Assembly: GCA_003116975.1 (NCBI GenBank)
Contig: BGKB01000153.1
Coordinates: forward strand, 62,001 to 126,000
DNA length: 64,000 nt
Direction: 5' to 3'
Source of the DNA: Aurantiochytrium sp. KH105
Lineage: Eukaryota > Sar > Bigyra > Thraustochytrida > Thraustochytriidae
Made by a program: the position numbers and the translations under genes. Of the stretch, positions 1-64,000 are shown piece after piece. A model generated the notes under the pieces. That model saw only the letters and a program-made list of their open reading frames with translations, had not been told where the DNA came from and did not search any database. How positions within the stretch are numbered: the first letter of the stretch is position 1; every line of letters starts with the position of its first letter.

Positions 1-441
1 CGGCCGGCTGGCTCCGCTCGCGCTGGTTGGGGTCCTGCGCTGCCGCCTTTTTTGGTTTCTTTGTTTCTTTTCTTGGCTTTCTTCGCCTCTCTCTCTCTCC
101 CTCCCTCTGCCCCTTCGCGTTCGGCCGGCTCCCTCGCTCTGCCTCATGCCATTGGCCGACAGCGACAGGGGGGGGAAGGGAGGCGGAAATACGGGCGCCG
201 GCCCGGAAATACGGGCGCGAGGTACACCCGCCAATGGCGGCGGGCGAATCTAGCTTGGCTTGGGAAGGCGCGCGGTGGTGGCCGCGGCCGTGGCCGTGGC
301 CGTGGCCGTGCTGCTGCAGCTGCAGCACGGGAGCGAGGCCTAGTTTACAGTAGGCGTGTGGGAGGCTGTTTAGGTTTATTTTTTATTCACAGGCAGGTGA
401 GGGACGAGGAGGACGGGCGGCTGGGCGGGCGGGCGGGCGGG
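1..441. other. Left-edge non-coding segment with short repeats
   Basis: No gene is supported here. A 15-bp direct repeat (cggaaatacgggcgc) lies at 184-198 and 204-218. A GGCCGT-type hexamer run at about 281-310 is followed by a CTGCAG-rich stretch. The open frames here are low-complexity and Arg- or Pro-rich. The right part is the 3' flank of the minus-strand cyclase gene. Confidence 0.6.
375..387 (-). terminator. Candidate polyadenylation signals for the cyclase gene
   Basis: Read on the minus strand, two AATAAA hexamers (380-375 and 387-382) lie about 55-65 bases past the stop of the cyclase-like gene. This is the expected place for a cleavage/polyadenylation signal. It is a short motif and the cleavage site is unknown. 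Confidence 0.45.
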
Positions 442-3400
442 TCATCGCGAGACGAAGAGGTGCGAGAGCGGCTGCGGGGGAGGCGGGTCGTCGGGAGGCG
501 GCGGGGGCGGAAGCAACGACGTGGAAGGGCTGCGCTTGGACGCGCGCGAGGGCGGCGGTGGCGGGAGCTCGATGTGCATCCACTCCGGTCCGAGGTCTAC
601 GCGGTCGCTATCCTCCTCGTCTTCGTCTTCGTAAAATGGGCCGTGGTCCTCCACCGGCAGGGTGCGATGGCGGGACAGATTCGTGGGAAAGTCGAAGAGT
701 GGCGGATCGTCAGGAGGCGGTGGAATCTCGCTAGGTGGAATGATTGAGGCATCGTTGTGACGCGGGGCATGCATGTTGCTGCTACTGCTGCTGCTCCGTA
801 TGAGGGCCGAAGACCGTCGCGGCGCCGCTCGGCGCGCCGTGCTTGCCTGGATGGCAAACTTGATCTTGTAAATCCAGTCATCGCGACTCGCAGGGTCCTC
901 GTCGCAGGGCGAAAGGAAAAACGATCGCTCCTCGCCAATGTGCTGCATGTCATGCTTCTCCCAGTTGTAGCAAAGAACCCGCAAGACTGCAGATCGCTGC
1001 CCCACAACAGGGGCGTCCATACAGCGAGCGTTGGCGTCAAGTCCAATGGAACCGATGCGTCGCGAGCGAGACTCGTCGTAAAAAAGGTCGAGCCGGTTCG
1101 TGTACAGCTTGGCAAAACGTCGCTTCCACACGCTTCCATACGAACTGCGACGGCGATGAATACGCGGATGGTGTCCGTGGCTCTTGGTTGACTGAGGAAA
1201 TGTACCCGCGGAACCAGCACTAGCACTAGCACCATTGGTGTTCAAGTTTCGTGATGAGGATGAGACAAAACCGCCAGCGTTGCTCTTTGACATGCTTGCT
1301 GCGTGCTTTTGCACCATGATGAAGCCACTTTTGATGGCCGTGTTGCCATCAAGGGAGTCAAGAGCATGTGTGAGGAACCGCTGTCGAATATGCGCATCGT
1401 GATTTTCCTCTGCAAGAGCAAACTTGCTGGCAATCTCTTGCCGCTGCGAAGCCAGGGTGCGCAGACGCATGGCGTGCGGCATGAGCCAGTGAACAAAGGA
1501 GAACATGTGCAGCGAATCGTCGCCCGCAAGTTCTACAAAGCCAGCCTTTTCTAAAAGCTCAAAATCCTCAACGACATCGTCGATGCTCGCCGAGGTGTCA
1601 ATCAAAAGCATGGCGCCAATGACAAGCTTGCGGTGGAAATGCAAGTATTTGTTGGCCTCCACGGCGTGACTGGCGATCTTAAGCAAGACCTGCTGCCGGA
1701 GTGTCAGGCCATTGAGCCAGGCACCGACGACGCACACGAGGGAGGCCGGTGGGTCGAGCTTGAGACCCGCGACAACAGCAGCGCTACGCTGCTGACGGTG
1801 GCTGTGAGCAGAGTCACGCATCACGAATTCGTGCCGAACAAAACGCTCATACCGCTCAGCAATCAAACGTTCGAGGCGAATGACCACTCGCGCGGGGTGC
1901 AGCAGGAGGGACCGTGCCGACGGCGAAAGAACGGCCAATGGCCTTGATATCACAGACGTAGAGCTTGTAGGAGCAGCACCACCCGCGACCGAGGTGCCCG
2001 ATCCGACTTGCGACGATGATGACGACGACGACGACGAAGCCGCCGACGACGTCACAGAAGAAGAGGATCGAGCCGGAGAAAACCCAAAGGCGCTCCCCGG
2101 AATGGTATTGTTCATGTGCTTGTTCGATTGGGTCGCGCGCGCTGTAGGCCTGGACTCGACCGCAAATAAGTCTGTAACAGATTTGGGCGGCCGGCGACGC
2201 CATTGGCACGTCCGAGAAGCCTCATCGACGTCAATGGCCTTGGAGTCTAGCATTTCCTGCAAAATTTCTTCGACAAAGAGAGGGTTGCCCAAAGACGCTA
2301 GGGTCAAAATATCGACGAGATTGTCGGGCACGGAGAGAACATTGAGTCGGGCGCGAAGCATGGTTGCGACTGCAGCATAACCGAGCGGTGCCAGACGTAC
2401 GACGTGCACGCGCGGATTCTCCAAAAGCTTGGCGCGCATTGAGGAGCGACGCAGGGCACTTGGCAGCCCGCGCGGAGAAATTAGGCGCGTCGGCGTTGGT
2501 ACCGAGGTGTGCATGGCCGTCATTGCCATGACAAGGAAAATCGAACGTGGTTGATGCCGAACGATGTGTTCCACGACCATCCAGGAATCGTCGTCCATGT
2601 GGTGAGCATCGTCCACCAGACACATGAGCGATGCAGCCTTGCCGTTTTGACGACTCATGAGAACGCCCCGAAGGACGTCTACGAGCAGCTCGGCAATAAG
2701 ATCGCTCGCGCCTTCGCTTTGTCCGGGCATGTGAACCACCGAGTCCGAGTCACTTTCGTCGTCAGCATGCCCGTCGTCTTCGTCGTCCGTGTCGCGATCG
2801 CCCCTTCGTTGAAAGGGCAAGCGATCTGTGGGGCCAAGAAAAAGGTCTGCGACGAGAGCTTCGTGGTCCGTGAGCCGCGAACCAGCCAATCGTAGCCAGC
2901 GATGTATGCATCCGCGTTTATCCGCGGCATCAAGCATTGGCTGTATGAGGTCGATCCAAATGGCAAATCTGCGAACAAGGGCGCCTCGTTCGAATGGGTT
3001 GCCGGCGGTGCTTAGGATCAAGCAGCTCGACGCCCCGCGGGAGCTCGTGCGTGCGCGATGGATGCGTGCGAGCATGTGAGACTTTCCCATGCCAATCTCC
3101 CCAGTAATGACCGTGACGGCATGCGCGTTGCGCGAGCTTTCCGGGAGAAAGTCACCCAAGCTGTCTTCCCCCGTTGTGTCGACCGCGCCGGCATGGATGA
3201 GCTTAATACGGAGGCTACGCAAGTCCTCGACGACGCGGGTGCCGTAGCGAGCAACTTGGGACCTCCACTCTTGCTGCCACGAAGCAGCGGGCGGCCCATG
3301 TCCTACGGACGAGGGGTCGTCCCACGGCGCTGAGTCCTCGGCATCTTCTTGACCACGGTCGCGACGAGCTCGACGCGGCGGAGGCATTACGCCCGTCGTC

Positions 3401-5832
3401 GCCGTCGCCGCCGTCGAGTTAGCCACGGCCGTCGAGATGCGAACGCTAATGGCAGACCATCGAGACACGACATTAGTACGACCAGCTCGGCTGGGCGAGT
3501 AAACTCTGATCTTTTTCATTTTGCCCTTGACACGAATGTCGCGCTCATTGGTGGAAAATTCGACTTCGTCTCGGACCAGCGTGCGTGTTCCGGCGTCGGT
3601 GAGGACTCGCACGCGACTGTTTGTTTTTGCAGACTGCATGAGGCGCGCTGCGAGATTGACACCGTCACCAATGACGGAAAATTCGCGTCTACTTGCAGTA
3701 TGTCCTACCACGCCACAGTAGCAGAGGCTACTGGTAATGCCGATGCTCGGTTTGAGACGGAATTCGGCCTCGAGGACACTGACGATGCGCAGCGCAGTGA
3801 GTACAGCACGCGTCGCGTCATTCTCGTGAGCGAGCGGCGCCAATCCAAAGACAGCCATGGCAGTAAGGCCTTTGTCATCCAAGTTGAGCTTGTTCAGACT
3901 ACCCTCATAATCCATGATGGCCTCTTGCAGCTCATAGACTGCTTCGTTGAGCCACTCGAGCTGGCGGTCCGAGAGCCCTTGGTCAAAGTCTTGCGCCTTA
4001 AAACCAAGATGAACGAAAAGAATTGTCACTTGGCGCAGTTCGCTGATCCAATCCTTGGCAGACACGCGACTCAGTGGCTCATCGTACGCAAAGAGAGAGG
4101 GCGGCAAGTACAGCCGGGCCGCACGTCGAATCTGCCGCGGGTCCAGTGTTGCAAGAACCTCGGGACGACTGAGACGTCGACGTTGGGGAAGCTGCAGACG
4201 GGTCTGCTTGCGCATGCGAATGCGTACAGTTTGGTCCTTGATACGGGCGAACTCGCCGCCATCGAGGTCATCCCAGGCGAAATAATTGTCAATGCCCGAT
4301 CGTAAGGCGGCCGCAGAGCAAATGACATCTCCTTTTGGTCGAGCAAGCTTTTCAGCGCAGAAAGCCTGTCTGACGGCCGCCCCCACGGCGGTGTAGTTGC
4401 GTACACGATATTGGCGCGTGCCGCCGACGTGAAGCAGCGAAACGTGGCCAGCCCCAATGCCAACTTTGAGGCCACACTCGAGATCGATTTCTTCAAAAGT
4501 GCGCGAAAAAATAGTTGTCTGGATGTCAAGCGCACTCTGTACAGCCCTTTGCACAGCTACCGCGAGGCTAGAGCTCTCGGGTCCCGCCGTGTCCGGGGAG
4601 GAAGCGCTCATGACTGGCCAGAGCACGATGACGGCATCGCCGGCAAAACTGACAATATCACCTCCAGCTTTGTTCACGAGACGCACGACTAGGGCAAGCC
4701 ACCCATTGAGAAACTTGACTAGCTGCTCTGGCCCGCGCACATCGTCAGCGCACAATTTATCGCCCAAAGCGGAAAAGTTGGAAATATCTACGAACATGGC
4801 TGCGCCCTGCATTTCCTGCGCGTACGGATTGAGGTCTCTTGCCTCGGAATCTACCTCACTGGTGTCCGAAAGCGCGCGAGAGCGCGACCGGGTGCTGCCG
4901 TGCCAAATATCGAGGCTTGTCGGTAGAAAGTCGAGCAATGCGAGCGGATTACGCGATGGGGCCGTGCGTCGGGATGACAGCGAGCCGCGAGATGATGGTT
5001 GCGATGTGGGCGTTGAGGCGTGCGAGTATGCAGAGGCAGCGGAGCCTCCATCACGAGAATGCCGTGCTGCTGCAGATGACACGCTCTCTGTGGCGTCAAG
5101 TTGGCCCCGGCGACGAGGCAATGATGGGACCGACCCAGAAGAAAACGTTGAACCATGGCCAGAGGAGCGGCGGGAGGCGCGTCCACGGTGTCGGCGGCAA
5201 GATGTCTGCCGCGGGGCAAGGGCATCGTCGAGCCCGTATGCACCACTGTCATCTCCGTTGCTCGCCTCTCCAGCATTGTTCAGAAATATTTCGCTGTCAG
5301 GAATGAAGTCATGGTCTGTACGATCATTGACGTCATCGTCAGAATAGCGATACAAGGATGACCCATCATGCGTAAGATCCTCATCGGAGCAAGAAAGGTC
5401 TGCGCTTGTAGCCTCGTCCTCGTGAGATCCTTGTCTTGTATGGTACACGTCGCTTCCGTGGCTTCTTCCGCGCGAATGGGTCGCAGCTCTGCGCACGCTC
5501 GTGGCGACTTGTGCGAGCGCGGCAGAAATCATGGCCCCGTCGCTGCGTCTGCGTTCTTTTGCGCGTCTCCTCCGGCCGCTCACGCGGCGCAGAGCCGCGT
5601 AGCCGCGCGGGGGCGTCTCTCCGCCGCCGCGCGAGCCGCCCTCGCGGCTGGTGCCGCTGCCGCGCGCCGCGCCCTCCTCGCCCGCGCGCCGGGTCGAGGC
5701 GCCGCCGCCGCCGCCATCCTCGGTGTACGTGCGGAGCCGCCCGCCGCGCCCGCCCCCGAGGCTCTCGCGCCGCGCGACGAGGTCCTCCAGGTCGCTCAGG
5801 TCGTCCGCGGCTCGCGACGCGCGCGACGCCAT
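442..5832 (-). CDS. Soluble adenylyl cyclase-like protein (ADCY10 type) with C-terminal PH domain
   Basis: A 1796-residue single-exon protein. The open frame extends to 5997 but begins there with GTG; the first in-frame ATG is at 5832. After about 330 disordered Ser/Arg-rich residues comes a class III cyclase domain (about 345-540). It has FVDISNF (metal Asp about 349) and GGDIVSFAGDAV (second metal Asp about 399). A second cyclase domain (about 598-790) carries LNKLNLDDKG and VIGDGVNLAARLM, with the Asn and Arg expected of C2. Next is a P-loop NTPase with Walker A GEIGMGKS (about 911-918) and a LVDDAHH Walker-B-like strand. This order matches soluble adenylyl cyclase, the bicarbonate-responsive cAMP synthase. 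Unlike ADCY10 it adds a PH domain (about 1564-1662, KRRFAKL to a final Trp near 1653) and a proline-rich tail. The catalytic residues look intact, so ATP-to-cAMP activity is inferred, and the PH domain suggests lipid targeting. Confidence 0.85.
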   Translation of the reverse strand: MASRASRAADDLSDLEDLVARRESLGGGRGGRLRTYTEDGGGGGASTRRAGEEGAARGSGTSREGGSRGGGETPPRGYAALRRVSGRRRRAKERRRSDGAMISAALAQVATSVRRAATHSRGRSHGSDVYHTRQGSHEDEATSADLSCSDEDLTHDGSSLYRYSDDDVNDRTDHDFIPDSEIFLNNAGEASNGDDSGAYGLDDALAPRQTSCRRHRGRASRRSSGHGSTFSSGSVPSLPRRRGQLDATESVSSAAARHSRDGGSAASAYSHASTPTSQPSSRGSLSSRRTAPSRNPLALLDFLPTSLDIWHGSTRSRSRALSDTSEVDSEARDLNPYAQEMQGAAMFVDISNFSALGDKLCADDVRGPEQLVKFLNGWLALVVRLVNKAGGDIVSFAGDAVIVLWPVMSASSPDTAGPESSSLAVAVQRAVQSALDIQTTIFSRTFEEIDLECGLKVGIGAGHVSLLHVGGTRQYRVRNYTAVGAAVRQAFCAEKLARPKGDVICSAAALRSGIDNYFAWDDLDGGEFARIKDQTVRIRMRKQTRLQLPQRRRLSRPEVLATLDPRQIRRAARLYLPPSLFAYDEPLSRVSAKDWISELRQVTILFVHLGFKAQDFDQGLSDRQLEWLNEAVYELQEAIMDYEGSLNKLNLDDKGLTAMAVFGLAPLAHENDATRAVLTALRIVSVLEAEFRLKPSIGITSSLCYCGVVGHTASRREFSVIGDGVNLAARLMQSAKTNSRVRVLTDAGTRTLVRDEVEFSTNERDIRVKGKMKKIRVYSPSRAGRTNVVSRWSAISVRISTAVANSTAATATTGVMPPPRRARRDRGQEDAEDSAPWDDPSSVGHGPPAASWQQEWRSQVARYGTRVVEDLRSLRIKLIHAGAVDTTGEDSLGDFLPESSRNAHAVTVITGEIGMGKSHMLARIHRARTSSRGASSCLILSTAGNPFERGALVRRFAIWIDLIQPMLDAADKRGCIHRWLRLAGSRLTDHEALVADLFLGPTDRLPFQRRGDRDTDDEDDGHADDESDSDSVVHMPGQSEGASDLIAELLVDVLRGVLMSRQNGKAASLMCLVDDAHHMDDDSWMVVEHIVRHQPRSIFLVMAMTAMHTSVPTPTRLISPRGLPSALRRSSMRAKLLENPRVHVVRLAPLGYAAVATMLRARLNVLSVPDNLVDILTLASLGNPLFVEEILQEMLDSKAIDVDEASRTCQWRRRPPKSVTDLFAVESRPTARATQSNKHMNNTIPGSAFGFSPARSSSSVTSSAASSSSSSSSSQVGSGTSVAGGAAPTSSTSVISRPLAVLSPSARSLLLHPARVVIRLERLIAERYERFVRHEFVMRDSAHSHRQQRSAAVVAGLKLDPPASLVCVVGAWLNGLTLRQQVLLKIASHAVEANKYLHFHRKLVIGAMLLIDTSASIDDVVEDFELLEKAGFVELAGDDSLHMFSFVHWLMPHAMRLRTLASQRQEIASKFALAEENHDAHIRQRFLTHALDSLDGNTAIKSGFIMVQKHAASMSKSNAGGFVSSSSRNLNTNGASASAGSAGTFPQSTKSHGHHPRIHRRRSSYGSVWKRRFAKLYTNRLDLFYDESRSRRIGSIGLDANARCMDAPVVGQRSAVLRVLCYNWEKHDMQHIGEERSFFLSPCDEDPASRDDWIYKIKFAIQASTARRAAPRRSSALIRSSSSSSNMHAPRHNDASIIPPSEIPPPPDDPPLFDFPTNLSRHRTLPVEDHGPFYEDEDEEDSDRVDLGPEWMHIELPPPPPSRASKRSPSTSLLPPPPPPDDPPPPQPLSHLFVSR

Positions 5833-6578
5833 GGCGCCCGGCGCCCTGCACGCGCGCGTCCAGCGAGGAACTGCTGCTGTACGTCCTTTGGGCCAACAGC
5901 GATCGCCAACAGCGAAAGGAAAAAGGAGGGAGGAGGCGAGACGACCTAGGGTTCTTCGACTTCGCGGTGCGCCGTGAAAAGAAAGCCCAGCAACCACCGC
6001 GCGAGGTTGGAGAAGGGCGACGTGGGGTCCTCGCCTTCAAGTGCGAGGGAAGTTCAGGTTGCGTCGTCCACTTCAGGCTAGGCCTGCCGGGCCTCGCACA
6101 TTTCCATCGCCAAGTGTCCATCAGCAAAGACCGCAGATTTCGCCCAGAGGACGCCGCGGGAAGCGCACTCCTTAGGTCTAGCTAGGCCAAGGTCTAGCTT
6201 GGCCTAGGTGATGGATGATGGATGCAAGACGTTGAACGCCGCCGCCGCCGCCGCCGACGTGCCTGTGTTGTGGCTGCGAGAACCCGACCCGCGGGTCTTA
6301 AAGTTTGCAATCCCGGGATTGTGGTGAGGCTGGATGGATCCGTACTCTATCCGCACGCGGGCGGAGTGCGACCTACGATAGAAGAAGAAGACGAAGAAGA
6401 AGAAGAAGAGGAAGAGAGGGAGAGAGAGAAAGAGCGCGCACGCGCAGCTTACGGCCCACGTTATTCGAGCGGTGCGGGTGGACAAAAAGTGAGGTCAATC
6501 CCACAAGCAGTGTGGCGAGATTGAACTTGTTTGCAAGTTTTGCTCGCGATCTTTCGAGTAAAGAAAATTCTTTAAAAA
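5833..6578. other. Spacer between cyclase start and DnaJ stop
   Basis: No gene is supported. It should hold the cyclase promoter and the 3' flank of the first DnaJ gene. It contains an imperfect repeat/palindrome built on AGGTCTAGCT(A/T)GGCC at about 6174-6208, a GCC triplet run near 6240-6256 and a purine-only GAA/GAG tract near 6378-6430. Open frames across it are low-complexity. Confidence 0.6.
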
Positions 6579-8291
6579 TTACGAAGAAGGGCGACGCCGC
6601 GATGCAGACGATGCGATGAATGCGCGGTAACGCTCGAGCTCGGCGCAGTTTGGTAACTCCTCACAGCTCTCGTCCTCGGCATCTGTTGGTGGACGAATTC
6701 TCCGTTCAGCCTCACAACGAGTTTCAACATCACGAACCCAAGCCCGTTGGACTTCGCCTTCAACCTTTTTCCGCAACTTGACATCCGTACTCCACTGGCG
6801 GTTGGTCTCTTCAGAGACAAAGAATTCAAGGCCCTTGAAGACGTCTGGCTCGCGCGTGACGCGTCGCAAAGGATACTCAAAGGTTGCTTGCGAAGAAAAC
6901 TTGGTCAGCTGTTCTTCGTTGAACTTGCGAATCTTTTTCAATAGACCACAGCTGCTTGGATCCCTGTATCTCCGCTGCATTTGCGACAAAAAGCAGGTTT
7001 CATCCAGATTTCGCTCATATACCTTTTGCACGCGACGTTCGACCTGCTTGCGAGTCTCCGGATTCGTCTTCCAGGATTTGTGCACGTGGTGCGGCACGAA
7101 AAACTCAATGTTTTTGAAAACGTCGGGCTCGAGAGTCTTGTGCAAAATGGGATATCGCGAGGACTGGTGAAAGGAGAAAAGGGCCCGCAGGCTCCGCTGG
7201 TGCGCAACAAATTCCTCGCACTTTTGAAGGTCGACACAGCTTTTCGGGTCGCCATTGCCACGGTTGCGGTTACTACGATACCTCTTTTTATCCGTGTCGC
7301 ACTTTTGACTCAGGTCTGCGACATAGGCGGTTTGGACTTCTTTCTCGGTTTCGCGCCGCAACGTGGGGTTCCTGGCCCATTCACGCGCCGTGCTTTGCGA
7401 GACGTAAAAGGAAATGTCCGGGTAAATATCAAACTCGTGCGTGGAAAGAACCCGCGGAAATTTTTGCGTGGGACGCAGCGAAAACACGTTCTCTTGTTGC
7501 ATGGGTAGAGTGACAAAACTCATGAGGAAGAGAAGCAGTAGAGGCAAAAACTGCATCAGGCTGTTGCCACCAGCAGGGCCGCCGCCTGGTCCACCCCGCG
7601 GGCCATGCCGATGCATGCCACCGGGGCCAAAGTTGTACATACGGACGCCGGGGCCGCCCATACTCGCGCCAAATTGTGCGCCAAACACCTCGCGAAAGAT
7701 GTCAGTCGGGTCAAAGTCATCGTGGTGATACCTCCTCGCGTACTGCGCTGGGTTGTCCGAGGTTTCGCCGTACTGGTCGTACTCGGCTCGCTTTTGGTCG
7801 TCGCTGAGGATGCTAAAGGCCCTGTTTATGCTTTTAAAGGCTTCGTCCGCGCCAGGGGCGCTGTTCTTGTCTGGGTGGACTTTGACGGCCTTTTTGCGGT
7901 ATGCCTTTTTCAGTTCGGCAGCCGAGGCACCACGCGAGACGCCAAGCATCGCGTACAGCTCCTTGCAGCGCGTGATTTCCTGTACGATGCGGAGCTGTTC
8001 AGCCGTGTAAGGACGTGTGTCCTTTGGTGGCTCCGTAACAGCGGGTTTACGACTTGCCGTGCTACTGGCCGATGCTGATGCTGCAGCAGCAGGCCGTCGC
8101 CGAGCGCCCGTCGCATTGGCAGCGGCTGGTTCGGGCCCGCGTTTGGCTTTCGCCAAGAGCTCGCGTGTCTGCGCAGAGTCGAACATGCTCTGACTCTTTT
8201 CCAGAAACTTGACAGCCTTGGCATAGTTCCCTTGCTGCATGTGCCTCTGCCCGATTTGCTGGGCGCGGAGCGCCTCGTCACGGTTCATCAT
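6579..8291 (-). CDS. ER-membrane J-domain co-chaperone, DNAJB12/14 type, with three DUF1977-like modules
   Basis: 570 residues in one exon, starting with two consecutive ATGs (8291 and 8288). The N-terminus resembles a short helical repeat. A J domain follows at 111-176 with HPD at 139-141, then a Gly-rich linker and one hydrophobic segment (about 245-263). This is the layout of DNAJB12/DNAJB14, which recruit Hsp70 to ER-membrane quality control. The rest is three copies of a DUF1977-like unit (about 286-365, 379-460, 470-560). Each has a FYV/FFV strand, a Trp or Leu helix, an R(K)xVExxVQ(K/R)xYxxxL helix, a Cys and later SC(x)xL. Known family members have one such unit, so triplication is unusual. 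The next gene upstream is a paralogue on the same strand, so the pair arose by tandem duplication. Function in ER protein quality control is inferred from the family. Confidence 0.88.
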
Positions 8292-8310
8292 GATGGCAGC
8301 CCACTTGTCC

Positions 8311-8330
8311 GCTTGCTCGCTCGCTCGCTT
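8311..8330. repeat. GCTN tetramer array, 5' leader of DnaJ gene
   Basis: Five tandem tetramers of form GCTY lie 20 bases upstream of the minus-strand ATG at 8291. They belong to the pattern of short arrays placed close to start codons in this window. Confidence 0.8.
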
Positions 8331-8854
8331 GGTTTATCCTTGAGCAACCTAGGCTCGAGCTCCCCTTCCTCGCGAAACGACGGGGACTTTTGCAGCTTCC
8401 GAGCTCTCGGGCGTTCAGCTCCTGCCCCGCACGCGTCGCGGCCGCGTCCTCCGGGGTCCGCGCGCAGGTTTCCTGCCGCGCTTCGGGCTCTGGCGCCTCC
8501 CTCCGCTCGCTCGCTCCCTCCCTCCACGTCACCCTCGGTCGCGGCGTCGGCGCGGGTCGATGCGCTTTTCTTGTGCGTCAGGCAGACGCGCCGTCAGGCT
8601 CTGCCGGCCTGCTCGCTGCCTCCCGCCGCGCGCGCGGGGAGCGGGCCGCGGTCGGTCGGTCTGCCGCCTCGCCGCGCCGCGCCGCGCCTCGCTCCGTCGC
8701 GCGGGAAGCTGGTTTCGCGCGCCGCGAGCGCTCGCGAGCAGGTTGTTTGGTTGTTTCGGAATGGCGCGCTGCCGCTGCGTATTTCCCGCCTCCGCTCCTT
8801 CCGCTTCGTTTGTTCGACTTGCGCGAACCTCCCGCGAATGCGGGAAAGGCGCCG

Positions 8855-8906
8855 GCAAGTCAACTTTGGGCGCCATGCGCGCAAGTCAACTTTGGGCGCC
8901 ATGCGC
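8855..8906. repeat. Perfect 26-bp tandem duplication
   Basis: The 26-bp unit beginning gcaagtcaactttgggcg occurs at 8855-8880 and is repeated exactly at 8881-8906. It lies about 560 bases upstream of the minus-strand start at 8291. Exact identity suggests a recent duplication. Confidence 0.9.
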
Positions 8907-9207
8907 GCTGGGAGGGTAGTAACGTACCGAGCGGGCATGAACACTGATCGATCGCTCGCTCGCTCGCACGCACACCGGCGCAAGAAGAGATGGCCGGTCC
9001 TGAGGTGACGCTTGCTTTGTTGTGAAAGATGCAAGTCATGCAAACCTAGAAGCTGACATTCTACAACAAGCAACACTCATGCACGTGGGAGCAGATAAGA
9101 ATGCTGTTCCGTTTTTAGAAAGTATATGCGAGCCCTCAAAGTCCTCAAGGAGCATGCTGCATGCATATTTTCTTAATCGCCAGGTCTACCATCCCGACTT
9201 TGAGAAT

Positions 9208-11391
9208 TTACTGCCTATCCCCTTGCCATAACGAGGCAAAAGCGCTGCCCGCCATTGACAATCCGACAAGAACAGCCGACGGTAAGAAGAAACTGTTCGG
9301 CTGTTCCTCAATGAAACTGCGAACATTTTGGAGCTGGTCGCATCTCGAGAGATCTTTGAATACCTTTTTTTTCTTGGCCTCAAAGCATGTTTCTTCGAGA
9401 TCTCGCTCGTACACCTGTTGCACGCGGCGTTCAACGTGCTTGCGTGCTCCAGGATCTTTCTTCCAGGATTTGTGTACGTCAAGCGGAACAAAGTACTGGA
9501 TGTTTTGGTAGACGTCGGGCTCACGAGTTTTGTGCGAGATATAAAATCTCGAGGTCTTGTGCAAGGAGAACTGAGCTTGTAGCTTTTCTTGATGCGCAAT
9601 AAAGTCTTTGCACATGTGAAGATCGATGCAGCTTTGCGGGAGGTGTTTGCCGCCGTTCCGATTCCTGCGGGGCGTTTTCTTGTCCGTGTCGCACTTTTGA
9701 CTTAGGTCCGCAACAAAGGCCTTTTGGACATCTTGCTCAATTATGCGCCTGGATATTGGACTTTCGCTGAGGTCATGCGCGAAACTTTGCGAGACGTAAA
9801 AGGGAATGCCTGGGTAGATATCAAACGCTTGCGTAGAGAATTCCCGAGGGAAGGATGGCGAAGAATGCAGAGAAAAGGAGCTCTTCTCTCGCAATACGAC
9901 GAGATTCAGAACGAGGAGAAGCAGCAGTGGAAGAAAGTACTTCAAAGTGCTGCTTGTCAGGCTCCTCATGCAATTAACAATGGTGTTCAACCAACTGCCA
10001 ATAGAAGCCAAAAGAAACCTCAGCCTCTCGCCACCAGCAAGATCGCCTAGCCAGCTTCTCGCTTCACCAGCGAAGCTCCCCAGCTTGCTTTGCCAGCTGC
10101 CAACGGAAGCAAAATTGAATTCCGCATTCTCGCCACCAACAAAACCATTCAGCCAACTTCTCATTCTGTCAGCAAAGGCCCGCAAGTTGCTTTTCCAGTC
10201 ATTTGCAGAAGTATTCGGACCCCTAGCAGAGCCTTGTGAACCACCAGCTGAACCGTGTGAGCCACCAGCTGAGCCGTGCGAATCACTAGCAAAGCCGTTT
10301 GATCTACCGGCTGAGCCATCTGATGTACTATCGGGACAACCGGCAGAGGGCTCTGATTTTCTTTTGGCGTCATCGGAAGAGGCTCTTGGACCGTCGGAAG
10401 AAGCATTCGAACTTCCGGCAGAGCTATTTGGATCCCCAGTAAAGCCATATGGTCTTCTTCTCCTGCGGCCACTGTCAGAGGCTTTTGGTTCGCCCTTCGG
10501 GCCACCAGTGAAACCAGGAGAACTTTTAGCCGAGCCATTTGGGCCCCCAGCAGAGCCACTTGGATCTGCGGCAGAGCCATATGGTCTACTCTTGCGGCCA
10601 CTGTCAGAGGCCTTTGCTCCAGCAAAACCATTTGAGCTTCCAGCAGAGCCATTCGGATCTCCAGCAAAATCATTTGGTCTACTCTTGCGGCCACTGTCAG
10701 AAGCTTTTGGTTCGCCCTTCGAACCACCAGTGAAACCATTTGAACCTTTAGCAGAGCCATTCGGGCGCCCAGCAGAGCCACTTGGATCTCCAGCAGAGCC
10801 ATATGGTCTACTCTTGTGGCCGCCGGGAGGGGGATCCGTCTTGCTTTCCGGTCGACCAGCAGAACCATTGGGATCTCCAGCAGAGCCATACGGCCTTCTC
10901 GTGCGACCACTGGAAGAGGCACTTGGTTTACTCTTGGAGCCGCTTGCTGAGGCACTTGATCTACTTTCGGAATTCCCCGTAGAGGCACCCGGTCTATTTT
11001 TTGAGTTACCTGCAGAGGAAGTTGACCCGCCGCGCGTGTCTTGCTGTTTATTGCTGTCTGCCTTGGTCGAAAATTTGTTGGACCTGTCGTACTGTCCTCG
11101 CTTTACAACGTTTTTGAGGGTGCCATAGGCATTATTCATAAGTTTGAAAGCTTCTTCCGCGCCAGGAGCGCGATTCTTGTCTGGATGGAGTTTGCGCGCC
11201 CTTTTACGGAATGCCCTTGTCACATCAGCCTCCGAGGCGAAACGCGAAATACCAAGCATATCGTAATAATTCTTGCTCAGCATGACTTCCTGCACAATGC
11301 GTACATCTTCATCCGAGTAGGGACACTTGTTCGTTGACTGCCCTCGGGCAGCGTGCTTGCGGCTTGAAGTATTGCCGGCATTGTGACTCAT
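9208..11391 (-). CDS. Second DNAJB12/14-type J protein with repetitive Gly/Ser/Pro linker
   Basis: 727 residues, one exon, ATG at 11391. The J domain is at 41-107 with HPD at 69-71. A long low-complexity linker (about 110-395) is built from GSAG-, GFTGG- and KASDSGRKSRP-like repeats. A Trp-rich segment and a hydrophobic helix (about 482-502, FLPLLLLLVLNLVV) follow. Two DUF1977-like units (about 525-605 and 618-700) closely resemble units 1 and 2 of the 570-residue neighbour; FDIYP, FYVSQS and [11 protein letters not shown] are shared. The third unit is missing: just after FIEEQ the sequence changes to a short hydrophobic tail (PSAVLVGLSMAGSAFASL). It is a tandem paralogue of 6579-8291 that has gained a linker and lost or replaced its C-terminus. 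The role is probably an ER Hsp40; the linker function is unknown. Confidence 0.82.
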   Translation of the reverse strand: MSHNAGNTSSRKHAARGQSTNKCPYSDEDVRIVQEVMLSKNYYDMLGISRFASEADVTRAFRKRARKLHPDKNRAPGAEEAFKLMNNAYGTLKNVVKRGQYDRSNKFSTKADSNKQQDTRGGSTSSAGNSKNRPGASTGNSESRSSASASGSKSKPSASSSGRTRRPYGSAGDPNGSAGRPESKTDPPPGGHKSRPYGSAGDPSGSAGRPNGSAKGSNGFTGGSKGEPKASDSGRKSRPNDFAGDPNGSAGSSNGFAGAKASDSGRKSRPYGSAADPSGSAGGPNGSAKSSPGFTGGPKGEPKASDSGRRRRRPYGFTGDPNSSAGSSNASSDGPRASSDDAKRKSEPSAGCPDSTSDGSAGRSNGFASDSHGSAGGSHGSAGGSQGSARGPNTSANDWKSNLRAFADRMRSWLNGFVGGENAEFNFASVGSWQSKLGSFAGEARSWLGDLAGGERLRFLLASIGSWLNTIVNCMRSLTSSTLKYFLPLLLLLVLNLVVLREKSSFSLHSSPSFPREFSTQAFDIYPGIPFYVSQSFAHDLSESPISRRIIEQDVQKAFVADLSQKCDTDKKTPRRNRNGGKHLPQSCIDLHMCKDFIAHQEKLQAQFSLHKTSRFYISHKTREPDVYQNIQYFVPLDVHKSWKKDPGARKHVERRVQQVYERDLEETCFEAKKKKVFKDLSRCDQLQNVRSFIEEQPNSFFLPSAVLVGLSMAGSAFASLWQGDRQ
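10200..11030 (-). repeat. Coding minisatellite in the DnaJ linker
   Basis: Imperfect repeats at two scales lie within the coding sequence: short GSAG/GSSN units and a longer block (about 35-45 residues) running through a DSGRKSRP motif, DPxGSAG and GFTGG. The antisense strand is also open over this stretch, an effect of the repeat composition. Confidence 0.75.
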
Positions 11392-12390
11392 ATTGCTGGC
11401 GAAGACCCTAAGTGCTCCTTTGCCTCGACAAGTTTAGTTTCTGTATTTCGTATGCTTTGAAGCAAGCTCGCAAGCGCGTGCGCGCAAGGAAGATATGAGA
11501 CGCTCTCAAGGCGCTCTCAACGCGGTCGCAGCTCTTCTCCACCGCTCGCGCCAATAACAATTTGCCTTGTGCTTCTTGGTCCTCGAGCGCGCTTCGGACG
11601 CTGATGCTTCAGAATCAGCTTCGATTGGCAGGCCGGCGTGAAATGGATGCTTCACCTAAAGGTTATCGCGCGACTAGTCGGCCAGGCCAGCGCGGACGAC
11701 GTTCCTCGGGAGCACTGCGCGGTGCTGGCGGGCTTTCTTTATCACGAATTGCCGCCGCCTCTGCGACGCCACCTTAAGGGCGAGCCGGCGAATCCCGGCG
11801 ATCCTGTGGGATCCCGCGCCTACTGCGACCCCGCGCCTACTGCGACCCCGCGCACGCTCCGCTTGAGCTTGCTTCGCGCGTGTGGCTTCTTCGTTTGCTT
11901 GCATCCGAGAGTCCTGCGCAGTGCGAGTTGCGATCCACTTGCTTGACCTGGTCATGGTTGATTATGACTTGTGTAGTAGTAGTAATACCTAGTGATTAAC
12001 CCTTCTCTTTTGTAGTATTAGGCCTACATTGAGTTATACGCAAGACAGTGAGCGGCACGAAATAAGGCGAAAATAGAAGAGGAGGGAGATTGGAGTGTGT
12101 AAGTTTACGCATTTGGTGATGACGCTGGCTAGAAGCAGCACCCTAAGCCTATTCTAAATCATTCTTCTCTTTTACTTTGTGACAATTGGTCGCCAGAATC
12201 GTGTCTGAAGAAGCAAGAACTCAACGCGCAGGATTTTTTCCTGTTTTTTTTTTTTTTTTTTTTGGAAGGCCTGAAAAGCTCGCGAATGAATTGCTGGATT
12301 CACCCCTGTGCTAACGGGTACTCTTTGGAAATGTCATGAGTGTTTTTCTTCTACTGGCGAAAGCCAGATTTGCCCGTGCCATTAATCTCA
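11392..12390. other. Non-coding region upstream of the second DnaJ gene
   Basis: No gene is supported. It includes the promoter of the 727-residue DnaJ gene, a 17-bp tandem repeat (ccgcgcctactgcgacc) at 11814-11847 and a run of 20 T at 12244-12263. Composition becomes AT-richer from 11950 on. Confidence 0.6.
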
Positions 12391-12852
12391 CTACTCCCCA
12401 GATGCTTGCTTGAGCAGATTGCGGAAAATATCAGATTTGATGCCAGATTCGTATGAGGGGATAATTTGGTCTCCATTTTCAAGGTACATGAGAGGAACAA
12501 GGGCTTTGAACCGGCACAAAATGAAGAATAAAATCGCGGGGTCAATTTCATAAAAAGTAATTGAGACGCCCCTGGTCGTGATCGATTTCGGATGTTGTAC
12601 TGGATTTCTGCAAGAACGCGCGGCCAGCGACAACATGGCAAAAAGCGCACGGTTTTGTTCCACAGCAAGAGTGAAAAGACTGTGTCTGGCTTGGCATGTC
12701 TTATCCGGGACCTTTTCATTGTTAAACTCATACTTGGAGCGCGCGCGAGCGTGCGTCGTTGCAATACCATGGTACGATCCATCGAGAAGGTGAAGCGCGC
12801 CCAGCACAATGCGCTTGAGGAGTTCAAATGGCTCGTGTTTTGTTATTAGAGG
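12391..12852 (-). pseudogene. Unrecognised ORF fragment beside the 105-bp repeat
   Basis: A minus-strand frame of 153 codons, open from after a stop at 12855-12853, reads like real protein: balanced composition with hydrophobic blocks such as LFTLAVEQNRALFAML and ILFFILCRFKALVPLMYL. It has no ATG at its beginning; the first codons come from copy 1 of the 105-bp tandem repeat. I do not recognise the family. It could be a decayed gene truncated by the repeat, or an internal exon whose partners I cannot locate. Confidence 0.3.
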
Positions 12853-13049
12853 TTAAACCTTTTTATCACAATCTGTTCATCAACGCTAGCAAGGAAAGTG
12901 ACTCGAGCCTCGCTCGGTCGACAGGAAGGACATGTGCTCGTGTTTTGTTATGAGAGGTTAAACCTTTTTATCACAATCTGTTCATCAACGCTAGCAAGGA
13001 AAGTGACTCGAGCCTCGCTCGGTCGACAGGAAGGGCATGTGCTCGTGTT
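12831..13049. repeat. 105-bp tandem repeat, two full copies plus start of a third
   Basis: Copies at 12831-12935 and 12936-13040 differ at only two positions (ttattag/ttatgag and aaggac/aagggc). A third copy begins with gctcgtgtt at 13041 and stops just before the cofilin stop codon. The array lies in the 3' flank of cofilin and abuts the ORF fragment at 12391-12852. Confidence 0.95.
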
Positions 13050-13054
13050 CAGAT

Positions 13055-14136
13055 TTAGCGGCCCTTGACAACCATGTCCGTGACTGTGTCCTCATCGACA
13101 TCAGAGACGTCGGTAGCCTGAATCACATAGGCAATGCCTGAGCCAAGCTCAGACTTGAAAGACTCACGCGAGGAGCCGTAAAGCATCTTGGCCTTAATGG
13201 GAAGATTGTCGGGGGTCCAGGCAACGAAAATAATCTTCTGCAGAATGCGGCCGTCCGGGCCCTCGGTGTGGAAGTCAAAAAGACCGTAGGCGCCGTCCTT
13301 ATCGTCTCTGGAAAGCTCCTCGATGAAGTCATCCCACGTCTTGTCCTCTTCGCCTTCCGTGGTGAGCTTGATCTTCTCGTCCTTGATGCGGAAGACAAGG
13401 TAGCGGCGCTTCGCGTCCTTGTGGCTGTTCTGGAGCTTGAACTTGTTGAACTCCGTCACGCACTCCTCCTCGGCGGTGATGCCCGACTGCGCAGTGATCA
13501 CGAAAGTCAATAACAAACAATAAGCGATAAAACAAAAAGGTAACTTTGTCAGTCCATCGGAACACGTCCAACGCAAGGCAACCCAGATTTCCCGCTCTTC
13601 AATGCGCGTCTCGCTCCCGACCCTCTTTTCTTGTCGCCGTCGTCGTCCGTCGTTCGCCTGTCCACGTGCGAACGAGGCACAGACAACATACATGACGAAC
13701 GAAGCTTCCGCTGCCTTTAGTCATAGGAGGCGAAAGCACATCGAGTCTCAGGGACGGATTATTCTCCTCCGACCGAGCAAGACAAAAGGGAGCGAGACCG
13801 AGCCCGCGCGCAGCGCGACGCACGCAAAAGAGCGTGATCCCGAGGCGCGCCCGAGTACGCGCAGGGTAAACCAGCAGCAATTTACGCGCGCTGTGCAGAA
13901 GAGGGCGAGGGAGAAACCGGCTAGCGCTGCCAGCTCAGCTTGGCGCAGCTGCTGCCAGCCTGCCCGCCTGGATATTCATTCACCTGGTAAGCGTGCCTGC
14001 ATCGCACACCCGCGCTCGCGAGCTCCCTCGCTCACTCCGGCGCAGACCTGGGCTCGCGCACGAGCGGCGGGCGCTCGCCCGGGGCGGGCAGAGCGTGACA
14101 GCACAAGGCCGAGGACAACGTACCATGGTGGCGAGA
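13055..14136 (-). CDS. Cofilin / actin-depolymerising factor (two exons, intron after ATG)
   Basis: Exon 2 (13486-13055) encodes 143 residues of the ADF-H fold. They run from SGITAEEEC through GAYGLFDF, the actin-binding WTPD and KMLYGSS helix region, to GIAYVIQATD, near the C-terminus of all cofilins. The open frame upstream of SGITAEEEC is not cofilin-like. I infer exon 1 to be the single codon ATG at 14136-14134 in a good context (cgccaccATG), directly followed by donor GTACGT; the acceptor is ctgcgcag before TCGGGC. The product is 144 residues, the usual cofilin length. An intron directly after the ATG is also known in budding yeast COF1 and many plant ADF genes. Its role is severing and depolymerising actin filaments. 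Exon 2 is certain as cofilin; exon 1 is inferred. Confidence 0.85.
13487..14133 (-). other. Cofilin intron (647 nt), predicted
   Basis: The donor GTACGT directly follows the ATG. Before the acceptor CAG lies a T-rich tract (ccttttttgttttatcgc) and a TTGAC branch-like motif about 20 bases from the AG. Splicing joins ATG to an in-frame TCG. Confidence 0.75.
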
Positions 14137-15539
14137 AAAGTAGAAGACGGCGGCGAAGTACTTGACGTCGGCGGTCTTTACACGTAGATCGAAGTGGGTC
14201 TGCCCGACGTGGACGCGGGAGGATGATTTGCTCTCAGTGGAGGCCAGAGGACAAGCCTCCGCAGCGAAAGAGCCCGCATCACCGCCCTCCACTGAGCTTT
14301 TCTGTATACTCGAACCGTCGCTTTAAACGGGCTGTACCGCCTGCACTCTCCCGCAGCGATACGCCCGGAGGCGCTCCACTGACTACATTCACCACTAGGC
14401 TCGTAACGTCGATATTTAGGTCGCCAATCTCGCAGTTTTGACAGCTGCGGGAGTATTCTTCGGACTTGTATGATCCAAAGCCCAAAGATACAGACATGCT
14501 GCGGGGCCTTCCCCACTGAGTAAACATACCGACCCGCACCCGTGCGCTTCCCAGAGGCGCAAGACGCAGCGGAACCGCAGCTCCCTGAGCTGGCCACCTC
14601 CAGACGGCCGTCACCGAGGGCCCCCCGGGCGACGCGCGCGCGCCGATGACGGAGGGGGTGTGTGCTGCGGGAGGGGTGTGTGCGGGGTGTGCGCGGCGAG
14701 GTCCGCCTCGGTCGCAGCGGCGGCGGCGCAGGCCGCACGCGAGGCGAACCCGCGCGGTCCTGGTCTGCCTGCAGCTGCCAGGTCTCGCGGATGGCCTCTC
14801 GCGGCCTTCCGGTCCGGGTCGAGTCGAGTCGAGCGGGGAGAGGAGACGGGATGCGCCTCGCCTCGCTTCGCTTTTCGGGCGAGTTTGTTTGTTTGGGTGG
14901 GACGCAGTCGATGGATTTGATTTGCGGTGATTGTGTGAGCGAGTAATAAGCGAGTGAACGAGTGAACTCGAACGGTGGTATTTTGACGTGAGAACGCTTG
15001 CTCTGTGTGGGTCTGCGGAGTGGGAGAAGCTCGCCTTTGTGTGCAATTCTTTTCGTCACTGCACGCTGCGTTGGTCGATTGCCGCGGGCGGCAGCGTGGG
15101 TGGGTGGGTTCGTGGGTGGGTGGGTGGATGGATGGGTGGCCTTTTCTTCGTTTTCACTTTCTGCTGATCGACTGACGACAGACCGGCGACGCGCGGCTGG
15201 AACCGATGGTGAATGCAAAGGAAGTCTCTGCCATTTTGTCGTCGCCACTCGAAATTCCGTCCCAGAGCACTTGCTGGATGCTTGTTGGTTGATTGTGCAC
15301 GTGGGTGTGTGCTCAAATCACGTCATCGACATTTTGCCCGCCCCCACCCCTTTACGCACACGCACACGCAAACAAACACACACCCTTTTCTTTTTTCATA
15401 CTACCCAAGCTAAAAAACCAAAAGCTGAGCAGAGACGAGCTGCCAGCCAGACTCGAAGTTGTCGCAACGTCTGGTCCGCATTCTAAAAGGACAGGGAAGA
15501 TTTTCTTAGTTCAGGAAAGGCTTTCTTGGTTCGAGTTGG
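14137..15539. other. Cofilin upstream region with a short ORF and inverted repeat
   Basis: No confident gene. A minus-strand ATG ORF of 72 codons (14497-14279, MSVSLGFGSYKSEEY...) looks protein-like and lies 143 bases upstream of the cofilin ATG. It could be an upstream ORF or an unrecognised exon. An 11-bp inverted repeat (ctcagtggagg at 14233-14243 and its complement at 14286-14296) overlaps its end. TGGG/TGGA-type repeats lie at about 15095-15140 and a CA-rich run at about 15355-15385. Long open frames on the minus strand across this stretch start at GTG and are low-complexity. Confidence 0.45.
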
Positions 15540-16979
15540 TTAGTGGCCCATCGGGACGAGGTTGTTCGTGAGCCACTGAAGAGCGTCGTCCATACCGAAG
15601 CCTTGCAGCGCGGAGGCAGACTGCACGTGCAGCTTAAAGTGCTTAGAAAGGGTATCGAAACGCAAGAGCTCCCGGATCTGCGAACTCGTGATTCGCGACG
15701 GCTCTCCGCTGCGTCCCGTCTCGGGCAAGTCCGTCTTGTTGAGTATAATAACAAGCGCCGGCGCCTTACGACGAACATCGGCGTGTTCCGCCATGCGCAA
15801 AAACTCCCGTTTCGCCACACCCAAGCGCGTGAGGTCCGAGGCGTCAATCACGAAAAAGATCGCGTCCACGCTTCCATAATAAAAGGGCCAAAGCGCACGT
15901 CCACGGCCGTTCCCGGACATGTCCCATATTCGCCAAAACGAGTCAAACTTGCGTAGCTCGTGCATGCGCAGTCCTGCGGTTGGGTTGATCTCCCATTCGC
16001 CTCGCGACAGCGCACCCTTGCGCCCCCCACGACTTGCCTTGCTCGACAGCGCAGTATCTACCAAAAGAGACTTGCCATGCCCATCGAGACCGATGAGCAA
16101 CACCGTTTTACGTTGTCGCTTCATGCGCGCAATCTTGTTGCTTGCAAGAGTCCCAAACAGAACGATGAGAAGCCCGATTGCAATTCGCAGCGCTGCAAGC
16201 ACCGTTTCTGGAAGAATCACCTCTGGGCCTACGCTCACGTTCTCTTGCAGATACCAAAGCAAAAGACTCGAGTATACGAGCTTCGTAAAGACTGCAAAGA
16301 TCGCAACAGCTTGGATAGTCAACTGTCGAAGACCGAAACTCGCTGAAATTCCCGCCAGAGGCACGGGGACGCTCAATACTGTACACATGTATTTGAACCC
16401 AAGTCAGTTTACGAACAAAAAGAAGACGGAGGAGTAGAAGAGGAAGGGAAAGAAGAAAACAAACAGGAAATCGACAGGGGGGTTCCCCTCCTTCTTAACT
16501 CCTTTCTCTTCGCCTCCTACCCGGAAACAGGTTCGTTGCGCCAACTTACAGCTAATGAGCATCGAAACAACGGGGATCTGGACATCCTTTCGTTCGTACT
16601 GATTACCGAGCCTCCACGTCATGACAAGTGACACGAGAGAAATAACAAGGTCCTGATACTGCGTCGAACGAAATGCAAAGACAAGTCTGTCAAGAGACCG
16701 CCATGCCGTCGCATCGCAAAGACTCTCACAGTGAAGTCTTGCTGCGTACGCGGACTCACTGCAGCGTCCGGAGAGCCCGGCAATCCTCGTTTCCTCCTTT
16801 GTATAACCCTGCTGACCCCTTGCCTTGCGCGATTCCTCGTGGCTCAAAAGACCCTTTTCCATGCGCGAAGACACGTCTTCCTCTGCAGGCCCATCCTCTT
16901 CGTCGGCGAATTGCACGCTAGCCGCCGTTGATGTGGTGGACGCCCGCTTCGTACGAAAAGATGACGCTTGGCGCACCAT
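15540..16979 (-). CDS. Membrane-anchored ARL6-like small GTPase (two exons)
   Basis: Exon 1 (16979-16550) and exon 2 (16378-15540) join across a 171-nt intron into a 422-residue protein with no frame break. The ATG at 16979 is the first in frame. Residues 1-100 are hydrophilic. Hydrophobic stretches at about 108-124, 134-160, 163-187 and 201-223 suggest three or four membrane helices, followed by a basic KIARMKRQRK. The rest is an Arf-family GTPase: P-loop GLDGHGKS (240-247), switch-I NPTAG with Thr 277, WDMSGNGRGR (295-304), NKTD (357-360) and SASA (397-400). The WDMSGNGRGR...LW..YY...AIFFVID.SD...VAK pattern matches ARL6/BBS3, which recruits the BBSome to membranes for ciliary traffic. The catalytic Gln of WDxxGQ is Asn here, suggesting slow hydrolysis. 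Arf proteins normally use an amphipathic N-terminal helix, so a multi-helix anchor is unusual. The alternative family, SRP receptor beta, also has an anchor, but only one helix. Confidence 0.8.
16379..16549 (-). other. Intron of the ARL6-like gene (171 nt), predicted
   Basis: The donor is GTAAGT after ...ATTAGCT and the acceptor is tgtacag before TATTGAGC. Both flanking frames stop or lose sense if read through, and splicing restores one frame. An AACTGAC branch-like motif lies about 25 bases before the AG, with a T-rich tract just upstream of it. Confidence 0.85.
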
Positions 16980-17567
16980 TTGCAGAGACCTCGTCTCACC
17001 GTGCCTTACGAGCGTGCTGTGCCGTACACCGCTGTCCGCTGGGCGAGACGTGCAAACGCGGTCCGGTCGCGTGCGAGCAAAACACGACCGCAAGCCCAAT
17101 TATAGAGTGTCTGTGACTTGACTGCCTTGCGTCCGTCCCATCAAGAGCGCCCAACACTACTACTACGTAGATAATAGGTCTATCAATGGGTCCAACGGAT
17201 CTCTGAAAACAGGCGAGACCTACGTCTTTGAGCCTAAAAAGAATGACTAATGACATTCTACACTATTTCTATAATGGGCGTCGTGAATGGGTACGCACCG
17301 GCGTGGTGAGCACTTGTTCTTGTGCTCCTCCTCATAGACGTGCTCGCCATCAACAACGCGCACAAGGTCGTCCGCGCAAGGGACGGATCGTTCGCCCGGC
17401 CAAAGCAAGAAAACGGAGGGCCGGCGGCTCCTGTCATTTTCGCAGCGCAAGCGGGCGCGCGTCGAGACAGGCTTGCTGGCTGGCTGGCTCGCTCGCTGGT
17501 TGGCTGGCTAGCTAGCTAGCTAGCTAGCTATCTGTTTGGCCGATTCGCGAACGAGCGACAGCTCAAA
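16980..17567. promoter_or_regulatory. Divergent promoter region, ARL6-like / coiled-coil genes
   Basis: 588 bases separate the two divergent start codons. The right end holds a GCTN tetramer array. A short minus-strand frame at 17247-17450 (DLVRVVDGEHVYEEEHKNKC) looks protein-like but has no recognisable start or partner exon. Confidence 0.5.
17471..17530. repeat. GCTN tetramer array, 15 units
   Basis: The run starts as gcttgctggctggctggc and ends in six GCTA units. It lies 37 bases upstream of the ATG at 17568, inside the expected 5' leader. Confidence 0.9.
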
Positions 17568-19067
17568 ATGGGGGAAGGCGAGGAAAATAACGCGGTCATG
17601 GCCTCGTCCGCGAGCAACTTGGATCTCAACAAAGACACCTTTATCACCTCTTTGCGAGGCAATGACGGCGATGACACCACCATCAACATGGCTGCAACAG
17701 AGGCGCGACAAGCTCTTGTTGCCACCGTCGGTGGCATGGGCAGAGTGCAGGACCTTCACCATCAGCTCAGCAGCGTCGTCGGCTCACTTTCAGACAAGGT
17801 ATCGGACGTTCTCAAGAAACAAGAGACCGAGTTCTTATCCGCCTATCGTGCCCACATGTACAATGTGCAAAAGGAGCTCCAAGAATTGCGCACAAAGGTA
17901 CAAAATGCAGAGCTAGAGCTTCAGCGCGATGAAAAAATTAAGCAACTCACGCAGGAACGCGACTGGTTTCGCAAAGAAGCCCTTCGTCTCGATGCCTATG
18001 CTACTTCCATGAAGAAGGAAATCAAATTCATGGAGGAAAAACTCGATTCTGTCGATGAAGACCGCGTGTGGCTCGAGAACCAGCTCAAGTCTGCGAAAAG
18101 ACAAAACAAGCTGCTGCGAACAGAGCTCGAAATGCACCTGGGCGTCGACGCTTCAGGCAACCGTGTTTCAACGCAGATGCTCGCCATCGAGGCTGGGCCG
18201 TCCCCTGCGCGTTCTCAGCTTGCTCCGCCCATTCGTAATAGTCAATCGCAGGACCATCTTGCGCGCTCCTCGGGACCCGGGGACCGCACTAACACGCATT
18301 CGAAGTCGAGCGCAGGGTTCTACAATACGCCTTCCTACGAGCGATCTGGTTCACAAAAGAGTCTCTTTGATGAAGAAAAGGGCATCTTTGGCACTGAAGA
18401 GCTGGTCATGAGCGACAATAACAATAACAACAGCAATAATTCGCACGGGCATCTCGACAATAGGTCAAAGCCAAGCGCAGAAGCACTTGCGGCGAGCGGG
18501 CAGGCCAAGCGCCAAATCCGACAGCTCCGGGAGCAACTTGGCCGTGAGAAAGAGCAGCTTCGAGATCTGCGCGCGCAGATTGTCCTTGAGCGCACAGAGC
18601 GTTCGGACCTTCAGGATCTTTTTGCCAAGTGCGTCGAGGATGTCAAAAAGGATATATTGCGACGCAGAGATCGCGCCAAGCGCGCGCAGTCGAAAAAGGC
18701 CAACCCGGATTCCCCAGCGATCCACACCGAGCAGTCGCTCGATCTTCAGGCCCGGGAAGCTCACATCATCCAACATGCCCAGTTCACGGCTCTTGACCGC
18801 CGCAAGGTGCTCGAACGCCTGCTTGAGCAGGATCAAGTTTTTGCGGTGCTCCAAGACCAGCTCTTTCCACAGACAGCATCAGAACAGCCTTTGGGTGCAC
18901 GAATAGGCCAAAGCGCAACGGAGGGGGCTAGCCCTGTCGCAGCAGGCTTGTCGCCGTCAAGCCCCCAAGCTACATCGCCGCAAAATCCTGATAAAAACCC
19001 TTCAGGCCTTGCTAGTTCGCACAAAGGGAACGACTTTGGCCTCTCCTTCCTCCTGGAATCCATGTAA
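17568..19067 (+). CDS. Coiled-coil protein, family not recognised
   Basis: 499 residues in one exon, ATG at 17568. Residues about 75-200 form a strong predicted coiled coil. It includes the charged motif ERDWFRKEALRLDAYATSM and then DRVWLENQLKSAKRQNKLL. A low-complexity Ser/Asn linker (about 210-305) precedes a second coiled coil (about 315-440). The C-terminal tail is Pro/Ser-rich. No enzyme motif is visible. The WFRKEALRLD helix resembles, from general memory, coiled-coil proteins of cilia and centrosomes, and its divergent partner is ARL6-like. A flagellar role is only a guess. The codon pattern is that of a normal coding gene. Confidence 0.8.
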   Translation: MGEGEENNAVMASSASNLDLNKDTFITSLRGNDGDDTTINMAATEARQALVATVGGMGRVQDLHHQLSSVVGSLSDKVSDVLKKQETEFLSAYRAHMYNVQKELQELRTKVQNAELELQRDEKIKQLTQERDWFRKEALRLDAYATSMKKEIKFMEEKLDSVDEDRVWLENQLKSAKRQNKLLRTELEMHLGVDASGNRVSTQMLAIEAGPSPARSQLAPPIRNSQSQDHLARSSGPGDRTNTHSKSSAGFYNTPSYERSGSQKSLFDEEKGIFGTEELVMSDNNNNNSNNSHGHLDNRSKPSAEALAASGQAKRQIRQLREQLGREKEQLRDLRAQIVLERTERSDLQDLFAKCVEDVKKDILRRRDRAKRAQSKKANPDSPAIHTEQSLDLQAREAHIIQHAQFTALDRRKVLERLLEQDQVFAVLQDQLFPQTASEQPLGARIGQSATEGASPVAAGLSPSSPQATSPQNPDKNPSGLASSHKGNDFGLSFLLESM

Positions 19068-19246
19068 AAGACACTCTGCACGCACGACTGTGCAGCGTAA
19101 TCGGATGATTTCATGTTTGTTTGTGTTTACTATTTACTACACTTGTAACATGGGAGCCGAAGAGGCGTCAGCACGAACTGAGGTACGGAGTTGTCAAGGG
19201 ACACGCAACTTTACTACAATTTTTGGAAAAATGGTTTGGGAATTCA

Positions 19247-20860
19247 CTAATGAAGACTTGCAAGACGCTCCGCGTTAACCAGCCGTAATTCGAAAACTTG
19301 ATCCGAGAGCTGTTTCTTGTCCTTTTCAAGAGCTTCAATACGCTGCGCAGCGCGATCCAGTAATGCCTCGTAAGACTCCTGCGAGCTTTGCGATACTTGT
19401 CCGCTCAGACCACCAGCGCGCCGCGCCTTGGCTCGATGCAAGAGTTCTCCTACCTGATTGCGTAAGCTTGCATTTTCCGAAGACACACGCTCACTCATTT
19501 GCCGATAAATTTCCAAAAGAAGAGATGATTGCCGACTAGCGTCGAGTCCAAGCCTCTCCGCGAGGCCTTCGGCAACATCCTCGGGCTTTTCACCGTCCCT
19601 CAAGTGCACAGGAACGACTCGTGCCCCGATCTTGAGCTGGGCGACAAGGCGCGCACTACTCATGAGGCCTGGCACCGCACCCATCCCGATTTTACTACGT
19701 TCCTTCGCATCGAGATGCAAGCCTCCTCGCAGCCCAAAATCGCGCCCGCTCCAGTATTCGCGCAGGACAGCTTCTCCAAGCAAGAGGTCGAGCTCGCTAG
19801 GTCGCAAGAACTGCTCGCAGTCTGGCTCGGCGTTAAGCTTCATACAGAGACTCCCCTTAAGCTCTGTCACCGTGACGCGGTCTACATCGCGCTGGTTGCG
19901 AAATGAAATGTGTACCTCTGTGTCCTCAAAGTGGATCACAATCGTCTGAATACCGTTCGGATCCTGACTCCCAATCGAAACAGGTTCCACATATGGGGGA
20001 ATACTGGCAGAATGAGAACCCTTGTCATCCTTCGCAAGTTTCGCAGAATTTGTGCGGCCGTCGATGCCCTCATCATCAGCCTCCAACTGCGGTCTCTCGC
20101 CACACCCTTGGACTCCCTTTTCACTCATCGGAACCTCGCCAGGAGCAGCTCGAATGGCTTCATCCTCGATTCCATGCTTCGTCTCGGTTTTGTCTCCTGC
20201 CGCGTTTGCCTTGGGAAAAAGGTCAAGGTCTTTTCCGCTTGGACGTTGTTCATCAGCATTTACCGATTCCTCCTCTTTCTCGTCGTCCTCGCTACGATCG
20301 CCCTCGATCCCTTGCGAGTCTTCGTCTTGCGCAGATCGATGGCTGTCAGCTTCATCGTCACTTTGATGAAGGCCTGCTTTTGCGTCTACGCCTCCTGATT
20401 CTGCTTGTAAAGACTCTGTAGATGGAGCAGGCGCCGGCATAGGCAACGGCGCCGGTGCTGGCGCAGCAGCAGCAGAAGTTTCCGACGCGCTGGCTTGTGC
20501 CGGGGCTGACTCCTCGGTATTCGCGCTAGCAGCTTCGGCGTTGATGGATTTACGCCATTTGATGAGATCCTGCTTGGTCGCAGCGCAAAAGCGGAGGCGA
20601 ACGTCGTCACCTTTAGTTACCGAGAATCCAAAGTTGGTCGGTGCTCCCGAATCGTTGGGGCCAAGACTGGCACTTGCGCAAGAGCCTTCCTCTCCGGTCT
20701 CCCCGAGCTCGAGTTCATTTGACGAGAGACCTGCAAGCTTGAGCGGAATTGAGGGCTCCCCGGACTCTTCCTCAAACGCGCTCAGGACGCCGTCGCCGCA
20801 GACAAGGTACACCGAGGTCCACTTCTCGTCGCCCGCGAGATGCCACGCAACTGCCTCCAT
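19247..20860 (-). CDS. PH-domain protein with acidic linker, ubiquitin-like-looking module and C-terminal coiled coil
   Basis: 537 residues, one exon, ATG at 20860. The first 110 residues fit a PH domain: WTSVYLVCGDGVLSAF near the start, RLRFCAATKQDLIKWRKSI as the closing strand and helix with the invariant Trp at 102. Residues 110-300 are Ala/Pro- then Glu/Asp-rich and probably disordered. Around 310-460 is a folded region of unknown type containing QTIVIHFEDTEVHISF and KIGARVVPVHLRDGEKPEDVAEGLAERLGLD, which resembles a ubiquitin-like/PFU-like fold. The C-terminus (about 465-535) is a coiled coil. The gene converges on the coiled-coil gene at 17568-19067 (179 bases between stops) and diverges from the RraA gene. 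A membrane-binding adaptor role is inferred. Confidence 0.75.
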   Translation of the reverse strand: MEAVAWHLAGDEKWTSVYLVCGDGVLSAFEEESGEPSIPLKLAGLSSNELELGETGEEGSCASASLGPNDSGAPTNFGFSVTKGDDVRLRFCAATKQDLIKWRKSINAEAASANTEESAPAQASASETSAAAAPAPAPLPMPAPAPSTESLQAESGGVDAKAGLHQSDDEADSHRSAQDEDSQGIEGDRSEDDEKEEESVNADEQRPSGKDLDLFPKANAAGDKTETKHGIEDEAIRAAPGEVPMSEKGVQGCGERPQLEADDEGIDGRTNSAKLAKDDKGSHSASIPPYVEPVSIGSQDPNGIQTIVIHFEDTEVHISFRNQRDVDRVTVTELKGSLCMKLNAEPDCEQFLRPSELDLLLGEAVLREYWSGRDFGLRGGLHLDAKERSKIGMGAVPGLMSSARLVAQLKIGARVVPVHLRDGEKPEDVAEGLAERLGLDASRQSSLLLEIYRQMSERVSSENASLRNQVGELLHRAKARRAGGLSGQVSQSSQESYEALLDRAAQRIEALEKDKKQLSDQVFELRLVNAERLASLH

Positions 20861-21145
20861 CCCGCCGCTCGTGCGCCGGCGTCAGGCCAAAGCAGGCGAG
20901 CACCCTGGCGGGTCGCCGCTGCTCCTGAGCCTCCGCGAACGAGTCCTCGCCCTTCCCGCTGGCCGCCCTCGCGAGCGCCTTTTGCACGCGCTCCTCCGGC
21001 CGCCTGGAGTTTTGGTTTGCATCGCATCGCATCGCGTCGCGTCGCGTGCATTAGCAGGCCCCCCAAATCGACTACGGTTATCTTGCACACGGCCCGGCAA
21101 AAAAGTAAAGCGCAAGAGTCCGAGAATGACAGACCCACGACGCTG
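20861..21145. promoter_or_regulatory. Short divergent promoter, PH protein / RraA-family gene
   Basis: 285 bases lie between the minus-strand ATG at 20860 and the first plausible plus-strand ATG at 21146. The segment is GC-rich and carries a GCATC/GCGTC pentamer run at 21019-21048. Confidence 0.5.
21019..21048. repeat. GCRTC pentamer array
   Basis: Six tandem pentamers (three GCATC followed by GCGTC forms) lie about 98 bases upstream of the ATG at 21146. Confidence 0.85.
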
Positions 21146-21748
21146 ATGCTTCGCGGCGCGGCGCGAGCGAACAGTCTCCCGCTCAGCTGGCCGGCGCCCC
21201 GTCTGCGGTGGCCTCGACACGCTCGCACAATGGCAGGGTCGGATACGCGCGGCACGCTTCCTGCGACGGCAGACCTCTGCGACGAGCTCGAAGATGCACT
21301 GCAGTACGCTCAGGGCGGCCTGCTGCGCGACTTTGGCGGCCACGTCGCCTTTGGTGGGCGCATCAGCACGGTGCAGTGCCTCGAGGACAATTCCAAGGTG
21401 AAAGAGGCCGTTGCAGAAAATGGCAAGGGCCGAGTGCTTGTGATCGACGGCGGCGCCTCCATGCAGCGCGCTCTTGTAGGAGACCAAATTGCAATCAAGG
21501 CTGCCAAGAACGGCTGGCAAGGGATTGTTGTAAATGGGTGCATTCGTGACAGCGCCGCGATTGCCAAGGTCGACATTGGCGTCAAAGCGATTGGCACAAT
21601 TCCGCGTAAAACGGAGAAACGTGGCTCCGGAGTTCGCGACGTGCCCGTCAGTTTCGCCGGAGTTCTCTTCAGACCTGGCGATGTCCTCGTCGCGGATGAG
21701 GATGGCATCGTTGTCAGCAGCAACGGCGATCTCGACGCCAAGCTGTAA
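21146..21748 (+). CDS. RraA-family protein (HMG aldolase/oxaloacetate decarboxylase-like), possible organelle presequence
   Basis: Two in-frame ATGs are possible. From 21230 the product is 172 residues, the usual RraA size. From 21146 it gains 28 residues rich in Arg with hydrophobics and no acids (MLRGAARANSLPLSW...), like a mitochondrial presequence. The core has the RraA signature: VIDGGASMQRALVGDQIA, then GIVVNGCIRDSAAI. The Arg-Asp pair (106-107 of the short form) is the substrate- and metal-binding pair of 4-hydroxy-4-methyl-2-oxoglutarate/oxaloacetate aldolases. GDVLVADEDGIVV follows. RraA itself inhibits RNase E in bacteria, but eukaryotic members are thought to be pyruvate-type aldolases/decarboxylases. 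Activity here is inferred from conserved residues; substrate and location are open. Confidence 0.85.
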   Translation: MLRGAARANSLPLSWPAPRLRWPRHARTMAGSDTRGTLPATADLCDELEDALQYAQGGLLRDFGGHVAFGGRISTVQCLEDNSKVKEAVAENGKGRVLVIDGGASMQRALVGDQIAIKAAKNGWQGIVVNGCIRDSAAIAKVDIGVKAIGTIPRKTEKRGSGVRDVPVSFAGVLFRPGDVLVADEDGIVVSSNGDLDAKL

Positions 21749-21980
21749 CTTTATCAATCCCTTGTAATTCTTCTGTCACTCAAGGTTCCCACAGAACGAA
21801 TCAATCAATGAATCAAACAAGCAATCAATTCATCTTGATCATTGAAGTAGAAAATTTGAAGAATCGACACATTCTTTTTCTAAAATCATTGCAACCAAAG
21901 GCTTGAATGCTCTGGTAGAGATCTGAACACAAAGAAAAGCAAATTTCGTGGCAGAGTTCTCCTCTGAAAAAAATGTATCA
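21749..21980. other. Convergent 3' spacer
   Basis: 232 bases lie between the RraA stop and the DNA-PKcs-like stop. The segment is AT-rich with an AATC/AATG-type repeat near 21797-21832. No gene is visible. Confidence 0.6.
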
Positions 21981-24900
21981 TCACAAATACGAAGCCCAGC
22001 CAACCCATTGACGCGCAAGAATGCCTGGATCTGTCGCCATGGCAATCAACGTGTTCACTTGGTCCACTTCTGAGAGCATTTGCGTCTCCCACTCCTTTTG
22101 AGGTCCATCAACGGCAAGGTCGATGCGCGCGGATCCCGCGGCGTCAGATGCCCCGTTCCTAATAGATGCCTGAAGAACACGAAGAATGTTGTCGCGCGGC
22201 ACCGTCTTGGATCGGCGCTCATTGACTTCTGAGGCCATGACCGATACCGGATTGGCGCCCTCCAATTTGAGGCGTGCACGGTCAATCCGATGGTCTCGCG
22301 TGCCGGCCTGCTCCTCCAACACAACTTCCGCGCCCTCCACAGCAGCCTCGGCTTGCTGCGCCATTTGTCCAGCGTCTTTACGTATACGCTGGGTCCAGTC
22401 AATCATGGGCTCGTTGAGGAAGACTTCCATCACGTGCGTAATCATCTGGCGCTGCTCCCGAAGCGCGCGCAAGCTGTGCACCATACTGTGAAAGAGGACC
22501 GTTTCGGAACGTAGCGGCTGCAGGACCCCCACAAACTGCCGCGTCAGTCGAAATGGCGCGAGTTCTGGAATGGGCAAGTGCGTCACGCTAAATCCAAAAG
22601 AATACCCAAAGTCAATGTGGACGACTGCCCCGTCTCGTTCGCTCAAGAGAATGTTGTCGAGATGCCTATCTCCGATGCCAAGCAAGTAAGTGCCTATGCA
22701 GGCAGTCCCGATCGAGCGTGCCAGATTTTGGCGAATCGAAATAAACCCTTCCGCGCTGCTCGCGAGGTGCAATAGGTGCCGACGAATCAAGTCCTCCGGA
22801 ACGAGCTCAGGCACCTTGGCAAAGTTCTCAATCACGAGAGCATTGTTCGAAGGATCATACACCTTGGCGTAGTCTGCAGAGGAGCCCACAGAAGCACTCA
22901 CCTTGCGGAAACACGACTGTAGCGCCTTGAATGCTTTCCACGATTGATGAGACAATGAGGCCGGGGCCTCTGACGAGGGCCCGCCTTCGCTACGATCATT
23001 GCTCTGGGCGCCCCCAGACGAACCGCGCTTGCGCTTGCGTGTTGAACCTGTAGATTGCGCACTCGCACTCGAGGCACTTGAAGCGGACTTGCCTCGCTCG
23101 ATCAAAGAAAAATCAGGATGGCTCGTGTACTGCTCCTCGAGCACAGAACGAAATGTCTTGGTATTTTCCACCCACTCAAGCAACCCAATGTCCAGCGACA
23201 GAGGAATCACACGGTACGTCTTAAGCTGCAAGCCGCGCTGCGCGCAAGCCGCGTCTTGTTGGAAGATTTTGTTCATCACCCCAAACAGCTGCTGGATGCG
23301 CGAGTCCATGCGCAGGTCGTCGCCTCCCTTGACAAGGAATTTGTACTCGCGCTCATCATCTCCTCGCATGACGAGACATTTTGGCTTTTCCTTGGACCCC
23401 ATCACCTTGAGTCGTTGTGAAAAGCTTGCAATGAGTGCGTGCTGATTGACCCGCGGTGGTGCTTGCATGCCCAAATTCTCGTACTGTCCAGGAACCTCAA
23501 TTCCTTCTGCGAAATTGCTCATGTCAAAATCCGCCAGCCACTCGGAAAACTGTGAAAGATCCATTAGAGGAGGCACGTTGCTTGGTACTTGCGTGGTCGC
23601 GCCAACTCCTCGCGCCGATTTAGTCAAGAACTTTTTCACCTTTTCAGCGGAAATCGTCTCTCCGTGTTTCCCAAAGTAGTCGAATAGACGTCGGTGTTGC
23701 TGCGCATACTGCTTATTGTAACGCCCTACACTTTTACCCACGCCACTCTTGGAGACGGCTAGGACGTCTTCGAGGACGTCCCGTCGCCAAATTCTCGCAA
23801 GATCGGCTTCCATCTGTGGCTTGGGCCCGCCTTGGACCAATCTGTTCTTGAGCTTGCTCAGGGCCGCCTTCATGCGCAGCTCGGGGTGATGTAATCCATG
23901 GAATGCGGTCAAGAATGACGTAAAGAGCTGGCTTCGCAGCGCTGTCTCGAGCTGATCGATGCGATCCCGAACGTCGACGGGATCATCCTCGACAGTGTTA
24001 GCGTCAAGCTGCGCCTGCATGCACTGTCGGCTTACGTTGAAGCTTGCCGAGAGAGCCTGGGGATAATCATGGGCCAGCCGAATGAGCACCGGGAGGACCA
24101 AGGGGCCTACACCAGGCTTGGGCAAGAGCGCCAGGATCTGAGGCACCCAGCGCAAGAATGTCCACGAAGGGACCTCTTCAGCCTGTGTTGAAAAGGCCTC
24201 CGCCAACGCCTGCACGTGTCCGAGACGGGTCAACAGCGAAAGCACACGCGGCAAGAGGTCAAGAGCTTCCAACGCGCCAGCGCGCGCGCCGGTCATGACC
24301 TCATTCACGAAGACAACAGCAAGATCCTCCACGGTTCGCTCCTCGCCAAGAAAGGTGACAGCGTCATTAAGGCTTGCGCCAGCATACTCACGAAGCATTC
24401 GGCTGAGAAATTTCGACAAGGCGAGCCGCCCTGCCGATGCAGGAGGTAGCTTTGTGAAAGCTATGAACGCCTTTGCTGCATGTTTCTGAATCTCTTCGTG
24501 GGTTGCAACTGGCTCGCCGTGATCACGAATCTGCAAAAGAATATCGGTTGCGCGTGCGTGCACGGATGCCGCCATGCGCCCCTGCACCGCGAGAGCGTCC
24601 GCAGAGAGTGAGTCAGCTCTGCTGCTGACGCCATCGACAAGCTTGATCGACGTCATGACGTCTTTGACACGCTCATCCAGTGGAACACGACGGGAGATGG
24701 TTTTTTCCAACAAGTGCTCCACCTCTGTCTCGTAGACGGCGATGGCGAGCTTTTCATCGGGTTCACCGCCGTGAGCGTTGGCGCGCAGCTGCTTCCTCAC
24801 GCGGCGTATATCCTCTCGAGCAAGGGCAAAGTGTCGCTGGGCGGTGAGCGCAACTGCATCTTGAAGAATAGAAGCGCAGCCAAACGCTTGCATCCTGAGA

Positions 24901-27900
24901 TTTACATCAGTACGAAGCTCGGGCAACCGCGAGACGATCTCTCGCCCCAGCGCCGAAAGCGCCTTGAGGCGCGTAAACTTGACTGATTCCCAGACATCCG
25001 CCGAGTCAAAGGTTTTGGCCGGGGTGGCCCGCTGCCACTGGTCAATTAGGTCTTGAAAGACTGCGAGACTTCGCGTCTCATCAAAGCCATTCTTCACTAG
25101 CGTTTCACGCGCTTCAAAGTACGAGCGCAGGTCCATGAGCGACATGAGAGGCTTGAGGAGCGCCCTTTTTGAAGAGCGCCCAAATTCTCCAATACTTGAC
25201 CAAGTGTTTGCAAATTCCCCGAGACGCGCTTCAACGCGAGCACGCGCAGCAACATAGTTGCTCTGCTCCAAATCGTATAGCACAAGGTCCACAGGGGCCC
25301 AGCGGGTGAGCCAGTCGCTGCGTTCCTCTGGAGCGAGCATGCGTTCTGCGACCTGAGGCAGTTCGTTCGTCTCAAATGCTGTGCGCTCGCCCCGCAGTGC
25401 TTCGCGCACAAAGCGAACCGCACGCTCGGACTCCGTCTCTTCGTGCAAGCCAACACGCATGTACGGTAGCACGTGCGTTGCGAAGCGACCTTGATCCCAG
25501 AGCGCCGTGGGAAGAGCCGGATACTTTTCAGGCAAACGCTGTTCGCGCACAAGCTGTGCGCGCTTGTCTCTGTCGCTCTCCCAGCCATTGAGAGCAGTAT
25601 GAGACTCGAGCAGGAGGTCTTCGAGCAGACTGGTCCACCGACGGTCGTACAGTAGACAGTCGAGCCGACCGCGCCAGAGATACCGAAGTTTTTGCTCCTT
25701 GGCTGCAGCTTCACTCTCGCTGCCAGCTGTACTGTGCTCATCCTCGATGAGATTCATATAGATTTCCGCTGCAGCTTTGTAGTTCAAAGACTCTTGCAAT
25801 TCTAGCGCGTGGAGGGCCCGCTCGTCTTGGACTGCATTGGACAGAATACTCGTGAGGACGTCCTGCTCGCCTAATGCATCATAAAGACGCAAAAGCTCCA
25901 GCCAATAGTCTGCCACGAGGCTTTCCTGCATGGTCTTGGACATTGACATTTGCTTGGCGCGACGCCGCGTGCGAAGAATCGTGCTCTCCATTGCAAGAAT
26001 ACCAGACGCGATACAACGCGCCTGGATCGCTGCGTCCGCCATCGTGCGGGGCACAAGGTTCACGGGGCTCTGCTCGCTGTCTTGTAAAGAGGTCATGGGT
26101 CCAGCGCGGTCGATCGCCTCGTTGACAACGACTATAAGAGCCTCGACACAATTTACTACATCGGGCTGAGCACGCGCCTTGCGCAAGAGCATTTGCATGG
26201 CTTGGAGGAGCTCCTGCAGGCAGTCCATGCGCTTCTTGCTTGTGCCAGCAGGGACAAGAGCGCGGAATTGAGCTTCTGTTCCAATGAGACGATCGCAGAT
26301 ACCGCGCAATATACTCACGAGAATGTGCTGCGCAGATCGCGCATCCATTGTGCACACGGCAATCATGGGCTCGACCATATCCCGGATGGGAATCTCCACA
26401 TCAGGGATCTCTCCGGCTCGATACTTGCGGTAAAGACGAACCTTGCCGGCCCGTCTCCGACGATCTTTGCGCCTCTGGGCTTCGCGCCGCCGTCTTTCCC
26501 GATATGCGTCGGTACGAAAGACGTCGGCGTTATCTGCTTTGGCCTTGGGCGTAAAATCGGCGCCAATCTGTCGTGCTGAAGGGTCCGCAGAGGAAAGGCC
26601 GTAGCGCTTGGGGTCGAATCGTCTCCGCTCGAGCCAGCTTGGCAGCGCGCCGCCCATGGCAAGGGTCCCACGAGGCTTGGTTTCCGAGCTTTGCGTCGCT
26701 TTTGTTACATTTGCCCCAACAGGGGCCTTTCGACTGTTTTTCCCGGCTCGATACAGATCGTTTGCTGACGCGTCCGGACGAGGACCCTCGCCTGCCTCGA
26801 GCTCTGCCGTCTCGCCTTCGCTGAGGTTGTCTTCGTCGTCTTCCTCCTCACCATCATCCGCACGCGCACGACCGAGTGCCCCGCTCGAAGAGTTTCGATT
26901 GGAGGAATTGGCATGGTCGACAAGACCGGTGCTGTTTTGAGCGCGCGACGCTGGCATGGGAAACGCCTTGGAGAAAACATTGTCTGTAAACGCAGACACG
27001 GTTTGTCGCTTGCTTGCTTCAAGCGTGCCTCGAAGAACCCTTCGGCGCCTCTTCGTCACTCTTTGCGTCCCGGGAAGGAGCGTGGTCGCGAGATCTGCCT
27101 GCGTACCCATGTTGCCGGCATCCGTAAACTGCGTGGAAGGCGCCATTGTCGGGGTAAAGAGAAGATCCGCGGCGTCCTGCGTAGCACGGACCATTCCAGC
27201 CGGCGCGAGGCCGCCCATGTAGCCTTGTGTTCCGTCCTGAGATGCAGCCAGCGCTGATTGCGAAAACAAAGGCGCCATCGGCTGCGATCCGGTCATGCCA
27301 GCACCCGCACGACCACCTGCCTGCGAGTGTTCCCACGAGGCATCTACACGTAGCGGTCTGAACTGCGCACTCTCTTCGAGGCCCTGTGTGACCATCTTTT
27401 CTGGTTCGTCTCCGAACTCCGCATTGTACCGACTCATCTTGCGTATGCTTGCGAGCATAAGACCGGCCACATGACCGACCCAGGAAGACTTATTCGCGAG
27501 GCCCGTTATTGCCCGGGCTGACGTCTGACGCTCGCCATCACCATCGCTGCTCGCTGCTGATGCTGCCGATTCCGAGCTGTACTCGGGGTCGAGCGCACTT
27601 AGACAATGTACAAAGCGATCAAAGGGGGAACTGTCTGGAAGACGATCTTCATGGTCCCAAAACGCAAAGAGCTCCGTGCGCGTTGCAGCGTCTGGGTCAC
27701 CCAGCCCCGTGGCAAGTGCAGCTACGATGGCGCGATGGCCGCGAAGAGGCTCGAATCGTTGATACAACCACATGAGCAAGCGGTACGCCTGTCTCCGTGC
27801 GGCGGGGGAAACGTGACCTCGGGCGACGTTGATAATGTTGGGTGCGAATAGGTCAGACCATTCAATAATGGAAAAAGGTTCCGCTGCTCGGTCCATGCCA

Positions 27901-30900
27901 GCGACCAGGCCTCGTAAGATGCGCAGCGCGCACATTATCGAGACCGCAGATTCCGGGCGCACAGCCAAAGACCGTGCAATGGCAGGACGGAATGCAGAAA
28001 AGAGCTCTCGGGGTGACAAACCGGCGACCCGATCTGACTGCGCAGCAACTTCTGCGCGCTGTACTTTGGCGTCGCGCTCTCGCTCGATGTTTTGTTGAGT
28101 CTCATAAGCTTCGCCGTCCAGCGGTTGCTCTGTCGTTGCAGGCGGACGCACATAATAGATGTCATCCTGAGCCAAGAATCGTTCGAGAAGTCGTAGGGCC
28201 ATATCTTGAGCATCAGAACCGAGTTGATTGCAAAACAGTTTGAGCAAGGTGTCGAGGGTGTGACGGTTCAATACTTTTGCGAATCTGGCTTGTGCATCAG
28301 CTTCTGCAGGGGCGACAAGCGTTGCCATGATGGAGAGCCACAGATCGCTGCGAGACTGACCGATCCAAAGCCCGGCTAGCTTGCAAATCTCTTGCGTGAA
28401 GAGGTCAACGAGTTCGTCAGTTTGGTTCTTGTCGTCAAGCACATTAAGGACCTGGCCGCAAACTTCGGCAGCCACGAGATTCAAGCGCTTGTCCCTCCAA
28501 CGAAGGCTCTTTGCAAGTCCCAAGAGGAACTTGCGTTTATGGTCGTCGGTAAAGTTCGGGTCTCCAAGCGGGTCGTAACCATGAGCAATGATGATGCCCA
28601 AAAGATTAAGACCGGCATGTCGTTGAATCGTGTGGGCTTTGAAAACTGCGGTTCGCGTACGCTCATTCATTTTTGAGCCGGCAAGAAACTGCTTGACAAT
28701 GACCTTTCGCTCAATTCGCACGCCAAGGCCACCTGCATCTTGTGTTTGGGCCTTTGGTTTCTTCCAAAACCCAATCATCATGCTGACCAGCTGCAGATTA
28801 GCCGTCATTATAGCCTTGGAAGAGCTCGCCACCCGCGTCATCAAGATTTCGATGAACTTGCTCGCATTTGCCCAAGCTTGCTCGTCGCCAACGGCGAACC
28901 GGGAACTGCCTTGCACTGCGCGCTCCCAACGACCTATCAACACACAAAAGTCGCGCAAGAGATAATGAAAGCCGCGACGCGCGGAAGCCTCTTCGTCTGA
29001 CGCAAACGGCGCTTCGAGGTCAAGCAAGACCTGAAGCGCAGGACGCAGCAGCGAGCCTGCAAACGGCGCGAAGAGCGTCGGTCGATTGAGAATGATTTTG
29101 AGGCCAAAGAGACGAACATTGATGGTGCAGCGGCGTCGTGCCTGTGCCTCGGCGCTGTCGCCAATTCCAAGCTCGAGACCCATCGTTTCTGTCCCCGATG
29201 TGAGAGCTGCAATGACCGAATCGACCCATACCGGCGTTGTGGAGACGATGGATGCATCGATCTCCTCTGCATTTGTCCACGCAAAGAGATCTTTTTTGCG
29301 CATGACGTCTAACATGGCCAGGACTCCCGTCATGCAGGGAAGTCGATTGAGTGGGTCAAGTTCCAAAGATTCAGCTTCGTCTGCAGCGCACTCTAACGCA
29401 ATAGCGCTCTCCGCTTTGTTGTAGTCATCGTCGTCCATCTTGATTGGTTCCTTTTTGTCGTCGTTGGTTTTGGTAGTTGGCCTTTCGGGATCGCTCTCAG
29501 AATTTTTTGCTTTTGAGGACGATGTGATCTGACCCGACGCATCGAGCTCAATTTCCATGTCAGCGCTGGTATCCGCCGGAATAGGGGGAGACGCGCTGTC
29601 GCCGATGACCATGCTATTGAGCTTGGCGCCAGCGAGGTTCTCTGGCGGTGCAAAGGAGTATTGCGTGACGTGGGTGCTTGAAAAGGTCGCGGCCGTCCGA
29701 AATGCCTTGACTGGAAGTCCCTGGTGCTCTGTATTGTCCAAGAGGCCCTCGACGCTGAGCATGCTATTGCCAAAGTTTGACTGGACCGCAAAGGTAGGTT
29801 CGTCTGCAACACTTTTACGCAATGGCACGAGGGCGTCCCACATGCCATCTCTGCCGATTTGAAAAACCAAACGCTCAAGGACTGAGGCTTTAGATTGCGT
29901 GCGTGCAAGTGCCACACACATAAACTGAAAGACGGCATTCGCGTAGGAGCCACCCTGTGCGCGCATTGCGCGCAAGAGGACTGCAGAGTCCGCGGCGCTT
30001 GGTGGCTTCTCACCACCTGGCGGTGGTGGTGACGGCTGGTGCGCAGCGGTCTTGGCCGCAGCGCGGCCTTCGCGTCCGAGACGGGTCAATTCCTGTTTGC
30101 CAAAGATACAAAGCTCGCGCGTAATATTGCGGCCTGCGTACTTTGCAGCAAAGATTTGATCGAGCTGATTTTTCGTCAAGCAGGTGTACATAACTTGGAG
30201 AATGTCGAGCGCGCTTTCACGAATGGAAAGAGACGCCTTGTCGAAGCGCGGAGACGATATGTGGGTCAGCACTGGGTGCGTGAGGCGAAGGAGAAGCGCG
30301 TGGTCATCTTCGGCGAGCCATGCGGTCCATGTGCTTGCGCGGATACGCTGCACTAACGGAAGCAGCAACATTGACATGAAGGTGCTACGAAGTGCCGCAG
30401 TTCGTTCTGATGTGGCAAATATGGTCTCGGTGCACTCACGACACATAATCAAGGCCGGTTCGTCGCCAGGGGCGCCGGAAAAGACATCCAGCGCAGCCAC
30501 AAGGTTTGTCAAGTGATCAGCGATATGCGTTGCGTAGACGTGCTCCTTGCCATCGCGCAGCTGACGATGCAAGATACGAAGGAGAAAGATTGATCCGCAC
30601 TTTTCCAACGCGAGGAAGAGCGCTTTCAATAAAAGTACAAAGTCATCGCGCTCCAAACTTGACAGTGAATCGTGCGCGCCGACGGGAAAATGGCGCGAGA
30701 CAATGGACTCGCGCACGAGTTCGAGCGCGCTCGCTTCGAGAGGAGTTGCCACCAATGACGTAGCAGTGGACTTTGCTTCCTTTTTGTTGCCTTGTTGGTG
30801 TGCGGCCCACTGGTGCCACTTGAGGGGCGCATTGGAAGTGAGTCCTCGAAAGAGAAGAGGCAGCATGGTGCAAGCGTCGACTTTGGCGGTGACGGCGGCC

Positions 30901-33900
30901 TCCGGGGCAAGAAGCCTTTGCATGATCATGGTCGCGACCTTGAGATGCAAGGCCTCCGGATCGGATCCTTTTTCTTCTTCATGAAATGCGAGCGGATCGA
31001 GTCGGAGCAGCCTGCCGAGAAGAATGCCTAGCTTGTGCCAAAAGCTGTCGATGTGGGCGTGTAATTTGGTATGGGGACCCGTCAAGAGCCTGTGCAAACC
31101 GCCGACGAGATGTTTTGTAAAGATTTTCGAGGAGACAAACGCCAGAGCCTGGTTACCGAGAAGGTTGGCGCGAATCGCGAGCTCGTCAGCTGCGGCAGTG
31201 AACATCTCGAACGCGCGTTCGCGCGCGAGGTCTTCCGGACCGCAAAGCGCATCGAGAACAGGGGACGAGGCTGCCTTCCATGAGTCGCGCGCGAGCAGGA
31301 CATGGAGTACGGTCTCTTGAAAGTTGGTGTAAAATGTTAGTTTGCCCAAGGCGTCGCGCACGAGATCCGCGGGATCCCATCCCAGATCAAGTGCCAGGTC
31401 GAGGGCTGCGGCCCCAGACTTGAGCTCCATGGGTGGCGGATCGTCTCCCAGTCCCGTCACCGCTCGTTGAAGGTAGCTGAGAGTATGCGCCGGGTTCTCG
31501 ATGAAGGAAAGATTGGCACGGTGGAGAATGCGATGACCTCGTAGCTTGGTCCGGAAACCAATTTCCGCATCTGCGAGGCTGCTTCCAGGGCTGGCAAGCA
31601 AGGAGGACTCGCCAGCGTCCTGCTCGAGAATTGAGGGCTGCATGGCCTTAATCTGTGTCGCAATGGCGGGAACATTGGCAACGGCAGACACGAAGCGCTC
31701 AAGTGCGGGAAAAAACGACTGTTGAATGGTGACGTTTTCGCGATCAAAAGCGCGCTGCGGGGACCGGGTGTGCAGGGCGAGACGGAAGACGAGAATTATG
31801 GCACTCGGTACGCAAGCGGCCAAGTCGACCTGGTTGGGCATGCTTTGGATGAGCTCGCTCAAAAGCGCGAGCGTCGACAACACAAAGGAAGAAACGATGG
31901 AGCGCGAGTACTCGGCTGCATTGTCGCGGTCCTGGAGGAGATGCGCCGCAGCTGCGTCGAGTGACGCAAGGAGCGGACGAGCATCATGAAAGATGTCGAG
32001 TGCATGCTGGCGGATGAGCCAATGCGTGGCATCAATGCGGCCCGTGAGATCCTCAATCCAGACACCGCGAGAAGCGCCGACGGACCGCGCGTTGTCGACG
32101 GTGGCAGGAATATCAGCAACAGAATCGATGGCAAAAGGCAACGCACGAGCTTTGGTCTCGTCCAGAAGAAGAAGGTCAAAGTCTGCGTCGGTGGGCTTTG
32201 GCACTGCAGGCGGCTCACCAGCCTTGAAGTCGGCGAGCCAGGCCTGCACCGCGTGTTTGCGGTCATGATCAATGACGCGAACAAAGATGGAAAAGAGCTC
32301 GCGGCACTTGCGGCGAAAGGCAAGTTCGCGACGCGAAATGCGAGCAAAGAGCCAACGAATAACCTCGTGAAGGTCTGCAAAGCGTCTGCGCGGCAGAGAC
32401 TCGTCAGGCAGTGCCAAAATGGTAGCCCGGCGGCTTATAATGCGGCAGAGACGATTCACGGCGCGCTCCGCCACCGCCACGGTCCCGATGGCTTGCTCGT
32501 CCTTGTGCGCAAGTCGTAGACAGGCCATTGCGTTTTCGAGGAATTCGAGAACGTTTTCGTCGACGAGGTCAGGGTTCTCGCGAAACTCGCGATACAGATT
32601 TTCAAAGGCCAGACAGGCCCCAAGACGCTGATAAGGGTCCGGATGGCGCATGAGAAAGTAGATGCGACGTAGTAAAGAACGCACGTTGGCCGCGCGGCGA
32701 CCCTGGTCATGGCGGCGGGTCTTCACGGACCACTTGAAGAAGATTCCGACGACTTGAGCGCAAACATCGCGCAGGGAGCCACCGGCTTTGGACTTGAGGT
32801 TGTCCATTGCGGCCTCGAGGAGCGCCATGGCCTCGGCATTTTCGGCGTCGACTTGATGCGCAAACCAAGCGGCAAGCTGCAAGACCAGCGGTTTGAAGAG
32901 CTGGCGCGCGACAGCCTCGGCGTCGACGGCAAGGTGCAGGAGACCTGGAAAGAGATGGCTGAAAATGGTAGCCATGGCATACGTCTCTTGGGAGGATGCC
33001 CCCGAGGCTGCGGATCCGCGTGCTGTCTCGTTGGAGCGGCCGACCATGAAGAGCACAAGCGCATGAAGTAGCTCGCACGCGGCGACTTTGACTTGGCGCT
33101 GCGGAGCGTTTCGCGCGAGATCTAAGGCACGAGGGATGAGATCATCGAGCTGGACGTGAAGTGAATGGTTGACAAAGCGAAAGTTAAAGGAGACGCGATC
33201 TTGTGTATCCCACCGAAAACCTTGCGCGAGCGAATCCTCGACGGAAGGAAGCACAAAGCGGTTCATGCCGCCGATTCGCCCGAGAAACTCGACAATGCGA
33301 AGGTCGAGAGCATCCATGTCGGCTGTGATGCCGACCCCGAGACTAGAGCTCCCTTTGATACCTTTGAGACGTCGCGCTCGATCAGCGCGGGTTTCGAATG
33401 TACGTAACTTTGCGGCGTTGCTTTGTGTTTTGAAGGAGAGAAACTTGCCAAGGTGCGGCAGAATACGCTGAAGGGCGGCCGGGTCAAGGACCCCGCCACG
33501 GAACCAGAGCATGATGGCATCAATAGCCTGCGAGGAGAGGTCAGGCCATGCGCGCCCACCTGTAACGAGAGCAGCAATGATGGCAGCTTCAAATTGTGCG
33601 TGTCTAGAGCGCACAATGCAAAGAGGTGCGGCCAGAATGCATTGAAGACAGGCGCTGAAGAGCTCGTCCTGGTATTGCTTGGAACGCATAAAGGCCATGT
33701 CGAGAAAACGCTGGGCGTGGCCAATGTAATTCTCCGTCGGAATGGTGAAGACAATGTGCATGAGTTTGTAGTATCCACTTACGAGTGGGAAAATGGCGGA
33801 GCGCTCGAGAATGACCTGGGCAAGTACGGGTGCCCATTTGACAAGTTTCTCTGCATCCAACCCTGCAAAACCTGGCGGCAGGACGCGGCTGCAGAGTTCA

Positions 33901-36275
33901 ACGAGGTTGAGAAAGGCCAGGTATTGTAGGGGTTTTTCCGGGACGAGTTTTTCAGCATTTGCCGCGGTGGCGACAGTGTGAGTGAGAAGATCGGCGGGGT
34001 CTTCCATGCCGAATTCAAGATCAGCTGCGTCAGCACGATCGTTGTCATGGTCGGTCCTCATGCTTTCCTCTTCTTCGGGGGTTCGCGGACGGAGCGCGAG
34101 ATTCAAGGCCTGCGTCATCTTTGTAACGACCTGGATAAAGTGGTCAAGAACTTGCTCTTGGTGTTTTGGCTGCTCGAGCAAGTCAGCTTCGTCTTTGTCA
34201 AATTCAGTATCATCGTTGTCGTTGTTGCCATCGTTCGCCGCAGCTCTAAGGTCGGGTCCTCCTATGTGGGGATCAAGATCGTCGGCGTCTTCTTCGGCAT
34301 GGGATTTTTGGTTTGGGTTGGCGCGTGATGTTGTTTGATTGTTTGGCGAGGCGCCATCGTCGGTGGAGGCGGCGGCATGGGGAAAGAGGAACTTCCACAT
34401 GGGGACATAGGCGAATAAAAGTCTGGTTTCCGGTGCACCCGTTTCTGGATGAAAGAGAGTGATGGATGATGAATGTCTGGGGATCGTTGCGCAAGATTGA
34501 ACAAGGAGTGGGCGGATTGTGAGATCGAGAAGGCGTCGAAGGGCCTGGCCCTTGGGTTGGAGGGCCGCGGTGAGACTTTTGATGGCGCGCTGTACGGTGA
34601 CACGATCGATCGCAAAGAGACCTGGATAGGCGCGTCCGAGAAAGAGGATTTCACGTGCCAGAAAATCAAGGAGAATTTGGTCTCGCTCGTCAATCTTGTT
34701 GGCTGGAAGGTGAGTGATAATGCGGGCGTAGGTGCGAAGGAAGCGTGCGTGACGCACAACTTGCTCTGTGCGACGCTTGAGATGGAAGCGGGCGTCGCCC
34801 GCAATTTTATGTGAGGAAAAGAGAGTGTAAGTTTCGTCCTCCATGTCCGCTTGCGTCATGCCAATGGTGGTGCTGTCGAGAAGGCCGGCCGTGGAGCTGG
34901 CTGCGGTTTCCGCGCTAAGAAATGCAGGCACGAGGTGCTCTTCGTTGCGGTCAATGGTGTCGCTGGCCTCTTTGAGAATGTGAAGGAGGCGGCGAAGCAC
35001 ATTGGCGTCCTCGAAGGCAAGGACCGCAGGCGCGAAATAGCCGTAGCCGTTGATGACGAGCTCTACATCCCGATTGGTGAGCGTCTCGGCGTGGTGCTTG
35101 GCGCTCGAGGTTGCGGCCGCGTCGGAGGCATCTGCGGTGGCGTCTCCGCGCGCATCTCGCGCGTGCTCGAGAATGTTGCGAAAGGTGTTCATGAAAGAAT
35201 TCATGGTATCGCGAGCATGAGGAGGGGTTTCGCCTGGTGCGGCGGCAAGATCGGCGAGACTGCGCCCGACGGTCTTGAGAACCGCCAAGGCGCCGCGATA
35301 GCCGGGACTGCGTACTTTTTGGTGCGGGGAGCGCGAGAGGGTATACAGGGCATTGTAAATGTCTTTTGGGTCGCGGAGCACGTCAGGCTCAAAGGTTTGG
35401 ATTTGGTCCGCGAGTAGGAGCGCGGCACGTTTGGGAACTTCGAATCGGTTTTGTCGCGAGGAAATATTGAGTTCGTGTCGAATAAGCTTGAAGAGGCGAG
35501 CGCGTTCGTCTGAGCTGCAGAGTGGAAAGTGTCGCAGGAGCGTCTGAAGGCACTGGAAGGCGCCCTCGACGAGTGCGTTTTCAGCCTTGGAGTCTTCCAC
35601 CCCTGCGTTTTTCTCGAGAACGGCAATGCAGACTTGGCGAAGTTTGTCGCCGAGAGGTTTTTCCATGTGTTCATGAGTGCGATCGCGGGCAAAGAGGGGC
35701 GGGTATCGATTGACAAGTATGCCAAGCGTGATGAGACATTCCTTTTTCACGGAGGGGCGGACCTTGGGTCCCGAGTGAGCGACGCGGAAGAGCGCGGTGG
35801 CGAGTGGATCAACAGCAAGCTCTTTTGCATCAAGGAAAACAGCGGTGAGTTCGAAGAGGCTTTGGAGTGGCAAGAGCGCAGCGCGTCGCGCGTCTGCGGC
35901 GGTTTCGACTTTGAAGGCGCGGAAGGCGACGTCTCTGATGTCGAGGGCGTAGTCGACGACGGATCGCGCGCCAACGCGTTTGATCCAGCGGCCCACGAGG
36001 CTGTAGAGCTTTGCGCGGAGTGAGATCTCGGCCTTGTCGGAGAGTGCTGGGTCGGCCTGTGTGACGGCCTGTTCGAGAAAGTGGAGAAGGCCTGGTGCTT
36101 CTGTGCGGAGAAGCAAGAGGTGCGAGCATTCGAGCACGGCCCGTGCGCCGGGCTGCAGACTAAGGAGTGTTTCCTCGAGCTCGTCGACGAGGAGGTCGAG
36201 GCCGGCGTCGAGGCGCTCGCCGGCGTGCAGCTCTTGCAGCTTTTCTCGCAAGGTCGCGGCGGGTCCTTGGTCCAT
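21981..36275 (-). CDS. DNA-dependent protein kinase catalytic subunit-like PIKK (DNA-PKcs)
   Basis: A 4764-residue protein in one uninterrupted exon, ATG at 36275. About 2900 residues of helical-repeat (HEAT-like) solenoid come first, then an SQ/TQ-rich region, a FAT-type helical region and a PI3K-like kinase domain. Kinase landmarks are LVKGGDDLR (Lys 4316), GIGDRHLDN (Asp 4536, Asn 4541) and HIDFGYSFG (Asp 4555). It ends in a FATC tail, ATDPGILARQWVGWASYL. The ANPVSV segment before the tail and PELAPFRLTRQF after the DFG loop are DNA-PKcs-like. The intact catalytic residues exclude TRRAP/Tra1, a pseudokinase of similar length. Human DNA-PKcs is about 4128 residues, so this one is longer, partly through disordered insertions such as the Ser/Lys-rich one in the kinase domain. 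The family role is Ku-dependent end joining of DNA breaks in the nucleus. It is divergent with TFIIE-beta. Confidence 0.88.
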   Translation of the reverse strand: MDQGPAATLREKLQELHAGERLDAGLDLLVDELEETLLSLQPGARAVLECSHLLLLRTEAPGLLHFLEQAVTQADPALSDKAEISLRAKLYSLVGRWIKRVGARSVVDYALDIRDVAFRAFKVETAADARRAALLPLQSLFELTAVFLDAKELAVDPLATALFRVAHSGPKVRPSVKKECLITLGILVNRYPPLFARDRTHEHMEKPLGDKLRQVCIAVLEKNAGVEDSKAENALVEGAFQCLQTLLRHFPLCSSDERARLFKLIRHELNISSRQNRFEVPKRAALLLADQIQTFEPDVLRDPKDIYNALYTLSRSPHQKVRSPGYRGALAVLKTVGRSLADLAAAPGETPPHARDTMNSFMNTFRNILEHARDARGDATADASDAAATSSAKHHAETLTNRDVELVINGYGYFAPAVLAFEDANVLRRLLHILKEASDTIDRNEEHLVPAFLSAETAASSTAGLLDSTTIGMTQADMEDETYTLFSSHKIAGDARFHLKRRTEQVVRHARFLRTYARIITHLPANKIDERDQILLDFLAREILFLGRAYPGLFAIDRVTVQRAIKSLTAALQPKGQALRRLLDLTIRPLLVQSCATIPRHSSSITLFHPETGAPETRLLFAYVPMWKFLFPHAAASTDDGASPNNQTTSRANPNQKSHAEEDADDLDPHIGGPDLRAAANDGNNDNDDTEFDKDEADLLEQPKHQEQVLDHFIQVVTKMTQALNLALRPRTPEEEESMRTDHDNDRADAADLEFGMEDPADLLTHTVATAANAEKLVPEKPLQYLAFLNLVELCSRVLPPGFAGLDAEKLVKWAPVLAQVILERSAIFPLVSGYYKLMHIVFTIPTENYIGHAQRFLDMAFMRSKQYQDELFSACLQCILAAPLCIVRSRHAQFEAAIIAALVTGGRAWPDLSSQAIDAIMLWFRGGVLDPAALQRILPHLGKFLSFKTQSNAAKLRTFETRADRARRLKGIKGSSSLGVGITADMDALDLRIVEFLGRIGGMNRFVLPSVEDSLAQGFRWDTQDRVSFNFRFVNHSLHVQLDDLIPRALDLARNAPQRQVKVAACELLHALVLFMVGRSNETARGSAASGASSQETYAMATIFSHLFPGLLHLAVDAEAVARQLFKPLVLQLAAWFAHQVDAENAEAMALLEAAMDNLKSKAGGSLRDVCAQVVGIFFKWSVKTRRHDQGRRAANVRSLLRRIYFLMRHPDPYQRLGACLAFENLYREFRENPDLVDENVLEFLENAMACLRLAHKDEQAIGTVAVAERAVNRLCRIISRRATILALPDESLPRRRFADLHEVIRWLFARISRRELAFRRKCRELFSIFVRVIDHDRKHAVQAWLADFKAGEPPAVPKPTDADFDLLLLDETKARALPFAIDSVADIPATVDNARSVGASRGVWIEDLTGRIDATHWLIRQHALDIFHDARPLLASLDAAAAHLLQDRDNAAEYSRSIVSSFVLSTLALLSELIQSMPNQVDLAACVPSAIILVFRLALHTRSPQRAFDRENVTIQQSFFPALERFVSAVANVPAIATQIKAMQPSILEQDAGESSLLASPGSSLADAEIGFRTKLRGHRILHRANLSFIENPAHTLSYLQRAVTGLGDDPPPMELKSGAAALDLALDLGWDPADLVRDALGKLTFYTNFQETVLHVLLARDSWKAASSPVLDALCGPEDLARERAFEMFTAAADELAIRANLLGNQALAFVSSKIFTKHLVGGLHRLLTGPHTKLHAHIDSFWHKLGILLGRLLRLDPLAFHEEEKGSDPEALHLKVATMIMQRLLAPEAAVTAKVDACTMLPLLFRGLTSNAPLKWHQWAAHQQGNKKEAKSTATSLVATPLEASALELVRESIVSRHFPVGAHDSLSSLERDDFVLLLKALFLALEKCGSIFLLRILHRQLRDGKEHVYATHIADHLTNLVAALDVFSGAPGDEPALIMCRECTETIFATSERTAALRSTFMSMLLLPLVQRIRASTWTAWLAEDDHALLLRLTHPVLTHISSPRFDKASLSIRESALDILQVMYTCLTKNQLDQIFAAKYAGRNITRELCIFGKQELTRLGREGRAAAKTAAHQPSPPPPGGEKPPSAADSAVLLRAMRAQGGSYANAVFQFMCVALARTQSKASVLERLVFQIGRDGMWDALVPLRKSVADEPTFAVQSNFGNSMLSVEGLLDNTEHQGLPVKAFRTAATFSSTHVTQYSFAPPENLAGAKLNSMVIGDSASPPIPADTSADMEIELDASGQITSSSKAKNSESDPERPTTKTNDDKKEPIKMDDDDYNKAESAIALECAADEAESLELDPLNRLPCMTGVLAMLDVMRKKDLFAWTNAEEIDASIVSTTPVWVDSVIAALTSGTETMGLELGIGDSAEAQARRRCTINVRLFGLKIILNRPTLFAPFAGSLLRPALQVLLDLEAPFASDEEASARRGFHYLLRDFCVLIGRWERAVQGSSRFAVGDEQAWANASKFIEILMTRVASSSKAIMTANLQLVSMMIGFWKKPKAQTQDAGGLGVRIERKVIVKQFLAGSKMNERTRTAVFKAHTIQRHAGLNLLGIIIAHGYDPLGDPNFTDDHKRKFLLGLAKSLRWRDKRLNLVAAEVCGQVLNVLDDKNQTDELVDLFTQEICKLAGLWIGQSRSDLWLSIMATLVAPAEADAQARFAKVLNRHTLDTLLKLFCNQLGSDAQDMALRLLERFLAQDDIYYVRPPATTEQPLDGEAYETQQNIERERDAKVQRAEVAAQSDRVAGLSPRELFSAFRPAIARSLAVRPESAVSIMCALRILRGLVAGMDRAAEPFSIIEWSDLFAPNIINVARGHVSPAARRQAYRLLMWLYQRFEPLRGHRAIVAALATGLGDPDAATRTELFAFWDHEDRLPDSSPFDRFVHCLSALDPEYSSESAASAASSDGDGERQTSARAITGLANKSSWVGHVAGLMLASIRKMSRYNAEFGDEPEKMVTQGLEESAQFRPLRVDASWEHSQAGGRAGAGMTGSQPMAPLFSQSALAASQDGTQGYMGGLAPAGMVRATQDAADLLFTPTMAPSTQFTDAGNMGTQADLATTLLPGTQRVTKRRRRVLRGTLEASKRQTVSAFTDNVFSKAFPMPASRAQNSTGLVDHANSSNRNSSSGALGRARADDGEEEDDEDNLSEGETAELEAGEGPRPDASANDLYRAGKNSRKAPVGANVTKATQSSETKPRGTLAMGGALPSWLERRRFDPKRYGLSSADPSARQIGADFTPKAKADNADVFRTDAYRERRRREAQRRKDRRRRAGKVRLYRKYRAGEIPDVEIPIRDMVEPMIAVCTMDARSAQHILVSILRGICDRLIGTEAQFRALVPAGTSKKRMDCLQELLQAMQMLLRKARAQPDVVNCVEALIVVVNEAIDRAGPMTSLQDSEQSPVNLVPRTMADAAIQARCIASGILAMESTILRTRRRAKQMSMSKTMQESLVADYWLELLRLYDALGEQDVLTSILSNAVQDERALHALELQESLNYKAAAEIYMNLIEDEHSTAGSESEAAAKEQKLRYLWRGRLDCLLYDRRWTSLLEDLLLESHTALNGWESDRDKRAQLVREQRLPEKYPALPTALWDQGRFATHVLPYMRVGLHEETESERAVRFVREALRGERTAFETNELPQVAERMLAPEERSDWLTRWAPVDLVLYDLEQSNYVAARARVEARLGEFANTWSSIGEFGRSSKRALLKPLMSLMDLRSYFEARETLVKNGFDETRSLAVFQDLIDQWQRATPAKTFDSADVWESVKFTRLKALSALGREIVSRLPELRTDVNLRMQAFGCASILQDAVALTAQRHFALAREDIRRVRKQLRANAHGGEPDEKLAIAVYETEVEHLLEKTISRRVPLDERVKDVMTSIKLVDGVSSRADSLSADALAVQGRMAASVHARATDILLQIRDHGEPVATHEEIQKHAAKAFIAFTKLPPASAGRLALSKFLSRMLREYAGASLNDAVTFLGEERTVEDLAVVFVNEVMTGARAGALEALDLLPRVLSLLTRLGHVQALAEAFSTQAEEVPSWTFLRWVPQILALLPKPGVGPLVLPVLIRLAHDYPQALSASFNVSRQCMQAQLDANTVEDDPVDVRDRIDQLETALRSQLFTSFLTAFHGLHHPELRMKAALSKLKNRLVQGGPKPQMEADLARIWRRDVLEDVLAVSKSGVGKSVGRYNKQYAQQHRRLFDYFGKHGETISAEKVKKFLTKSARGVGATTQVPSNVPPLMDLSQFSEWLADFDMSNFAEGIEVPGQYENLGMQAPPRVNQHALIASFSQRLKVMGSKEKPKCLVMRGDDEREYKFLVKGGDDLRMDSRIQQLFGVMNKIFQQDAACAQRGLQLKTYRVIPLSLDIGLLEWVENTKTFRSVLEEQYTSHPDFSLIERGKSASSASSASAQSTGSTRKRKRGSSGGAQSNDRSEGGPSSEAPASLSHQSWKAFKALQSCFRKVSASVGSSADYAKVYDPSNNALVIENFAKVPELVPEDLIRRHLLHLASSAEGFISIRQNLARSIGTACIGTYLLGIGDRHLDNILLSERDGAVVHIDFGYSFGFSVTHLPIPELAPFRLTRQFVGVLQPLRSETVLFHSMVHSLRALREQRQMITHVMEVFLNEPMIDWTQRIRKDAGQMAQQAEAAVEGAEVVLEEQAGTRDHRIDRARLKLEGANPVSVMASEVNERRSKTVPRDNILRVLQASIRNGASDAAGSARIDLAVDGPQKEWETQMLSEVDQVNTLIAMATDPGILARQWVGWASYL
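27060..27300 (-). other. SQ/TQ cluster within the DNA-PKcs-like protein
   Basis: Residues about 2997-3071 contain eight Ser/Thr-Gln sites (GSQ, FSQ, ASQ, GTQ, ATQ, STQ, GTQ, GTQ) in 75 residues. SQ/TQ is the consensus of PIKK kinases. The position, between solenoid and FAT region, corresponds to the autophosphorylation cluster of human DNA-PKcs. Confidence 0.7.
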
Positions 36276-36296
36276 GGTCTCGACGGCCGGGCCTCC

Positions 36297-36332
<36 letters not shown>

Positions 36333-36333
36333 A
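36297..36333. repeat. CCAG tetramer array (about 9 units)
   Basis: A pure CCAG array ends 22 bases upstream of the DNA-PKcs-like ATG at 36275. On the coding strand it reads as CTGG/GCTG, the same GCTN class as in other leaders. Confidence 0.95.
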
Positions 36334-36410
36334 CCGCCGCGCCGTCAGGCAGTCACCCACACAGCTGGGCTCTGCGCGTGGCGTGCAAGCGCCCGCGCGC
36401 TTTCAAGTCG

Positions 36411-36450
36411 CTCTGCTCTGCTCTGCTCTGCTCTGCTCTGCTCTGCTCTG
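36411..36450. repeat. CTCTG pentamer array (8 units)
   Basis: Eight perfect CTCTG units lie in the middle of the divergent promoter, 335 bases upstream of the TFIIE-beta ATG. Confidence 0.95.
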
Positions 36451-36671
36451 TTCGATTGTCCGCAACTCGTATCTGCGGAACCCGAAGCCTGCGAATCTGC
36501 GTTGTCCAGAGGCTTCGCGTCTGCTAGATATGTCCTTGCCCGAGCTCGCTCTGCGCGCCAGAGCAGGTTTGCCTTGGCTTCCGCGCGCGGGCGAGCGCGG
36601 GCGAGCGCGCGACGGGGCGCGACGGGGCGCGGCCGCGCGGAAGCGTCTGCAGCGCGAGCGTTGGCGGCGCG

Positions 36672-36710
36672 GCGAGCGAGCGAGGGAGCGAGGGAGCGAG
36701 CGAGGGAGGC
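36672..36710. repeat. GAGC/GAGG tetramer array
   Basis: About nine tetramers of form GAGS lie about 75 bases upstream of the TFIIE-beta ATG, within its expected 5' leader. Confidence 0.8.
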
Positions 36711-36784
36711 GCGCGCGCGCGACGGCGGCGGTCGTCGTCGCGGTCGTCGCGGGCGCGGAGGAGGGCGCGGGCGTCGCGGGCGCC

Positions 36785-38026
36785 ATGTCGGCGCAGTTCC
36801 TGGGCGCCGCGTACGCGGGCGGAGAAGGGGGCGGCGAGGAGGGCGAGGCTGCGCGCAAGCGCAAGCGCGTGGACGAGGACGAAGGCGATAAAGAGGAGGG
36901 CGGCGAGGACGAGGGAGAGGATGAGGACGGCGACACGGGGAGCGAAGACGAGGACGGCGAAGACGAGGACGACGAGGAGGGGAAGAAGGCGGCGTTGATG
37001 AGCACGAGGCTGTTCACCGTCCGCTCGCACCTGCAAAGCGTCGCGAACCACGACTATGTCTTCTTTTCGGATATCCTGCAGGAGCTTGACATCAACCTCG
37101 AGGGGGATCCGGACCTCCTGGAGCGCTTAGAGAAGAGCGACATGATTGTGGTGGACATGAACGAGAAACGGATCAAGTTCGAGCCACGCTTTGACGTGCG
37201 CGACATTCCAACTCTCTTGCAAGCGCTCAAAAAATTTCCTGATGGGATTTCTGTGCAAGAAATCGAGGCGAGCGGTCCAGAGGGGGTCATCTCGTACGTG
37301 CAGAGGGCGATCACCTGGGGGCTGGTGATTGCGATCCGGAACCGCAACGCTGCCGGCGGGACGTCTCCGTACGTGTTGTTCCCGCGCGGAGACTCCTTTT
37401 TCGTCCCGCTTAGTGGGGCGGTCACGGCGGAGCCTGGTCGTTCGGCCTTGGGGTCGACGTGCGACCTGCAGGGCGAGGTGCACCGCGGCGATGCCCTCGT
37501 GCTGGGACGCGACGCCGTGGAGGCGTTCGAAGACAACGACCTCTCTGTGGTGGAGCAGCGGTGCCTGCGTGTCTCAACTGAACCGTACGGTGCTAGGCAG
37601 CCGCACGCGGACCGCGAGTACGCTGCGGCTGTGGAAATCTTGCAGCGGAACCAGGTCCCTTATTCGCGATCGTCCGCTGAACCGCCGCGACCTCCCAAAG
37701 AAGGCGACTACAAGCTCGTTTTCACGGACTCAAAGGTGCCAGTGATTCCGTCTGTGAAGGCTGCCTCGGCTTTGAGGGGCGTCCAAGCGCTCAAGCACGG
37801 GTGCACGAACGACGTCAAGGCGTTGTGGCGCGAGGTGTGCAAGAAGCACCGGTATCGTGCGGCGGCGGCCCCGATTGTGGACCATTTGCTGACGGAGAAC
37901 AACTTGACGACGGCGGAACGGCTTGCGCAGAGCAGTGTCACGCGCAAGCGCAAGGTGCGCCTCAGCGCCAAGCCGAGGCGGCAGAACAACCGTGCGCGCA
38001 AGATTACCAATACGCACGTCGACTAA
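36785..38026 (+). CDS. Transcription factor TFIIE beta subunit-like
   Basis: 413 residues, one exon; ATG at 36785 chosen because the frame upstream is repeat-derived. An acidic low-complexity N-terminus (20-68) is followed by two winged-helix regions. The first (about 74-135) runs from FTVRSHLQSVANHDYVFFSDI to KRIKFEPRF; the second (about 138-200) from DIPTLLQALKKFPDGI to YVLFPR. KFEPxF(D/N)VxD, LLxxLxKxxxGI and the strand ending in LF are the TFIIE-beta pattern. A DVKALWREV motif (343-351) and a basic tail (TRKRKV...KPRRQNNRARKITNTH) match the end of human TFIIE-beta. In the human protein the LWRSV motif follows the second winged helix closely; here about 130 residues intervene. The family recruits and activates TFIIH at RNA polymerase II promoters. 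Confidence 0.8.
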   Translation: MSAQFLGAAYAGGEGGGEEGEAARKRKRVDEDEGDKEEGGEDEGEDEDGDTGSEDEDGEDEDDEEGKKAALMSTRLFTVRSHLQSVANHDYVFFSDILQELDINLEGDPDLLERLEKSDMIVVDMNEKRIKFEPRFDVRDIPTLLQALKKFPDGISVQEIEASGPEGVISYVQRAITWGLVIAIRNRNAAGGTSPYVLFPRGDSFFVPLSGAVTAEPGRSALGSTCDLQGEVHRGDALVLGRDAVEAFEDNDLSVVEQRCLRVSTEPYGARQPHADREYAAAVEILQRNQVPYSRSSAEPPRPPKEGDYKLVFTDSKVPVIPSVKAASALRGVQALKHGCTNDVKALWREVCKKHRYRAAAAPIVDHLLTENNLTTAERLAQSSVTRKRKVRLSAKPRRQNNRARKITNTHVD

Positions 38027-38194
38027 ACGGATGAAACCTACGTTAGCTCTGAGCTTTCAAAATGGCAGCAAGAGCAACAACAGTCATGGCGATCGGAAAA
38101 GGGTTGCGGCAGTAAATTGAGGCGGGTAGGTCCTAAAGGACCTGTGATCCGCGAATTCAGGCGGGTTTATGCATGAATCTCTAGTGGCGGGTAA

Positions 38195-38210
38195 TGCGGG
38201 CCGGCCCGCA
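38195..38210. repeat. 16-bp perfect palindrome
   Basis: tgcgggccggcccgca is its own reverse complement. It lies about 170 bases after the TFIIE-beta stop codon. Confidence 0.9.
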
Positions 38211-38700
38211 ATGTGGAGGCACGTGGGAACAGGATTCAGGAAGGTCTTGGCCGGCCGCCACCGGTGACAGTGAGTGCAATTCGTGGCAGGTCCATAATTC
38301 GCAAGGCGCTCCCAAGTTCCAAGCCGCTGCACGCACCTGCCACTGTTCGTGATCGTCTTTAGTTTTTCTCGGGGCTGCTACATTTTGCAGCTGCAGCGAA
38401 ATTTTTCTGCTGTGCGTTTGCAGTTAGCTGCTGTGCGCTTGCAGGCCGCCCTCCACGAGATGATGAAGATTTTACTGTGAGAGTCATGAGGGGGCAAGTT
38501 GTACTTTTATTTTACTTACTACAGTTTATCGAACTTTTGACTTGATTGAGAGTGGTTACTGTTACTCTTTGGTAGGTAAAAAGGGGGATTTTCTTTTGAC
38601 TTGCGGAGTTCGGAACGGCCGCTGGTCGGATCCACCACAGGATCTCAGGCGCGACAGCTTGTCTCCCAAATCGCTCAGCAACTAGCAGTAGCTGTAGCTT

Positions 38701-38775
38701 GCATCGCATCGCATTGCATTGCATTGGATTGCATTGCATTGCATTGGATTGCATTGCATTGCATTACATTGCAAG
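38701..38775. repeat. GCATT-type pentamer array
   Basis: About 14 units, mainly GCATT with GCATC, GGATT and ACATT variants. Confidence 0.95.
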
Positions 38776-39090
38776 TCCGTGAATTTCATTCCATCCATTC
38801 ATCCACCCGAGAGCTCTTTACTTGGCTGGCAAGAAAGTTGGATCGAGCTGGAACTCTTGCAAGCAATGGCGCGTGCCGCACCGCACTGCCACGAGCAAAA
38901 AGATTTTTACTTTTACTTTTTCTTTTACATCGTGTTTGCTCCCAACTAGTACGCACGAAGAGGTGGCAGCAGCGGTGTGGCCCGCTGCAGGTAGAATAGT
39001 TTCCCGCGATTCTCTCGCTTGCGCACGAAAGCCGAAGACCCGCGCCAGATTTCGATGCCGACCGCGAAGCCGTCCCGGCCGCTTCAGGGC

Positions 39091-39145
39091 GCTCTGCTCT
39101 GCCCTGCCCTGCCCTGCTCGGCTCTGCTCTGCTCTGCTCTGCTCT
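39091..39145. repeat. GCTCT/GCCCT pentamer array
   Basis: Eleven pentamer units, mainly GCTCT with three central GCCCT. The unit is the same as the CTCTG array in the DNA-PKcs/TFIIE promoter. Confidence 0.95.
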
Positions 39146-40439
39146 TCGCCACGCCACTGCCCGATCCTTCTTGCGCACTCGGGCGCGCACTCGGGCGAGC
39201 GAGCACTCCTTGGCCCCCTTGCCGGTGCGGATGGCGGCCGCGACGGCATCCGCGAATTGGCGAACGAACCCACAGCTGCGCGGCGCCGGTCCGGGTTCCA
39301 GGATGTCCCGGTCCGCTGAGGCCGGAAAACCTCGGTGTCAGTGCGGCGGCGGAAGCAAGAAATTGGAAAGAAATGGAAAGCCTGGGCAAGGCAGGAGAGA
39401 AAGGAAAGCTTCGGAAAGGCTCCAAGGAAAGGAAAGCCAAGGCTGGCTTGGGCCTGTTCGCTGAGCTGAGCTTTGCTTGGCTTGGCTTGGCTTCCATTCC
39501 ACGTCTTCTTCCGAGTCCTTCCTGGGCCGCTCGGCTGAGCTGGCTTGCTGCAATCTGCCATGCGTGGCTCGGCCACTGCTCGCATCTTTCGCGGCCTCGT
39601 TCCTTCTCATTTATTTATTCCTGTTTGCGTCTGTCCTGGGAGGCAAGCAGGCAGGCAGGCAGCCAGGCAGGATTGCAAGCAGCACAGCCGCCGCTGTCCT
39701 GCCAGCCGCTCGGCCGCGATCGCGATCGGCCTCGCGGAGCCGCTCGCGCTTCGAGCTTGCTCTCCCTCGCTCTCTCCCTCCGCGTCCAAGAACCTTGGAC
39801 GCGGCCGCGCGCATCGCAGCTGCAGCTACTACGCAGGGCCTGAGAAGTTCGCGTCGGATCCACCTGTCGCCGCTCCTCTTTGTTTTTTCTTTCTTTCTTT
39901 CTTTCTTTCTTTTTCTTATTCTTTTTCTTTTCATTTCATTTCTTTTCTTTCCTTTCTTTTCTCATGTTTTCTGTGATTGAAGGTTTCTGTTTCTCAAGCA
40001 CGCGGACTCTCTGGCCTCGAGCCCTGCGTGCGTGCGAGCGTGCGTGCGTGCGTGCGCGGCCGCCCGCGCTGCCGTCGTCCCGCCACGCTCCCGGCCGGCG
40101 GGTCTTCTTTTCGCCCGGCCGCCCGGCCGCCCGCTCGCGGCCTGGCCACGCAAGCAAGCTAGCTAGCTAGCAAGCAGCCAGCAAGCAGCGAGCTAGCCCG
40201 CAGGCCGCCGCCGCGCGAGACGAACTTGACGTCACTGCCTGCGTGCCTAGCCGCCTGCCTGCGTGCCTTGCCTGCCTTTTGGCCTGCAAGGGCCTCGCGC
40301 AACCTTATGCAGGCCGCCCGAGAACCGACCCGCCGCGGCCTCGCGCTTCCTGCCCGCGTGGAGGCAGCCTTCCTGCGCAGTGCGGCGCCTGGAAGCCCGG
40401 CGTTGCTTTCCTGCTTTCCTGCATGCATTCATTCTTTCT

Positions 40440-40470
40440 TTCGTTCGTTCGTTCGTTCGTTCGTTCGCTC
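40440..40470. repeat. TTCG tetramer array
   Basis: About seven TTCG units. Related AACG/GATC arrays follow at about 40768-40817. Confidence 0.95.
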
Positions 40471-40767
40471 ATTCGTGGCCACTTGCAGCGACACGGCGAG
40501 CGGGTCATCCGTCGCTTGCCTGCAGAAACGCCCTCTAGCAACAGCAACAGCAGCGGCAGCGGTGCGAAGGCAGGAAGGAAGGAGTCCAAGGGATAGACGT
40601 GGATGGATGGATGATAGATGGATGGATCAAGCCTCGCTGCACTGGCTGCATGAGCCAGATGCAGCTGGCCGACGAAACCGACTCGTGGCGACTCGGCTCG
40701 AGCCAAATTTGAACGAAACGACGAACGAACGATGGTCGATGGATTGACGGATCGATCCATGGATCCA

Positions 40768-40817
40768 TCGAACGATCGACCGATCGATCGATCGATCGAA
40801 CGAACGAACGAACGAAT
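40768..40817. repeat. GATC then AACG tetramer arrays
   Basis: A GATC run passes directly into an AACG run, so the unit changes by single-base steps within one array. Confidence 0.9.
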
Positions 40818-41727
40818 GGAGGCATGGCGAGGAAAGGAAGCTCGCGAGCGAGCCGTGGCGTCCGTTTGTCTGTCCAGTCAGTCTCTCTGTCTGGCAGCCT
40901 GCAGGCAACAATCAACCACCCACCTCGGCCGCGGGCCTGCTCCGAAGTCGCCGCGCTCGGCAGCTCGCATCGGTGCTGTCAGCCTCCGCCTCCCGAGTTC
41001 CCCCGCGTGCGTTGCAGCGCGGGTGCTCGGCGTCGCAGCGCAGCGCTCGTCCGCGGCGGCTCTGCTGCAAGCCTCTATCTCTCTATCTCTCTAACGAGCT
41101 CAGCTTGGCTGCGGCGCCTAGCGCACGCCTAGCGCACGCCTAGGACTCCCCGAGCCGCACGGGCGAATCCGCGAACGCGGGACTCGCTGTGTCGCAGCTG
41201 TGCCGGCATTGCAAGTGCCGGTTCCGGTCCCTGGGTGCCGCGGGGCCTCGGCGCCGCGCAACTAGCTGGCAGTGGCCATGGTAGCAGTCAGGCGGGCGTC
41301 GTCGTCATCATCACGCTCGACTCGGACCCGGAGGTTCTGCCTGGCCTCGCCTGCCTTGCTTCTTGCTTCTTGCCTTGGCTTCTTTCTTTCGATCGATCTT
41401 GTTTTTCACTCCAGCAGCCAGCTTACGTGTCTCGCAGCGGTCGGCCGAGACCGCCGCGAGCGCGCACGCGCACACTGCGCTATCGCCGGCTTTGCCCCAC
41501 TTGCGCCGGCCCTTTGCCCCACTTGCGCCGGCGTTTGCGGCCCTTTGCGCGCCGCCCCCCCGCCCGCGCAGAAATTTGGATCCGCGCGCCCTGGCTGGCT
41601 GGCTGGCTGGCTGGCCCTGCCTTCCCTCCCTTCGTCCCGCGCTCTCTCTCCTCCCCTCTCCCCTGCTCGCTCCGCATCGCGCTCGGCGAGGCGACGTCTC
41701 CGGCCGCTCCCGGCTGCGCCACGCCTT

Positions 41728-42019
41728 CCGCCCGCCCGCCCGCCCGCCCGCCCGCCGGGCTCGAGAGCGGCCCGGGCTGCGAGCCTAGCCTCTTCGCCCG
41801 CCGCAGCCGAGCCAAGCCAGCCAAGCCCAGCCGCACCCGCGAACGGCGCCGCCCCTGGAGTTGCTTGGACGCCGCGCAACAGTATCCGCGAATTTTTCGC
41901 GGATGGCGCCGGGGGACGGCCGCCGCGCGTCCCCCGCTCGCAGCAAGCAAGCAAGCAAGCAAGCAAGTAGAATGTCTCTACGCAAGCATGCATGCATGCA
42001 TGCATGCATGCATGCATGT
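41728..42019. repeat. Cluster of CCCG, AGCA and GCAT tetramer arrays
   Basis: CCCG array at 41728-41757, AGCA array at 41942-41967 and GCAT array at 41985-42019. The last two are 18 bases apart. Confidence 0.9.
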
Positions 42020-42165
42020 AGGATGGAGCATGTATGTAGCATGTCCCCTGGCCGCTCCCCTGCGCTCCTGCTTTCCTTCCGCTGCTGCTTCTTTGCGCGC
42101 TGTCGACGCCCGCGCGCGACAGCGAGCGTCGTCTCGGGGCACAGCCGCGACGATGGCGCCGAGTA

Positions 42166-42286
42166 TGTCTGTCAGTCTGTCTGTCTGTCTGTCCGTATGT
42201 GTGGATGCGTCGATCCAGGGACCGCCCGCGACCGCTCCCGCGCGTACGTGTGCGGCCAGCAGCGGCGCCCGCGAACTCGGTCGCTA

Positions 42287-42324
<38 letters not shown>
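42166..42324. repeat. TCTG and GCTT tetramer arrays
   Basis: TCTG array at about 42166-42192, and a GCTT array of about ten units at 42284-42324. Confidence 0.9.
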
Positions 42325-42645
42325 AGCCGCGGCGAGAGATCGGCCGTCTTCGGCCGGGGAGGGAGACGGGGAGGCGGAGAGTGGGAGGGAGCGAGGGAGG
42401 ATGGAGCGGGCGCGCGAGCGGTGGTCGCAGGTCGGCCTGGGCTGGCTGGCGTCGCATTCTTGGGTTTCCTTTCCTTCTTGTTCTTTGCGTCTGATTGATT
42501 TTTATTATTTATTATGATGGTGATGATTTCGAAATTTGAAACTTTCTTGTTTTGTTTTCTTTCTTTTTCTTTTTTTTCTTTGAGGCCGAGAAAGGAAAGA
42601 TACGCACGACATGACACGAGACCAAGCGGGCGAGACGGCTCGGTC

Positions 42646-42822
42646 TGGCGCGGCTCGGCTCGGCTCGGCTCGGCGCGCGAGTCGTCCCGGGTCGGCCGAG
42701 GTCTCGCGGACGGACGCCGCGCAATCAGGCACGCAGGCAGGCAGGCAGCCCGCCAGCCGGGAAAGAAAGGAAAAGCGGCAGGAAGGAAGGAAGGAAGGCA
42801 GGAAGGAAGGAAGGAAGGAAGG
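42646..42822. repeat. CTCGG pentamer and GGAA tetramer arrays
   Basis: CTCGG units at 42646-42675, GCAG units near 42729-42750 and GGAA units at 42780-42822, all in the upstream region of acetyl-CoA synthetase. Confidence 0.9.
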
Positions 42823-43137
42823 TCGTTGTTTCTTTCTTTTCTTTTCTTTTCTTTTTCCTTTTTCTTTCCTTTGCCTTGTTCTGCTTTGCTTTGCTTGGGT
42901 GTTGCTGGTGGTTTTCCCTCTTTCTTTCATTCATTCTTTCCTTCTTTCTTTCATTTTGAACTTTGATCTTTCTTTCTTCCTCTTCCCTCTGGGGCAAGAG
43001 GCCCCTCTGGGCGCACTGCGGCGGCGGCGCTCTGCGCTGCACTGCGAGGCGGCGGCGGCGACCCGGACCGCGGCAATCGAGGCAAAGCAAACCCGAAACT
43101 CGCCAACGAGCAAGAGAACAAGCGCAAGAAGAAGAGC

Positions 43138-43200
43138 GAGCAAGAGCAGCAGCAGCAGCAGCAGCAAGCAGCAAGCAGCAAGCAGCCAGCCAGCCAGACA
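43138..43200. repeat. AGC / CAGC repeat adjoining the acetyl-CoA synthetase ATG
   Basis: A run of AGC triplets becomes CAAG/CAGC and ends in three CAGC tetramers, two bases before the ATG at 43203. It is therefore part of the 5' leader. Confidence 0.9.
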
Positions 43201-43202
43201 AG

Positions 43203-45188
43203 ATGGCTGAGGAGAAGGGCAACGCCGTGGGCGAGGTCGTCCACGAGGTGCGCTCGCACTCGAGCAAGGGCGCCCACGTCGCCAGCCTCGAAAAGTACAA
43301 GAAGCTCCATGAGGACTCCGTCCGCGACCCCAGCGGATACTGGGGCCGCCTCGCCCGCCGCGAGCTCAAGTGGATGCACGACTTTGACAAGGTCAAGATC
43401 GGTTCCCTCAAGAACGGCGACCTCGCCTGGTTTGTCGGCGGCAAGCTGAACGTCTCGGAGAACTGCCTCGATCGCTGGGTTGAGGAGGGCCGCGGCGACG
43501 ACGTTGCCATCATCTGGGAGAAGGATGAGCCCGGCCAAGCCGTCAAGTACACCTACCTCGAGGTCCTCCACAAGGTGTGCCAGATCGCCAACGTCATGCG
43601 CAAGTTCGGCGTCAAGAAGGGCGACCCCGTCACGTTGTACATGCCCATGATCCCCGAGGCCGCCTTTGTCATGCTCGCCTGCGCCCGCATTGGTGCCCCC
43701 CACTCCGTCGTCTTTGCCGGCTTTTCCGCCGAGGCCCTCCGCGCCCGTGTCGATGACGTCCACTCCAAGTGGATCTTCACCGCCGACGAGGGCCTCCGCG
43801 GCGGCCGCACCATCCCCCTCAAGAAGACCGTCGACGAGGCCATCTCCTCGTGCAACTTCGTCAACAAGTGCTTCGTCTTCAAGCGCACCGGCGCTGAGGT
43901 CAGCATGACCGAGGGCCGCGATCTCTGGATGGAGCCCGAGCTCGAGGGCCAGCGCCCCTACTGCCCGCCCGAGGTCATGGACGCCGAGGACCCTCTCTTC
44001 TACCTGTACACGTCCGGATCCACCGGCAAGCCCAAGGGTCTCATGCACTCCACCGCTGGCTACATTCTCTACGCCCAGACCACCTGCAAGATCATCTTCG
44101 ATCTTCGCCCCGGCGATGTCTACGCCTGCGTCGCTGACGTCGGCTGGATTACCGGCCACAGCTACATTGTCTACGGCCCCCTCGCCAACGGCACCACCAC
44201 GCTCATGTTCGAGTCCACCCCGCTCTACCCGGATGCCGGCCGCTACTGGGACGTCGTCGAGACCCACTCGGTGACCCAGTTCTACACGGCCCCCACCGCC
44301 ATCCGCGCCCTCATGCGCCACGGCCCGGAGCCCACCGAGAAGTACGACCTCTCCACCCTCCGTATCCTCGGTACCGTCGGCGAGCCCATCAACCCGGCCG
44401 CCTGGACCTGGTACTTTAAGCACGTCGGCAAGGAGCGCTGCGCCATCATTGACACCTACTGGCAGACCGAGACCGGTGGTATCATTGTCACCCCGCTCCC
44501 CGGCGCCACCCCGCTCAAGCCCGGCTCCGCCACCCTTCCCTTCTTCGGCATTGACCTTGAGGTCCTTGACCCCCAGAGCGGCAAGGTCGTTCCCTTCGTC
44601 GAGGGCGAGGAGTCCTCGGGTGTGCTCTGCGTCAAGTCGGCCTGGCCTTCCATGACGCGCACCGTCTTCAACAACCACGAGCGCTACATGAACACCTACC
44701 TCAAGCCCTACCCCGGTTACTACTTTACCGGCGATGGCGTGACCCGCGACAAGGACGGCTTCTTCTTTGTCACTGGCCGTGTCGATGACGTGCTCAACGT
44801 CTCGGGCCACCGCATCGGCTCCGCTGAGATCGAGTCCGCGCTCGTCGCCCACGACGCCGTCGCCGAGTCCGCCTGCGTTGGCTTCCCCCACGAGGTCAAG
44901 GGCGAGGGTATTGCCTGCTACGTCATCCTCAAGCTCGGCAACGAGGAGACCGACGACCTCGTCAAGGATCTCCGCAACCAGATCCGCTCCGTCATTGGCC
45001 CCTTTGCCTCGCCGGACTACATTGTCATCACCCCGGCTCTCCCCAAGACCCGCTCGGGCAAGCTCATGCGCCGCGTGCTCCGCAAGATCATTGCGCTCGA
45101 GGCCGACCAGCTTGGCGATACCTCGACCCTCGCCGACCCCTCGGTCGTCGACAGCCTCATCGAGAAGGTCGCTACCCTCCGCAAGTAA
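43203..45188 (+). CDS. Acetyl-CoA synthetase (AMP-forming)
   Basis: 661 residues, ATG at 43203 directly after the AGC-rich leader. Full-length Acs architecture: an N-terminal Acs-specific segment, then an AMP-binding domain with YTSGSTGKPKG (about 268-278). Further on are WITGHSYIVYGPL, TYWQTETGG and FTGDG, then the C-terminal lid domain. The catalytic Lys 620 sits in PKTRSGKLMRR, the residue acetylated in known Acs enzymes. It makes acetyl-CoA from acetate, ATP and CoA through acetyl-AMP. No signal or transit peptide is visible, so it is probably cytosolic, feeding lipid synthesis and protein acetylation. Third codon positions are almost all C or G (GCC, CTC, ATC, AAG), unlike neighbouring genes, which suggests very high expression. 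The bias also leaves the antisense strand open for over 700 codons. Confidence 0.96.
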   Translation: MAEEKGNAVGEVVHEVRSHSSKGAHVASLEKYKKLHEDSVRDPSGYWGRLARRELKWMHDFDKVKIGSLKNGDLAWFVGGKLNVSENCLDRWVEEGRGDDVAIIWEKDEPGQAVKYTYLEVLHKVCQIANVMRKFGVKKGDPVTLYMPMIPEAAFVMLACARIGAPHSVVFAGFSAEALRARVDDVHSKWIFTADEGLRGGRTIPLKKTVDEAISSCNFVNKCFVFKRTGAEVSMTEGRDLWMEPELEGQRPYCPPEVMDAEDPLFYLYTSGSTGKPKGLMHSTAGYILYAQTTCKIIFDLRPGDVYACVADVGWITGHSYIVYGPLANGTTTLMFESTPLYPDAGRYWDVVETHSVTQFYTAPTAIRALMRHGPEPTEKYDLSTLRILGTVGEPINPAAWTWYFKHVGKERCAIIDTYWQTETGGIIVTPLPGATPLKPGSATLPFFGIDLEVLDPQSGKVVPFVEGEESSGVLCVKSAWPSMTRTVFNNHERYMNTYLKPYPGYYFTGDGVTRDKDGFFFVTGRVDDVLNVSGHRIGSAEIESALVAHDAVAESACVGFPHEVKGEGIACYVILKLGNEETDDLVKDLRNQIRSVIGPFASPDYIVITPALPKTRSGKLMRRVLRKIIALEADQLGDTSTLADPSVVDSLIEKVATLRK

Positions 45189-47323
45189 AGACACAGCGAA
45201 GATCGCGCTTGCGCCTTGTGTCGTCGTGTCGTCTCTTCGACAACATTTATCCGTATGAGTCCCTCACCCCCACAACTGGGTCTCTTCGTTACTTACCTTT
45301 TTACTTACCAATCAATTTATCCGTATTTTCTTTATACACGAATGCACCAGAAGTTTTCTCTCGAGCCAGAATGCAAAACTTGAACCTGACGCATGCATGC
45401 ATGCATGCATGCTATGTATGCTCTCTCGCCTCGTTCTTCAAAGACGGAAATGGTATGACTTGATTTGGTGATCATCAGGTCAACCAATTCGCATTCTTGG
45501 GCGCGCGCGCAAGAAGAAGAAGATGTTCTTCTTCGAGGAGGACTTCTTGACTGAAGACGACAAGATCTCGATCATGAATTTGGAATCTGAACATAGTCCG
45601 CGGCCAGTGCTCTTGTCATTGTGTAAATTGCGCTACTGTTGCGCTTTACAGATTTGGTGCCAAAATTTTTGGGCAGGTGCTCTTGGCATCGCTACTGTGC
45701 TCAGGGCGTTCCAGAGATTTTGTGCTGGACCTGAACATCGTGCACTTACTTGCACGTTGGTTTTTATCAAAGTAGTTTTCACGGACAGAGCAGATGCGCA
45801 GATGTCCACGCTGCAAAGAAAAACCTGAAAATGGTCCGTCCATTAGCTGACGGCCTCCTTTCAGAAATGGCACTTTGCCAAAATTTCTTCTTGTTGCTTC
45901 AAACTCAACATCCGAAATGGAAGTAGAGTAGTATCCGGTCTGCACTCGTTTAGTAGTGTTCAGCTCTCACTCGGGTCACTCGGTTGTCGCAGTTTACACA
46001 CTCGTGCTTTCACAAGGAAGAATGTGCGTCGAAGATGCCTCGTTGCTAAATGACTGTCCCGATGATCCCTCGTCGGGAGAGAAGTTGCTAGAAGGCTTCA
46101 AGATTCAGAAAATCATTAAAATCTATCACGAAAATGTTGGCTTCGGGCTCCAAGATTTTGCGCTGAGTCAGGACAAGCAGTTGGCAGCGCCGTAGTCCGC
46201 GTCAGAGCTTTGGGGTTCGAGCCCAAGCTTAATCAGACCATGCACGCACACATCCGCGTCAGAGCTTTGGGGTTCGAGCCCAAGCTTAATTTGACCATGC
46301 ACGCACACATGCACTGAAAACAGACCAGGTATTTGACCCAAGGACCATTGAGCCGAGCAAGCCAGGCCACGCTCGGAAAATCGCTGCAGGAGACTGATAG
46401 ACCGAAGTATACCCACCATTAAACAAGATCTTCGATTTGCAGCGCGAGAAGCCTGCAACCATCCTTAGCGCTCTCGTGCGAGCCATCGAGTGGAGAAAAA
46501 TCTACGTTTCGTCAAATCAACTTTCCCTCCATTTCCGATTTCCCGTTAGAATATGACGTACCTCCAACTTTCACGAGAAAGTTCAGTCGTTCCGCATCAT
46601 CACATGATTCAGAAGGGGAATCACACACGCGAAGCGCGAGACCGGTCTTCTTTGGGGTTAGCATCAAAGCAGATAGCGGAATAAAGATCTTTTCTCTGCA
46701 GGCCAAAGGAAGAGCTGTGCGAAAACATTTTCTGCGCAAACCTTGTCTCATTGGTGAAACCTTGGAAACTTTACTGGATCGACGCACGCTATACAACGCA
46801 TGCAATTGCGACAAAGAAGAGTTTCCTTGTTAAATCAATGGTACCTCCTGTGGATAGATAGCCCGCAAGAGGCTCACACGATTCATGTTTCGGGCACGGT
46901 CAAAAGAATTCCCTTCGGAGGAAGCACAAAGTGTTCGTGAAAGATATGCACGAAATCGCGACGAATGCAGGTCCTCAGCACAGTTTCTCACGCATAAGGT
47001 CAGTGATAACTGAGCAAATGTACGTCGTGCCGCCTGAGAGAGCTCGCATATCCAAAACTAGGCCTAGTCAAAAGTTATGAAGTCTATAGAGTCAAAAGGA
47101 TTGCTTGTATGCCTAAATATACGAGGAATGCCTAGGTAGTTTCGCTTCTGCTGAGACAAAATTGGTCTGGTGGTGGAGCTCGATGCTTCTCCTCACTCTC
47201 AACGTCATCTTGAGGATGTAGTGAAGAGCTTGATGATCATAAATCTTTGGGCGTGCTATTTCGTGCTCTGAGGGATGCTAGACTTACCGTGATGTCGCAC
47301 GAACTCTTGGCTGCTGAGATTGA
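45189..47323. other. AT-richer gene-poor region
   Basis: No gene is supported. It contains a GCAT tetramer array (45391-45412) in the acetyl-CoA synthetase 3' flank and a 57-bp tandem repeat (46197-46310). A minus-strand frame at 46512-46814 lacks an ATG at its start and resembles nothing I know. Confidence 0.5.
46197..46310. repeat. 57-bp tandem repeat carrying a B-box-like motif
   Basis: Copies at 46197-46253 and 46254-46310 differ at two bases (aatcagacc / aatttgacc). Each contains ggttcgagccc, which fits the RNA polymerase III B-box consensus, within a short stem-loop (ttggg / cccaa). No tRNA cloverleaf could be built. Confidence 0.85.
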
Positions 47324-47848
47324 ATGGTTGTTGGCACGGCAAGTCTACAAGAGACTTCCCACGGGTACCAAGTTGACTTCGTCACATCTGTGGCGCTGCT
47401 GTCTGCTTACGTAATTTCCATGTCCCCCCAAAACGCATCTAAAGCGACTGATGCCCTTTACCATTTCCAAAAGCTGTGCATGCCTCGTAAAGCGCAATCC
47501 AAACCTTATCTGCGGAAACGACGAAAAAGTCGCTCAGAGTGCGTATGTCGTGCAAAGCACGAGGCTGTTCGATTTTGCGAGTTCGAGGAAAAGTCGGCTG
47601 AAAGACGCAGGCTGTACGAGAAGCAAAAGAAAGTTGACTGTGCAAAACATCATATTGTGGTATGGAAAAAGTCATGGGGGCGCTGTGCCACAATCCAAGA
47701 AACAAGAATGTCCGCTGCGGAAATCGCGCGGAGTACGGAAACGGAAAACCGATCTCCACACTTTTTTTCCCCCCAGAAAATAGCTGCTAACGTCGGAAGC
47801 ATCGGGCGACGCCTGCCCAAATTTCGAGGTCGTTACCACGCACGCTAA
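47324..47848 (+). CDS. Hypothetical ORF, doubtful
   Basis: A 174-codon ATG-initiated frame with a basic, Cys-containing middle (RKRRKSRSECVCRAKHEAV) and no motif I recognise. It is isolated in an AT-richer region without a repeat leader, and its composition is not clearly coding. It could be a chance frame or part of a decayed gene. Confidence 0.2.
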   Translation: MVVGTASLQETSHGYQVDFVTSVALLSAYVISMSPQNASKATDALYHFQKLCMPRKAQSKPYLRKRRKSRSECVCRAKHEAVRFCEFEEKSAERRRLYEKQKKVDCAKHHIVVWKKSWGRCATIQETRMSAAEIARSTETENRSPHFFSPQKIAANVGSIGRRLPKFRGRYHAR

Positions 47849-48106
47849 GCGTGTGACGATGTTTGCGTTTATTGCAAGTTCACCAACCTAGAAAAAGCAT
47901 AGCATTCGAATACGCGAGCGATGCAAGGGATAAGCAGGGATCGGTTAATCTTTTTGAAAGCATACTGCTACAACAACAACATCGGGGGAGAGTGAAAAGG
48001 ATGGTATTGTCCTTTGACGTGATTCATTCGCGTTGAAGCCCTATGCTTGGGGTCGCCAGCGCGCGTTGGCGACATAAGTAACAAAACATCATTGGGCGCA
48101 TCCACT

Positions 48107-48812
48107 CTAGATCGAGTACTTGTCGTCGTCGTCGTCATCGTAGTCGTAGTCGTCGTCGTAGTCATCCTCGTCGTATTCGTCGTCTTCATCGTACTTTGAG
48201 CGTTTTCCGCGCGAGATCCCCTTTTTATCCTTGAGTTTGTCGACGGCGGCCCCGAGAACCTCGAGGCGAGCGCCTTTTCCATCAGACTTGTCGACCTCGA
48301 CCATGTCTCCGAGTTGGTCGAGGAGGCCATTGACATGAGTGCGGCGCTCCTTCTCTCGCTTTGACTTTTTCTCTTTGCGGGCCTTGAGACGCTCTTGGCG
48401 CCTCTTCTCGCGCTCTGCTTGCGAGAGGTCTTTCTTGCCCTTGTTGCGTTTTTTCCCGCCCGATTTGGACTTGGACCTCGAGAAGGCGCCACGCACCTCG
48501 TCGAGGGACCAGCGGAGTCCAGAAAAGCTCAGGCCGGACGAGTGTCCTGACGTTTCGCGGTCTGGTCTCGAGCTCCTGGAGAAGGGGGCCATCAGGAGAT
48601 TTTTAACTGCGCGGAGAGATGAGCAAGCCACTTGTCAGTGTTCGTGTGTTCCCGTTGAAGATCTTTTTCCTTCTTGCTCATCGTGTCTCTGGCTGTCTCT
48701 CAGGCGTCGCCACATGTCACGGTTACTCGATCGTGGGATGCGGCGCCATTGACATGAGCCACCGAGCAAGCGCGCCACCGAGCAAGCAAGCACGCCATTG
48801 AGCACGCCATTG

Positions 48813-48860
<48 letters not shown>

Positions 48861-49060
48861 CGTCAATGAGCAATTGAGCGAGCTCAACCAGCAAGCATCG
48901 CCTCTGCGCTCGCTCGCTCGCCTCCTCCTCCTCCTCCTCCTCCTCCCCGGCGTCGTCGTCGTCCCCGTGCTCCTCTCGCGTTCGCTCGCGGCGTCTACTT
49001 ACCCTCCTCGATGCTCCAGCGCGAGCCGGACTCCGTCTTGCTGTCATGCTTGGGCGCCAT
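48107..49060 (-). CDS. bHLH-like basic protein with acidic tail (two exons)
   Basis: Exon 1 (49060-49003) encodes MAPKHDSKTESGSRWSIEE. It ends in donor GTAAGT and joins exon 2 (48606-48107) in frame, giving 185 residues. A motif appears twice: RWSIEEVKNLL (14-24, formed across the splice) and RWSLDEVRGAF (51-61). Its two copies support the splice. A highly basic stretch follows (65-108). It leads into a helix-loop-helix-like region (about 100-147): KREKERRTHVNGLLDQLGDMV, a short loop, then RLEVLGAAVDKLK. The tail (157-184) is almost entirely Asp/Tyr/Glu. The basic helix with ERR resembles bHLH DNA-binding domains, but the canonical His/Glu spacing is imperfect. It could instead be a chromatin or nucleolar protein. 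A nuclear location is likely from composition. Confidence 0.65.
48607..49002 (-). other. Intron of the bHLH-like gene (396 nt), predicted
   Basis: Donor GTAAGT and acceptor ctctccgcgcag, with an ACACTGAC branch-like motif about 28 bases before the AG. Exon 1 supplies one base and exon 2 two bases of a Val codon, so the frame is kept. Confidence 0.8.
48812..48860. repeat. AGCA tetramer array inside an intron
   Basis: About 12 AGCA units in the bHLH-like gene intron. Imperfect copies with gccattg inserts lie just before it (48770-48811). Confidence 0.95.
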
Positions 49061-49206
49061 GCTCGCGCGCTCGCTCCCTCCCTCGCCTCCTCCCCGCGCC
49101 GCCGCTCGCTCGCTCCCGAGCCGGGTCTGCCCGCCGCCTGCGCGCTCGCTGCCCGCCCCCGCTCGCCGCACCGCTCGGTCGCGCGACTCGCGTCTGCCGC
49201 GCCGTC

Positions 49207-49225
49207 NNNNNNNNNNNNNNNNNNN
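49207..49225. other. Assembly gap (19 N)
   Basis: Nineteen undetermined bases are followed by a run of C, about 150 bases upstream of the bHLH-like start codon. Frames crossing it are not meaningful. Confidence 0.99.
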
Positions 49226-52171
49226 CCCCCCCCCCCGCGCGCGGCGGCCGCGGGGGGCGCCGCGGGAGAGCGCGCGGGGAGGGTGTGCGCCCGCCGGGGG
49301 CGGCTGGGCCGGGCTGGTGCACGCGCTGCGCCGCTTTCGTTCTTTTATTCTTTTTGTTCTTGGTTTGTCTGGGGCTGTTTGCCTGCTTGCTTGCTTGTTT
49401 GCTTCGTTCTGGTCTGTGCTTCCCTCGATCGATGTTTTCTCTGGCTGGCGTTGTTCCCTCGCGCGAGCCGCTGCCGCAGTCGGTCGCATCAACCGACCTC
49501 GAAGGCGACTGGTTTTGTTTTCTTGGCCGCTCGGGCCGCGCGCGCGTCGCTGCAGCGGGGACGGCGCCGCCGGCGGGGCCGCAGCCCGCGCCCCGAGCGA
49601 GGCCGGACGCGCGCGGGGCCGGGCGGCTTCCGCGGCGGGTGGGCCGCGACCCGCAGGCGCGGCGCCGCCCGGGAGGAGGATGGGTGCGTGCATGCGCATG
49701 CATCGGCGGGCGAGTCCGTGCGATCGATAGCGTAGTGCTTAGGCAGGCGTTATTAGGTAGTGGTCAGGGGGCGCTGGAAAGAAACACTCGCACCAGCCAG
49801 TGAGAGGTCGCGGTGTGAGCGCGTGTGAACCGGTGCGAGGAAGGACTCGGGAGGAGGCGAGACCGTCGAGCTCAGACGAAACGAGACGAGACGAGACGAG
49901 ACGAGACGAGACTCGAGCGACGAGACACGAGCGAGACGCGCGAGATGCGAGAAGCGGGCAAGCATGCAAGCAAGCAAGCGAGCGAGCGACAAGCAAGAGT
50001 TTGCGCGCTGCCGGGTCTTCGAGTCTCTCTTCCCCCCCCCCGAGTCTCTTCTCTGCACTTGCGCTCCGTGGCCGCTGCGCGCGATACTCGTTCACATCAA
50101 GGGCCGGTAGCGGGCAGCAGCGTCGCGTCTCGCCGCGACGCTGCGTCGCGTCGCGGGTCGCCGCGGCTCGTCGCGGGCGGGGGCTGGGTGGGTGGGTGGG
50201 CTGGGCTACGCTCTTGGCGGCGAGGTTTCCAAGTGGGGACTCGCCGGATGGATACGCGTGCATGGAGGGAGGCCTGCCTGCCCTCTCGTGTCGCGGCCTG
50301 GCTGGCGACAGCTGCCTGCTCGCGCGGAGGCGACGCGCCGCGGGCCTCGGACCGCGGACCGCGAGTTGTGCTCTCGCGCCGCGCGCGGTCCGGCTTCGCG
50401 GCGTGCAAAGAGCACCCCAGGGAGGAGGGTGGATGGATGAATGGAGATACGGGATGATCTGATCTGGTGCACCGACCGCTCTCCAAGCGCTGCCTCAAGC
50501 GGCGGCGCAGCGCGGGCGCGAGGAGGCGCAAGACGGAGGCTGCGGCGACGCAGATCGCCGTCGCCGCAGATCGCCGCTGCCTCGTCGCGCTCGTCGCTTC
50601 TCTCGCCGCTGCGTGCGTCCAACCAACCCCCACTTCCCATCTCGCAGGACCGCGCCCGTCGCGAGCCGAAGAACCAGACCGGGCCGGACCAGCCCGGGCC
50701 GGTTGGACCAGAGCGGGCCCGCCCCCGCAAGCATCAAGTTGCCTGGCCGCGTCGATCAGCCAGATCAAACCCGCCTCGCCGAGCCTCGCCTCGCCTCGCC
50801 GAGCCGAGCCGAGTTGATCTCCTCCCCGGCTTGCCAACGGACGTGAGTGAACGTGCCTTGCAACGCGCGAGATTCTCCTGTCCTCCTCGCAAATCCCGTC
50901 GGTGCATCCATCCACCGCTCGATCGCTCGCGAGCCGGCTGCGCTGTCGGTGGGGTGAGTCGCCTGGCCAGGGTGCCTTCGCGTGCCTGCGTGCGTGCCTG
51001 CACATACGATGCGGACGCGGACGCACGCGCGCGTCGCTGCTCGCGGAGCGAGCGCGCGCTCGAAATCCATGCTGTCGACTGCCCGCTCGGGAGGAGGCCG
51101 AGGCTTCGCGGGACTGATTCTTCGAGCGACGACCTCCGGCCAATGGCGGCTCTGGGGTGAGGGCCGTCGAGCTTGGCGAGGCTCCTGCATGAGTCCGAGA
51201 CACCCTATCGGCAGCATCAGCAGCAACGGCAGCTAGAGCAGCTGCAGCTGCAACGTGGAGCACAGAATCCCGACTTCCTTTCCTTTCATGCGGAAGTCTT
51301 GGCAGCGCCTGGCATGGACGGGCCTACTCTTGGGGGTTGAAAGCGTTGTTTCGAGGTGCTTGACTTTCCTTTTCTTCTCGACCCTTTGCGCTCGCTTGCT
51401 CGCTCGCTTGCTCCCCTCTATCGGCGACGGTAAAAGAGGTATAATGGTATACATCAAAGAAAAGAGCGCAAACGTGCCGGCGGTAAGTAAAGGAGGCACG
51501 ATACTCACACTCGTGAGACCAAAGTCTTGACTATTGGCAAGTCGATTCTTCCCTCTCTTGCGGGCCAGGTAGTAGTAGCAGTACGACAGAGGTCGAAACG
51601 AGATGCAGTCAAACGGAATGACCGACAAAGGCCAAAAGCATGGTAAGAGGGAAAGATTCATTTATGATTCGCCATCTCTTGGAAAGCAAAGACTTTTACC
51701 AAGCCATGTAATCATGGCGCGAGGGCCAAAGCATGACCATAAGCAGCATGATGAAAATGAAAACCAGTCTGCGGTCGAAGAGACGCGCTTGCAGCGAAGC
51801 GACGGTCATCGCCGAAGCGTGGTCGCCATCGTCGTCAAGCTGCTTGGGAGCCCCCAGCAGGGGATATGACGCTCCAGACATGGGCACAATGTGCGCGCTG
51901 TGTTGGCCAAAACGTAGCAAGCAAGCAAAAAAAAAAGAACAAGGTAAGAAAGACCAGTTAGTTGGGAGAGATTCGAACGCAAGGAAAAGCATCCATGCTT
52001 GATGCTGTCATTGGTGTGGAACCAAGAAAGGAACACCCAAACACACACAGGACCTAGCCACGGTGACAGACAGCCATCTCACCGCATCAATCCGATCTTT
52101 CGTGTCCCCTCAGGGACGACATCCTCTTCTCTCCTTCTCTCTCAATCTGACTCATACAGACTCGAGAACAC
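49226..52171. other. Gene-free, GC-rich repeat region
   Basis: No gene is supported. It contains an ACGAG array (six units, 49881-49910), AGCA-type repeats near 49961-49990, TGGG repeats near 50184-50200 and GCCTCG/GAGCC repeats near 50776-50815. The right part (51.2-52.2 kb) is AT-richer and is the 3' flank of the aminotransferase gene. Long open frames here are Arg/Ala-rich products of GC content. Confidence 0.6.
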
Positions 52172-53545
52172 TTACTCGTCAGAGGCAGCCGCATTAGAAA
52201 CCTGCACGCTGGCGAGAACCTTGGAAAGACGGTTGCACAAAAGAGCCATGGCCTCTTCCGAAGCAGCCGCAAAGCAAACGCGGTAGTAACCGGGTTCCTT
52301 AAAGTGGCAGGCCTTGCCAGGCGTGATGATGAACTTGTTCTTGAAAAACGTCTGGAAAAGCTCCATCTCCGCGTCCCACGTCGGCGCAGAAAGGTACTTG
52401 CGCAGATCAATCATAAAAAACAGCGAGGCGGTAGGACGGTAAAACTCGATACCCAGCGAGGTGAGGTGGCCCTGCACCTTGTCGCAGGCATCACGAAGGC
52501 GGCGGTTGCTCTCCGCGACGTATGAGCGGACAAAGTCGAGGTCGCTCACGAGCTCGTATAGGACGGCCTGCGCCGGGCCCGAGACGCTCTGAAAGCCCGA
52601 GAGGCTTGAAATGGACTTTACGGCGTCCTTGTTCTCAGTGTAAATGAAGCCCATGCGGTGGCCGCTGAGACCAAAGTCCTTGGACATACCGTAAAGAACG
52701 TGAATGTCGTCACCCTCGGTGAGGTCCAGGACGCTCACGTGCGTCGCGTCTCCCTCCCGCGCGCTGTGGCAGTCTCCAGCGTAGATCTCGTCACTGATGA
52801 GATGCATCTTGTGCTTGCGCACAAACTTGATGACCGTCTCGAGCTCCTCGACCGTGTGGCTAAAGCCGAGCGGGTTCTCCGGGTTGGTGAGCAAAAAGAT
52901 GCGCACGTTGAGGCCCTTGGCCTTGGCCTCGGCGAGGCCCTTTTCCAGAGACGCCTCGGTGATGCGCCATTGCACGGGGAGACCAGGGACGTCCTCGGGC
53001 TGGTCGATCTTGATCTTCTCCATGCGCGCGGGCGTGGGCACGAGGCCCGTGCGGGTGTGAAGATCGTTGTCAAAGGCCGGGTAGTACGGCGCCGGAATGA
53101 GAACACCATCGCCCGGGTTGCCCAGCACAAAGGCCATCATGTTGACAGCGCTCGTGACGCCCGGCGTCAGGCACAGGCAGTCCGGGTCTAGCTTCTTTTT
53201 CTTGACCACGAGCTCTTCCATGAGGCCCGCAACAGCCTTGCGGACGTTTGGCATGCCGCGCATGTCGCCGTAGTACGGGCTAAAGAGCTCGTGCTCGGCG
53301 ACCTCGCTCAGCTTGCGATGCGCCTCGCACAGCTTGGGCTCGAGGATATCTTTGTACAGGAGCTTGTTCTCGGCGGCGGCCGCCACAACGTAGCCCTCCG
53401 GGTTGGTTTCCGGGTCGTAGAGGTCGCCCATCGCGGCGAGCATCTCGGGCAGGTACGAGATCGCGGGCTTGGCCGCCTCCGCGCCGCGCTTGCTCAGCGC
53501 GGGCGGGCCGTCGTCCTCGCGCGCGGTGGAGTTCGAGTTGCCCAT
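52172..53545 (-). CDS. ACC-synthase-like class I/II aminotransferase, N-myristoylation signature
   Basis: 457 residues, one exon, ATG at 53545. This is a fold-type I PLP enzyme: SPYYGDMRG near the start, an APYYPAFDND loop, NPENPLG (221-227) and SDEIYAG (Asp 252, Tyr 255). The Schiff-base Lys 289 is in MSKDFGLSGHRMGF. The SKDxGLxGxR form is typical of 1-aminocyclopropane-1-carboxylate-synthase-like enzymes and related alanine/aromatic aminotransferases, not of aspartate aminotransferase. The N-terminus MGNSNST fits an N-myristoylation signal (Gly 2, Ser/Thr 6), unusual for this family and suggesting membrane association. The substrate cannot be told from sequence. ACC-synthase-like proteins outside plants often lack ACC synthase activity. 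Confidence 0.88.
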   Translation of the reverse strand: MGNSNSTAREDDGPPALSKRGAEAAKPAISYLPEMLAAMGDLYDPETNPEGYVVAAAAENKLLYKDILEPKLCEAHRKLSEVAEHELFSPYYGDMRGMPNVRKAVAGLMEELVVKKKKLDPDCLCLTPGVTSAVNMMAFVLGNPGDGVLIPAPYYPAFDNDLHTRTGLVPTPARMEKIKIDQPEDVPGLPVQWRITEASLEKGLAEAKAKGLNVRIFLLTNPENPLGFSHTVEELETVIKFVRKHKMHLISDEIYAGDCHSAREGDATHVSVLDLTEGDDIHVLYGMSKDFGLSGHRMGFIYTENKDAVKSISSLSGFQSVSGPAQAVLYELVSDLDFVRSYVAESNRRLRDACDKVQGHLTSLGIEFYRPTASLFFMIDLRKYLSAPTWDAEMELFQTFFKNKFIITPGKACHFKEPGYYRVCFAAASEEAMALLCNRLSKVLASVQVSNAAASDE

Positions 53546-53592
53546 CTTGCCTTGCTTATCTTATCCTCGTCCTCCTTAGTCTCGTCGTCGCT

Positions 53593-53617
53593 GGCGTGGC
53601 GTGGCGTGGCGTGGCGT
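53593..53617. repeat. GGCGT pentamer array (5 units)
   Basis: The array lies about 48 bases upstream of the aminotransferase ATG at 53545, within its expected 5' leader. Confidence 0.95.
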
Positions 53618-54557
53618 GTCTTCCGCCGCTTGCGTGTCGAGCTCGTGCCTGCGTGCGTGCCTTCTTGCCTGCCTGCCTTCTTGCCTGCCTGCGCGCCGCA
53701 ATGCGTCTTTGCCGCGCGGCCGCGCAGACCCTGCTCGGAATAATCTTTCGGGAGGCCCGAGGCGCAAGGAAGGAAGGAAGGAGCAGCTGCTGCTGCTGCA
53801 GAGAAGAGGAGAAGAGGAGAAGAGGATAGGAATCCCAGGCCGCGCCAGCCAGCAGTGGCGGCGGACCTAGAAAGATAGATATGCTAGATCCACGCACGCT
53901 GACGCAGGCGCGCAAGCACGACAGACAGACAGACAGACAGACGGGCAGGCAGACGGGCAGGCAGGAAGGCAGGAGAAAGGAGGGAGCGCTGCTGCTTGCT
54001 TGCTCGCTCGCTCGCTGGCTTGTTGCCGTGGATCGCAGTCGCTTACTCGCTTGCGTACGGGTCTTCGGGGAATGACGCTGCGACGCCCGAGATCCCGAGG
54101 CGGCGAGAACAGCGAAGGGGAGGCCAAGAGGCGCAGGGAGCCCCCCTGAAGCGAGGGCAGCGATTGGGAGTGAAGGCGAAAGGGAGGGGCGTGGTACGAG
54201 TGCTGAGGAGGTCAGATTCGGTGGAGATCTGCACGAAACCCAGGGAGTGGATACGCGACAAAAAGGAGAGGAAGCGGCAAAGACTCTCAAAGTAGCCCCC
54301 AAAAGGTGTGCACCCGTACGCGGAGGGTCCCCGGAGAGCTTTGGGTGCGCCGCCCGGCGGCCGGGCGCGTCCAAGATGAGCGAGTGTGCGAGGGGCCTGG
54401 CAGAGTGCGAGCGAGCGTCCGGGCGTACGAGAGCAGCGCGAGCAGTCGCGGCGGCGGCGGTGGCGGCGGCAGTGCAGAAGCGCTGGACCAGAATCCGGTC
54501 TTGAAGCGAAGCGGGCGCTTTTTGGGAGACGGTAAACCAGGCACATTTCCAGCAACG
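53618..54557. other. Divergent upstream region, aminotransferase / DUF4476 gene
   Basis: No gene is supported. It contains GCCT/CTTG-type repeats (about 53650-53695), an ACAG array near 53921-53942 and a CTCG array near 54003-54018. A possible untranslated intron end (catttccag) lies just before the ATG at 54558. Confidence 0.55.
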
Positions 54558-54968
54558 ATGGCGGAAGCAGAGGTGAAGGAGCGCGTGCCTCTCGAGGACG
54601 GCATGTTTGAGCAAAAGCTGGGCCAGGTGACGCGGCAGGCGAGTGAGCGCGACCGCGCACGGCTCATCAAAAACATCGTCGACAATTTTGCTCTCACCGT
54701 GGACCAAGCCATTGCTATCGTTGGCGCGTGCCACGACTCGCAGAGCAAACTGGATGCCAGCGTGGTAATCGTCGCGAGCATCCCGGAAGACGCTCTCGAG
54801 GAATTTGCCGACGCCGGTGTCGCCAAACTCTTCAAGTACAAGGAGGATCGCGAGGAGTTTTGCGAAAAATTGGGCGTCGAGTACCGCGAGCCGGAGCGAC
54901 CCAAGTCTGCCCAGCGTCCCAAAGTCGCGACCTTTGACAAGCAGAATGTTGCCGGATACTCGACGTGA
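54558..54968 (+). CDS. Small DUF4476-type protein
   Basis: 136 residues; the frame is open upstream to a GTG, but 54558 is the first ATG. Residues about 15-105 form an all-helical domain. Its pattern (LIKNIVDNFALTVDQAIAIV, then SKLDASVVIVASIPED, then FKYKEDREEFCEKLG) matches DUF4476, seen in many bacterial and eukaryotic proteins, often beside signalling or membrane domains. No catalytic residue is known for the family. The C-terminal 25 residues are polar and probably disordered. The function is unknown. Confidence 0.75.
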   Translation: MAEAEVKERVPLEDGMFEQKLGQVTRQASERDRARLIKNIVDNFALTVDQAIAIVGACHDSQSKLDASVVIVASIPEDALEEFADAGVAKLFKYKEDREEFCEKLGVEYREPERPKSAQRPKVATFDKQNVAGYST

Positions 54969-55779
54969 GTCAAATTCTAATGCGGGCGCGCGCATTAGGG
55001 TTTGTTCTTCTCGTTAATGGCCCGGTTCTAAGCCGTTGAGACCCGAATCTTTATTCTCTTGCAGAAATGGGTGGCAATTGAGTCTTCAATCTACCCCATC
55101 AATCCATGTTCAATGTTCACGCGTGCTTTTTTCTTGGACGACTGGAGGTGAAAGAAAGTGCGGAAAACCTTTTATTTTGTTTGGATTCTTTGTCTCCTTT
55201 TTTCTGTACAATACTTGATTAAGCATCATTGGTTTTCTTTTCTCAAGAACGAGAAACGTTGATTCGTCTTGCCTTGGCTTGGAGCGAATGGGATTGGGGA
55301 CTTTGCTCAGAACGTTGATATGTCCAGACTTGGCTATTGGGGAATGTTTGCGATGTGGATTTTGCTCTGTGGGACAACTAATCGACTTGCACAAGCGAGT
55401 TCAAAGATAGGCTTTACGCACTGCATCAGAAAATGCAAAGGAATCTGATTCTCGCAGTCAAGTGACGACTCAAGTCAGAATGTTCTCGTCAAGACGAGCA
55501 GACACAATTGAAGTTGGTTGATCAAGGCAAAGTCTCTCCATCTGTTTCGTCGAAAGCGATAACAAGGCACTTACAGGATACAAGCTTGCTTTGATTAGGA
55601 AGAGAACATGAGAACATTTAAGAAAAAAATACAAGGGTCAAAATGCATGTGCGTGGCAGTGTGTGTGTGTGTGTGTGTGTGAGGGAGTGAGAGCATGCGC
55701 GTGGTTGGCTGGCAGAGGGTGGAATGGAGGGAGTGGGCCGTCACCAATATCGTAAAGGAAGCAGGAAAAGAAGTGTCGA
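54969..55779. other. 3' flanks between DUF4476 gene and charged-protein gene
   Basis: AT-richer spacer between convergent stops with a GT dinucleotide array of about 11 units at 55659-55681. No gene is visible. Confidence 0.6.
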
Positions 55780-56331
55780 TTATTCGAGGCCGACCGCCTT
55801 TTTGATTCGACGCATCGAGGTGCCGCCTCGAATTGGTCCGCGCATGGTGGCTGCTTGCATCTGCTGCTTCTTCTTCTTTTTCTTCTCGCTGCGCTCGGAA
55901 GCTTTCTTCAGACGCTCAATGTGAAAGTCAAGCTCGAGATTGCCCTCAAGATCGTCCTCAAAGCTGCGCAAGACGGCCGAAGGCCGCGGCGTCTCGGCGA
56001 ACTCGAGCTCTGCGAGAAACTCGGCGGTCTCCCTCTCGACGCCAGTTTTCTTTCGTGGCGGCTTGCCATCTTGCTCGTCGTCCATCTCGGGCGTTTGTTC
56101 TGCCTCGTCGTCCTCGTCGGCCTCCTCGAAGCGGTGGTTCTCGTATTGAAACTCCTCGGCCTTGGGGTCGTAGACGTCGTCGAGGTCCACCTTGGACGGG
56201 CCGGTGGCCCTCGAGGAGGCGTCCGAGGACGCCTTGGAGGACGCGGACCTCCTGCTGCCGGCCGAGAGCGCCAAGCTCCTGCCCAGCCTGGCCAGCGACA
56301 GCTTGCGCACGCTCTTCTCCGACTGGGACAT
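55780..56331 (-). CDS. Charged small protein, paralogue A
   Basis: 183 residues from the ATG at 56331 (the longer frame starts at a non-ATG codon). The N-terminus is basic with an amphipathic look (SVRKLSLARLGRSLALS), followed by Ser-rich and strongly acidic segments. A predicted helix at 105-141 (FLAELEFAETPRPSAVLRSF...DFHIERL) leads to a Lys/Arg-rich tail. The helix aligns without gaps to residues 84-120 of the protein at 61356-61874 (FLAELEF/YLAALEF, SAVLRS/SQVLRT, HIERL/DIERI), and both N-termini carry an S(L/V)RKxSLxRxL motif. I recognise no known family; this looks lineage-specific. No membrane segment is present. Confidence 0.7.
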   Translation of the reverse strand: MSQSEKSVRKLSLARLGRSLALSAGSRRSASSKASSDASSRATGPSKVDLDDVYDPKAEEFQYENHRFEEADEDDEAEQTPEMDDEQDGKPPRKKTGVERETAEFLAELEFAETPRPSAVLRSFEDDLEGNLELDFHIERLKKASERSEKKKKKKQQMQAATMRGPIRGGTSMRRIKKAVGLE

Positions 56332-56447
56332 GCTGGCAATGGGGAAACAGGTGAAGGGGGTCTTGTGTCTTGACTGCTCTCGTCCTGCCGAGCGATTGGG
56401 TTTTGCTCGCGGTCTCGCCCGAGTGTGCGTGCCTCCGAGCAGCAAGG

Positions 56448-56475
56448 TAGCTAGCTAGCTAGCTGGCTAGCTGGC
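56448..56475. repeat. GCTN/CTAG tetramer array
   Basis: Tetramers GCTA and GCTG lie about 117 bases upstream of the paralogue A ATG at 56331. Confidence 0.85.
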
Positions 56476-58060
56476 AGCAGCCCTAGAAGCAGGCCGCCGA
56501 GCAGGCAGGCTCGTGGTTTGCTTACCTCAGAGCTGGCTGGTTGGCTCGCAGCTCGGCCGCTTCTTCCTGCCCGCCGCCCCTTCCTGCGGCGCCACTGGTG
56601 GCCCCAAGAGACTGGCCGAGACGAGGCAGAAGATCAGCGCAGACCAGGCAGGCAGGCAGGCAGGCAGGCCGCGCTAGCTCTTTCGAGGATCGCCGCGCGG
56701 CCCGCGGGAGGTGCGGGAGGACGGCGAGCAGGCGAGGCGAGCAGGCGAGCAGGCGGGCCGACAAGAGGTGGTGGCGGCCGGCCGCCGGGTAGCGAGGCAG
56801 CGCGCGCGGGCCGCACCGCGGTCGGCCCGGGAGGAGCCAAGGCGGCCGGGCTGTGAAGGCGGAGGAGCAGACGCGGACGCAGGCGTGGGCGCGTGTGCGC
56901 GTGTGCATGCGTTACGTACGTACGCGCGCGGACGGTCGGGGACAAAAGGGGGGGAAGGGGGAGGGGCGGTGTGAAGAGCGCTCGCGTGCTTGGCTGGCTT
57001 GTGCACGCTGCACCGCCTCCCGGGCGCCCGTGGACGCCGCGTACGTACATCCCCGGCCCGCGCCGAGCCGCAGCCTCGCCGCCAGTCGAGGGTGTAGCGA
57101 TGCCGAGGCGCGATGCGACGCCGTGGTCGATGCGACGCGATGCCATCCCATCCGAGGCGGCGGTATGGCGAGGGGGGTGTCCCCGCCGGTGGCCAGCGTA
57201 AGCCCCGCAGCGTTCCCGCAGCTTGCTTCTGCCGCTCTCCATGAGCGGCGGCGGGCGGGATCCGCACCTCCCTCCCAATAATAACCAACCAACCACCGCG
57301 GGCTGCTAGAGCTGCAGCTGCCCGAGCAGGCGCCTCGGCGCAGGGCAGGCGAGGAGGCGAGGCGACACGCCGCCGCACGGCTTCTAATTCCGGCCGGAAG
57401 TAGAGCTCGCTGCCCGTGGTGTGGCAGGCGTGTCGAGGCTGCACCGCCTGCACTTCTGCGGCGCGTGCAGCAGCAGACTTTCGCGAGGAGTAGTAGGAAC
57501 AGCCCGTGTCCGTCTCTTTGCTTTGCTTTGCTTTGCTTTGCTTCGTCCTGCCACTCCTCTTTCGAAGCGAAGCAGGCGAAATTTCGCTGGCTGGCTGCAG
57601 CAGCCACAGCAGGCTGGACGTGACGGCCGCACAACTTGAGAAAGAAGCCGGAGGTCGGTCGCTGCGCCCACCACGGCCAATGGTCGCAGGGAGGCGCCGG
57701 GCGCGAACCGACAGCGGGCTGCAGCCGGCCATGGTGGCTCTCTGTCTGTCGCTGGCCGCTGCCGCCGCAACGCCAAGAGGCGACGCCGATCCTGACCGCG
57801 TGGAGAGAGAGCCCTAACGAACTTGTCGGGGCGGCAGGGCACGCGCTGCAACTCGTGCCGCTGGCACGATGGGCCGCTGCGAGTGACTCGCGCCAGGCAA
57901 CTTGAACTTCTGCGGCGAATCGATCGACATGGTCGGCGCGGGGCCGCGGGCCGGACGTTTACGAAGTTTACGCTCGCGCATGCTGCTGCTGCTGCTGCGC
58001 TTGCGGGCGGGACAGTGCAGAGGGAGGGCGGCACGGGCTGCGCTTGGACGCCCCGGCGGC

Positions 58061-58136
58061 GATGCGATGCGATGCGATGCGATGCGATGCGATGCGATGC
58101 GAGGCGATGCGATGCGAGGCGAGGCGATGCGATGCG
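58061..58136. repeat. GATGC pentamer array with GAGGC variants
   Basis: About 15 pentamer units, the longest pentamer array in the window. Confidence 0.95.
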
Positions 58137-58330
58137 AGCGGACGGGCGGGCGTAAAACACGCGCCATGGGAAAAGCGGGGCCCGGGCGGCTTCTCGGGCC
58201 GCGGCCGGCGCGGCTGGCTGGCAGGCTGGCTGGCAGGGAGGGCGGAAACGGAGGGAGGAAAGGAAACGAAATGAAAAAGGAAAAGCGCGGCGGCGCAGAG
58301 CGAGCGAGCGAAGGACTTGTGAGTTTAATG

Positions 58331-58361
58331 GTAGTCTAGTCTAGTCTAGTCTAGTCTAGTC
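58331..58361. repeat. CTAGT pentamer array
   Basis: About six units of CTAGT. Confidence 0.95.
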
Positions 58362-59140
58362 AAGCTAGTCTGGTCACTCACGTCCTCGGCGGGCGGGCGG
58401 GAGGGCACCTGCCTGTACTGCCCGTACGAGGAGAGTGACTGAACGGCCGGGCGACAGCGAAGCGGGCAACGGTGCAGGTAGGAGACAGGATGGAGAGCGG
58501 CCGTTGCGTTGGAGCAGGCACGTGCAGGCAGGCAGGCAGGCAGAGACGCGGTTGCCGCGGGTTGCCGCGCGCCCCACACCTGGATGTGCAAAGAGAGTGA
58601 GATTCGCCGCACCGACCGCGACCAGCCACCGGACACGCGGCAGGCGACTCGCGACGACAGCAGCGGTGTGGGTGGCCACGCGCATAGCCTGCCACTGCCC
58701 CAAGGAGAAGTGAATGCAGGTAGTAGAGGTGGTATACATACGAAACCGCGTGGCAAATCGCGAAAATTTTCTCTCTTCCCCTTCCTTACTTGCTTGCTTG
58801 CTTGCTTCCTTCCTTCCTTCCTTTTCTCCTTCTTCCCCCCCGTTCCTTTCCTTTCCTTTCCTTTCCTTTCCAAGCCAGGCAGTCACGGACCGGCCGGAGG
58901 TGTGGGGCTGGGCCGAAGTGGCACCTGAGTCAAGCTCCCGCAGACGGCGCAACATCGCCTGCTATATTTGCCCGCAGCTATGGACTGCCCGTGTAATTAC
59001 TTTCTGCCGTGGCCGCGGGTGGACGCGCCTCAAAACACGCCGGTGCGCGCGGTAACGGGCCTTCCCCGGCCCGTACTCCCTCCGAGGGCCCGCTGCCGCA
59101 CGCGCCCCGAGCTCTCTCTAGCCGGGCTTGCCCCGCATCG

Positions 59141-59170
59141 TCTCGTCTCGTCTCGTCTCGTCTCGTCTCG
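59141..59170. repeat. TCTCG pentamer array (6 units)
   Basis: Six perfect units; the complement of the ACGAG array at 49881-49910. Confidence 0.95.
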
Positions 59171-60482
59171 CCCAGGCCTCCCGGCAGCGGAGACGCGGCG
59201 CGGAGGCGCGCACTTCGCAGGGCGCGGGCAGGGTGCAGCGATTCTGGACAAGCCAGAGATGAAGGTGAATGACTCGGACGGATGAGTACACATGAACGAA
59301 CGGATGTATGGATGAATGGATGGATAGATGAATGAATGTCAATGTATGAAATGACAATGAATGAATAAATGAGAGCCTTGATGAATACAGCTGGCTGGTA
59401 GGTGTGGCAATGTGGCTGGCTGAAGGCAGAGTGACCGGAGGCGACCGTCTCTACGCGGGCCGCCTACACCAGCCCGCAGCTGTGGCGGTGTGGCGGAGCC
59501 TGTAGAAGCGGGGATAAGCAGGGGAGAACGGGGCTGAGTTGGAAGAGAGAGTCTCGTTCTTCCGGGACGAAAGGGAGGGGCGGGCTTGACAGCTCGGCGG
59601 CCTTTCTCCCGCGCCGAGACCGTCCCGCGCGCGGCAGCGTGCGCCGGTCCGGGCAGGGCGGTCGCCGTCTCGGCCTTTCTGCCTGGTGGAACCTCTCGCG
59701 TTCTCGGCCGGGCTGGCAGCCGCGATATGCAACGCGAGGCGCGGTGTTGGTGTGGGGGTTAAGGTGTAGCGGGAGATTTTAGGTTAGCTCGGTGCACGAG
59801 CGCGTGTGCACGGAAACGAATGTATACTACGAAAAGCCAATAGCAAGCAAGCACTAGCAAGGTGAACGGCGAAGCACAACCGAAGCAAGGGCAGCTGGCT
59901 GATGACGATGACGAGGAAGGCCCAGCTCATACTAGCAGCACAGTCAATAAGCGAATGCTGCGTGTGCAGAGCAGAGCTGAGCAGTGCAGAGCAGTGCTGC
60001 GCGGACGACAAGTGTGTCGCTAAGATTGCGGCGTGGCACGACCTAAAAAACCAGTCCAGCGCAGTACAGTGCTGTGCAGCGCAGTGCAATGTCGCACGGG
60101 ACAAAGACGCTGAGCTCTAGCCTGGTCTGGCCCAGTCTGGCCCAGTCTGGCTGCTGGCACGATGGGTCGGCCCGCCGCGCGAACTTTGGCGCTGCACCTG
60201 GCAGCTATCTAGCCAGCTATAGCCAGCTTTTGAACACTGTAGAAGAACAAGGCAACCAATCATGCTTACTGTTAATCCATGCATCGGAGAGCCACAGGCG
60301 AACAGGCCGGTTCTAATATGTATTGGACTATACTGGTGCGGTGACAAAGATTGCCTCTTTTTGCTGTCCCCCTCTTTCCTTTTGAAGCCCCAGCCCTCAC
60401 GCTCTTTCTTATGGCTGGCGCTGCACCGTTGCACAAGTGCAATCCCTCGCTCGCGTGCGCGTGCCGGGACAGTGCGAAGCGT

Positions 60483-60893
60483 TCAGAACTTTCTTAAAGT
60501 GCTCTCGCACGCTCCGACCACGAGCCAGAGGCTTTCCTGAAGGCTGCTGTCAAAGGCGTAGGAGAAAGCTTCACGGCCACTTGACACAGGAGTCTGAATG
60601 AGTGCATGGTTGGCCCGTCGTGAGTTGTAATGCACGCGAGCATAAAGTCTATTTCCATGTTTTCTTCTTTCCATTATTCTTCCTTTTCCTTCCCAAGAAA
60701 GAAACTGTCTTACTTGGGCCTCTCGTTCCGGCTGAGCGTACTTGTCGAACGGCATGACAGCGAAACGCAGCTGGAAGCTCCGAAGCAAGGCCTCAGATAG
60801 GGTTGCGCTCATTTCGGGTTGCGCTCGTTTCGGATTGAAGTCCTGTTGTCGCAGTTTCTGTCGTCCGTCTTCGCGATGCCCGTGTGCTTGCAT
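60483..60893 (-). CDS. Hypothetical ORF, possibly an exon
   Basis: An ATG-initiated frame of 136 codons (a second ATG at 60812 begins MSATLSEALLRSFQLRF). The amino-acid composition is ordinary and partly helical, unlike the repeat-derived frames nearby. A GTAAGA donor-like site after REAQ (60713) is followed by purine-rich, intron-like sequence, so the real exon may be 60893-60714. I could not find a partner exon or a family match. Confidence 0.3.
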   Translation of the reverse strand: MQAHGHREDGRQKLRQQDFNPKRAQPEMSATLSEALLRSFQLRFAVMPFDKYAQPEREAQVRQFLSWEGKGRIMERRKHGNRLYARVHYNSRRANHALIQTPVSSGREAFSYAFDSSLQESLWLVVGACESTLRKF

Positions 60894-61355
60894 CGATAAT
60901 CTCCTCGTCAAGGGCGTGACTGAGCCTCTGACGATTTTACTTCGTCTCAATGCGTGCGTGCTTGCTTGTCTTCTTGAAAACAGTCAGACAAGCGAACGCC
61001 TCAAGTAGCGCTCCCGTCCTGTCGTTGAACACGGAAAATCAATCATACACCAAATCGACAACAACAACAAAAACAACAATTTCTTATCAAGGCGCAAAAA
61101 GCCTTGCTTCTGCAAAGAGTCCAACACAGACAAAACTTTTGCCATCTCATGCTCAAATATACAATGACACAGTCACTCGCCCGCATCCACAATGAACGCT
61201 GACTGTGTGCGGAAAAGTAGTGCTTCTCCGAAGCCCAAAACGTGATGCTTGCTTGAAGCGCAAAAACAGGCTCTTTGTGAAGCTGAAAGCGCGACGCTTT
61301 CTTCAAAGTTCAAAAAGCAACGCTCCCTCGAAGCTGAAAGGGAAAAAACCACTCT

Positions 61356-61874
61356 TCAAAGCTCTGGCATCTGCCCAGGTACGGAAGGAGCCGAGCTCTT
61401 TTGCCTGCGCAACGAGGTCTTCATGCGCATGATCAGGGGTGCCGGCGACCCTTTCTTGCGCTCCGTGCTCTTTGCTTTGGCGTTCTTCTTCTTACGACGA
61501 AGCGTGCTCGCTTGAATACGCTCAATGTCATGTTGGATCTGCAGCACAGCCTCGAGGTCCTCGTCAACAGTCCGCAGCACCTGTGATGCCCGAGCTGCGT
61601 TGGAAAATTCGAGTGCCGCAAGGTAAGGCGTCCCTTGTTTGCAGCTCTTGTGCACCTTGGCGCGCAGCGCAACATCTTCTTGCCTTTGCGCCTCTGGGTC
61701 GAGATCCTCCGGCGTCTCCTCGATTTCCTCTCGAGTCTCCTCGTCATCGGTCATGCCCTCGTCATCTCGCTCGTCCCGCGTATCGCGCCAAGTTCCCCTG
61801 TTCCGTGGGGACACCGATGAGTCTTGTGCGCCCGACGCCCGCAGCGCTCTGGAGAGAGACTTGCGCAGACTCAT
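61356..61874 (-). CDS. Charged small protein, paralogue B
   Basis: 172 residues, ATG at 61874. It starts MSLRKSLSRALRAS, has an acidic middle (DDEGMTDDEETREEIEE) and a helix at 84-120 (YLAALEF...SQVLRT...IQHDIERI) homologous to paralogue A. A basic tail follows (TLRRKKKNAKAKS...MRMKTSLRRQKS). Length, charge order (basic-acidic-helix-basic) and strand agree with paralogue A. Three 10-bp gctctgcgcc units lie about 27 bases upstream of the ATG. No known family is recognised. Confidence 0.7.
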   Translation of the reverse strand: MSLRKSLSRALRASGAQDSSVSPRNRGTWRDTRDERDDEGMTDDEETREEIEETPEDLDPEAQRQEDVALRAKVHKSCKQGTPYLAALEFSNAARASQVLRTVDEDLEAVLQIQHDIERIQASTLRRKKKNAKAKSTERKKGSPAPLIMRMKTSLRRQKSSAPSVPGQMPEL

Positions 61875-61900
61875 CTTCTCCCCTCGCGTCTCGTTGCTCG

Positions 61901-61930
61901 CTCTGCGCCGCTCTGCGCCGCTCTGCGCGC
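61901..61930. repeat. 10-bp tandem repeat, leader of paralogue B
   Basis: gctctgcgcc is repeated three times (last copy slightly changed) about 27 bases upstream of the ATG at 61874. Confidence 0.85.
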
Positions 61931-63390
61931 CTACGCGTGGGCCTCTGCGCCTTCCTCTGCTGGTCGCTTGGTCGCTTGGTTCTCGCCAGAGGCCTCGTAG
62001 GAAGAGGGGGAGGGTTAGGCCTCTGCTTGTCGAGGGGCCTGTTCCGTTGCGGGTTTGCTTGCACGATGCTAGCCCTGCTCGCTTGACGTTCCATCACGTT
62101 CACCCAGGATTGACAAGTGAGAGACCCCGATGACTGGTGGAGCGTGAAGTTGAAGTTTTTAATCACGCCAGGCAAGTATAAAAGCCTGACAAGTAAGCTG
62201 GCAAGCTGGCTTGCACTTGAACGAGAACCACACCCACCCCAATTGGCCGTTCCAACCTCTTTCAAAGTTTCCATTATACAAGCAATAAAGCCGAAAATCG
62301 ACATCGTCCAGCTTTGTCTGAGGCCTTGTCACTGCTATCCACCAGAAAGGTGGCCAGACGTTGGTCTTCGCACACGGCCACAGCAGCACTCACTCTGACT
62401 CCTTAGTCATCATTTTTCATTATTTTATGATTTACTGTTACGTAGGCCTAGTGCACAAGTCAACTAGCAAGCTGGCTTGCCAGCTTGCGAGCAAGCAAGC
62501 AGGCACACACGCAAGCAAAAGTCTGCACAAGTCTACTCATTCCACGAACCACCTATACCTTTGTAAAGAATAGGCAGACAAGCAGCTAGCAAGCAGACAA
62601 GTAGACTCACCAATCGCGATCGGCGCGCTGCGAGCTCGGCCATGCGATCCCACTCGCAGGCTCGACACACGATTCACACCTCCATCGAGCATGTCACCTG
62701 CATAGTGCTGCTGCTTCGAACGATGGCGTCGACGATGCCGCTTACCTCGCGCGCGCGCGAACCACGAGCGTCCCTGGTGTGTAGAAAGTGTGAAGAATTC
62801 TGAGCAGGAGAAGCAACACTTCTTGTGGCCATCGCAAGAAAGCCAGCCAGTTTCTGGAAGCATCGAATGATAAGAATTCCTCTATACAGAGCCTATGTAT
62901 ACCTTGCTCGCCCCTTGGCCGAAAAGGAGCCCAAAGCAAAGCTCAACTGCAGCCAGGGGGGCGATGACCACCGACCAACGAGCAACTAGCACGGGACAGC
63001 AACAAGCACCCATCAGGTCACACCACCTCTTTGGAGCAAAGAAAAGAGCCAATGCGGAAATTTTTCGCATCAAGCCTCAATCCTTAAGGTTAGTATGCCG
63101 AGGCAAACATGATCTAGTTTGATTCGAGCCTCAGATCCAAACGCAGATTCAGGAAAAACTAGTACCTTCCAATCTCATTTTCGGGTAATAAGTAGCCTAC
63201 GCCCACGACAGCGACAGAGCGTGCTTTTTTTTAAGAGAAAACATTGCTAATCTCCTTTCTCAGAGACACTTGTCTTACGCCTGTGAAGACGCAAGGTCAG
63301 TGTTCTAGATCCGCAAGGGCCATATTTTTAAGATCCGCAAAGGCAAAGATCAAGATCCGCGTCGGTTAGCGCCTCGACGTTATCGTACAG
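61931..63390. other. Spacer without supported gene
   Basis: No supported gene. It includes AGCA/GCAA-type short repeats near 62460-62600. Several short minus-strand frames of ordinary composition occur, none with a recognisable motif and a proper start. Confidence 0.5.
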
Positions 63391-63612
63391 TCATTCGCTC
63401 ACCTCCCTGCACCTCTTGCTGAACTGGCACGTCATAAGCTCAAAGTAAATCCGTCCTACAATCGCTTGGTCAACAAGTACGAGATCTAGCCCAAGGTCCC
63501 CTTGTCCACTAACAGACGTATACGCAGTACGAATCTGGCCGTGCGTGCGGAGCGGATCACGACTGTTCTGGCTCTTGCCTTTGCGGCATAGACAGACAAC
63601 TTTCAAAAACAT
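63391..63612 (-). pseudogene. Possible cyclophilin-like fragment
   Basis: An ATG frame of 73 codons. Its second half (LDLVLVDQAIVGRIYFELM...) resembles the first strands of cyclophilins, where a FDIxI..xxxGRIxxEL pattern is typical. The frame ends after CREVSE; a GTGAGC donor-like site follows CRE, so it could be a first exon. The remaining cyclophilin domain was not found downstream, so a relic is equally likely. Confidence 0.22.
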
Positions 63613-63807
63613 TTTTTTCTTTTTCAGGGTTAGTATAGTTTGGTCAAGGTTGTGTGCAAATCGGGTCCTCTCTTGCAGTCAGGCAAGAGGTGCATTGCGC
63701 TAGAATCTTCACGCGCATCAATCAATGGTCAAGGTGGTAAAATGATCGGTCCACAGGCTTGCGTGAAGAAAAGGGAGGCAGGGTGGAAAGAGCGGTATGC
63801 GTCGCAT

Positions 63808-64000
63808 TCAAAAGCTCGGGCGCCTCCCTTCAGAGGCCTCGGGCAACCGCAAGCTCTTGATCAACTTTCGACCAGTCCGGAAAATTCCAGTGCCCCGTCG
63901 GCCACTTCTCGCGGGCTGAGCAGGTGCCGCCGCCGCTCCCGAATCAGAATCATCATCGGCGAATGCCTTTGCAGCAGCTTCTTTGCGCCTTCGCAAGCTT
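63808..64000 (-). CDS. Probable charged small protein, paralogue C (3' end only)
   Basis: An open frame enters from the right edge and stops at 63808, giving the last 64 residues. It begins (S)LRRRKEAAAKAF, then an acidic/Ala-rich stretch and GIFRTGRKLIKSLRLPEASEG. The SLRRRK start and the basic (K)SLR-rich end correspond to the STLRRKKKNAK and MKTSLRRQKS region of paralogue B. The strand and tail layout agree. The diagnostic helix lies outside the window, so this is inference. Confidence 0.45.
   Translation of the reverse strand, partial: SLRRRKEAAAKAFADDDSDSGAAAAPAQPARSGRRGTGIFRTGRKLIKSLRLPEASEGRRPSF

Follow-up and report, generated by a model that had tools for sequence, protein, structure and literature searches.

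A DNA-PKcs gene in the thraustochytrid Aurantiochytrium sp. KH105

The window, by which we mean the whole stretch of 64,000 nucleotides analysed here (Aurantiochytrium sp. KH105, assembly GCA_003116975.1, contig BGKB01000153.1, positions 62,001 to 126,000), carries on its reverse strand a gene of one open frame (21981–36275) which specifies a predicted protein of 4,764 amino acids. Judged by its domains, its matches to known structures and its place among related kinases, this protein is an ortholog of DNA-PKcs (PRKDC), the giant kinase with which animals mend DNA breaks. We put the probability that the locus is a protist DNA-PKcs gene, under selection and most likely vertically inherited, at about 95%. 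It is a new protist member of a family already known as ancient and widespread. The features of the protein described below are all encoded on the reverse strand, and the searches for other genes covered the entire assembly (76,034,492 bases in 367 contigs).

Reading frame and kinase core

The frame begins with ATG and possesses no internal stop codon. The stop-to-stop run in which it lies contains 4,787 open codons, the probability of which, from the base composition of the window alone, is approximately 10^-75. Gene prediction from the letters alone had proposed an intact kinase, and this is borne out, a second allele being equally intact.

The PI3_PI4_kinase domain (residues 4310–4628; 22392–23348) was recognized both by its Pfam model (183.6 bits) and by its catalytic residues: Lys 4316 within FLVKGG, Asp 4536 and Asn 4541 of the DRHLDN motif (DRHxxN), and the DFG Asp at 4555. 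All are kept, and the Asp–Asn and Asn–Asp spacings of 5 and 14 residues are exactly those which the original prediction had given. A FATC domain (residues 4735–4764; 21984–22073), also foreseen, matches its Pfam model at 26.5 bits against a cut-off of 25.3; since the last of these residues is the last of the 4,764, the protein ends in FATC. Human DNA-PKcs (PRKDC; PDB 7nfc, 6zfp, 5w1r) displays the same order of domains, the same kinase residues, a FATC domain and a YRPD motif (see below), in a chain of 4,128 residues (5w1r) as against the 4,764 here.

The second allele, selection and exon structure

The second copy of the gene is located on contig C75, is intact and likewise specifies 4,764 amino acids; a small indel separates the two alleles. 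Over 4,763 aligned codons they show 280.5 synonymous and 109.5 non-synonymous differences (dS 0.086, dN/dS 0.119). When the frame was divided into ten bins (nine of 499–500 codons and one of 264) dN/dS was at most 0.198 in every one of them, and it was 0.07 at the kinase end. From these two alleles only, purifying selection acts along the whole frame. A pseudogene is ruled out by the intact second allele together with the dN/dS of 0.119.

Since no bin looks non-coding, a long unspliced in-frame intron is argued against, and the single exon of the original prediction stands as a putative one, read from the sequence only. This is nothing peculiar to the gene. The open frames at the other large-kinase matches are 3988 and 3497 codons for TOR, 3900 for ATR, 3162 for ATM, 2615 for SMG1 and 5684 for TRRAP; here, large kinases usually have one long frame. 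The locus offers an apparently single-exon source of a DNA-PKcs gene.

The patchy occurrence of the DNA-PKcs family across eukaryotes, as described in PMC8549938, might suggest a recent horizontal acquisition, or even contamination of the assembly. We regard this as very improbable. The gene is present as two alleles which differ by the synonymous divergence given above and whose contigs measure 289 kb and at least 126 kb; over 345 kept columns, identity of the kinase region to human DNA-PKcs is just 42%; and Ku80 of the same genome keeps a matching Ku_PK_bind domain. Vertical descent, as we infer it, is most likely. As an observation apart, a synonymous divergence of this size (C75 against the window contig, C153) seems high for one diploid genome; the organism may be a hybrid or strongly heterozygous.

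Identity of the kinase

Four Pfam models specific to DNA-PKcs match the protein above their cut-offs. DNA-PKcs_N (PF20500; 131.1 bits for the whole protein, cut-off 26.1) matches in two stretches, the better at residues 707–957 (33405–34157), while DNAPKcs_CC1-2 (PF20502; 200.1 bits, cut-off 26.1) covers residues 1101–1350 (32226–32975). The DNAPKcs_CC3 match (PF08163, NUC194, the Ku80-binding region; 38.4 bits, cut-off 28.9) at residues 2287–2452 (28920–29417) involves only the end part of the model, that is, positions 258–385 of 389. DNAPKcs_CC5 (PF19704; 92.6 bits for the whole protein, cut-off 25) matches in three stretches, the best at residues 3252–3387 (26115–26522). When the whole genome was searched with the CC1-2 model two loci only were found, the window gene and its allele. 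TPR_TTI1_N, the seventh Pfam family listed for the protein, falls far under its own cut-off, and NCBIfam gave no model for the protein.

A search of the PDB with the whole protein gave DNA-PKcs at 649.6 bits, the next family being mTOR at 129.5 bits. The alignment to DNA-PKcs begins only at residue 758; its best part, residues 758–1350 (273 bits), includes the CC1-2 region.

Because kinase and FATC domains are common to all these kinases (PIKKs), the protein might be a divergent ATM, ATR, TOR, SMG1 or TRRAP. Its last 500 residues do match ATR, TOR and ATM/Tel1 chains at 115.8–139.3 bits (matches under E 1e-30); DNA-PKcs, by comparison, is matched by this part at 274 bits. The DNA-PKcs-specific models also speak against such an identity, as does the presence in the genome of one separate gene or more for each of the five families, named by best PDB match, so that the window gene is not a mis-filed member of one of them.

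The kinase model has 34 matches in the genome, read by us as 17 pairs from their scores and frame lengths; this fits an assembly which keeps both haplotypes. For eight large paralogs approximately 10 kb surrounding a single copy was taken, and 900-residue pieces of five were named by their best PDB family: TOR (L034, contig C97; 780 bits), ATR (L037; 356 bits), ATM (L038; 356 bits), SMG1 (L039; 168 bits) and TRRAP (L040, contig C21; 77 bits). Another paralog (L035, contig C15) groups with TOR at 100/100 in the 16-row tree described below. The genome therefore has two distinct TOR kinases besides ATR, ATM, SMG1, TRRAP and DNA-PKcs. In the end piece of the TRRAP-like protein no DRHxxN was seen, as expected of a pseudokinase.

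In a kinase tree of 16 rows, rooted on two proteins (L036 and L041) which were named as PI3K by reading their sequence, human DNA-PKcs is joined by the window protein and its allele with a support of 95/94, which drops to 90/88 when TRRAP and the second allele are omitted (13 rows). As the rows are human and own-genome sequences only, the tree shows the class of orthology and not the relations among protists. A tree of this kind had been proposed as a check, with grouping beside TRRAP or ATM/ATR as the alternative outcome; the kinase falls with neither.

AU tests which pair the query with single human ATM, ATR, TOR or SMG1 rows also split those clades, and so overstate the rejection. They were accordingly repeated with the whole ATM, ATR, TOR and SMG1 clades, and each placement was rejected (p ≤ 2e-5), as was one with ATM and ATR together (p ≤ 2e-5). 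Placement with TRRAP was tested with the human row only and was rejected at p 0.0055, the TRRAP rows carrying a long-branch warning. The PDB scores, the separate paralogs and the AU tests (13 and 16 rows) rule out the other PIKK identities, to which we give next to no credence, and we proceed with the protein as a DNA-PKcs ortholog.

A putative regulatory module

Three features of the human protein have candidate counterparts here. Residues 2963–3071 (27063–27389) contain ten SQ/TQ sites in 108 residues, a cluster that may correspond to the ABCDE autophosphorylation loop. Between residues 2955 and 3075 glutamine comes after serine or threonine in ten cases out of eleven, the reversed motif occurring once. 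None of 5000 local shuffles reached ten sites (mean 1.9), and the second allele retains every one of the ten. The 13 other frames scored from the genome had at most three per 110 residues; this comparison set consists in part of PIKK/PI3K pieces or frames (eight) and of two alleles of one ligase, and several of its frames are incomplete.

Among 32-residue stretches of the protein the one at residues 3257–3288 (26412–26507) is the most basic, with a net charge of +14, the next separate peak being +9, and is a candidate for the DNA-end-binding helix. It runs into YRAGEIPD (residues 3285–3292; 26400–26423), the sole YRxGxxPD match in the protein, which begins at residue 3285 in both alleles. YRxGxxPD is also present in DNA-PKcs from oomycetes and other protists, according to the account which PMC8549938 gives of Lees-Miller et al. 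2020.

According to PMC8549938, in the sections bearing on this region, human DNA-PKcs has its ABCDE sites at 2609–2647, the DNA-end-binding helix at 2736–2767 and the YRPD motif at 2772–2784. The order of SQ/TQ sites, basic stretch and YRPD motif is thus the same in the two proteins, with the sites lying 215–322 residues upstream of the motif tyrosine here and 128–166 in human DNA-PKcs. Green plant DNA-PKcs resembles the present protein in its typical Pfam domains and YRPD motif; T2609 of the ABCDE sites is reported to persist in most of the plant species analysed, whereas all five PQR serines are lost, as compared with the ten clustered SQ/TQ sites here (PMC10419180).

The module was found post hoc, after inspecting the protein, and its regulatory function is a putative one. 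We would offer, tentatively and at somewhat less than even odds, that the whole switch (SQ/TQ loop, basic helix and YRPD strand) already existed in the ancestor shared by animals and this protist, the docking peptide being a Ku80 tail which differs in part (DADFDDFD, see below). If true, the release of DNA ends by autophosphorylation in trans would be as old as the kinase and not a refinement of animals. Nothing in this analysis but the SQ/TQ cluster could shift opinion on whether DNA-PKcs autophosphorylation is ancestral.

Ku, ligase IV and other end-joining partners

A search for Ku had been suggested as a further check on the kinase, and both subunits are in the genome; the Ku70 and Ku80 genes rule out an absence of Ku. 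Ku70 (687 amino acids, with a SAP domain) and Ku80 (L024/L025; 747 codons when counted from the first GTG) each occur as two alleles. The Ku_PK_bind domain of the two Ku80 alleles scores 72.9 and 74.5 bits, and a third match in the genome, at 16 bits, is under the cut-off. Against the PDB Ku80 chain the protein shows a weak stretch (31–160) and a strong one (305–737), 143.5 bits in total. Both alleles end in DADFDDFD, which is acidic with aromatic residues and differs from DVDDLLDM, described in PMC8549938 as the part of Ku80 which contacts DNA-PKcs; the contact here would therefore differ in detail.

Ligase IV is represented by a frame of 1,116 codons which matches residues 14–786 of the DNA ligase 4 chain at 277 bits, the next family being ligase III at 94 bits; its BRCT match reaches E 0.05 only. 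The short Pfam model for ligase IV found no match in the genome, and neither did that for XRCC4 (PF06632); in both searches the positive controls were silent too.

Six DRMBL matches in the genome were read as three gene pairs. The first is Apollo-like (117 bits, versus 38 for Artemis), and the third has a long N-terminal part. The second (L046:2257–6651 on contig C2, with its allele on C8) is a frame of 1,464 codons which joins an SNM1-type nuclease to a full ATP-dependent DNA ligase, an arrangement like that of plant DNA ligase 6. None of the three pairs could be named as Artemis, which does not show that Artemis is absent.

From these components one may propose an end-joining pathway which leads from Ku through the kinase to ligase IV. 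Ku70/80 would load onto the broken DNA end, and the C-terminal region of Ku80 would recruit DNA-PKcs, two of which would bridge the break. The basic stretch beside the YRPD motif would hold the DNA ends until the SQ/TQ loop became phosphorylated, probably in trans, which would release them to ligase IV.

Alternatively, the protein might be a DNA-PKcs ortholog which has ceased to serve end joining, and might act elsewhere, at telomeres or in RNA or stress signalling. The Ku80 tail, unlike the known contacting motif, would agree with this, as would the failure to identify XRCC4 (in a search whose controls were silent) and Artemis in the genome. We consider it unlikely, since Ku70, Ku80 with its Ku_PK_bind domain and ligase IV are all in the genome and the order of cluster, basic stretch and YRPD is preserved. 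End joining by the DNA-PKcs ortholog is the reading we prefer, and the analysis contributes a protist whose genome combines the kinase and ligase IV with a Ku that has its binding domain.

The same four end-joining proteins have been found in dinoflagellate transcriptomes, where Ku70, Ku80, DNA-PK and LIG4 are recorded and XLF, XRCC4 and Artemis are not, in the portion of that survey concerned (PMC6680887). An early origin has been proposed for the Ku-PK-bind domain, which is described in almost all fungal Ku80 proteins examined, including that of fission yeast (PMC11936186). Fission yeast is given as being without DNA-PKcs (PMC8549938), so the domain alone is no proof of an interaction.

Distribution

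Hondaea fermentalgiana is a thraustochytrid. The legend of a Ku80 figure lists this species (PMC8549938), and apart from that Ku80 there was, among the matches listed, no paper on a thraustochytrid DNA-PKcs, which is weak evidence.

The original prediction gave DNA-PKcs to vertebrates, Dictyostelium and scattered other groups, and described it as absent from plants. This picture is outdated, and the enzyme is not rare. The enzyme is reported in oomycetes, amoebae, fungi outside the Dikarya and green plants as far as the conifers (PMC8549938), and its record has been extended through the green plants (PMC10419180); chytrids, green algae, mosses and conifers are among the groups reported. It is kept in animals and absent from budding yeast, as stated in the relevant part of PMC6635534. 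With so wide a distribution already published, one more protist copy adds little on the age of the end-joining kinase, on which it had been expected to bear. That the gene is stramenopile-like, as was also proposed, is plausible. The kinome of Phytophthora infestans, for which four PIKKs were counted and DNA-PK goes unmentioned in the relevant part of the source (PMC3019232), speaks against an easy stramenopile story.

Neighbouring and other genes

A frame on the forward strand (36164–38023) adjoins the start of the kinase gene and resembles TFIIE beta at 24.7 bits, just under the cut-off of 28.1. Farther off, on the reverse strand, are two adjoining genes with DnaJ and DUF1977 domains (6582–8333 and 9211–11433) and a frame of 1,864 codons (445–6036) in which a nucleotide cyclase domain is followed by an AAA ATPase domain.

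A thraustochytrid source agrees with the PUFA-synthase-like frames of this genome, with its paired contigs and with the scarcity of introns in the genes seen; a search for 5.8S rRNA (39 of 2870 candidates scored) gave no match here, although its controls matched in 9 of 14. Thraustochytrids make DHA by a PUFA synthase (PMC8660808), and the eukaryotic PUFA synthases identified by 2022 are described as being all of three subunits (PMC9702510). One PUFA-synthase-like frame of this genome matches positions 6–1035 of the PfaA model at 930 bits, and a second, on another contig, matches positions 1759–2567 at 456 bits; both are under the whole-model cut-off of 1010, and the model also matches 11 of 14 control genomes, none above the cut-off.
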